DNA of 32,372 nucleotides from an uncultured Acidobacteriia bacterium (GTDB lineage Bacteria > Acidobacteriota > Terriglobia > Bryobacterales > Bryobacteraceae), in assembly GCA_903892565.1 (NCBI GenBank), contig CAITIX010000384.1, forward strand, positions 1 to 32,372, read 5' to 3'. The notes beneath the pieces are model-generated. The model ran no database searches, was not told the DNA's origin, and saw only the letters and a list, made by a program, of their open reading frames with translations. Shown here one piece after another: positions 1 to 32,372 of the stretch; position 1 is the stretch's first letter; every line of letters starts with the position of its first letter. The position numbers and the translations under genes were made by a program.

Positions 1-1
1 A

Positions 2-397
2 GAGCAAAAGTTGTTTCGTGCGGAAGATCTCGCACCGCTATTGAATTTTCCTTCGGCGCAGGAAATCCGCAAATCGAATCTTGTAAGCGTTCTGTGGACC
101 ATGCTGAAGATGGATATCGCGCGGCCGTTTCAAGTGAGCCATCTGCGGCGCCGCTTGTTGCATGGATCTGAGCTGATCACGACGCTTGGCGGATTCCTTT
201 CCTCCAGCCACGCAGATCTGGAAGCGATCATCACCGTGGTGAGGAAACAGTCGTGGTTGGGCGCGAGAACCGCGTTTCTGGAGCGCTCGCAACAGGTGTT
301 CGATCTCTGGCACGTCGTTCATCGCCCCTTCAGCTTTTCGTTTGCCGCCCTGGTGGTGGTACATATCGTAGTGGTCGTCATGCTTGGTTACTTTTAG
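2..397 (+). CDS. C-terminal end of a membrane protein (partial)
   Basis: The frame is open from the window edge (base 2) to a TAG at 395-397, so this is the 3' end of a longer gene, about 131 residues. The first part is soluble and mostly helical. The last 35 residues hold one hydrophobic segment preceded by a His-rich stretch (W-H-V-V-H-R-P-F) and containing another His, ending in GYF just after the membrane segment. Histidines at the edge of and inside a terminal helix recall b-type cytochrome or ferric-reductase-like helices, but one helix is not enough to assign a family. A TTG at base 11 could be called a start, but nothing suggests a gene begins there. It lies 15 bases before the TPR gene and is probably co-transcribed with it. 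The frame is clear; the function is not recognised. Confidence 0.6.
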   Translation, partial: EQKLFRAEDLAPLLNFPSAQEIRKSNLVSVLWTMLKMDIARPFQVSHLRRRLLHGSELITTLGGFLSSSHADLEAIITVVRKQSWLGARTAFLERSQQVFDLWHVVHRPFSFSFAALVVVHIVVVVMLGYF

Positions 398-412
398 CGC
401 CGAAAACCTTCT

Positions 413-1009
413 ATGGAATCCCGCAGCCGTAAACTTTCGACCGCGATTGTTCCGCTAGGTGTAGCCGCAGTCGTAGTAGGCTCATGGTGGGCGATCAATT
501 CCCACCACTCCGCCTCAACCGCAAATAGCGCGATTGCGACGAGTGCTCTTCCCGCTTCCTCGGGCGTCGTTGTTCCGCAGGATCCGGCCCATGAGAAAGC
601 TGCATTGGAAGAGCAACTGAAGCGTAATCCCGGGCACCCGCCGATCCTGATGCGTCTCGCCGAATTGGAGCAGCAAGCCGGACATCCATCGGGAGCGGTT
701 CCGTATTGGCGCAAGGTTTTGGATAAAGATCCGAAGAACGCGGATGCACGTCTTGAATTGGGACGCTCGCTCTATGATTCGGGCGACGCCGATGGCGCCC
801 TTGCGGAAACCAAACGCCTGCTGGCGGATCATCCCAGCAATGTCGACGGCCTTTACAATCTTGGAGCGATCTACGCCAATCGGAATCAATTCAATTTGGC
901 GCGGCAGGCCTGGAAGCAAGCGCTTGCCATCGATCCGAAATCTGAAAGCGGACGCAAAGCACAGGATGGTTTAGCGAAGCTCGGTCCTGAGGCGCCTGGA
1001 GCGCGTTGA
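413..1009 (+). CDS. Membrane-anchored TPR protein
   Basis: A 198-residue protein with a short basic N-terminus and one hydrophobic segment (about residues 11-28), then a low-complexity Ala/Ser linker. From about residue 60 to 190 come three or four tetratricopeptide units, with typical A/G-x-x-x-A-x-x-x-W/L spacing and 'DPKNADARLELG'-like turns. TPR arrays are protein-binding scaffolds; with an uncleaved anchor it would sit on the periplasmic face of the inner membrane. It follows the upstream membrane-protein gene by 15 bases, so the two are likely one operon and may act as partners. No catalytic motif is visible. The TPR call is secure; the role is unknown. Confidence 0.8.
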   Translation: MESRSRKLSTAIVPLGVAAVVVGSWWAINSHHSASTANSAIATSALPASSGVVVPQDPAHEKAALEEQLKRNPGHPPILMRLAELEQQAGHPSGAVPYWRKVLDKDPKNADARLELGRSLYDSGDADGALAETKRLLADHPSNVDGLYNLGAIYANRNQFNLARQAWKQALAIDPKSESGRKAQDGLAKLGPEAPGAR

Positions 1010-1143
1010 TCTTTGGCGTTAGCGGGTTGGTCAAGCTTCGAAATAGCGCCGGTATCTTCGAGCATTCGTCATCCACGTTTGTTGTGAATGGTCAGACGGA
1101 TGGAGGCTAACTAGCTGCATTTGGGAATGCGCCGTTAGACTTT

Positions 1144-1158
1144 GTGGCCATCGGCCAC
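1144..1158. promoter_or_regulatory. Perfect 6+3+6 palindrome upstream of the PQQ dehydrogenase
   Basis: GTGGCC-ATC-GGCCAC lies about 90 bases before the start at 1247. A TATGAT hexamer at 1206-1211 could be the -10 box; no good -35 is visible. The palindrome could be an operator, but it is a single short copy and does not match the GTGA-N6-TCAC sites seen elsewhere in the window. Confidence 0.2.
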
Positions 1159-1246
1159 GATGTGGCAATGTTGGTTTTGCTCCGTTTCGACGAATCGATA
1201 TGGCGTATGATGTCCCCAGGCCCGCAGCCCAAAGGAGAAAATCATC

Positions 1247-2869
1247 ATGCGATTTTGCGCGCTCTTTCTCGCACTCGGCGCACTCAGCGCCATGGACGGT
1301 CAAGTCACCTACAATCGTTTGCTGAATGCGGCGAACGAGCCCGAAAACTGGCTCACGTATAACGGAGGTTTCGCCGGCCAGCGTTACAGCGCTCTCTCGC
1401 AGGTCACTCCGGACAACGTTAAGGATCTCGCATTGCAGTGGGCGTTCCAACAACGCTCCACGGAGAAATTCGAAGCGACGCCGCTGGTTGTCGATGGGGT
1501 GATGTACTTGACGCAGGCGCCGAACGACATCGTCGCGCTCGATGCGGCCACTGGTGAAATCAAATGGCTCTATAACTATACGCCCGTGCGAGAGTCCCGT
1601 CCCTGCTGCGGGCGCGTGAATCGCGGCGTGGCTATTCTGGGCAACACGCTTTATATGGTGACGATCGACGCGCATCTTGTAGCCGTAGACGCCCGCGACG
1701 GAAAGCTCCTATGGGACCACGAGGTGGCCAAAGCCACCGCGGGTTACGCCATGACTCACGCACCGCTCATCATCAAAGACAAAGTAATCGCCGGAGTGGC
1801 GGGCGCGGAGTTCGGCATTCGCGGCTTTATCGCGGCCTTCGACGCCGCCACCGGCAAGGAAGCCTGGCGCTTCTACACGATTCCAGGCAAGGGTGAGCCC
1901 GGCAATGAAACCTGGGCCGGCGATTCATGGATGCACGGCGGCGCCAGCGTTTGGGTGACGGGAGCCTACGACCCGGAAACAAATTTGACGTTCTGGGGAA
2001 TTGGAAATCCCGGTCCGGACTACAACAGCGACAAGCGCGGCGGCGACAATCTTTACAGCGATTGTGTCGTCGCCCTCGATGCCGACACCGGCAAGTTGAA
2101 ATGGTATTTCCAATTCACTCCGCATGACGATTTCGATTTCGATGCCGTGCAAGTGCCTGTGCTCGCCGATGTCAACTGGCAAGGGCAGCAACGGAAAGTG
2201 ATGCTCTGGGGCAATCGTAACGGTTTCTTCTACGCGCTCGACCGCACCAACGGCAAGTATCTGCGGGGCACGCCTTTTGTGAAAGTGACGTGGGCCACGG
2301 GGTTGGACGAAGCGGGACGTCCGATGCGTGCCTCGGGCGCCGTGCCATCCGCCGAGGGAACCGACATCTACCCCAGCCAGAGTGGCGGAACCAATTGGTT
2401 CTCCCCATCCTTCAGTCCGCACACCGGTTTGTTTTACGTGAACGCATGGGAAGGTGTCCATGCTTCCTTCAATAAGACCGAACCCGAATTTCAAGAGGGC
2501 GAGCGTTTCACCGGTGGCGCTCCCAAGCCCACGCGCCCTGGATTGCGAGCCGGGCAAGTCACGAACAAGCGCGAAGAAGACGGATACGGTACCGTTCGTG
2601 CACTGGACCCGGTAACCGGCGAAAAGAAGTGGGAGTTCAAGATGACCGACGTCACGCAGAGCGGTATATTAACCACCGCGACGGATGTCCTATTTACGGG
2701 CGGAAGAGAAGGCATGTTTCAAGCGTTGGATGCGCGCAGCGGAAAAATGTTGTGGCGCGTGAACGCCGGCGGAGAAGTCGCCATGGGTCCGATGACCTAT
2801 GCGGTGAAAGGCAAACAGTACGTTGCGTTTGCGGCAGGCGGTAGCTTGTTCGTTTATGGTCTGCGGTGA
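1247..2869 (+). CDS. PQQ-dependent alcohol dehydrogenase with lanthanide-type metal site
   Basis: A 540-residue quinoprotein alcohol dehydrogenase (beta-propeller) that would oxidise an alcohol in the periplasm and pass electrons to a cytochrome c. The start is supported by AAGGAG at 1232-1237 and an N-terminal signal peptide (about residues 1-19). Visible family marks: the vicinal disulfide pair C120-C121, the metal/PQQ glutamate E188 in a GAEFGIRG motif, N254 in GNP, and the catalytic aspartate D297. D299 follows as D-F-D; in XoxF and lanthanide ExaF enzymes an Asp at this place coordinates the rare-earth ion, while calcium MxaF has Ala. No cytochrome c domain is fused, so a separate acceptor is needed. 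No accessory PQQ or xoxGJ genes lie beside it. The substrate cannot be read from the sequence; lanthanide use is inferred from the one residue. Confidence 0.9.
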   Translation: MRFCALFLALGALSAMDGQVTYNRLLNAANEPENWLTYNGGFAGQRYSALSQVTPDNVKDLALQWAFQQRSTEKFEATPLVVDGVMYLTQAPNDIVALDAATGEIKWLYNYTPVRESRPCCGRVNRGVAILGNTLYMVTIDAHLVAVDARDGKLLWDHEVAKATAGYAMTHAPLIIKDKVIAGVAGAEFGIRGFIAAFDAATGKEAWRFYTIPGKGEPGNETWAGDSWMHGGASVWVTGAYDPETNLTFWGIGNPGPDYNSDKRGGDNLYSDCVVALDADTGKLKWYFQFTPHDDFDFDAVQVPVLADVNWQGQQRKVMLWGNRNGFFYALDRTNGKYLRGTPFVKVTWATGLDEAGRPMRASGAVPSAEGTDIYPSQSGGTNWFSPSFSPHTGLFYVNAWEGVHASFNKTEPEFQEGERFTGGAPKPTRPGLRAGQVTNKREEDGYGTVRALDPVTGEKKWEFKMTDVTQSGILTTATDVLFTGGREGMFQALDARSGKMLWRVNAGGEVAMGPMTYAVKGKQYVAFAAGGSLFVYGLR

Positions 2870-3499
2870 GCTTGCTGGGATTTGCCCGGCATCGTTTTCC
2901 ATATCTTAAAATCTAGGAGGCAATCTCCGAGGCTGGCCGCGATCATCTCGCAGCCGGAAACTTTGCGTATTCCAAGGAACGCAGGGCGCCCATTGATGAC
3001 CTTGCTCATGTGCGCAGCGCCGTCGCTCGCTTCCGCAGGTGTAAGGCGTGACCGGCGCGGAGCACGACGCCGCATGAAAACACATCACAGCGGCCGCAAT
3101 TCCGCATAAAGTAGAGTTGCGTCAGCAATGTTGGCGCGAACGTTCTTAAAGCCACGTCATATTCCTTGAAGACTTCGCCGACGAGTTGCATCGAAGCGTG
3201 TCCGTCGGGAGATCGTGTCAAACGCCGCATGTGGTGGAATTCCCGACCAAGTAATTCATTGCAAATCTGCTATTGGGATAGGGAATGGTTGGTAGAGCAC
3301 CAGTCCATCGACTAATTTGATGAACAACTGCGTAGCTCTGCGATAAAACGAACCACAAAACACACGGGCTCTGTAAGGTGACGACTCCGAGGCTGGTTTC
3401 CGGCACGTAGGAGCTAGCCTTTGCCGCACCCGGGGACTCCGGGACAAGCGTATGCCGAGAAAGTCCAAGCTGTTAAATAGCGGGTTGGTTGAATTCCAG
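2870..3499. other. Degenerate intergenic stretch
   Basis: No intact gene is visible between the PQQ dehydrogenase and the purK remnant. Reading frames are short and none has a credible ribosome site. On the minus strand, about 3006-3260, one frame stays open for some 80 residues with an ordinary amino acid mix (it includes F-K-E-Y-D-V-A-L-R-T-F) and may be the trace of a lost gene. I could not match it to a family. No terminator or repeat was found. Confidence 0.4.
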
Positions 3500-4182
3500 G
3501 CACGGAGAATCGGGCGGGTTTTCCGAGTGGAGTCGATTCGGCATGGAAGTCTATCGGTGAACGTGCTGCGGTTCTCGAATCATTCGTCGATTTCGAATGC
3601 GAGCTCTCGGTGGTGGCAGCTCGCTCGCTTGCCGGCGAGTTCGCTCACTATGGAACGCTGGAAAAACAGCACCGGGATCACGTTCTTGATTTCACAATCG
3701 CCCCCGCCCAGATCTCTGTTCGTGTGGATACTTGTTCCATCGAAATTACCCGGAACTTGCTCGAAAAACTGCAAGCCGTGGGCGTTGTTTGCGTCGAATT
3801 GTTTCTCCGTCGCGATGGCGAGCTGATGATCAATGAGATTGCTCCGCGCCCGCACAACTCCGGGCACATTACCCTTGATGCCTGCGTAACTAGCCAGTTC
3901 GAGCAACAACTCCGGGCAGTTTGCGGCTTGCCTCTAGGATCGACGGCACAATTCCGGCCTGCGGCGATGGCGAATCTTTTTGGCGATCTCTGGGACGCTG
4001 GAGAGCCAAATTGGCCTGCTGTTTGCTCGCGCCCGGAAATCAAACTGCATCCCTATGGGAAAACCGTGCCTCGCCGCGGACGAAAGTTGGGCCATCTCAC
4101 AGCACTCTCTGACAATCGCAGTTCTGTTCGGGAGGTAGTGCGCCATGTCCGCAATGACCTTGCTCTGGGAGTGCGAGCGTAA
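3500..4182 (+). pseudogene. purK: Broken purK (N5-carboxyaminoimidazole ribonucleotide synthetase), C-terminal half
   Basis: PurK is an ATP-grasp enzyme that carboxylates AIR in purine synthesis. From about 3541 to 4182 one frame gives the C-terminal part: an ESFVDFECE-type strand, the ATP-grasp metal site E-L-F then INEIAPRPHNSGH (3829-3870), and the end motif HPYGK...GRKLGHLTAL. The stop is TAA at 4180-4182. Upstream the match (F-R-V-E-S-I-R, about 3515-3538) lies in the +2-type frame, so there is a frameshift near 3540, and a TGA at 3490-3492 closes the main frame. The glycine-rich ATP loop is eroded and the N-terminal Rossmann half is absent; PurK is usually about 370-390 residues and only about 215 can be traced. 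No purE lies nearby. The identity is good. That it is dead follows from the truncation and frameshift, unless the assembly is wrong here. Confidence 0.75.
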
Positions 4183-4243
4183 CAGCCGGGCATTCCAAGA
4201 TCACGGGATCCCGGAACCTCCGCCCCATTTCAAAAGTTCTATT

Positions 4244-4384
4244 TTAACCCGATTTGTTGGGGTGAGTCCCGCGCAAGCTGATCTGGCGTCCAACGGCTCT
4301 GAGTTCGAAAACTCCCAACTCCTGCATTACGCGCAACTCTTCCACTACTTCTTTAAATTCGCGGTTTGGCATTAGCGCCGTCAT
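4244..4384 (-). CDS. Possible small protein of 46 residues
   Basis: An ATG at 4384 (second ATG in frame at 4372) opens a 46-residue frame ending in TAA at 4244-4246. The peptide looks protein-like: an amphipathic helix (REFKEVVEELRVMQELG) followed by short strands. No clear ribosome site precedes it, and it lies in a decayed stretch, so it may be the remains of a larger gene or chance. I do not recognise it. Confidence 0.2.
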   Translation of the reverse strand: MTALMPNREFKEVVEELRVMQELGVFELRAVGRQISLRGTHPNKSG

Positions 4385-4396
4385 AAAAAGCTGAGG

Positions 4397-4617
4397 CTAT
4401 TTCGCCACCGGCACTTCGCGCTGCAGTTCGTCGGCGAAGTTCATAAGTAAGACGCCGTAGCTCTCGCGCCTTTGGATTGGTTGGCAGGCATGTGCGCGAC
4501 GATGCGGTTGCTGTCCGGCGGGCGATCCAGGCTCCTCAGGCGGTTCACAACGTCCCGATGAACCACGTGTGGCGTTAATAAATCAACAGTGGCAGATTGA
4601 GTTCTGGGAGACTGGAT
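4397..4617 (-). pseudogene. Frameshifted C-terminal remnant of an unidentified protein
   Basis: Read on the minus strand, about 4615 down to 4468 gives a plausible peptide (R-D-V-V-N-R-L-R-S-L-D, then S-N-R-I-V-A-H-M-P-A-N-Q). The continuation lies in another frame from about 4466 to the TAG at 4397-4399 (E-S-Y-G-V-L-L-M-N-F-A-D-E-L-Q-R-E-V-P-V-A-K). Adding one base near 4467 would join them into one C-terminus of about 70 residues. An in-frame stop at about 4616 closes it upstream, where the ABC transporter gene begins on the other strand. I do not recognise the family. It looks like the tail of a lost gene cut off where the ABC operon now starts. Confidence 0.35.
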
Positions 4618-4619
4618 CT

Positions 4620-5318
4620 ATGGGGATTCTGCACTTGGGCCATGTCAGCAAGGACTATGTAACCGAGGGCAGTCCCGTTGCCGCGCTTCACGACGTGAAT
4701 CTCGAATTCCAGGCGGGGGAATTTGTTGCACTTGTTGGCCGCAGCGGTTGCGGAAAATCGACACTCCTAAACTTGGCCGGGGCGATGGATTTTCCAACTT
4801 CAGGAACCGTGTTGTTGGATGGCGTCAATACTTCGAACCTGAGCGACTTCGCATTGACGCAGGTGCGGCGTGAAAAAGTTGGTTTCATATTCCAGAGTTT
4901 TCAGCTACTCCCCACTTTATCCGTAATTGAAAACGTCGAACTTCCGCTGATGCTGGCTGGAAATAAGCAAGCACGCCTGCTGGCCAGCGAGCGATTGAGT
5001 TGGGTGGAGATGGACACCTACTCGAGTAGAATGCCTTATCAACTCTCGGGAGGGCAGATGCAGCGGGTTGCGATTGCGAGGGCTCTCGCCAATGGACCTT
5101 CGATTCTGCTTGCGGATGAGCCGACGGGGAATTTAGATACAACCACGAGCGAACTGATTCTCGCGCTCCTCCGGCGCATCGCGGATCAAGGAAATACGAC
5201 GATCCTGATGGCGACTCACAGCATGGAAGCCACGGGCAAGGTGGACACGATTGTTCGCTTGCAAGACGGGCGGGTTGTCGATTTGACGCGAGTGACGCAA
5301 TTCTCAGAGGGGCGGTAA
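4620..5318 (+). CDS. LolD/MacB-type ABC transporter ATPase
   Basis: A 232-residue ATP-binding subunit. ATG 4620 is preferred over the in-frame ATG at 4569 because GGGAG sits about 9 bases before it and the conserved domain begins at once. Walker A is GRSGCGKS (residues 40-47), the Q-loop is FQSFQLLP (91-98), the signature is LSGGQ (142-146), Walker B is ILLADEP (162-168), and the switch histidine is H200. This is the family that powers MacB, LolCDE and FtsX-like permeases, which move substrates across or out of the inner membrane without forming a classic channel. The partner permease starts 6 bases after the stop. With the AttH-like gene that follows, the set resembles the attEFGH-type export locus. 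Confidence 0.93.
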
Positions 5319-5324
5319 CTTCCC

Positions 5325-7847
5325 ATGCCTGCGCTCGCCCTCTTCTATCGCTTAATCCTCCGTCCTCTCCGGCAGGAAAGGGCACGAACTGCGCTTACGG
5401 TGCTGGCCGTCGCACTCGGCGTAGCAGCTGTAATCGCCATTGAACTGGCAGGTCAGGCCGCCGTCGGTTCTTTTCGTTCCTCTCTGGAGACTTTGACAGG
5501 AAGCGCAAACATTGAAGTCACGGCAGCCGGAGGAATTCCTGCAGACGTGTTCGCGCGCTTGGCGACGGCTCCTTATCCTTTGAAGGTGCATGCGCGCATT
5601 GAGGACTACGCGGTTATCGCAGGCAAAGTCAAACGCACGGTTCCGATTGTGGGAATCGATATCTTGTCGGAAGGAACGCTGAATTCTGCGGGTGCGGGTG
5701 AGGCGCCAGAAGGGGCTTCGGACCTTCGAATAGACGATTCCGTCTGGCTCACCTCTGGACTGGGCTTCAAACGCGGAGATTCGATTCACTTATTGATAAA
5801 CGATGCTGCGGCGGATTTTACGGTCGCGGGAGTGGTCAGCGGCCAGGCAGGCGAAGCCATCCTGATGGATCTCGCACCAGCGACGCGATTTCTTCGGCGG
5901 GGAGGAAGACTCGACCGAATATTAATCGAAGCGCCTGCGACACACTCGATCGAGGAGTGGACGGAACTGCTGCGCAAAGACGTTCCCGATGGGATCACGA
6001 TTGCGCGACAGGGCACGCAAACGGACGAGAATCGCCACATGCTCGAAGCATTCCGGTGGAATCTTCGAGTCTTGAGCTACGTTTCTCTCGCGGTCGGCGC
6101 GTTCCTGATCTACAACACGATCTCCGTTTCCGTCGTGAGGCGCAGGTTTGAGATCGGAATCCTGCGCGCGCTAGGTGCTCCGCGCGTCGCGATCCTCGGT
6201 GGATTTTTGGGAGAGGCCGCCTGCGTTGGCCTACTGGGCGGAGTATGCGGAATTGTTCTGGGGCGCATTCTGTCGGAAGGCGCAGTTAAATTAGTTGCGT
6301 CCACCGTTGCATCCCTATATTTCAGTAGCCGACCGGCGCCGATCGCGTTGACGTGGGAATACGTGTTGCTGGGACTCACAATGGGGATGAGCATCGCGCT
6401 GCTATCCGCGCTCGGACCTGCCTGGGAAGCTTCGCGCGTCGCGCCGATCGAGGCCATGGCCAGGGGACGAAGCGAGCACCAGGCGCGCGTGCATCGCTGG
6501 CGAATGGCAGCAGCCGCATTGCTCTTGGCGTCTGTAGCGTGGGTCGCTTCCCGTCAGGACGCTGTGAATGGAAAGCCTATCTATGGCTACCTGTGCGCGC
6601 TTCTTTCGATCATCGCGTCAGCACTGCTTGTGCCTTTATTGGTCTCGGTCATGGCAAACGTGACGACGGGAGTGATCTCTCGCGTATTTGGGATCGAGGC
6701 GCTCCTGGCCAGTAGGATTTTGGCGGGATCTCTGCGACGAACAGCAGTTTTGGTGGGAGCGCTATCCACTGCGATCGCCGTCCTCACAGCCGTTGGCATC
6801 ATGGTGGGAAGTTTTCGCGAGACCGTCGTAGTCTGGATGGACGATATCCTGCAGGCGGACCTTTTTCTCAGTCCCGCAGTTCCAGGAGGGGTGGACCGCC
6901 ATCCAACGATGTCCGCCGAAATCCCTCTGCAACTTGCTCAGCTTCCGGAAGCGGAGGCCGTAGATCAGTTGCGAAACTACGAGATTCGCTACGAGGGGCT
7001 TGCCGCGACACTCGGAGGAATGGATGCACGGATCGCCGGACGCCGCCGCAAACGGTCGTTTTTATCTGGTGCGTCCGCGGATAAGGTGTTTCGCCAACTC
7101 ATCGGGACCGATAGCGTCATCGTAAGCGAGCCCTTCGCCAATAAGCATCGGACGAAGGCGGGAGACATCCTCAAGCTCAATCTCGGCGCAAGGGTCGGCG
7201 CGTTTCGCGTTTTGGATATTTATTACGACTATTCGAGTGAGCGCGGTGTGATCTTGATGGATCGGGAAACACTGTTCCGCTATCTTCCCGGGGCCGAGCC
7301 GAATAATGTTGCCGTATATCTGAAACCCGGCGTCTCGGTGGAGGATGGACAACGCGCCGTCGAGCGCGTCCTCGCGGGACGAATGGTGGCTGTTGCGCGC
7401 AACGGTGCCTTGCGCGAACAAGCCATCAAGGTTTTCGACCGCACATTTGCGATTACGTATGTTCTGGAAGCTCTGGCCGTGTTTGTCGCGGTCACGGGCG
7501 TAGGCAGTGCCTTGCTCGCGCTGGTCATTGATCGCCGACGCGAATTCGGACTGCTCCGCTTCTTGGGTGCGGCCGATTCCCAAATCCGACGCATCCTCTT
7601 GTTCGAGGCCGGATTATTGGGTGCTCTCGCCAATATATCGGGAGTGACGTTGGGCCTGGTTCTCTCGCTACTTTTGATTCATGTCATCAACAAGCAGTCT
7701 TTCGGGTGGACGATTCAATTTCACTGGCCCGTGATGGTTTTGCTGAGCGCTCTTTCCATCGTCTATGTCGCAACCATTTTGTCCGCTCTCTATCCGGCAC
7801 GCATCGCGACGCGCCTGATTCCGATCGAGGTTATTCATGAGGAATAA
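5325..7847 (+). CDS. FtsX-family ABC transporter permease, duplicated core
   Basis: An 840-residue permease of the LolC/E-AttFG type. One membrane helix lies near the N-terminus (about residues 20-42), then a large periplasmic domain. A first FtsX core of three helices follows (about 250-370; ISVSVVRRRFEIGILRALG marks the start of the coupling region). Further helices are at about 390-490, then a second periplasmic domain and a second FtsX core (about 700-830), ending RLIPIEVIHEE. The RR-x-EFGLLRFLGA motif in the second core repeats the first (RRRFEIGILRALGA), showing internal duplication, so one chain can supply both halves. It starts 6 bases after the ATPase and overlaps the next gene by 11 bases, so the three are one operon. 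The substrate is unknown; lipoprotein or lipid handling is the family norm. Confidence 0.9.
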   Translation: MPALALFYRLILRPLRQERARTALTVLAVALGVAAVIAIELAGQAAVGSFRSSLETLTGSANIEVTAAGGIPADVFARLATAPYPLKVHARIEDYAVIAGKVKRTVPIVGIDILSEGTLNSAGAGEAPEGASDLRIDDSVWLTSGLGFKRGDSIHLLINDAAADFTVAGVVSGQAGEAILMDLAPATRFLRRGGRLDRILIEAPATHSIEEWTELLRKDVPDGITIARQGTQTDENRHMLEAFRWNLRVLSYVSLAVGAFLIYNTISVSVVRRRFEIGILRALGAPRVAILGGFLGEAACVGLLGGVCGIVLGRILSEGAVKLVASTVASLYFSSRPAPIALTWEYVLLGLTMGMSIALLSALGPAWEASRVAPIEAMARGRSEHQARVHRWRMAAAALLLASVAWVASRQDAVNGKPIYGYLCALLSIIASALLVPLLVSVMANVTTGVISRVFGIEALLASRILAGSLRRTAVLVGALSTAIAVLTAVGIMVGSFRETVVVWMDDILQADLFLSPAVPGGVDRHPTMSAEIPLQLAQLPEAEAVDQLRNYEIRYEGLAATLGGMDARIAGRRRKRSFLSGASADKVFRQLIGTDSVIVSEPFANKHRTKAGDILKLNLGARVGAFRVLDIYYDYSSERGVILMDRETLFRYLPGAEPNNVAVYLKPGVSVEDGQRAVERVLAGRMVAVARNGALREQAIKVFDRTFAITYVLEALAVFVAVTGVGSALLALVIDRRREFGLLRFLGAADSQIRRILLFEAGLLGALANISGVTLGLVLSLLLIHVINKQSFGWTIQFHWPVMVLLSALSIVYVATILSALYPARIATRLIPIEVIHEE

Positions 7848-8994
7848 TTCACTCTTGCGAGTAAAACGGGCGTTGTTGGCTTTGTTGCTGGCGACAAATA
7901 CAAATGCCGCTGACGCAAGCGCGAAACATGACGGATATCGTCTTGCGCTCCCTGGGTACCGCTTCGAATTCCCTCGCGACCACTTCAATCACCCGGACTT
8001 TCAGACCGAGTGGTGGTATTACACCGGAAACCTTCGAACGGCTGACGGCCGGCGCTTTGGGTTTGAGCTTACGTTTTTTCGGCGGGGAGCAGACAACGGA
8101 GCCGCCGTTCAGCAGGCCAGCGGCGGAAGCGTGTGGGATGTTCGCGATGTTTGGATGGCCCATCTCGCGCTGAGTGACATCCACGGCGGACAGTTTTTGC
8201 ACGCCGAGAGGTTGAATCGTTCCGGCCCAGGGATTGCCGGCGCGGACTTGAAACAGGCCCGCGTTTGGAACGGCAATTGGGAGACTCAATGGGCCCTCGA
8301 TCCTTCGCTGGCTGGCGGAGGCACGCAGAGGCTCAAGGCCGTCGCCGAGCGATTCTCGTTTGACTTTGCGCTCACGTCTGACAAACCACCCGTGATCCAT
8401 GGCACGGACGGCGTGAGCCAGAAGGCCGAGGGCGCCGGCAAGGCGTCGCACTACATTTCACTGACGCGATTGAGCACCAAAGGCGAAATCATTTTAGACG
8501 GGAAACACTTTTCAGTCGAGGGCGCCAGCTGGATGGACCACGAATTCTTCAGCCATCAGCTTGAAAGCGACCAGAGCGGTTGGGACTGGTTTAGTTTACA
8601 GCTCGCAGATCATTCGGAATTTATGCTCTTCCGTTTGCGGCGTAAAGGAGGATCGCCAGATCCCTTTTCCGCTGGAACGTACGTGGATCCGCAAGGCCGC
8701 ACGGTTCACCTTACTGCCAAAGATTTCACCGTGACCCCCGGCAAGATTTGGAGGAGTCCAGCAACGGGTGGCAACTATCCGATTGAATGGATGATTGAAG
8801 TTCCGTCAATCCGCTTCAAGGCGACGCTACATACACCGATGGTCCAACAGGAACTCACAAGCAATTCGCGCTCGGGAACAAGCTATTGGGAGGGAGCGAT
8901 CGACGTAGAGGCAAGTCGACTTGGGCGTTCCTTGCAAGGTGTCGGATATTTGGAAATGACAGGCTACACCGGCCCGATCACCGGCTTGAATTGA
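7837..8994 (+). CDS. AttH/CrtC-like secreted lipocalin-fold protein
   Basis: A 385-residue protein with an N-terminal export signal (about 1-25, ending near T-N-A-A-D-A). It has the hallmark of the CrtC/AttH family: HPDFQTEWWYYTGNL at about residues 50-64, then FGFELTFFRRG, and a second lipocalin-like half with WMDHEFFSHQ near 230. CrtC is carotenoid 1,2-hydratase, but most relatives outside carotenoid clusters, such as AttH next to an ABC transporter, are 'predicted secreted hydrolases' of unknown activity. No carotenoid genes are present here. Its start overlaps the permease end, which ties it to the exporter: it may receive or process the lipophilic cargo in the periplasm. The family call is good; the activity is open. 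Confidence 0.85.
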   Translation: MRNNSLLRVKRALLALLLATNTNAADASAKHDGYRLALPGYRFEFPRDHFNHPDFQTEWWYYTGNLRTADGRRFGFELTFFRRGADNGAAVQQASGGSVWDVRDVWMAHLALSDIHGGQFLHAERLNRSGPGIAGADLKQARVWNGNWETQWALDPSLAGGGTQRLKAVAERFSFDFALTSDKPPVIHGTDGVSQKAEGAGKASHYISLTRLSTKGEIILDGKHFSVEGASWMDHEFFSHQLESDQSGWDWFSLQLADHSEFMLFRLRRKGGSPDPFSAGTYVDPQGRTVHLTAKDFTVTPGKIWRSPATGGNYPIEWMIEVPSIRFKATLHTPMVQQELTSNSRSGTSYWEGAIDVEASRLGRSLQGVGYLEMTGYTGPITGLN

Positions 8995-9246
8995 GTCGGC
9001 CGTTAGTACATGGCAGCGCGTTCATTCTGACGACACTACTGCGCGGAATGAAATCACCCTGTCCCACGGCCACTAACCGGCAGTACTTAGGTGACGCAGC
9101 AGAAATAGCGTATGCCAATCCGGCAGGAACCCTCGCGTTGTCTGGTACGCGCGCCCCCACCGAGCCCGTCCGGACTCCCAACGACGACACTGGCGTTTTA
9201 AGGAAAGTTTCAGATGCCTGGTCGACACTAGCGCATGGGAGGATTC

Positions 9247-9963
9247 ATGGTTGCATTTCGTGCTGTACAGACAATCGACCAATGCGACTCGTGCCGGTCG
9301 GCGCCTGGAGGAATCCTTGGCGCTCTCTCTCCGACCGCGCTGCACGCTTTTGAGGCGGCAAAATACACCTGCTCCTATCCGCGCGGCGCAATGTTGTTAT
9401 TGGAGGGGCAAGATTCCAGCGGAGTCTATCTGCTGTGCAAGGGCCGCGTAAAGCTGACGATGACCGGATCTGATGCCAAGTCTATCATTGTTCATATTGC
9501 CGAACCGGGCGAACTCATTGGGTTGGATTCCGCCATCTCCGGTAAGCCGCTGAGCATGTCCGCCGAAACGTTCGATCCCTGCGTAGTCCATTTCGTCAGG
9601 CGAGAATCGCTGCGCGCTCTGATGCGCGATTATCATGATGTCTGCCTCGCGATTTCAGAGCAACTCAGTAATGATTATCGTTCGGCGTGCCTTAATATCC
9701 GCTCGCTCGGATTGTCGCGCACCGCGTCTGAGCGCGTGATTCATTTCCTGCTGGAATGGGCGGCGAAGGGCCGTCAGACAGAGGAAGGATTGCGCGTCAG
9801 CATCCCGCTCACACACGAAGAGATCGCCCAAGTCGTGGGCGTATCGCGAGAGACCGTGACCAGGGCGCTCGCGGAACTGAAGCATAAAGCGCTGATCACC
9901 ATCAAAGGATCGTCGGTGCTGATTCGCGATCGTTGCGCTTTGGAAGCTTTAGCCGTGGCCTAG
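9247..9963 (+). CDS. Crp/Fnr-family transcription regulator
   Basis: A 238-residue regulator. The start at 9247 is chosen over ATG 9235 because GGGAGGA (9237-9243) then serves as ribosome site. Residues about 25-125 form the cyclic-nucleotide-binding-type sensor and about 155-220 the winged helix. The recognition helix reads S-R-E-T-V-T-R (200-206): R201, E202 and R206 match CRP R180, E181 and R185, which read GTGA; FNR has V-E-x-x-S-R. The sensor loop GELIGLDSAISGKPLS lacks the CRP arginine that holds cAMP and looks more like FNR. Cysteines C13, C16 and C112 fall where FNR has C20, C23 and C122, but the fourth ligand (FNR C29) is missing. GTGA-N6-TCAC pairs lie just downstream and at two other promoters. 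The family is certain; ligand and effect are unknown. Confidence 0.92.
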   Translation: MVAFRAVQTIDQCDSCRSAPGGILGALSPTALHAFEAAKYTCSYPRGAMLLLEGQDSSGVYLLCKGRVKLTMTGSDAKSIIVHIAEPGELIGLDSAISGKPLSMSAETFDPCVVHFVRRESLRALMRDYHDVCLAISEQLSNDYRSACLNIRSLGLSRTASERVIHFLLEWAAKGRQTEEGLRVSIPLTHEEIAQVVGVSRETVTRALAELKHKALITIKGSSVLIRDRCALEALAVA

Positions 9964-9997
9964 CGTGACGGTGAACCGCTACTTGTGAGAAGTTTCC

Positions 9998-10033
9998 GTG
10001 ACGACAGTCACGATGGTGTGTGACTGCCGTCAC
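9998..10033. promoter_or_regulatory. Tandem Crp-type operator before the amidohydrolase unit
   Basis: Two perfect 14-bp palindromes of the form GTGA-N6-TCAC: GTGACGACAGTCAC (9998-10011) and GTGACTGCCGTCAC (10020-10033), offset by 22 bp, two helical turns. They sit between the regulator gene and the start at 10097. A -10-like TTGAAT at 10057-10062 would place the second site near -41; AATAAT at 10037-10042 is an alternative -10 that would put the site inside the promoter. Confidence 0.75.
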
Positions 10034-10096
10034 CTAAATAATTCATCCGCTGCGTGTTGAATCGCGCACAATGTACAGAAGTCTGAACTGGAGCCC

Positions 10097-10918
10097 ATGG
10101 TGGATCGACCAATATTACGCGTCCTTGTTTTCTCAAGTTGTCTTCTCGCAACGTCGATGTCGCTTTCCGCCCAATGGGTGGACTACCCGACTCCCGGGAT
10201 TCCCCGAACTACCGACGGCAAGCCCAACCTCGCGGCGCCCGCGCCGAAGATGGCCGACGGCAAGCCCGATCTCTCGGGCATTTGGGAGGTCGGCCGAACG
10301 GATAAACTCAGGCCCGCTGTCTTCGATATCAGCACGCGAGTTCCAGGAGGCATGCCACTGCGACCCGAATATGCGGAGATCGTGAAACAACGCGCGCCTT
10401 TTGACAGTCCTCTGCGCGCCACCGAGCCGAAGGCGAATTGTCTCCCTCTCGGCTTGGTGTTGGACCTCTACGACGGTTTGAACAAGTTCGTGCAAACCCC
10501 CGGCTTGCTCATCGTGATGAAGGAATACAACAAAGGCTACCGGCAGATTTTCCTCGACGGCCGCCCTTTTCCTGAAGATCCGGATCCCGCCTGGGATGGA
10601 TATTCCGTCGGGCACTGGGACGGCGACACGCTAGTTGTCGAAACCATCGGATTGAACGGTAAGAGCTGGCTCGATATCCACGGCCATCCCATCACGGATG
10701 CCGCGAAAGTGACCGAACGCTACCATCGCAAGGATTTCGGCCACATGACCATGACGATCACGGTGGACGATCCCAAAGCGTACACCAAACCATGGACGCT
10801 CACTTTAGAAAAAGTCCTGAAAACGGACACCGAACTTCTCGACTACATCTGCGCCGAAAACGAAAAAGACGTCAAGCACATCAAAGGCGCGAACGACGCG
10901 GGGAAGAATGCCAAATGA
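10097..10918 (+). CDS. Secreted DLSGIW-family protein of unknown function
   Basis: A 273-residue exported protein with a signal peptide ending near residue 25 (S-L-S-A). After a Pro-rich stretch comes PDLSGIWE (about 57-64), the mark of a large, poorly known family common in Acidobacteriota. The conserved core includes RQIFLDGRPFPEDPDPAWDGYS-type sequence, then GHWDGDTLVVETIG and a beta-rich end with KPWT. The pattern suggests a beta-barrel-like or lipocalin-type domain, with no known catalytic triad. GGAG at 10090-10093 precedes the ATG closely. It follows a double Crp-type operator and overlaps the amidohydrolase start by 4 bases (ATGA), so both are one unit. Three relatives lie at 18196, 18962 and 21737. 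No biochemical role is known to me. Confidence 0.8.
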   Translation: MVDRPILRVLVFSSCLLATSMSLSAQWVDYPTPGIPRTTDGKPNLAAPAPKMADGKPDLSGIWEVGRTDKLRPAVFDISTRVPGGMPLRPEYAEIVKQRAPFDSPLRATEPKANCLPLGLVLDLYDGLNKFVQTPGLLIVMKEYNKGYRQIFLDGRPFPEDPDPAWDGYSVGHWDGDTLVVETIGLNGKSWLDIHGHPITDAAKVTERYHRKDFGHMTMTITVDDPKAYTKPWTLTLEKVLKTDTELLDYICAENEKDVKHIKGANDAGKNAK

Positions 10919-12528
10919 GGCGGATCCTGCATCTCGGACTCTTGGGTGCGCTGTGCTGCTTGGCGCTCCTGGGACAGGAAGCCCCACCGGATGCGATTTT
11001 CTACAACGGCAAGATCCTGACCGTTGACTCCGGTTTTACGGTGCAGCAAGCGTTTGCCGTCAAGGGCGACCAATACGTCGCGGTTGGCGATAACGCCAGC
11101 ATCCGCAAACGAGCGGGCAAGAACACTCGCCTCGTGGATCTCAAAGGCACCGAAGTCATTCCCGGACTCTCCGACAATCACGATCATCTCTATCTCACAG
11201 AGAAAGTCATGCGCGGCATCGATCTCGTCGGAGCCACCAGCACCGACGAGGTCGTGAAGCGCCTGCGGGAGGGGCTGGCGAAAGCCAAGCCGGGCGAGAC
11301 GGTTTTTGGTGGTGTCGGCTGGCGGGCGCCATTGACGAGGAAAGATCTCGATTCTATCTCCGCCGATGTCCCGATCGTCGCACTCCGCAATCGCCGCGGA
11401 TCGGCTGTGTTCAATTCAGCCGCCCTGGCTAAGGCCGGCATCACGAAAGACGCCCAAACTTACATGGGCGAAAAGATTCCGAAAGACAAGAGCGGAGAAC
11501 TGTCTGGCGAGCTTCCGGATTGGCCCGCGGGCGTTTACGCCGTCGACAAAGTGGTTCCTGTGCCGAATGCGGAAGGCGAAGAGAAAATGATCCTGCACGG
11601 CCAGCAGGAACGCAACGCGCTCGGTATTACCAGCATTCGCGATCTCGGTAATTTCCCCGAAGGTATGCGCGCGTTTGTCCGCATGTGGCGTGAAGGAAAG
11701 CTGACGTTGCGCGTCAGTATGGGCATGGATCTTCCAGATCGGGCCGATCCTGCCAGTTGGGCGCGCCAGCAGGGCGTTACGCCGTGGTTTGGCGATCACT
11801 GGCTGCGCGTCGATTCGGTTGGCGAAGAGCCTTGGGAGATCCCTCAGCCGAAGTTCATGGCGCTGTTCTCCGAGCTGCTTCAGCTAGGCTGGCGCCACGC
11901 CACGCACGTCCCGAACAACGAAGTACTGGGCCGTGTTCTCGATACCTACGAAGCCATCGACAAGGAAACTCCTCTGCGGGACAAGCGCCTCGTCGTAGAA
12001 CACATCCCGACGGTCACTGCGCCGCTGATGGATCGTCTCGCGAAACTCGGCATTATTGTTTCAACGAACATTGCGGGCTACCAGAACTTCGATCTCGTCG
12101 CTAAGCGATCGAGCGAAGCTGAGGCCGCGCGCCAGACTCCTGTGCGCGAACTCCTCGATCATCGCCTGGTAGTGGTTTCGGGCTTCGATTACAACGGACC
12201 CAATCCGGAAACCATGGCTCCGAACAATCCCTTCATTTATCTGTATTTCTACGTGTCGCGCAAGACCAGCGATGGCAGAATGATCGCTCCGCAGGAAAAG
12301 ATCACGCGCCAGGAAGCGCTGCGCATCGCCACCAACAACAACGCTTTTGCGACGTGGGACGAGAAGGTGAAGGGCTCGATTGAGCCCGGCAAGCTCGCCG
12401 ATTTTGTGGTTCTTTCAGGGGATTTCATGACCGTTCCAGAGGATGACATCCTGAAGTTGCATCCTCTGGCGACCTATGTTGGCGGCCGCAAAAGTTATAC
12501 AGTGCCGAATCAGAAAGACGTGTTCTGA
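10915..12528 (+). CDS. Secreted YtcJ-like amidohydrolase
   Basis: A 537-residue amidohydrolase of the Amidohydro_3 (YtcJ) group. The start at 10915 overlaps the previous stop (ATGA) and gives a clear signal peptide (about residues 1-21). The family opening IFYNGKILTVD is followed by the metal-binding H-x-H in DNHDH (H89, H91). Later come HATHVPN and VEHIPT (further metal histidines), GFDYNG near the usual catalytic Asp position, and the closing G-S-I-E-P-G-K-L-A-D-F-V-V-L. Such enzymes hydrolyse amide or cyclic imide/urea-type bonds using one or two zinc ions; relatives are mostly cytoplasmic, so the signal peptide is notable. It sits in the putative Crp-type regulon, which suggests a role in breaking down an imported or outside compound. 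The substrate cannot be predicted. Confidence 0.88.
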   Translation: MRRILHLGLLGALCCLALLGQEAPPDAIFYNGKILTVDSGFTVQQAFAVKGDQYVAVGDNASIRKRAGKNTRLVDLKGTEVIPGLSDNHDHLYLTEKVMRGIDLVGATSTDEVVKRLREGLAKAKPGETVFGGVGWRAPLTRKDLDSISADVPIVALRNRRGSAVFNSAALAKAGITKDAQTYMGEKIPKDKSGELSGELPDWPAGVYAVDKVVPVPNAEGEEKMILHGQQERNALGITSIRDLGNFPEGMRAFVRMWREGKLTLRVSMGMDLPDRADPASWARQQGVTPWFGDHWLRVDSVGEEPWEIPQPKFMALFSELLQLGWRHATHVPNNEVLGRVLDTYEAIDKETPLRDKRLVVEHIPTVTAPLMDRLAKLGIIVSTNIAGYQNFDLVAKRSSEAEAARQTPVRELLDHRLVVVSGFDYNGPNPETMAPNNPFIYLYFYVSRKTSDGRMIAPQEKITRQEALRIATNNNAFATWDEKVKGSIEPGKLADFVVLSGDFMTVPEDDILKLHPLATYVGGRKSYTVPNQKDVF

Positions 12529-12552
12529 CTCCGTCGGTAAACGGCGGGAGTC
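12527..12552 (+). terminator. Possible terminator after the amidohydrolase
   Basis: An imperfect hairpin overlaps the stop codon: GACTCC pairs with GGAGTC (12547-12552) and the stem continues past a one-base bulge. It is followed by a moderately T-rich stretch, not a clean T-run, so strength is doubtful. Confidence 0.35.
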
Positions 12553-12571
12553 TTAGTAATTTCTTAAATTC

Positions 12572-12607
12572 GTGATGCCGGTCACTCTGACCAGTGACTC
12601 CAGTCAC
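12572..12607. promoter_or_regulatory. Tandem Crp-type operator before the TonB receptor unit
   Basis: GTGATGCCGGTCAC (12572-12585) and GTGACTCCAGTCAC (12594-12607) are both perfect GTGA-N6-TCAC palindromes, offset by 22 bp. TACACT at 12630-12635 can be the -10 box, which puts the centre of the second site about 41.5 bases before the likely transcription start, the classic class II activation position of CRP. The leader would be about 20 bases. Confidence 0.8.
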
Positions 12608-12660
12608 CGCAGGATCTTGAGCATCGTCTTACACTAGCTCACTAGGCAAGGGGGCCATTC

Positions 12661-15600
12661 ATGTTGCAGTTTCGGATCACCCAGAAAGTCGTCCGCTTTT
12701 TTATCGCATTCTTGTGGGTTGCGTTCTCGTGCCCGAGTGTCGGCACGCTTTTTGCACAAACCAGCACTGGCAGAATCTTGGGGGCCATTACCGATCTGTC
12801 GGGAGGTGCAGTCTCCGGCGCTGCCGTCACCATTACGGACACCGAACGAGGCGCCACGCGCAGGCTCACTACGGACGCCGCCGGTTCTTATAACGCGCCG
12901 AGTCTCACGCCAGGAACTTACTTGGTCAGAGTGGAAGCGCAAGGTTTCCGAACTACCGAACGCAGCGGCGTAACGCTCGAAGTGAATGCGCAATTGCAGA
13001 TTGACTTGATTCTCCAGCCGGGAGACCAAAAGCAGACGATTACAATTACCGCGGAAGCTCCTCTCATCGAAACCACGAACGCGACGCTCGGCGGGACCAT
13101 CGAAAACAAGGTGATCAACGATCTTCCGCTCAATGGCCGCAACTTCGCGAACCTCCTCGATCTCCGTCCAGGCATCACCAAACTGCCCGGTGGCTCCAAC
13201 AACAACCAGAGCGCGAACGGCGGACGTCCCCACAGCGAACTGTTCCTCATCGATGGTGTGTATAGCAACGACCCGTGGAACGCCAAGAGCGTTATGAACG
13301 CCACCATGGCCGCCGGCGACGCCGGGACCATCCTGCCCATCGAAGCTATCGAAGAATTCAAGACGCAAGTCAATCCGCAGGCCGAATTCGGCTGGAAGAA
13401 CGGCTCGGTGACGGTCGTGGGCTTGAAGTCCGGCACGAACAGCTATCACGGCTCGGCCTATGCCTATGGACGCAGTGGCGACTGGGGCGCTAAGAACTTC
13501 TTTGCGACTTCGCAGCCGCTCCCGGACCTGGGCATCGAGCAGTATGGCGCCAGCCTCGGCGCTCCCATTATCAAGGACAAACTGTTCTATTTCGCGAACT
13601 ATGAATCGCAGTTGTATAGCGTCCAGACTCCGTCGCAGCACACCGTGCCTCTCGTAACGGCCGGTGTCGGTAGCGCTTCGAACAATTTGATTGCCGCTTG
13701 CAACGCCGCTGTGGCCTCGGGAACCTTCGCTCCCGTGAGCGCGCAACTTGCTGGATTGAGTTCAAATTGTACGCCGCTGGGGAATTACCCAGGACTCTTC
13801 CCCAATAACACGGGCGCCACGACATTATTCAATACAGCTCTCACCAGCAACAATACGATCTATTCGGGCGTTGGCAAGGTGGATTATCGCCTCAACGACA
13901 AGAACTCCCTGAGCGGCACCTACTTCCTCAGCCAGGGCGACGGACTTTTCGTCGACAACCCCGGTCTGGAAGTTGATCCGAATCGCCGTTTGCTGCAAAC
14001 CGCTCGAGCTCAGCTCGGTTCGGGATTGTGGACGTGGACGCCGTCGTCGCAGTGGGTCAACGCCGCCCATGTCGGTTATTCCCGCTACACGCAGACGTTC
14101 TTCTCGGCCGATCATAGTCAGGACCCGGGCAACTACTACGGCACCTATCATCTGTACACCGGCCAGACCGATCCGGTGGCGTTCGGTTTCCCGCTCATCA
14201 CCATCAATCCGTTCAACGCCAGTTTGTCGGGCGCCGGGTTCCCGAATCTCCAGGGGCCTGACAGCGTTCTCTATATCTCCGACAACGTCTCTTATCAGCG
14301 TGGTCGGCATTCGTTTATGTTCGGCGGACAGTTCCAAGACAATACGGCTTCCAACTATTCGGCGGGCCAAGCCAAAGGCAACCTGACCTTCGGAAGCCTC
14401 ACCGGCTTTTTCCAGGGAACCATGACGCGCGCCCGCACCACCGCTGGCGACCTCTACCGCAATTTCAAGAATCAAGGATATGCGGGATTCGCGCAGGATG
14501 AATGGCATATCCGCCAGAACGTAACCCTGAACCTGGGCGTTCGTTACGAAGTCAACACGGTCCTGTCCGAGTCGAACAATCTTCTTGGCAACTTCATTCC
14601 TGGCGTCGGCATGCAGCAGGTGGGCAAACAGATCAGTGCGCCGTTCAATGGCGACCACAACAACTTTGCTCCGCGCATCGGCATCGCTTGGTCCGTTAAC
14701 AGTAAGACTGTGGTGCGCGCCGGCGGCGGCATCTCCTACGATAACGGAGCCATCGACTCCTTCATGTCCTTCGCCAATCAGTTCGGATTGGGCACTCTCC
14801 CGACCAACGTTCCGCTCTATGCCAATGGAAGCCAGACGCCTACTCTTGTTTCAGGTGGCCTGATCAACGCGGCGAACTTCACGTTTAGCGGAGCGTCGGT
14901 CAATGGCGTAAATGCCAACTGGCGAGCGAACGGGCCGAACACTCCTCTATTCGCCACCGCGCCCGCCTGCGGCGACGGCAACACTAAAATCAACGCGACC
15001 GGCGTTACACCCGCGCAGTGCAGCATCCTCGGGGTCGATCAGAACCTCCGAACTCCGTACGTCACCAGCTGGCTGGTGGACGTCCAACGCTCCCTCGGCA
15101 ATAGCCTCTCGCTGGATGTTGCCTACATCGGTAACCATGGTACGAAGCTGCTCGGTGTCACCGATCTCAATCAAGCCGCATTCGGATCTGGCTGGACGCC
15201 CTCGGTTCTCGCCACCTGCATTGCGACGCCGACCGCCGGGAACTGCTCTCCAAATAGTGGCGCGGAACAAACGTCCCGCCCCTACAACACGGCGTTCCCG
15301 TATCTGAAATACATTAACTATCTCTCCAATAGCAATTACTCCAACTACAGCGGCCTGCAAACGGTGTTGACGCAGCGCAACTGGCATGGCCTTTCCTATG
15401 TGGCCGGCTACACGTGGTCCCATGCGCTGGGTGTTTCCTCCGATAGCTGGCACTTCATCCTGCCGATCGACAGCAACAACGTGAAAGGTTCGTACGGGAA
15501 CACATTGTTCGATATTCGTCATCGCTTCACGTACTCGTTGTCTTACGCGCTGCCCGGCAAGAAATCGCCCGGTCAGCTGTTAGAGGGCTGGTCCGTCAAC

Positions 15601-16233
15601 GCGATCCTCCACCTGCAGGGCGGTACGCCATGGGGCATCAACGACGTTACGACGGATTTCAGCGGAACCGGCGAATTCGGGAACTCCTCGCAGACGACCG
15701 GCGAGCGCTGGAATCTCTATGGCAGTCCATCGGACTTCCAGTTCAACAAGTCCTTCATCAACAGCAACGGAATCCCCTACTTCTCGGGAACGACGAATCC
15801 GGCATGTCTTTCCAGGGCGCAGGCCAACGGTCCGGCGGCGGTTGCTGCTCTCACCGTGTTGGGATGTTATGCGCAAGGCAGTTCGGTGCTGATTCCTCCC
15901 GGCTACGGCACGTACGGGACGCTGGGCACGAATCCTTTCCGCTCGGCTGGGTATCAGAACGTCGACTTCTCCGTATCCAAGACCTGGACCCTCAGGGAGC
16001 GTTTCCGGGCTCAGTTCCGCGCAGAGGTTTTCAACGTTTTCAATCACGCGAACTTCGCGTCGCCCAACGGCATCGCGAACATCAATCAGAACGGCACTGC
16101 GACGGATCCCTCGGGAGCCGGCGGCGTCGGCTTCGGTATCAGCCGTCAAACGCCCGACGTGGCGGCTGGAAATCCGGTGCTCGGTTCCGGCGGACCACGC
16201 GCCATTCAGCTCGGTTTGAAGATCCTGTTCTAG
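12661..16233 (+). CDS. TonB-dependent receptor with carboxypeptidase-like regulatory domain
   Basis: A 1190-residue outer-membrane protein. The signal peptide ends near residue 33 (G-T-L-F-A-Q). Residues about 35-115 form the Ig-like carboxypeptidase regulatory domain (GAITDLSGGAVSGAAV to the ...YLVRVEAQGFR repeat). A plug region follows (about 120-240, with DLPLNGRNFANLLDLRPG), then a long barrel ending in ...LGLKILF with the C-terminal phenylalanine used by the BAM complex. This architecture (Oar-like/SusC-like) is expanded in Acidobacteriota and takes up large or scarce substrates using TonB energy. It opens a five-gene unit (gaps 12, 4, -4 and 7 bases) and stands behind a tandem Crp-type operator. 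No SusD-like partner is present. The substrate is unknown. Confidence 0.93.
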   Translation: MLQFRITQKVVRFFIAFLWVAFSCPSVGTLFAQTSTGRILGAITDLSGGAVSGAAVTITDTERGATRRLTTDAAGSYNAPSLTPGTYLVRVEAQGFRTTERSGVTLEVNAQLQIDLILQPGDQKQTITITAEAPLIETTNATLGGTIENKVINDLPLNGRNFANLLDLRPGITKLPGGSNNNQSANGGRPHSELFLIDGVYSNDPWNAKSVMNATMAAGDAGTILPIEAIEEFKTQVNPQAEFGWKNGSVTVVGLKSGTNSYHGSAYAYGRSGDWGAKNFFATSQPLPDLGIEQYGASLGAPIIKDKLFYFANYESQLYSVQTPSQHTVPLVTAGVGSASNNLIAACNAAVASGTFAPVSAQLAGLSSNCTPLGNYPGLFPNNTGATTLFNTALTSNNTIYSGVGKVDYRLNDKNSLSGTYFLSQGDGLFVDNPGLEVDPNRRLLQTARAQLGSGLWTWTPSSQWVNAAHVGYSRYTQTFFSADHSQDPGNYYGTYHLYTGQTDPVAFGFPLITINPFNASLSGAGFPNLQGPDSVLYISDNVSYQRGRHSFMFGGQFQDNTASNYSAGQAKGNLTFGSLTGFFQGTMTRARTTAGDLYRNFKNQGYAGFAQDEWHIRQNVTLNLGVRYEVNTVLSESNNLLGNFIPGVGMQQVGKQISAPFNGDHNNFAPRIGIAWSVNSKTVVRAGGGISYDNGAIDSFMSFANQFGLGTLPTNVPLYANGSQTPTLVSGGLINAANFTFSGASVNGVNANWRANGPNTPLFATAPACGDGNTKINATGVTPAQCSILGVDQNLRTPYVTSWLVDVQRSLGNSLSLDVAYIGNHGTKLLGVTDLNQAAFGSGWTPSVLATCIATPTAGNCSPNSGAEQTSRPYNTAFPYLKYINYLSNSNYSNYSGLQTVLTQRNWHGLSYVAGYTWSHALGVSSDSWHFILPIDSNNVKGSYGNTLFDIRHRFTYSLSYALPGKKSPGQLLEGWSVNAILHLQGGTPWGINDVTTDFSGTGEFGNSSQTTGERWNLYGSPSDFQFNKSFINSNGIPYFSGTTNPACLSRAQANGPAAVAALTVLGCYAQGSSVLIPPGYGTYGTLGTNPFRSAGYQNVDFSVSKTWTLRERFRAQFRAEVFNVFNHANFASPNGIANINQNGTATDPSGAGGVGFGISRQTPDVAAGNPVLGSGGPRAIQLGLKILF

Positions 16234-16245
16234 GAGACGACTTCG

Positions 16246-17163
16246 ATGCGCCACCAACGAATCACTCTACGCAGCGCTGGGGTCGTCATGGCCCTGGCGC
16301 TCGGCGCGTCGCTTGCGCACTCACAGCAAAAGTTGAACTTATTGGAAAATCCGGTTACCGCCGGATTACCCTCTGCCGAGCAAGTTCTGGCCAAGTACGA
16401 AAAGTTCCTGGGCGGCAAGGAGGCCTTGGCGAAAGTGAAGGAGCGTACCGTTTGGACGCGCCGCATCGCCACCACCGGTGCTCCGGATGAAACCGTTCTG
16501 CTGCACTATTCGAAAACGCCGAACTTTTCGATCATGAACCACACCAATCTCGACGCATCGTTTAATCACTGGCAGAACGGTTGTGATGGCGCAGGCGGCT
16601 GGCAACGCGCCGGCGGGCCCGACAAGATTAAGGATTCCGGTCCGAACGCGTCCGCCGGTCCCATGTGCCACCAGGAGCTCTACTACTACGGCTACCTAGC
16701 GCTCGATCTGGCATCGATGAAGCAGGCTTACAAAAGTATCGAAGTGAAATCCGAGCTGAGCTACGTGCAGCCCGAAGTCAGCGTTTACGGAGCGCTCGCC
16801 GGAGGCAAAGGCAAAGATCTCGTCCCCGGCGGCGTCCGCGATGTCTATCTCGTGCTCGCCATCGCCGCGCGCGAAGGCGACGAAGGCTCCTGGTTTATCT
16901 TCGACAAGGAAACGGGCGCGCTGCTGCGTCGTCAAAGTGACGATGGCGAAACGCCCGGCCCTCCCGCGGCGAACGCAAAGTTCACAAGCTTCCTGCAATA
17001 TCGTGAAGTCGGGGATGGCACTGTCGCGCCCTACCAATGGGTCTCGCAGAACAAGAACGCGATCATTCGCGGCGTAGCGACGGAAATTATCGACAACGCT
17101 CCCTTGGATGATAAGATTTTTATCCGCCCGAAGAATGCACTCCGCGAAGACAAAGGACTCTAA
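16246..17163 (+). CDS. Exported LolA-like-fold protein
   Basis: A 305-residue protein with signal peptide (about 1-26, ending L-A-H-S-Q-Q) and AGGAG at 16232-16236 before the ATG. From about residue 45 it begins A-E-Q-V-L-A-K-Y-E-K-F-L-G-G-K-E-A-L-A-K, the helix typical of the 'outer membrane lipoprotein-sorting' (LolA/LppX-like) fold, and continues with antiparallel strands. A related domain forms the C-terminal half of the cytochrome at 20433 (LDQYVQAAGGAAKLAAVKS). Such half-barrel folds carry lipids or hydrophobic ligands in the periplasm. It lies 12 bases after the TonB receptor, so it may receive or carry the receptor's cargo. The fold is inferred from pattern, not alignment; the function is not known. 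Confidence 0.65.
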   Translation: MRHQRITLRSAGVVMALALGASLAHSQQKLNLLENPVTAGLPSAEQVLAKYEKFLGGKEALAKVKERTVWTRRIATTGAPDETVLLHYSKTPNFSIMNHTNLDASFNHWQNGCDGAGGWQRAGGPDKIKDSGPNASAGPMCHQELYYYGYLALDLASMKQAYKSIEVKSELSYVQPEVSVYGALAGGKGKDLVPGGVRDVYLVLAIAAREGDEGSWFIFDKETGALLRRQSDDGETPGPPAANAKFTSFLQYREVGDGTVAPYQWVSQNKNAIIRGVATEIIDNAPLDDKIFIRPKNALREDKGL

Positions 17164-17167
17164 CGCC

Positions 17168-18199
17168 ATGGCGCTAAAGCTTCCACAGTTTGCGATCGCG
17201 GCGGGAGCAGTCGTTGGACTCCTCACCATCGGACTTTGCGGCCTGGTCACCGCTGCGCGCGCGCAGCAGGGCGCTCCGATTGAAGACGTCGAGACCATTC
17301 AGCTCCGTCCGAATTTCTACATGATTGCCGGTGGTGGTTCGAACATCGCTGTACAAATAGGAGTCGACGGAGTGGTTCTGGTGGATGCCGGAGCCGAAGC
17401 CGCCTCCGATCGCGTCATCGCCGCAGTGAAGCGCATCACCGATCAACCCATCCGCTACATCATTGACACGAACGCGGATGCCGATCATGTGAGTGGCAAC
17501 GCGAAAGTGGCGAAGGCCGGCCGCAATATCCAATTCGCGGGATCTGAACCTTTGGGTGGCGATCTTGCGCGCGACATGACCAATGGATTCGCCGCCACGG
17601 TACTTGCTTCGGAAGGGGTTCTCTCTCGCATGAGCGCACCCACGGGTAAAACGGCGGCGTATCCCAGCACCTCCTGGCCGCAGGAGACTTTCTACCAGGA
17701 TCGTCGCTACATATACATGAATGGCGAGGGCGTGGAGATGTTTCGCATGCCCGCCGCGCACAGTGATGCGGACATTGCCGTCTTCTTCCGCGCTTCCGAC
17801 GTGATCGCCGCCGGCGATGTTCTCGACATGACGCGCTTCCCCATGATCGATCCCGCAAATGGCGGCAGCATTCAGGGCGAGATCGACGCGCTCAATCGCA
17901 TCATCAAGATGACGGTCACGCCGATTCCTTTTATTTACGCCGGCAGCGTTGGCACATATGTGATCCCTGGCCATGGTCGCGCGTGCGAACAGCTGGACGT
18001 CGTCGAATATCGCGACATGGTCGTTACGATTCGGGACATCGTAAAAGATCTGATCAACAGCGGAAAGACGCTCGAACAGGTGAAGGCCGCGAATCCGGCC
18101 GGCCCTTGGGCTCCGCGTTTCGGGGCGAAGACTGGTCCCTGGACCACGGACGCATTTATCGAGGCGATCTACAAAAGCCTCAAGGGGGCCACAAAATGA
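17168..18199 (+). CDS. Exported MBL-fold protein with altered metal site
   Basis: A 343-residue protein with an export signal (about 1-32). The start at 17168 lies 4 bases after the previous stop; the in-frame ATG at 17108 would extend into the upstream gene. The metallo-beta-lactamase fold is plain (GVDGVVLVDAG strand, later AAGDVLD and IPGHGR). The first metal motif, normally T-H-x-H-x-D-H, reads T-N-A-D-A-D-H (101-107): the two site-1 histidines are Asn102 and Asp104. Retained are D106, H107, H198, D217 and H269, enough for the second metal site. It may bind one metal or a different one, or act on an unusual substrate. It overlaps the next gene by 4 bases. The fold call is firm; the reaction is unknown. 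Confidence 0.85.
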   Translation: MALKLPQFAIAAGAVVGLLTIGLCGLVTAARAQQGAPIEDVETIQLRPNFYMIAGGGSNIAVQIGVDGVVLVDAGAEAASDRVIAAVKRITDQPIRYIIDTNADADHVSGNAKVAKAGRNIQFAGSEPLGGDLARDMTNGFAATVLASEGVLSRMSAPTGKTAAYPSTSWPQETFYQDRRYIYMNGEGVEMFRMPAAHSDADIAVFFRASDVIAAGDVLDMTRFPMIDPANGGSIQGEIDALNRIIKMTVTPIPFIYAGSVGTYVIPGHGRACEQLDVVEYRDMVVTIRDIVKDLINSGKTLEQVKAANPAGPWAPRFGAKTGPWTTDAFIEAIYKSLKGATK

Positions 18200-18954
18200 G
18201 ACTTCGATCTCTGCATCTCTTGGCCGCCGTCTGCCTCGTCGTTCTCGCGCCTGCGGCCTTTGCGCAAGGCGGACGCGGCGGCGCGGCCCCGGCCACAGCG
18301 AAGTCCACCGCACCCATGGATCTCACCGGATACTGGGTTTCCATCGTCACGCAGAACTGGCGCCTCCGCATGGTAGTTCCGCCCAAAGGCGATTACATGG
18401 GCATCCCTCTCAACGCCGAAGCGAAGAAACTCGCCGACGCCTGGGATCCCGCCAAGGAAGACGCAGCCGGCAACGCCTGCAAAGGATACGGGGCGGGATT
18501 GATCATGGCGAATCCCGAACGGCTGCACATTACTTGGCCCGACGACAGCACGCTACAGATGGACGTGGACGCTGGTACGCAAACGCGCGCGTTCCACTTC
18601 GGCAAGTACACTCCCGCGGACAGCAAACCCTCTTGGCAAGGCGATTCCGTCGCGTCATGGGAATCTCGCGAGCGCGACGTCCGCCGTGATCCCAAGGCGC
18701 GCTATCTCAAGGTCACTACGAATCACCTTCTGCCGGGATTCCTGCGTAAAAACGGAGTGCCCTACAGCGAAAATGCGACCGTCACAGAGTTCTACGACTT
18801 CTTCCAGGAACCGACCGGCGAGCAGTGGATGATCGCGACCTCGACGATTACCGATCCCAAGTACCTGGATCGCCCGCTGCTCCTCACGGGTCAATTCCGC
18901 AAGCAAAAAGACGCTACTGGCTGGGATCCCCAGCCGTGCTCGGCAAAATGGTGA
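18196..18954 (+). CDS. Secreted DLSGIW-like protein
   Basis: A 252-residue exported protein. The start at 18196 overlaps the MBL gene stop (ATGA). The signal peptide ends near residue 23 (A-A-F-A-Q), followed by a Gly/Ala-rich linker. MDLTGYWVS (about 41-49) corresponds to the DLSGIW opening of its relatives. A conserved end follows: ...REGDV-type strand, KVTTNHLLPGFLRKNG, ENATVTEFYDFF and a final ITDPKYLDRP strand. The order of elements matches the proteins at 10097, 18962 and 21737, though identity is low. There is one conserved Cys near the middle (C95) and one near the end. No catalytic motif is seen and I know no function. Its place in the receptor operon suggests a periplasmic or surface role with that transport system. 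Confidence 0.7.
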   Translation: MRLRSLHLLAAVCLVVLAPAAFAQGGRGGAAPATAKSTAPMDLTGYWVSIVTQNWRLRMVVPPKGDYMGIPLNAEAKKLADAWDPAKEDAAGNACKGYGAGLIMANPERLHITWPDDSTLQMDVDAGTQTRAFHFGKYTPADSKPSWQGDSVASWESRERDVRRDPKARYLKVTTNHLLPGFLRKNGVPYSENATVTEFYDFFQEPTGEQWMIATSTITDPKYLDRPLLLTGQFRKQKDATGWDPQPCSAKW

Positions 18955-18961
18955 CGGAACT

Positions 18962-19873
18962 ATGAGACTCTTTCCAAGACACGCGGCTATCGTTGCTTTG
19001 CTTCTCGGAAGCACTCCGCTGTTCGCGCAGATCGACATCTCGGGCTCCTGGCTGCCTTATAACGATAGCGATCCTCTCAGTAATAATCCTGGACCGCGCG
19101 TTTATCCGCTCGATTTTCTGGGAATCCCATTCAACGATCTCGGACGCCAGCGCGGTTACCTCTATCAGGGCGAACAGGGCTCGATGCCCGAACGCATCTG
19201 CGCCTTCTACACACCGGTATATATCAATATCGGACCCTTTGGCCTAAAGATCTGGAATGAGACGGAGCCGCGCAACGGTACGACCCTCGCCTGGCACATC
19301 AATGGCTGGGAGGATCGCGCACCCACCACCATTTGGATGGACGGCCGGCCTCATCCTTCGAAATACGCTCCGCATCCCAACGGCGGCTTCGCCACGGGCA
19401 CGTGGGCGGACGACGTCCTCGTGATTTACACCACGCACATGAAAGCTGGACAGCTTCGCAAAAGCGGCGCACCCGCGAGCGACGACTCCACGATGGTCAC
19501 GCGTCTATTCCGCCACGGGGATCAGCTCACCATGACTTCGCGCATCGACGATCCATACTATCTCGCCGAGCCCTACTATCTGACCCGCACCTTCAAGCTG
19601 GACCCCGTCGCGTCTATCCGCGCCGTTGGGCCTCCCTGCATCCAGGGTGACGAGGGAGTGCCTGATGAAAAAGTCCCGCACTATCTTCCCGGCAAGAACG
19701 CGGCCGTAGGCGAATTTCAAAAGTTGTACAACATTCCGGCAGAGGCCAGCATGGGAGGTCCCGAAACCATGTACCCCGAGTTCCGGAAGAAGTTGAAGGA
19801 TAACTACCAGATTCCGGAAAAGTGTCCGCGTAACTGCGGTGGACCGGGCGAATACCCGCTACGCGGTCAGTAG
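18962..19873 (+). CDS. Secreted DLSGIW-like protein
   Basis: A 303-residue exported protein, last gene of the receptor unit, 7 bases after the previous stop. The signal peptide ends at about residue 22 (T-P-L-F-A-Q). IDISGSWLP (24-32) is the family opening. Then come RICAFYTP, IWMDGRPHPS (the dGRP-type strand shared with 10097 and 21737), GTWADDVLVIYTTHM, and SRIDDPYYLAEPYYLTRTF. It has a longer C-terminal tail (about 230-303) with three cysteines near the end (C-P-R-N-C and one earlier), which could form a disulfide. No ribosome site of strength is seen, so translation may be coupled. The family assignment is by shared motifs only. Confidence 0.7.
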   Translation: MRLFPRHAAIVALLLGSTPLFAQIDISGSWLPYNDSDPLSNNPGPRVYPLDFLGIPFNDLGRQRGYLYQGEQGSMPERICAFYTPVYINIGPFGLKIWNETEPRNGTTLAWHINGWEDRAPTTIWMDGRPHPSKYAPHPNGGFATGTWADDVLVIYTTHMKAGQLRKSGAPASDDSTMVTRLFRHGDQLTMTSRIDDPYYLAEPYYLTRTFKLDPVASIRAVGPPCIQGDEGVPDEKVPHYLPGKNAAVGEFQKLYNIPAEASMGGPETMYPEFRKKLKDNYQIPEKCPRNCGGPGEYPLRGQ

Positions 19874-19925
19874 GGTCCCAGCAAGGGCAAAGACGCGTGC
19901 AAGCTTGTGATTTACTGAAGATCCC

Positions 19926-19961
19926 GTGTGTCGCGTCACGGCAACGCGTGATGCTCGTCAC
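19926..19961. promoter_or_regulatory. Tandem Crp-type operator before the DUF6152-cytochrome unit
   Basis: GTGTGTCGCGTCAC (19926-19939, one mismatch to GTGA-N6-TCAC) and GTGATGCTCGTCAC (19948-19961, perfect), again offset by 22 bp. GATACT at 19985-19990 can serve as -10 box, 24 bases after the second site, a similar geometry to the other two pairs. The upstream site is the weaker one here. Confidence 0.7.
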
Positions 19962-20022
19962 AGAAAATGTGCCCCACCCGGGCGGATACTAAGTCTGGGC
20001 CAAGCGCCCTTCTAGGAGTCAT

Positions 20023-20409
20023 ATGAAAAAACTTGCCCTCTTCCTGATGTCCCTGGCCGCCATCGTGACGCCCGCTCTTGCGCATCATTCGGCGGCTGCC
20101 GAGTACGACATCAAGAGTACCGTCACGCTGAAGGGAACGATCACTAACATTGAATGGCTCAACCCTCACGCCCGCTTCTACGTGGACGTCAAGGACACCG
20201 ACGGGAAAGTGATCAACTGGGAGATTGAAACCGGCAGTCCGAATCAGTTGCTGCGCGGCGGTTGGACGCGGAATACGTTGAAGATCGGCGACGTCATTAC
20301 CGTCGAGGCCTATCGCGCCAAAGACGGAGCGAATCTTGCGGATGCGGTCAGCGTCACCACGGCGGAAGGTCGCAAACTGATTGGCGGAACGAGCACCGGC
20401 GAAAAATAG
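20023..20409 (+). CDS. DUF6152 exported protein with mature N-terminal His-His
   Basis: A 128-residue protein with AGGAG at 20014-20018 before ATG 20023. The signal peptide ends A-L-A at residue 20 and the mature chain is predicted to start H21-H22-S, the mark of DUF6152. Then come a strand-rich domain with LKGTITNIEWLNPHARFYVD (36-55; H49 conserved), WEIETGSPNQLLRGGW, and a final OB-like part (LKIGDVITVEAYRAKDG). The family has no known function. A free N-terminal histidine plus a second His recalls copper 'histidine brace' sites such as those of CopC and LPMOs, but that is only inference. It is the first gene after a tandem Crp-type operator and lies 23 bases before the cytochrome gene, so the two are likely made together. 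Confidence 0.85.
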   Translation: MKKLALFLMSLAAIVTPALAHHSAAAEYDIKSTVTLKGTITNIEWLNPHARFYVDVKDTDGKVINWEIETGSPNQLLRGGWTRNTLKIGDVITVEAYRAKDGANLADAVSVTTAEGRKLIGGTSTGEK

Positions 20410-20432
20410 ATCAAGCCAGTCGAGGAAATATC

Positions 20433-21596
20433 ATGATCCCCCAAAAGCCACGGGCCGTGGTGCGTCTGGCCTCAGCCGGAACGATCGTTTTGGCATTCAC
20501 ATTAATTCAGCCGGCTTTCGCGCAAGCTCCCAGCATGCCGCCGCCTGCCAAAGGTCAGACCGCCGGGCAGTATTTCAAGAACGTCACGACGGCCTCGCTC
20601 AAGGGACTCACGCCTAGTGATTTTTTGGGAGCCATGGGTGTCATGACGGCCGCTGTCGGCTACGATTGCAGTAATTGTCATCCCGGCGCCGGAACAGACG
20701 CTATCGATTGGGTCACCGACAGTAATCCCAAAAAAGTGACCGCACGGAAGATGGTAGACGTGGTCGCGGCAGTCAACAAGAACTTTTTTGGCGGTGCACA
20801 GGTCGTTACCTGCTGGACATGCCATCGCGGCCAGGATGCCCCGCCTACGAGTATCGCCCTCGATAAGCTCTACGGAGAACCAAACGAGGAAAGGCGCGAC
20901 ATTCTAGCACCGGATCCGAACGAGCCCGCCGCGACGCAAATCTTGGATCAGTACGTGCAAGCGGCGGGAGGCGCGGCGAAACTCGCTGCTGTCAAAAGTT
21001 ACGTCGCCACCGGGACCAGCCGGGGCTACGCAGGCATGGGTGGAACCGCGGCATTTGAGCTTTATGCGCAGGCACCCGACTCGCGCGGCATGTGGATCCA
21101 CTTCCCGCAATTTCCGGAACGCGGAGTCAGCGCCTGGACGTATGACGGCAAGACGGGCTGGATTGTCCAGCCGCGTGCGATTGTTCCGGTTTACGAACTC
21201 ACCGGCAATGACGTGATCGGCGCGAAACTCGACGCCCTGGTTTCCTTCCCTGCCGGCATCAAGACCGCCTTCACCAATTGGCGGGTTGTGCAGGAAGATA
21301 CCATCAACGGGCGCGAAATGTATGTTGTGCAGGGAATCGGTCAGGGAGCGGGCGTTGTCGCAACCTTCTACTTTGACAAACAGACTCACCTGCTCACGCG
21401 CTTTGTGCGGCGCACGCCGTCCCCTGTCGGCCGCATCTCCATCCAGCAGGACTTCGACAACTACAAGGATGTGGACGGCATCAAGCTCCCGTTCAAGTAT
21501 TCGTTCCTTTGGCTCGACGGACGCTTTACGGCGGAGATCACGGACGTGAAGATCAACGTACCGGTGGACGCGGCGAAGTTCACTCGTCCTCGGTAG
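20433..21596 (+). CDS. Reaction-centre-type cytochrome c fused to a LolA-like domain
   Basis: A 387-residue protein. GAGGAAA precedes ATG 20433; an earlier in-frame ATG at 20262 lies inside the previous gene and is rejected. The signal peptide ends near residue 30 (A-F-A-Q). Residues about 35-150 match the photosynthetic reaction-centre cytochrome c subunit family, with two haem sites C79-S-N-C-H83 and C127-W-T-C-H131 instead of the usual four. Residues about 165-387 form a LolA-like, strand-rich domain (LDQYVQAAGGAAKLAAVKS, then VSAWTYDGKTGWI). Photosynthetic bacteria use the cytochrome as electron donor to the reaction centre; here no photosynthesis genes are present, and such proteins are frequent in non-phototrophic Acidobacteriota, where the job is unknown. 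It is probably a periplasmic redox protein with a ligand-binding half. Confidence 0.85.
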   Translation: MIPQKPRAVVRLASAGTIVLAFTLIQPAFAQAPSMPPPAKGQTAGQYFKNVTTASLKGLTPSDFLGAMGVMTAAVGYDCSNCHPGAGTDAIDWVTDSNPKKVTARKMVDVVAAVNKNFFGGAQVVTCWTCHRGQDAPPTSIALDKLYGEPNEERRDILAPDPNEPAATQILDQYVQAAGGAAKLAAVKSYVATGTSRGYAGMGGTAAFELYAQAPDSRGMWIHFPQFPERGVSAWTYDGKTGWIVQPRAIVPVYELTGNDVIGAKLDALVSFPAGIKTAFTNWRVVQEDTINGREMYVVQGIGQGAGVVATFYFDKQTHLLTRFVRRTPSPVGRISIQQDFDNYKDVDGIKLPFKYSFLWLDGRFTAEITDVKINVPVDAAKFTRPR

Positions 21597-21736
21597 TTAC
21601 GGCAGCAAATTCGATCCAGGCCCGAAGAGCAGATTGTTGCCACATCCGCACTGCGGAACGATCTCTCCCGTCGGCCCATTTTGATTCAGAACGCAGCGTG
21701 AGGGTTCGTTCCCTTAGGTACGGAGAGTGTAAATAG

Positions 21737-22528
21737 ATGATCACGTTGACGACTTGGCGAAATAAGTCGCCTCTGGCACTGCTTGTGATGTCTTCGTTGC
21801 TGGGGTTCGTCCACCCCGAGGACGCCACCGCACAACAATCTGCGCCGAAGGAAGATGCAGGCAAACCGAGTGCGCCCGCTCCCAAGCGTGATCTGACGGG
21901 CGTTTGGATGCTCCGCAATCCACCTTCGATGCGCTCGTATATGGGGGCTTCGTTCACGAAAGAAGAGCCGGAACTGACCTCTTGGGCGCTGGAAAAGTAT
22001 AAAGAAGCCAAAAATTCGAACAACGGCAAGTACACATTGGAATCGACCAACGATCCGGTCATCACACGTTGCTATCCTCCTGGTACGCCTCGCGTCTACT
22101 TCCACCCGTATCCATTTGAATTCGTGAAGGCAGACAAATATTGGCTCATGCTGTTTGAATACGATCACACGAACCGGCGCATTTACTCTGATGGACGTCC
22201 GCTTCCCAGCGATCCTGATCCTACGTGGATGGGATCCTCCGTTGGACATTGGAGCGACGACTACTCGTTTGTCGTAGAGACCGTGGGTTTCAACGAAAAG
22301 ACGTGGCTTGACCGCTTAGGCCATCCTCATAGCGAACAGTTGAAGGTTACGGAGACCTTCCGTCGCAAGGATGCGGATCACCTGGAGATCGACTTCAAGT
22401 TCGAAGATCCCAAGGTCTTTCTAAAGCCCTGGACGGCGACCTTCTACGCTGAACTTCGGCCCGGGTGGGAACTTGGCGAGATTAGCTGCTCCGGCGATTA
22501 CATGGACTTCAGCAAGTTCGAAAAGTAA
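21737..22528 (+). CDS. Secreted DLSGIW-family protein
   Basis: A 263-residue exported protein. GGAGAG stands 9 bases before ATG 21737. The signal peptide is about residues 1-34, then a Lys/Pro linker and RDLTGVWML (about 53-61), the family opening. The core is close to the protein at 10097: RRIYSDGRPLPSDPDPTWMG, GHWSDDYSFVVETVGFNEKTWLD, HSEQLKVTETFRRKDADHLEI and FLKPWT follow in the same order, so the two are true paralogs. A 140-base gap separates it from the cytochrome gene. No GTGA-N6-TCAC site is present in that gap, so it either reads through from 20023 or has its own promoter. No catalytic residues are known for the family. Confidence 0.8.
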   Translation: MITLTTWRNKSPLALLVMSSLLGFVHPEDATAQQSAPKEDAGKPSAPAPKRDLTGVWMLRNPPSMRSYMGASFTKEEPELTSWALEKYKEAKNSNNGKYTLESTNDPVITRCYPPGTPRVYFHPYPFEFVKADKYWLMLFEYDHTNRRIYSDGRPLPSDPDPTWMGSSVGHWSDDYSFVVETVGFNEKTWLDRLGHPHSEQLKVTETFRRKDADHLEIDFKFEDPKVFLKPWTATFYAELRPGWELGEISCSGDYMDFSKFEK

Positions 22529-22623
22529 GCCGAGATCCGCAAGGCTAACGGTCGAATACAACGCGTCGTAAACAGAGGATTCGCCGCGTGCCAATCCCCT
22601 CCGGGCATCCTTAAAATTACCGT

Positions 22624-23601
22624 TTAGGGCTGGAGAGACGCGACGTATGCTGACAGGTTCAGGATGTCGTCGTCCGTCAGATTCGCGACCACCTGTTTCA
22701 TCAGCTGTGCCATCTTGCCGCTGCTCTCGCCGCGCTTCATGTCGTACAACTGCCGAGCCACATAGATCGGATGTAGATTCGCGAGGCGGGGCACGTCGCC
22801 CAGGCCCTTGAGTCCTTCGCCGTGGCAGATGGCGCATTGCACCGTTCTGCCGTTTCCACCAGTCATTGCCAGTGTCTCGCCCTTCTTAATGCTGCCCTTT
22901 GGGACATAAGCGACGAAGCCGGAATGAGGATCGCGCGCGTCCACGCGCTCCGCATCTTCGGGGACTTCGATGATGCGTTCGCCGAGTTGCTCCATCTTTC
23001 CGCCCTTTTTCACATAGCGTTCACGGAAGCGCGTCACGTACGTTTCTGGCACCATGTCGGCTTCAATCACTCGAATGAATTTCGTGGGCTTTAAGCCCGC
23101 GAAGAATTCTGCCGCCTCTCGATCTTCTTGCGGCGTCACAGTCTTCGCGATGGCATTCATGCGGATCGCTTTGCGCGTGTCGTTGCGGAAATACGCCATC
23201 TGCCGTTGAATGTATTCGGCGGGCAAACCATCCAAGCTGGCCGATCCTGGATGCCCGCCGCCCGACATCAAGTGGCATGACGCGCACGCCACGGCCTTGC
23301 GACCCGGGGCGCCGATCACCGCCACCGGAGCGGGAGGGTGTTCGCCCGGAAACCAATCCATCGTGTTCGTCAGGTCATCGATCTGCTCGCGCGTATAGCT
23401 CTTGTCGCTGCCCGGCAGCTTCACCACTTCCTTGGGATCCGGCTCCGGCGGCTGCTCTTTTCCGCCCACTGCAAACGCCCACGTCAAATCTCGGCTTGAG
23501 GGAGAAGAACCCACAGGCTGCTGCGCGCCTGCATATTGACTCCCGACCAACGCACTCACCGCCGCAAGCGCAGGGACCCACACGAATTGCAATCTGCTCA
23601 T
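22624..23601 (-). CDS. Exported diheme cytochrome c
   Basis: A 325-residue protein with two haem motifs, C106-A-S-C-H110 and C256-A-I-C-H260, each followed by a class I cytochrome c domain. GHPGSASLDGLPAEYIQRQM and LGDVPRLANLHPIYVARQL are the two matching distal segments, as in c4-type cytochromes. The start at 23601 is chosen because GGGAGGG lies about 6 bases before it; an upstream in-frame codon at 23679 would run into the neighbouring gene. The signal peptide ends near residue 27 (Q-Y-A-G-A-Q). It is 13 bases downstream of the beta-propeller gene on the same strand, so they form one operon. Such proteins shuttle electrons in the periplasm or accept them from dehydrogenases; a link to the PQQ enzyme at 1247 is possible but not shown. 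Confidence 0.88.
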   Translation of the reverse strand: MSRLQFVWVPALAAVSALVGSQYAGAQQPVGSSPSSRDLTWAFAVGGKEQPPEPDPKEVVKLPGSDKSYTREQIDDLTNTMDWFPGEHPPAPVAVIGAPGRKAVACASCHLMSGGGHPGSASLDGLPAEYIQRQMAYFRNDTRKAIRMNAIAKTVTPQEDREAAEFFAGLKPTKFIRVIEADMVPETYVTRFRERYVKKGGKMEQLGERIIEVPEDAERVDARDPHSGFVAYVPKGSIKKGETLAMTGGNGRTVQCAICHGEGLKGLGDVPRLANLHPIYVARQLYDMKRGESSGKMAQLMKQVVANLTDDDILNLSAYVASLQP

Positions 23602-23614
23602 TTGAACCCTCCCT

Positions 23615-24676
23615 TTACTTGCCGACGAACAAGATCTGGAATGAATCCGGAACAATCGCGCCGCGACCCGCGCGACCACCGGGCGTTGTCGGCGGAGTCG
23701 GGGGACCCTGTTCGGCGGCGATCGTAATCACGCGGCCTGTTTTCGTATCCAGCGTCATGGTGCGCGCGCCGGGCATCGTCTTCACGATCTGTTCCACAGC
23801 GAAGCTGGTGGGGCTGTTCTCTTTAATCACGGTGAGCGTGCCGTCCGCATGCGAGCTGAACGCTTCCATCGTCTTTGGATTAAACGCAGCACCATCCGTT
23901 CCTGCATTGATCGGCAGAGTGGCGATCACTTTTCCGTCATTGGCATTCACCATCACCATGGCGGCAGGCATGCGGCAGGCCGAGAATAACACGTGATTCT
24001 TCGCATCCAGACCGAGTCCTGTGCAGGTGCCGCCTTTGCCCGCAAGATCGTAATGCGCCGTTACCGCCATCTTCTTTGTGTCGACCACGGCGATGCTTGC
24101 CTTGTCCTCGAGATTGACGAACAAACGGCCTTTGCCATCGGAGGCAGCCATTTCCGGCTCGCCACCGAGATCGAGCGTTCCGATCACCTTCCCGTCTTTG
24201 GCGCCAATCGCCGTCAGATGCGGCATGGTGTGGCTAAAGACATATACGCGCCGGTCAGCCGCGTCATAGAACAGGCCATCGGGGCTGCCCATCACTTCAA
24301 TCGATTTGATTGGCTTCATCGTCTTTGTGTCGAACATCATGATCGGCTTCGTACTCACAAAACCGTGGCCCGATTTTGGATCCACCACCGCGCCGTGCCC
24401 ATTGCTCGGCAACGTAATGTCGCCGACCTTTTCGAACGTATCCATGTTGTAAGCGCTCAGGATCGGCGTCTGTCCCGTGCGCACGTAATACACGCGACGG
24501 CCCGCCGTATCGGCGTTTACGTAATCCCATCCGCCGTTGCCGCCTACTTTAATCGTCTTGACGACCTTGTACGGTCCATCGGCCGGCGTTTGTGCAAAAC
24601 CCACTTGTCCAAAAATCACGGTTCCGAGCAGAGCGATTCCCAGCGCGACCCGGCACATCTTATCCATCTGTTTCAC
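23615..24676 (-). CDS. Exported YVTN/YncE-like beta-propeller protein
   Basis: A 353-residue protein starting with GTG at 24676, supported by AGGAG 7 bases before it; an ATG two codons on is the alternative. The signal peptide ends near residue 29 (V-G-F-A-Q). The body is repeats of about 40 residues with the D-T/x-K-T-x-K-V/P-I pattern of YVTN seven-bladed propellers (for example FDTKTMKPIKSIEV, GAKDGKVIGTLDLGGEP, NANDGKVIATLPINAG). These are periplasmic or surface binding scaffolds; some neighbour quinoproteins or cytochromes. A Gly/Pro/Arg-rich linker (PPTPPTTPGGRAGRG) separates the last blade from the C-terminus. It forms an operon with the diheme cytochrome. The fold is certain; the partner or ligand is not known. 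Confidence 0.85.
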   Translation of the reverse strand: MKQMDKMCRVALGIALLGTVIFGQVGFAQTPADGPYKVVKTIKVGGNGGWDYVNADTAGRRVYYVRTGQTPILSAYNMDTFEKVGDITLPSNGHGAVVDPKSGHGFVSTKPIMMFDTKTMKPIKSIEVMGSPDGLFYDAADRRVYVFSHTMPHLTAIGAKDGKVIGTLDLGGEPEMAASDGKGRLFVNLEDKASIAVVDTKKMAVTAHYDLAGKGGTCTGLGLDAKNHVLFSACRMPAAMVMVNANDGKVIATLPINAGTDGAAFNPKTMEAFSSHADGTLTVIKENSPTSFAVEQIVKTMPGARTMTLDTKTGRVITIAAEQGPPTPPTTPGGRAGRGAIVPDSFQILFVGK

Positions 24677-24792
24677 GAGTATTCTCCTGCGGTCGCAACT
24701 TCCCAGCGCCTGCTATACGCGGCGAACTCCGCCACGACCTTTCACATGTTGCCGCCGCGAGCTTAAGGCATTCTGAAAGGAGCCCGAATCCG

Positions 24793-24812
24793 TTTCAGGA
24801 AGTTTTAAGGAA
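24793..24812 (+). promoter_or_regulatory. Direct repeat, candidate response-regulator site
   Basis: TTTCAGGAA (24793-24801) and TTTAAGGAA (24804-24812) repeat head to tail with an 11-bp step, eight of nine bases equal. Direct repeats at about one helical turn are the usual binding sites of OmpR/PhoB-family regulators. They lie between the divergent propeller gene and the response regulator gene, about 130 bases from each. Confidence 0.4.
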
Positions 24813-24938
24813 TTGCGGGGATGCTAAATTCAAATTTGCCTGGCGACTCCGTGCGATCCATGGCATGATTACCGACAAGGCCTAAACGTCAGATGATGAG
24901 CGACGCGAAGTAATGGCCGCCGGCCGCAAAGTAACGCT

Positions 24939-25607
24939 ATGCGAATTCTTCTAGTGGACGATGACCGCGAGGTGGCGGATTATGTCCGCCGCGGATTGCA
25001 AGAGGAAAATAATACCGTCACCGTTTGTTACGATGGCGCCGCTGGACTGAAGGCCGCTCAGTCCTCGCTCTTTGACATCATCGTGCTCGACGTAATGATG
25101 CCTTATATGGATGGCCTCGAAGTCACGCGGCGTTTGCGCTTGGAAAAGTACGGAACTCCCATTCTGTTGCTCACGGCGCGCGACGCTCCGGAGGACGTGG
25201 TCCGCGGATTGGAAGCCGGTGCGGACGATTACCTGGTGAAGCCGTTTTCGTTTGAGGTGCTACTGGCAAGATTGAAAGCCCGTACGCGATCTTCTTCTGC
25301 CGATCGAACCATGCTTCACTTTGGTGACCTGAGCATGGACGTCGAGTCGCGAGAAGTGCGTCGTGCCGGGAAACTTCTCTCGTTGACGCGAACCGAATTT
25401 TCGCTATTGGAATGCCTGATGCAGGCGGCGGGGCGCATCGTAACAAGAGATCAACTCACAGATCTTGTTTGGGAAGATAAAAAGATTTCGGACAATAACC
25501 TTGAGGTCTTTATTCACTTCTTGCGATTGAAAGTTGACCTGCCGTGCTATGCGAAAATCATTCAAACGGAGCGCGGCGTAGGCTATTCGTTAAAGGCCCG
25601 CGAATGA
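24939..25607 (+). CDS. OmpR/PhoB-family response regulator
   Basis: A 222-residue two-domain regulator. The receiver domain (1-115) carries the acidic pair D7-D8, the phospho-acceptor D51 in VLDVMMP, T79 and K101 in LVKPF. The C-terminal winged helix (about 125-220) has LSLTRTEFSLLECLMQAAGRIVTR-type sequence and ends with the ERGVGYSLK motif. ATG 24939 gives the standard RILLVDDD start though no strong ribosome site is seen. The sensor kinase begins 13 bases after the stop, so this is a standard pair. The closest usual relatives are the CusR/QseB-type regulators of envelope or metal stress; the signal cannot be named. A direct repeat upstream may mean self-control and control of the divergent propeller-cytochrome operon. 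Confidence 0.92.
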   Translation: MRILLVDDDREVADYVRRGLQEENNTVTVCYDGAAGLKAAQSSLFDIIVLDVMMPYMDGLEVTRRLRLEKYGTPILLLTARDAPEDVVRGLEAGADDYLVKPFSFEVLLARLKARTRSSSADRTMLHFGDLSMDVESREVRRAGKLLSLTRTEFSLLECLMQAAGRIVTRDQLTDLVWEDKKISDNNLEVFIHFLRLKVDLPCYAKIIQTERGVGYSLKARE

Positions 25608-25620
25608 CGCAGGTGTGCAT

Positions 25621-27054
25621 ATGACTGTCTTCCGTTCCATCCGCTTTCGCCTCACCGCCTGGTATTTCGCCAGCGTCGTTCTCTTGCTGGGCTTTCTCGC
25701 AGTGGGCAGCTGGTACGCCATGGAGCGCAGCATTTACCGCGCGATTGACCTCGGGCTGATCCGACGTATGGACGGCGTTGTCGAAGTCCTCAATCGATAT
25801 TCCGACTTGGAGGAGCCGCAGCTCGCCGGACGGTTGGCGGAAAGCTCCAGTTTGATGGTGGGGGGCAGTCTTTTCCGCGTATTTGATGACCAGCAACACT
25901 TGGTCTATCAAGCGTCGGGCATGGCCCGCCATCAGTTCGCGACCCGTCCTCCGGACGGCTTGGCGAACCCGGACGGATTGACGAACGACGTCTTGTTTCG
26001 CGACGCCGATCGTGACGACTGGCGTCTGCGCCTTGCTGCGAAGCGCGTGAATCTGAGAGGCAAGTTCTGGATTGTCGAAATCGCTGAACCGCTGAGCTCG
26101 TATGAATCGGCGTTGCGCCGCTATCAAAGCGTGGTCCTGTTCTCGCTTCCCGTTCTCGCAATTTTGGCGACCTTGGCGGGCTTTTATATCAGCAGTCGAG
26201 CGCTTGCGCCCGTGGATCAGATTACGATGGGTGCGCGCGAAATTTCCGCCAGCAATCTCTCCGAACGGCTTGCGGTTCCCGACTCGCGCGATGAATTACA
26301 GCGCCTGACGGAAACGTTGAACGGCATGCTGGATCGCATTGAAGGCGCCTTCAATCGTAATCGCCAATTCACGGCCGACGCCTCCCACGAGTTGCGCGCT
26401 CCTTTGACGCTCATCCAGTCGGCGGCCGAGTTCTCTCTCCGGCGCGAACGCAGCAGGGAGGATCTGCTCGACGCGCTGCGTCAGATTCTGCGCGAATCCG
26501 GGCGCACCACTCAGTTGTTAAATAAGCTTCTTTCGCTGGCCAGATCGGATGCCAACACGCAGCCGTTCGAGCCAGTCATCGTCGACCTTAAGACTGTCGT
26601 GGAAGACCTGCGGTCGCAAGTGGAGACGCTGGCAGCTTCGGGACAACACGAAGTAAGTGTTTCTCTTCCTCCTCAGTCGGTCGAAGTCATGGGCGATGAT
26701 GGCTCCTTGCACCAACTGTGTCTCATTCTTATCGACAACGCGCTCAAGTACACGCCAGTTCGCGGTACCATTTCTGTTGCTTTGTCGCAGGAAAAGGGCG
26801 CGGCTGTCTTGACCGTGCGCGATACCGGGATCGGCATCAGCGCCGATCAGCTTCCTCGCATTTTTGATCGCTTCTGGCGCGCCGACAAGATCCGTTCGCG
26901 CGAGATGGGAGGCGCCGGGCTCGGCCTTTCCATCGCGCGGATCATCACCGAACAGCACGGGGGCACAATTTCCGCCGAAAGCGAACTGGGACGCGGATCC
27001 GCCTTCACCGTGACCATTCCGCTACGTTCCCACCAGCTCCAGCTTTCGGCCTGA
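25621..27054 (+). CDS. Membrane sensor histidine kinase
   Basis: A 477-residue kinase from ATG 25621 (GTG at 25615 is an alternative start; AGG at 25611-25613 fits the ATG). Layout: membrane helix 1 (about 12-34), periplasmic sensor (about 35-170), helix 2 (171-192), HAMP linker (about 193-245, with P-V-D-Q-I), HisKA with the phospho-acceptor H256 in SHELRAPLT, then the ATPase domain with LILIDNALKYTP (N box), DTGIGIS (G1) and GGAGLGLSIA (G2). All key residues are present. It pairs with the regulator just upstream. The sensor region has no recognisable ligand domain; the overall form is like CusS/QseC-type kinases. Confidence 0.93.
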   Translation: MTVFRSIRFRLTAWYFASVVLLLGFLAVGSWYAMERSIYRAIDLGLIRRMDGVVEVLNRYSDLEEPQLAGRLAESSSLMVGGSLFRVFDDQQHLVYQASGMARHQFATRPPDGLANPDGLTNDVLFRDADRDDWRLRLAAKRVNLRGKFWIVEIAEPLSSYESALRRYQSVVLFSLPVLAILATLAGFYISSRALAPVDQITMGAREISASNLSERLAVPDSRDELQRLTETLNGMLDRIEGAFNRNRQFTADASHELRAPLTLIQSAAEFSLRRERSREDLLDALRQILRESGRTTQLLNKLLSLARSDANTQPFEPVIVDLKTVVEDLRSQVETLAASGQHEVSVSLPPQSVEVMGDDGSLHQLCLILIDNALKYTPVRGTISVALSQEKGAAVLTVRDTGIGISADQLPRIFDRFWRADKIRSREMGGAGLGLSIARIITEQHGGTISAESELGRGSAFTVTIPLRSHQLQLSA

Positions 27055-27540
27055 ATGGGCTGGGCCGCGGATGTATGGTCGGACACTCTTCCATTACTTT
27101 TTTCGATGGAGCTCGCGGTACTAGCGGATGGGCGGCCCTTCATGCCAAATTCGGCACTTCGACCGCTTGGGGCAGCACGCGGCAAATGAATTTTAGACCC
27201 CGCCTAGCAGGGGCACTATACGGCGGTCCCGGCGGGTTTGGGCGCTGGCTACCACGCCCTGGGGGCGCTAGAGATGACCACAAACCTCTGCGCGAATTTA
27301 GGCAGGGCATCTAGAATCGGAGGTTGGGACACGTGGGCCGAAAACGGTCACAATGCCCGAAGTATTCCCGTCCAGGCTCGTCCGGGACTTGCCACAAGCT
27401 CACCGCGCAATCGTCGGATTGATTCCTGTGATTGCTCCTAACGACGTTGTAACGTGCACTATAAAAACATGTCCGTTTGAGGCCCGCAATGCTGCGGAAT
27501 GTCACAACGACTTCTGCTGAGCAAGTACATGGTGCGGGCT
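27055..27540. other. Non-coding or decayed stretch after the kinase gene
   Basis: No gene, RNA or clear terminator is seen here. Frames are short on both strands. A minus-strand frame at about 27311-27400 (with P-D-E-P-G-R-E-Y-F-G-H) looks mildly protein-like but cannot be matched. It most likely belongs to the decayed element whose recombinase remnant follows. Confidence 0.4.
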
Positions 27541-28196
27541 GAATTGCCTTCCTCCTCAATCCGTTCTTTGTGTAAACGAATCAAGCACCCGCTGCAGAAA
27601 AGATTGCTGCATCAGATTCTTCGAAAGCGCATTTAGGGGGGGATTTCGACTGGAACGGCGTGACGTACAAGGGCACGCACCAAGCGCTGGTGGACCGGGA
27701 GACATGGGAGCAAGTGCAACCGTTGCTCAATCGTCGCGCCGAAACAAATCAGCACCGGATCAAACACGATTTTGCATTCACCGGCTTTGTCCGTTGCGGT
27801 CATTGCCAGTGTTGCCTCGTTGGAGAGCTGAAGAAGCAGAAGTATGTCTACTACCACTGCACAGGCCACCGCGGGAAGTGCCCTGAGCCTAGAGAACTTC
27901 AGTCACAAAGTCTGGAACTGTTGCGTCGGGTGAATGAGATCCGTGCCAGCGCGCCAATGCCAAAGGTGGAGGCGATAGATCTGATGGGTTTGACCAGCAG
28001 GGCCGCTGAACTCGTTGCAGTACAGCCCGTCTAGGAAAAACAGAGATTTTTGAGGCCGGTATTGAAAACCGCAATCTGGCAGGGCGGCCAGTTGCACACC
28101 GATTTCGAAGAGCCGTTTGAAAATCTGAAGCGCTCGAACCAGCTAAGTAGAACGAAACACGAGGAGAACGCAATCGCGACCGATCAAAATGAAATT
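27541..28196 (+). pseudogene. Decayed serine site-specific recombinase (C-terminal part)
   Basis: Large serine recombinases have a resolvase domain, a Recombinase domain, a zinc ribbon and a coiled C-terminal part. Only the last parts remain. Bases 27541-27632 read ...KRIKHPLQKRLLHQILRKRI, the end of the Recombinase domain. The frame then shifts near 27634 and continues DFDWNGVTYKGTHQALVDR (27642-27698). The zinc ribbon follows: C-G-H-C (27796-27807) and the Y-Y-H-C-T-G-H-R-G-K-C part. The coiled region is mostly deleted. A TAG at 28032-28034 interrupts the frame, after which it reads on: EKQRF, VLKTAIWQGGQLHTDFEEPF, the usual family end. Three defects and no catalytic domain: it is dead. Its end lies against tRNA-Gln, suggesting an old integrated element at this tRNA. 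Confidence 0.8.
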
Positions 28197-28270
28197 TGGC
28201 TCCCCGACATGGATTCGAACCACGATTCACGGCTCCAAAGGCCGCTGTCCTACCATTAGACGATCGGGGA
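28197..28270 (-). tRNA. tRNA-Gln (UUG)
   Basis: A 74-base cloverleaf on the minus strand. The acceptor arms are TCCCCGA (28264-28270) and TCGGGGA (28201-28207), the discriminator is G (28200) and an encoded CCA lies at 28197-28199. The D arm is TCTAATGGTAGGA-like, the anticodon loop is CTTTGGA with anticodon TTG (plus-strand 28236-28238), and the T arm has GGTTCGAATCC. Anticodon UUG reads CAA. The 3' end faces the recombinase remnant, as expected if the tRNA end served as an attachment site. Frames read through it on the plus strand (DMDSNHD...) are artefacts. Confidence 0.95.
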
Positions 28271-28371
28271 ATTTAGGAAAGATGAACTAAGAGTCAGTTT
28301 AACATGGAAGACCGCAATGGTTCGCGCACGCCTATGTTAGATGCGAGCGCCACTGCTTTGCCTGTGGCTCG

Positions 28372-28827
28372 TCACCACTCCGAATACATCGTGCCTTCCA
28401 GGCTTTTCTTGTCCGATCCGCTGCGCACGTCGTACACTCCCGGAGCCGTTTGATCGACCGAAGAGACGGCCTCTTCCATAATCACGCGCCAACTTTGGTT
28501 ATTGCCCGTCATCGGATCGAGCGGAACATCGCGCAAATAGCCCTGGTCCACCAGATCCCGCAGCGTTTGCGGTGCTTTCTGTTTGTCGAACGTGTATTCG
28601 TCGATCACCGTTCGCAGGGTGAAAAGATTGTTCTTCAGTAAGCTCTCTTTCGTTCGCGTAATCGATTTCTGATACATCGGTACCGCGATGGCCACCAGTA
28701 CGGAGATGATCGTCATGACGATGATCAATTCGATCAGCGTATAGCCCTTACTCTGCTTGAACGCGCGCGAGGTCGCGCCGGGCTGTGAGCCTTGGTCCGT
28801 CGTCGCAGGATGGATTGTCATCGTCAT
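28372..28827 (-). CDS. GspG-like major pseudopilin (second copy)
   Basis: A 151-residue prepilin. The start at 28827 lies one base after the previous stop (TGA-G-ATG); a second ATG two codons on is possible. After a long leader of about 30 residues comes the prepilin peptidase site K-G/Y-T-L-I-E (mature residue 1 is Tyr, not the usual Phe), then the hydrophobic helix IELIIVMTIISVLVAIAVP. The globular part has the GspG pattern DPMTG and W-R-V-I near the C-terminus, and the protein ends ...LEGTMYSEW. Pseudopilins build the short periplasmic fibre of a type II secretion machine. It is encoded behind a related pseudopilin (28829-29323) and the secretin, all in one minus-strand unit. The two copies share the same ending (GTxYSEW). 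Confidence 0.85.
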   Translation of the reverse strand: MTMTIHPATTDQGSQPGATSRAFKQSKGYTLIELIIVMTIISVLVAIAVPMYQKSITRTKESLLKNNLFTLRTVIDEYTFDKQKAPQTLRDLVDQGYLRDVPLDPMTGNNQSWRVIMEEAVSSVDQTAPGVYDVRSGSDKKSLEGTMYSEW

Positions 28828-28828
28828 C

Positions 28829-29323
28829 TCACCATTCCGAGTACAGCGTGCCGTCGCGAGCGCGTTCGGCGCTCTTGGTGTAAATATCGAACACATTCTG
28901 ACGGCCCCAACTTTGCGACGCCGGATCGTCCTGTTCACTCCGCATGCCCCAGTCCCTGGAATTGGTCATCGGATCCAGCGGAATCCGCCGCAGGAACTTA
29001 ATCTTTTTCCCATCGGCGCTCTGCAGGAGCTTCACGCCCTGCACGAGTTGATCGAGAGATTCCGGATAGCCGTCCGTGCCCAGTTTCACTTCAATTTTCC
29101 CAGCCAGCGATGCATCCTTGTAATCGTCAATCGCTTTGCGGATTTCGCGCAGCGAGCCCAGTAGCACGCGTTCCCGATCGCGCCGCACTTTGTAGCGGGC
29201 CAAGGGAACGGCCATGGTCGTCAGTAGTGCCATGATCGTAAACGCCACGATCAACTCCACGAGCGTGAGCCCGCGCTCACCCTTCTTGCGTCTGACTTGT
29301 TCCGACCGAACCACCGAAGCCAT
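28829..29323 (-). CDS. GspG-like pseudopilin (first copy)
   Basis: A 164-residue prepilin with a short basic leader (RRKKGERG), cleavage site G/L-T-L-V-E and the N-terminal helix TLVELIVAFTIMALLTTMAVP, where E5 of the mature form is present. The globular domain contains the GspG marks: YPESLDQLVQG, LRRIPLDPMTN and WGMRSEQDD, and ends RDGTLYSEW. Mature residue 1 is Leu rather than Phe. It starts 12 bases after the secretin stop and ends one base before the next pseudopilin, so translation is likely coupled. Two adjacent GspG relatives with the same end may form a mixed fibre or be used at different positions in it. The pseudopilin call is firm; major versus minor role is not. Confidence 0.85.
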   Translation of the reverse strand: MASVVRSEQVRRKKGERGLTLVELIVAFTIMALLTTMAVPLARYKVRRDRERVLLGSLREIRKAIDDYKDASLAGKIEVKLGTDGYPESLDQLVQGVKLLQSADGKKIKFLRRIPLDPMTNSRDWGMRSEQDDPASQSWGRQNVFDIYTKSAERARDGTLYSEW

Positions 29324-29335
29324 AGTTTTCGCGAT

Positions 29336-31444
29336 TTACGGGACAGCCACACCGGGTTCCGCCAACGCGGCCGTTGGAGAATCCTCCGGCTTTTTGTTCA
29401 TGGGGTGAGCGGGCACTTCCGGCTGCACCGGCATAGCAAGCTGCATGGGAATCGGCACGGTCACGACTGCCGCCGGAGCGCCGGTTTCAGAAGGTTTGGC
29501 TGCCGGCGCAGGAGCGGCGCCCAGAGGATTCGGCACGGACGGAGCAGGCAAAGATGGATTCGTCAAAGACGGTGCACCCATAGACGGATTCGGCGATGGC
29601 GGATTCGTCAACATCAAACCAGGTGCTTGCCCAAAAGGAGTCGGTTTCGGAGCATAGTTGATTTTCACCACCTGATCCGTACCCACATAGATGCCTCGCA
29701 GATTTTCCGCAGTGTAGTCGGGAGTCCGCACAATATGCGGGATTAACGCGATCAATAAATCGCTACGGCTTTTCTCCGTATGATCGTTGCCGAACAAGAT
29801 TTTTCCAAGGATCGGAATGTTCACCAATCCCGGAATGCCGTTCGAGTTCGCGGTGTCCTGCGTTTGATTCAAGCCCCCGAGGATGTTTACTTCCCCTTCG
29901 CGCAGCCGGATGTCCGCGATATTCGCCTGCTGGCCGATCACGGGCTGTTGAATCCCACCGATGCTGACGTATTGCTGCACGCTCGAAACCGTCACTTCGA
30001 TGTGCAACGTCAATTCATCGGCGGAGTGCACCTGAGGAGTCATGTCGATATTCACGCCAACGTCGGCGTAATTGAACTGTGTGGACACCAGCGCCGAAGC
30101 CGTATTTGTCTGAAAACTGCCCGTCGCGTAGGGAATGCGGCTGCCGATCTTCAATGTCACTTTCTGGCCGTCCGATGCACGCACTTGCGGCCGGTTCAGA
30201 ACCTTCGTGTTGCTGTCGGCGAGCATCGCCTGCAGCAATCCTCCCGGTAACGATGCCGAGAAGTTATTCGAAGACAAGCGCGCCAAGCGGCTCAGCACTA
30301 CGGATCCCGCCGTCGCCGTTGTCGGCGTGCCGTTAGATGACGTTCCGGTCGTCGTGGTAGAGGATGTCCCATTGAATGTGATCGGCACGTTCAGGCCTGC
30401 CGTTCCGGCATTGGCGATCGTGGCCGCCAAATCGCGCGTCCGGTCGCTGTTGGCCGACATGACAACCACGTCCACCACGACCTCTCCCTTGGGCTTATCC
30501 AAGTCCTGCACCAGCTTTTCGGCCAGTGCGACTTTATCGATGGTGTCGCGCACGATCATCGCCCGTTGGGCGTTATACGTGAACACGCGGCGGATTTCCG
30601 CCACCGTGCGAATCGCCGTCGCGATTTCCTGGAATTCCTGCACTGACGTTGCATTGCGGATGTAGAACACCTTCACGACGTCGTCTTCAAAATCGCGGCG
30701 TTTAGTGACGTTATCCTCCGCGACGAAAATGGTCGTGGGATTCAGGGGCTTCCAGAACGTGCGGGTCAGTGTCGCCAAATAGTCGAATGCCTGATCGATG
30801 GTGACGGAGCTGAGGTCGACGTTAAAATTTCGGCCCGGCGCCACGTACTGCGAATCGAAAACCACGTTGATCCCGCCCAGCTTCCCCACGGTCTCAAACA
30901 AAACCTTGGGCGGCTGATTGTTCATCTTCAGCATCGGGATCACACTATTCATCGGCTTGAGTTCAGGCGGGGCCAGCATGGAATCTACTCGATCTTCCGA
31001 TTCTTTCCTGGCGCGCTCGGCCAAGGTCATTCCCGCTTCGTCCTGCTTTACGCCCGCTTTTGTGCGGATCATTACTTCCGTCTGGCGAATGTCCTGGAGT
31101 GCAATCGCCGACGAAGGATCTGCCACCAGCGCTCTTTCGAATTCGTGCAACGCGTCATCGAATTTGCCTGCGGCGCGCGCTTTTTCTCCCATGTCCACAT
31201 GCTTTTGTCCCGCCTGGAACCTAGCTCTGCGCATGGCGATCATGTACGACGTATTGGTCGGCTCAATTTCGAACGCTTTTTCGTAGAGTTCGAGCGCCGT
31301 GTCCCAGTCCCCTTTGGCTTCTGCCACGCGGCCGTCGTTCAGGAACTTGTCACTTTTGCGCGTCTTGCCGGCGACGTCGCCCGTCAACGCGAAAAACGTC
31401 AGGCAGACACAGCAAAATGACAGAAACTGTTTCATATTCAGCAT
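29336..31444 (-). CDS. TPR-containing type II/IV secretin
   Basis: A 702-residue outer-membrane channel protein. The signal peptide is about 1-26; residues about 30-130 form TPR units (LYEKAFEIEPTN, EFERALVADPSS). The periplasmic N domains follow (VLFETVGKLGGINVVFD to about 250, then VFYIRNATSVQEFQEIATAIRT to about 330), with a Ser/Thr/Gly-rich loop near 370-400. The secretin core is 400-600: NRPQVRASDGQKVTLKIGSRIPY, VGVNIDMTPQV, EGEVNILGGL, then GIPGLVNIPILGKILFG and DLLIALIPHIV. The last 90 residues are a Pro/Ala/Asn-rich tail with repeated N-P-S-x-P units. The TPR front end is not found in E. coli GspD and may replace a pilotin or recruit partners. It leads an operon with two pseudopilins; no ATPase or inner-membrane platform gene is in view. 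Confidence 0.92.
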   Translation of the reverse strand: MLNMKQFLSFCCVCLTFFALTGDVAGKTRKSDKFLNDGRVAEAKGDWDTALELYEKAFEIEPTNTSYMIAMRRARFQAGQKHVDMGEKARAAGKFDDALHEFERALVADPSSAIALQDIRQTEVMIRTKAGVKQDEAGMTLAERARKESEDRVDSMLAPPELKPMNSVIPMLKMNNQPPKVLFETVGKLGGINVVFDSQYVAPGRNFNVDLSSVTIDQAFDYLATLTRTFWKPLNPTTIFVAEDNVTKRRDFEDDVVKVFYIRNATSVQEFQEIATAIRTVAEIRRVFTYNAQRAMIVRDTIDKVALAEKLVQDLDKPKGEVVVDVVVMSANSDRTRDLAATIANAGTAGLNVPITFNGTSSTTTTGTSSNGTPTTATAGSVVLSRLARLSSNNFSASLPGGLLQAMLADSNTKVLNRPQVRASDGQKVTLKIGSRIPYATGSFQTNTASALVSTQFNYADVGVNIDMTPQVHSADELTLHIEVTVSSVQQYVSIGGIQQPVIGQQANIADIRLREGEVNILGGLNQTQDTANSNGIPGLVNIPILGKILFGNDHTEKSRSDLLIALIPHIVRTPDYTAENLRGIYVGTDQVVKINYAPKPTPFGQAPGLMLTNPPSPNPSMGAPSLTNPSLPAPSVPNPLGAAPAPAAKPSETGAPAAVVTVPIPMQLAMPVQPEVPAHPMNKKPEDSPTAALAEPGVAVP

Positions 31445-31531
31445 GTTACGGATCCGCCCGGGGCCGCTTGTGCGAGTGTAGACTTCAGCATCACTAGTAT
31501 TGACGCGCGCAGACGTCCTGGCGTGGATGCC

Positions 31532-31553
31532 AAAAAACGCGGCGCTGCCCGCG
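31532..31553 (-). terminator. Intrinsic terminator after the cupin gene
   Basis: On the minus strand CGCGG pairs with CCGCG across a six-base loop, followed directly by six T. On the plus strand the stem is 31538-31553 and the A-run 31532-31537. It lies about 65 bases beyond the cupin stop and before the secretin start, so it should insulate the two units. Confidence 0.7.
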
Positions 31554-31617
31554 CTCCGACAAACGCCAGAGCACCGGCTTAAATTGACGAGGAAGGGGGG
31601 GCAGGGAAGGGAAGCGC

Positions 31618-32085
31618 TTACTTCGAGTCCACTTTGACCACTTGGACGACCAGGCTTTTGGGGACCAGCATCTGATGCGGGAGTTTTGCAGGGATATGGA
31701 ACACGTCACCCGCTGCCATCGGTGTGCGCACGCCACCCGTGATCGACTTGCCGCGCATTTCTCCCGGCGCGGTGTTCTTATCGCCGACCACGGTTCCGCC
31801 GACGATCAGCGTGCCTTTTCCCGAAATCACGGTCACCACATCCACTTGCGTCGCGTGCGTCTCCACCGCGCCGTCGCCTTCGCGGCGGACCACCATCAAG
31901 CCGTGATTCCCCCACGTGGCCACGCGATCCACGCCCGCTTTATTTTCATCGAGCTTGGCGGCTTTCGCATGCGCCTGCAGTTCTGCTGCCTTGTAGGCGA
32001 CGAAGCCATCGGGATCGGCGGCACGGACGGCGCTCACCAGCAACACGAGTCCACAGGGAATTAAGAGAAGAGACGAACGTTTCAT
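31618..32085 (-). CDS. Exported cupin-fold protein
   Basis: A 155-residue protein with signal peptide (about 1-22, ending V-R-A-A). ATG 32085 gives a clean signal; an upstream in-frame ATG at 32121 would add a basic extension with no ribosome site. The single cupin domain shows the first motif in ETHATQVDVVTVISGKGTLIVGG and the second in GDVFHIPAKLPHQMLV, with His residues placed as metal ligands. Cupins of this small, secreted kind are of unknown activity (isomerase, dioxygenase or binding protein are all possible). It is a single-gene unit: a terminator follows and the hairpin/accB region precedes it. Confidence 0.8.
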   Translation of the reverse strand: MKRSSLLLIPCGLVLLVSAVRAADPDGFVAYKAAELQAHAKAAKLDENKAGVDRVATWGNHGLMVVRREGDGAVETHATQVDVVTVISGKGTLIVGGTVVGDKNTAPGEMRGKSITGGVRTPMAAGDVFHIPAKLPHQMLVPKSLVVQVVKVDSK

Positions 32086-32202
32086 GCGTCGGATGGTATC
32101 AGACCCAGGCCTGCGTTTCAATCATAGGGGGGCGTGCCATTGTCGTGGCGGTGCCCGTCGGGCGGGTGCGACTAGGGGCTTGTCGCAAAGAAAAAGCTAT
32201 CA

Positions 32203-32272
32203 TGCGCCCGCTCCCTCACGGTCGCGGGTCTGTGTCAGCACTGAACCGCGACCGTGAGGGAGCGGATGCGCA
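32203..32272. repeat. Long intergenic hairpin (REP-like)
   Basis: Two perfect 20-base arms at 32208-32227 and 32246-32265, beginning CCGCTCCCTCACGG on the left, face each other across an 18-base loop. Beyond a small bulge the stem goes on (TGCGC 32203-32207 with GCGCA 32268-32272). No T-run follows, so it is not a standard terminator. The sequence does not occur elsewhere in the window. The length and perfect pairing suggest a mobile palindromic repeat or strong RNA stem. Confidence 0.7.
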
Positions 32273-32290
32273 CCTGCTTATGACGCTCTG

Positions 32291-32296
32291 TATAGT
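32291..32296 (+). promoter_or_regulatory. -10-like box close to the accB start
   Basis: TATAGT matches five of six bases of TATAAT. Transcription from it would begin about 32303, only about 3 bases before the ATG at 32306, so the message would be nearly leaderless. No ribosome site is visible before that ATG, which fits. No -35 is recognisable; the place would fall in the hairpin. Confidence 0.35.
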
Positions 32297-32305
32297 GAAC
32301 TTGCG

Positions 32306-32372
32306 ATGACACTCGAAGAAATCCGCGAACTGATCAAGGTCGCTACTGAAACCGGGATCGCCGAGCTGGAGG
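32306..32372 (+). CDS. accB: Start of accB, biotin carboxyl carrier protein (partial)
   Basis: The last 22 codons of the window read MTLEEIRELIKVATETGIAELE, the usual opening of the acetyl-CoA carboxylase biotin carrier (helix then E-L-E strand). AccB carries the biotin carboxylated by AccC in the first step of fatty acid synthesis, in the cytoplasm. The rest, including the biotinyl-lysine domain, lies beyond the window; accC would be expected next. Only the N-terminus is visible, so the call rests on its pattern. Confidence 0.7.
   Translation, partial: MTLEEIRELIKVATETGIAELE

Follow-up and report, generated by a model that had tools for sequence, protein, structure and literature searches.

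A twin CRP-type operator with a fixed 22-bp step looks like an apparently undescribed promoter rule in Acidobacteria

FNR proper binds an oxygen-labile Fe-S cluster through four cysteines, and its half-site is TTGAT. In E. coli, the CRP site of class II promoters is located at -41.5, and at the class III promoter deoC protection is observed near -40 and -90, with a CytR site between (PMC5957442). In Desulfovibrio, HcpR has the consensus wTGTGAnnnnnnTCACAw (PMC1274295). We have analyzed 32,372 nucleotides from an uncultured Acidobacteriia bacterium (the window, that is, the whole stretch; contig CAITIX010000384.1), in which three promoters carry paired GTGA-N6-TCAC sites. On the one hand, the arrangement resembles the E. 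coli class II promoters, with a putative CRP-like recognition helix, GTGA/TCAC half-sites, and a proximal site whose distance to the predicted -10 element is that of class II promoters. On the other hand, a second dimer site is fixed 22 bp upstream, and the cAMP-pocket residues of CRP are absent by alignment. As in class III promoters of the deoC type, two dimers are predicted upstream of one promoter, but here they would be 22 bp apart and nearly abutting, compared with about 50 bp. With FNR and FnrL, the family shares the CxxC-x8-C motif in most rows of its alignment as well as Usp, cytochrome, and radical SAM genes as neighbors of the pairs, whereas the window protein has no third N-terminal cysteine, scores far under the cut-off of the FNR model (35 bits against 228), and goes with GTGA instead of TTGAT. 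The single-site consensus of HcpR is almost identical; however, in the excerpts of PMC1274295 no fixed tandem layout is seen for HcpR, and the genes of the window do not include hcp and frdX, which are its main targets there. Among the titles and abstract openings listed from the open-licence literature, we found neither a CRP/FNR operator with a 22-bp tandem layout nor an acidobacterial regulator of this kind.

The earlier note on this DNA had reported pairs at 9998/10020, 12572/12594, and 19926/19948, and all six 14-mers are located there, five of them exact. P1 (9998..10033) and P2 (12572..12607) each consist of two exact 14-mers, and the distal 14-mer of P3 (19926..19961), at 19926, has one mismatch; the pairs are annotated without a strand, and the step is 22 bp in each. 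One further exact 14-mer in the window, at 17426, is unpaired and intragenic. When one mismatch was tolerated, the window had 18 single sites against 12.1 expected; thus the number of single sites is unremarkable, and that of the pairs is not. The whole-genome scan that had been proposed (4.63 Mb, at most one mismatch) returned four 22-bp pairs, namely the three of the window and one on another contig (C68) at an Amidohydro_2 unit, and all four are intergenic and 5' of a gene start, in agreement with the claim that the pairs precede gene starts. Three of these four pairs are within 10 kb of the regulator described below. By mismatch class, the genome has two exact pairs, two with one mismatch, three with two, and 14 with three, and the reversed-pattern control totaled 6 pairs with three mismatches or fewer. 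In 30 genomes simulated with a first-order Markov model, in which the dinucleotide make-up of the window served as a proxy for the genome, no pair had zero or one mismatch, and the means were 1.07 pairs with two mismatches and 15.4 with three. When gaps of 0-30 bp were allowed, the sole exact pairs in the genome were two of the window, both at offset 22, and the reversed pattern gave none.

Behind P1, the first gene encodes p273 (10097..10918; 273 aa, no Pfam match), and the amidohydrolase gene (Amidohydro_3; 10915..12528) overlaps its end and likely shares its unit. P2 is followed by a gene for an outer-membrane TonB-dependent-type receptor (12661..16233; CarboxypepD_reg and OMP_b-brl_4), which likely opens a unit running to 19873. 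Behind P3, the gene of a DUF6152 protein (20023..20409) likely forms one unit with that of a cytochrome-c-type protein (20412..21596; CytoC_RC match). All of these genes are on the plus strand, and 63, 53, and 61 bases separate the pairs from the starts at 10097, 12661, and 20023. In relatives, exact pairs precede the p273 and receptor counterparts of one genome (G211) and the DUF6152 counterpart of another (G044), even with different letters at N6 and N8. In other families, genes for Usp, multihaem cytochromes, and radical SAM proteins of the haem type are among the neighbors of pairs.

The -10-like hexamers TTGAAT of P1 (10057..10062), TACACT of P2 (12630..12635), and GATACT of P3 (19985..19990), all on the plus strand, start 24, 23, and 24 bases past the last base of the pair, as had been stated; TACACT matches TANNNT, and the other two do not. 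In a survey of 109 pairs from 50 genomes (217 flanks), 33 flanks had a TANNNT starting at 23 bases from the pair, against about 1 expected (Poisson P about 1e-37, nominal because the surveyed genomes are related). It was concentrated 23-25 bases after the pair (47/217 flanks against about 3 expected), which is in line with the class II position claimed for the second site. No TANNNT was present at 23-25 on either side of 66 of the 109 pairs, window P1 and P3 included, and the only preference in the -35 region was nGC just after the proximal site. If transcription starts seven bases after the -10 element, the dimers would be placed near -41.5 and -63.5. A partner test was run on 30 single sites that have TANNNT at N22; these sites were not selected on pairs, but their 10 genomes were. 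A partner with at most two mismatches was located exactly 22 upstream of 13 sites, and the remaining offsets between 14 and 49 together gave one (at 32). Class-II-like single sites are common in two of these genomes, G167 and G368, with a 22-bp partner in one of the six inspected; the other eight genomes had one at 12 of 24 single sites. Thus the regulator family or its paralogues seem to use single sites as well.

The gene at 9247..9963 on the plus strand encodes a CRP/FNR-family regulator, as assigned from its Pfam domains (cNMP_binding, PF00027, 55.9 bits; HTH_Crp_2, PF13545, 71.7 bits), alignment, and fold comparison; the structures that match it best are those of CRP and GlxR, and FNR was also matched. 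The recognition helix is GVSRETVTR, and R201, E202, and R206 (SRETVTR in the window protein) are invariant in 10 aligned homologues. In CRP, R180 and E181 are the residues associated with half-site positions G3 and A6, and R185 is a DNA contact too (PMC1274295). The R and E of the window regulator fit this G3/A6 rule, and its predicted DNA recognition is CRP-like. Its cysteines include residues 13, 16, and 110, and the third N-terminal cysteine is missing. In most rows of the family, CxxC-x8-C is located near the N-terminus, and some rows add a cysteine near residue 110; the first three cysteines are present in 57 of 63 rows and all four in 23. Comparison of the 55-residue N-terminal piece with solved structures, which aimed at a cysteine alignment with FNR, gave nothing useful. 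Aligned to a cAMP-binding CRP, the family profile has GLS and PYEL at the pocket positions; in M. tuberculosis CRP the pocket residues are the Glu of GEL and the Arg of PRTS. We therefore rejected a cAMP-dependent CRP by the absence of the pocket residues, and FNR proper by the missing cysteine, keeping the latter lead for the wider family. From the conservation of the cysteines and from the targets seen in other families, we infer an ancestral signal related to redox or oxygen. Since one of the three N-terminal cysteines usual in the family is missing from the window regulator, this protein may now respond to another signal.

Genomes with the regulator family tend to have the pair and its 22-bp offset too, often close by, which strengthens the tie between 9247-9963 and the pairs suggested in the earlier note. 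Across 399 genomes of the same class, 307 exact pairs with gaps of 0-30 bp were found against 5 in the reversed-pattern control. Among the matches listed, offset 22 accounted for 106 of 143 pairs in genomes with a homologue of the window regulator (59/68 in one set and 47/75 in another) and for 8 of 27 in regulator-negative genomes; in the set that is mainly family f11, 28 of the 75 listed pairs had other offsets. No exact pair with a gap of 0-30 bp was present in 71 of 177 regulator-positive genomes, 23 of 106 pairs were at most 300 bp from one of 89 typed regulators, and 27 of 109 were assigned inside ORFs by a crude gene caller. A scan of genome contigs gave one locus, apparently on the same contig as that of G044. 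Outside the class, the regulator is present in six of the eight genomes that have a 22-bp pair, each time on the contig of the pair and 0.6 to 18 kb away, and is missing from two; of 11 genomes with other offsets, three have it, one of them (G658) on the contig of the pair (Fisher P 0.07, likewise nominal).

Taken together, we consider it likely that two dimers of this regulator family would activate class II promoters from one composite operator. Each pair would be a single operator for two side-by-side dimers. The downstream dimer would adjoin the -35 region and sigma, and the upstream dimer, two helical turns off and on about the same DNA face, may be reached by the alpha C-terminal domain. 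The regulator may thereby activate a small set of units, namely p273-amidohydrolase, the outer-membrane receptor, DUF6152-cytochrome, and Amidohydro_2 on C68. The sequences show the sites, their exact spacing, the constant position of the -10 element, the counterpart pairs of relatives, and the association with the regulator family; from these we infer binding, activation, and contact between the two dimers. With somewhat less than even confidence, we can also picture an obligate dimer pair on a 36-bp operator, whose rigid 22-bp phasing and contacts with each other and with polymerase would give an unusually steep switch. That picture includes a redirection in the window lineage, where a regulator of the anaerobic type, its cysteine motif now degraded, would have been turned to an uptake-and-amidohydrolase island while the grammar was kept.

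Alternatively, two independent dimers may bind, a class II site with a class I-like helper, the 22-bp step being set by the reach of the alpha C-terminal domain; we regard this as possible but rather doubtful. One full CRP-type site is roughly 22 bp, which counts for it, and the fixed -10 distance would constrain both sites via polymerase. Also, -63.5 is close to the class I position of -61.5 (PMC5957442). However, pure reach should permit nearby spacings and further turns, whereas the partner test gave 13 partners at 22 and one elsewhere, and offsets 21 and 23 are rare among the matches listed (2/75 in one set, 4/75 in another). That the pairs are operators of a polymerase-blocking repressor we consider unlikely: a site overlapping the -35 region could repress too, but one fixed -10 distance at the class II activator position in many promoters is expected of activators, while repressor sites usually vary in position, and the -35 region has only the nGC preference.

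It is very unlikely that another CRP/FNR paralogue binds the pairs and the neighboring regulator is unrelated. Such paralogues can recognize similar half-sites, and the query gave two matches in G000, but in the bacterial family of the window, the three genomes (G000, G044, and G211) whose homologue reaches E 1e-45 or lower all have exact 22-bp pairs on the contig of the regulator, and the nine pairs in eight regulator-negative genomes of that bacterial family include none at 22. The three window pairs lie within 10 kb, as recent copies of one duplicated segment might; however, their N6, N8, and flanking letters differ, the counterpart promoters differ except at GTGA/TCAC, and chance produced no such pair in the simulation, so we rejected duplication and chance, which retain next to no probability. 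The composite operator for two dimers is our preferred reading.

In summary, the twin-site layout looks like a real, apparently undescribed rule for switching genes on, which would read GTGAY-N4-RTCAC, 8 bases, GTGAY-N4-RTCAC, and, at 23 bases from the pair, TANNNT, with a preference for nGC just after the proximal site. To our knowledge, gene regulation in this bacterial group has been little studied. The rule would make candidate regulons readable from genomes alone, and in several families the targets to which it points relate to low oxygen or redox. The twin sites may also provide a natural system for asking whether neighboring CRP-type dimers cooperate.

We have located six GTGA-N6-TCAC 14-mers in the window at 9998/10020, 12572/12594 and 19926/19948 (pairs P1, P2 and P3), five of them exact and one with a single change, and the start-to-start offset is 22 bp in each pair, in agreement with the earlier note. 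The window shows no enrichment of single sites (18 at up to one mismatch, 12.1 expected); a seventh exact site, unpaired, lies at 17426-17439 within a metallo-beta-lactamase-fold gene and is probably a chance occurrence. The scan for 22-bp pairs that had been proposed was run on the whole host genome (4.63 Mb in 454 contigs, the window being contig C384) and gave four pairs with at most one mismatch, two of them exact. The window contains three, and the fourth is at position 24336 of another contig, C68. This fourth pair is intergenic; an Amidohydro_2 gene (PF04909) follows it after 145 bases, and TACATT occurs at 23 bases. Three weaker pairs had two mismatches and 14 had three; genomes simulated with a first-order Markov model trained on the window contained on average 0, 0, 1.07 and 15.4 such pairs with zero, one, two and three mismatches. 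When gaps of 0 to 30 bp were allowed, the host genome held just two exact pairs, both in the window and both at offset 22. On a weight matrix built from 43 promoters of other genomes, the window pairs reached 24 to 38, whichever the strand, against 3.7 for the runner-up place.

A homologue of the CRP/FNR-family regulator encoded at 9247-9963 (+) was found at E <= 1e-45 in 177 of the 399 genomes of the class, and exact pairs with 0-30 bp between the two sites numbered 307, in 129 of the 399, compared with 5 for the reversed-pattern control. Pairs were present in 106 of the 177 regulator-positive genomes and in 23 of the remaining 222. Among the pairs listed for regulator-positive genomes in two listings, 59 of 68 and 47 of 75 had the offset of 22, as did 8 of the 27 pairs from the 23 regulator-negative genomes; because the genomes are related, tests on these regulator and offset counts are nominal. 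The eight offset-22 pairs of the regulator-negative genomes come from G352, G256, G248 and G244 (57-80% complete) and from G091 (95% complete). G248 has a partial regulator homologue on the same contig as both of its pairs, and the regulator search in G352 and G256 gave no match even at 1e-15. None of the 19 pairs in the other 18 regulator-negative genomes was at offset 22.

With 89 typed regulators, 23 of 106 pairs lay at most 300 bp from the regulator gene, 13 upstream and 10 downstream, the latter being the arrangement of the window. Two related genomes encode counterparts of the window proteins: G211 (regulator 70% identical, receptor 68%, amidohydrolase 77%, p273 57%) and G044, a member of the window's own family (regulator 70%, DUF6152 75%, p263 83%). 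In G211, one exact pair separates the divergently oriented genes for p273 and Amidohydro_2; the Amidohydro_2 product is 71% identical to that of the gene behind the C68 pair. A second exact pair of G211 lies ahead of the receptor gene; in G044, an exact pair lies ahead of the DUF6152 gene. Accordingly, each of the four host target genes has a counterpart preceded by one of these three exact pairs. The spacer letters differ between the host pairs and these counterpart pairs.

We analyzed promoter architecture in 109 distinct pairs and flanks from 50 genomes with a crude ORF caller. A called gene start lay on at least one side, at any distance, in 101 of the 109 pairs; 27 lay within called ORFs, in part through false start codons that GTGA supplies. 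Of 217 flanks, 33 had the -10-like element TANNNT starting 23 bases after the pair, 10 had it at 24 bases and 4 at 25; the mean at other offsets was 1.03. In 38 of the 45 sides with TANNNT so placed, a called gene start lay on the same side. The enrichment at 23 bases is consistent with the class II placement that had been claimed, with the proximal site centred near -41.5 if transcription starts seven bases past the -10 element; on the same proviso, the distal site would be centred near -63.5. In 66 of the 109 pairs, no TANNNT was found at 23-25 bases on either side, and these include P1 and P3, which have TTGAAT and GATACT, respectively, each 24 bases after the pair. Where TANNNT is at 23 bases (33 promoters), G occurs in 24 two bases past the proximal site and C in 23 three bases past it. 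This asymmetric preference is possibly a trace of a -35 element or contact; P2 has both letters, P3 the G and P1 neither.

Sites chosen without regard to pairing bear on whether the pair is obligate. GTGA-N6-TCAC followed by TANNNT at N22 occurred 71 times in 10 genomes; the reversed control gave 5 such sites and the N17 spacing 11. In 13 of 30 sites examined, a partner with no more than two mismatches lay exactly 22 bp upstream; over all the other offsets between 14 and 49, 1 site had a partner. Such partners at 22 accompanied 12 of 24 sites in eight of the genomes and 1 of 6 in G167 and G368, and these counts argue against an obligate pair. Class-II-like single sites with TANNNT at N22 are frequent there (15 hits in G167 and 23 in G368). 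Given a partner at 22 for 1 of the 6 examined, these two genomes may have a further CRP/FNR paralogue that acts through single sites. Beyond the class, 22-bp pairs were found in 8 genomes of a 396-genome phylum sample scanned with pair gaps of 2-14 bp. Six of the eight have the regulator at E < 1e-80, always on the pair's contig and 0.6 to 18 kb apart; G519 has no regulator at 1e-30, and the sole match in G600 is at 6e-32. Both pairs of G600 are much like those of G220 and may therefore come from a stray contig. Out-of-class genomes with other offsets have the regulator at 1e-45 in 3 of 11 (G535, G458 and G658, on the pair's contig in G658), and the comparison of 6/8 with 3/11 gives a Fisher P of 0.07, nominal since the genomes are related. 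Pairs at offset 17 occur in G471, G459 and G494, all of one genus (g184 of family f31), with similar AT-rich letters.

The regulator has Pfam domains PF00027 and PF13545. Its AlphaFold model has a mean pLDDT of 81.6, with residues 1-14 below 50; the best structural matches are M. tuberculosis CRP and C. glutamicum GlxR, and the A. fischeri FNR chain gives a TM of 0.81. The family profile has other residues at the positions of the glutamate and arginine that we take to form the cAMP pocket of M. tuberculosis CRP. The recognition helix is SRETVTR, in which R, E and R are unchanged across ten homologues. According to PMC1274295, R180 and E181 of CRP are tied to G3 and A6 of the half-site, and by this rule the helix residues are consistent with a GTGA half-site. 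Three N-terminal cysteines are present in 57 of 63 distinct family rows and a cysteine near residue 110 in 27. The host, G044 and G211 regulators have C13, C16 and C110 and lack the third N-terminal cysteine; that of G098 has C13 and C110 only, and an exact pair adjoins its gene. The occurrence of pairs with regulators short of cysteines, as in G098, means that the operator layout does not require the full cysteine motif. In a maximum-likelihood tree of 56 rows, the host, G044 and G211 regulators are united (100/100) within a 14-row group, 8 of whose rows are from family f6. Their exact neighbour is weakly supported (92/64), with a long-branch warning, and transfer of the regulator gene into the window's family is possible.

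The 104 proteins encoded beside pairs in other genomes include 10 universal stress proteins and 10 CRP-type regulators. Radical SAM proteins, which strongly match models for haem synthesis and related ones, account for 9, cytochrome c7-type multihaem proteins for 7, and OsmC and Amidohydro_2 for 3 each. In other families, this target set suggests a response to low oxygen or a redox response; in the window's lineage, the targets comprise amidohydrolases, DUF6152, an outer-membrane receptor and genes of cytochrome-like type. Elsewhere in the window, a short ORF at 27660-28034 (+) with a recombinase zinc beta ribbon domain (PF13408) is possibly a serine recombinase remnant near the edge of a gene island. 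The region 28372-31444 (-), with a secretin bearing TPR repeats and two ORFs with an N-terminal methylation motif (PF07963), is a predicted type II secretion or pilus-type cluster.

In summary, the earlier observation and its interpretation hold as far as can be judged from sequence. We found no report of a fixed twin-dimer layout among the matches listed from the open-licence literature. The novelty would lie in this fixed layout as a general rule tied to one regulator clade.
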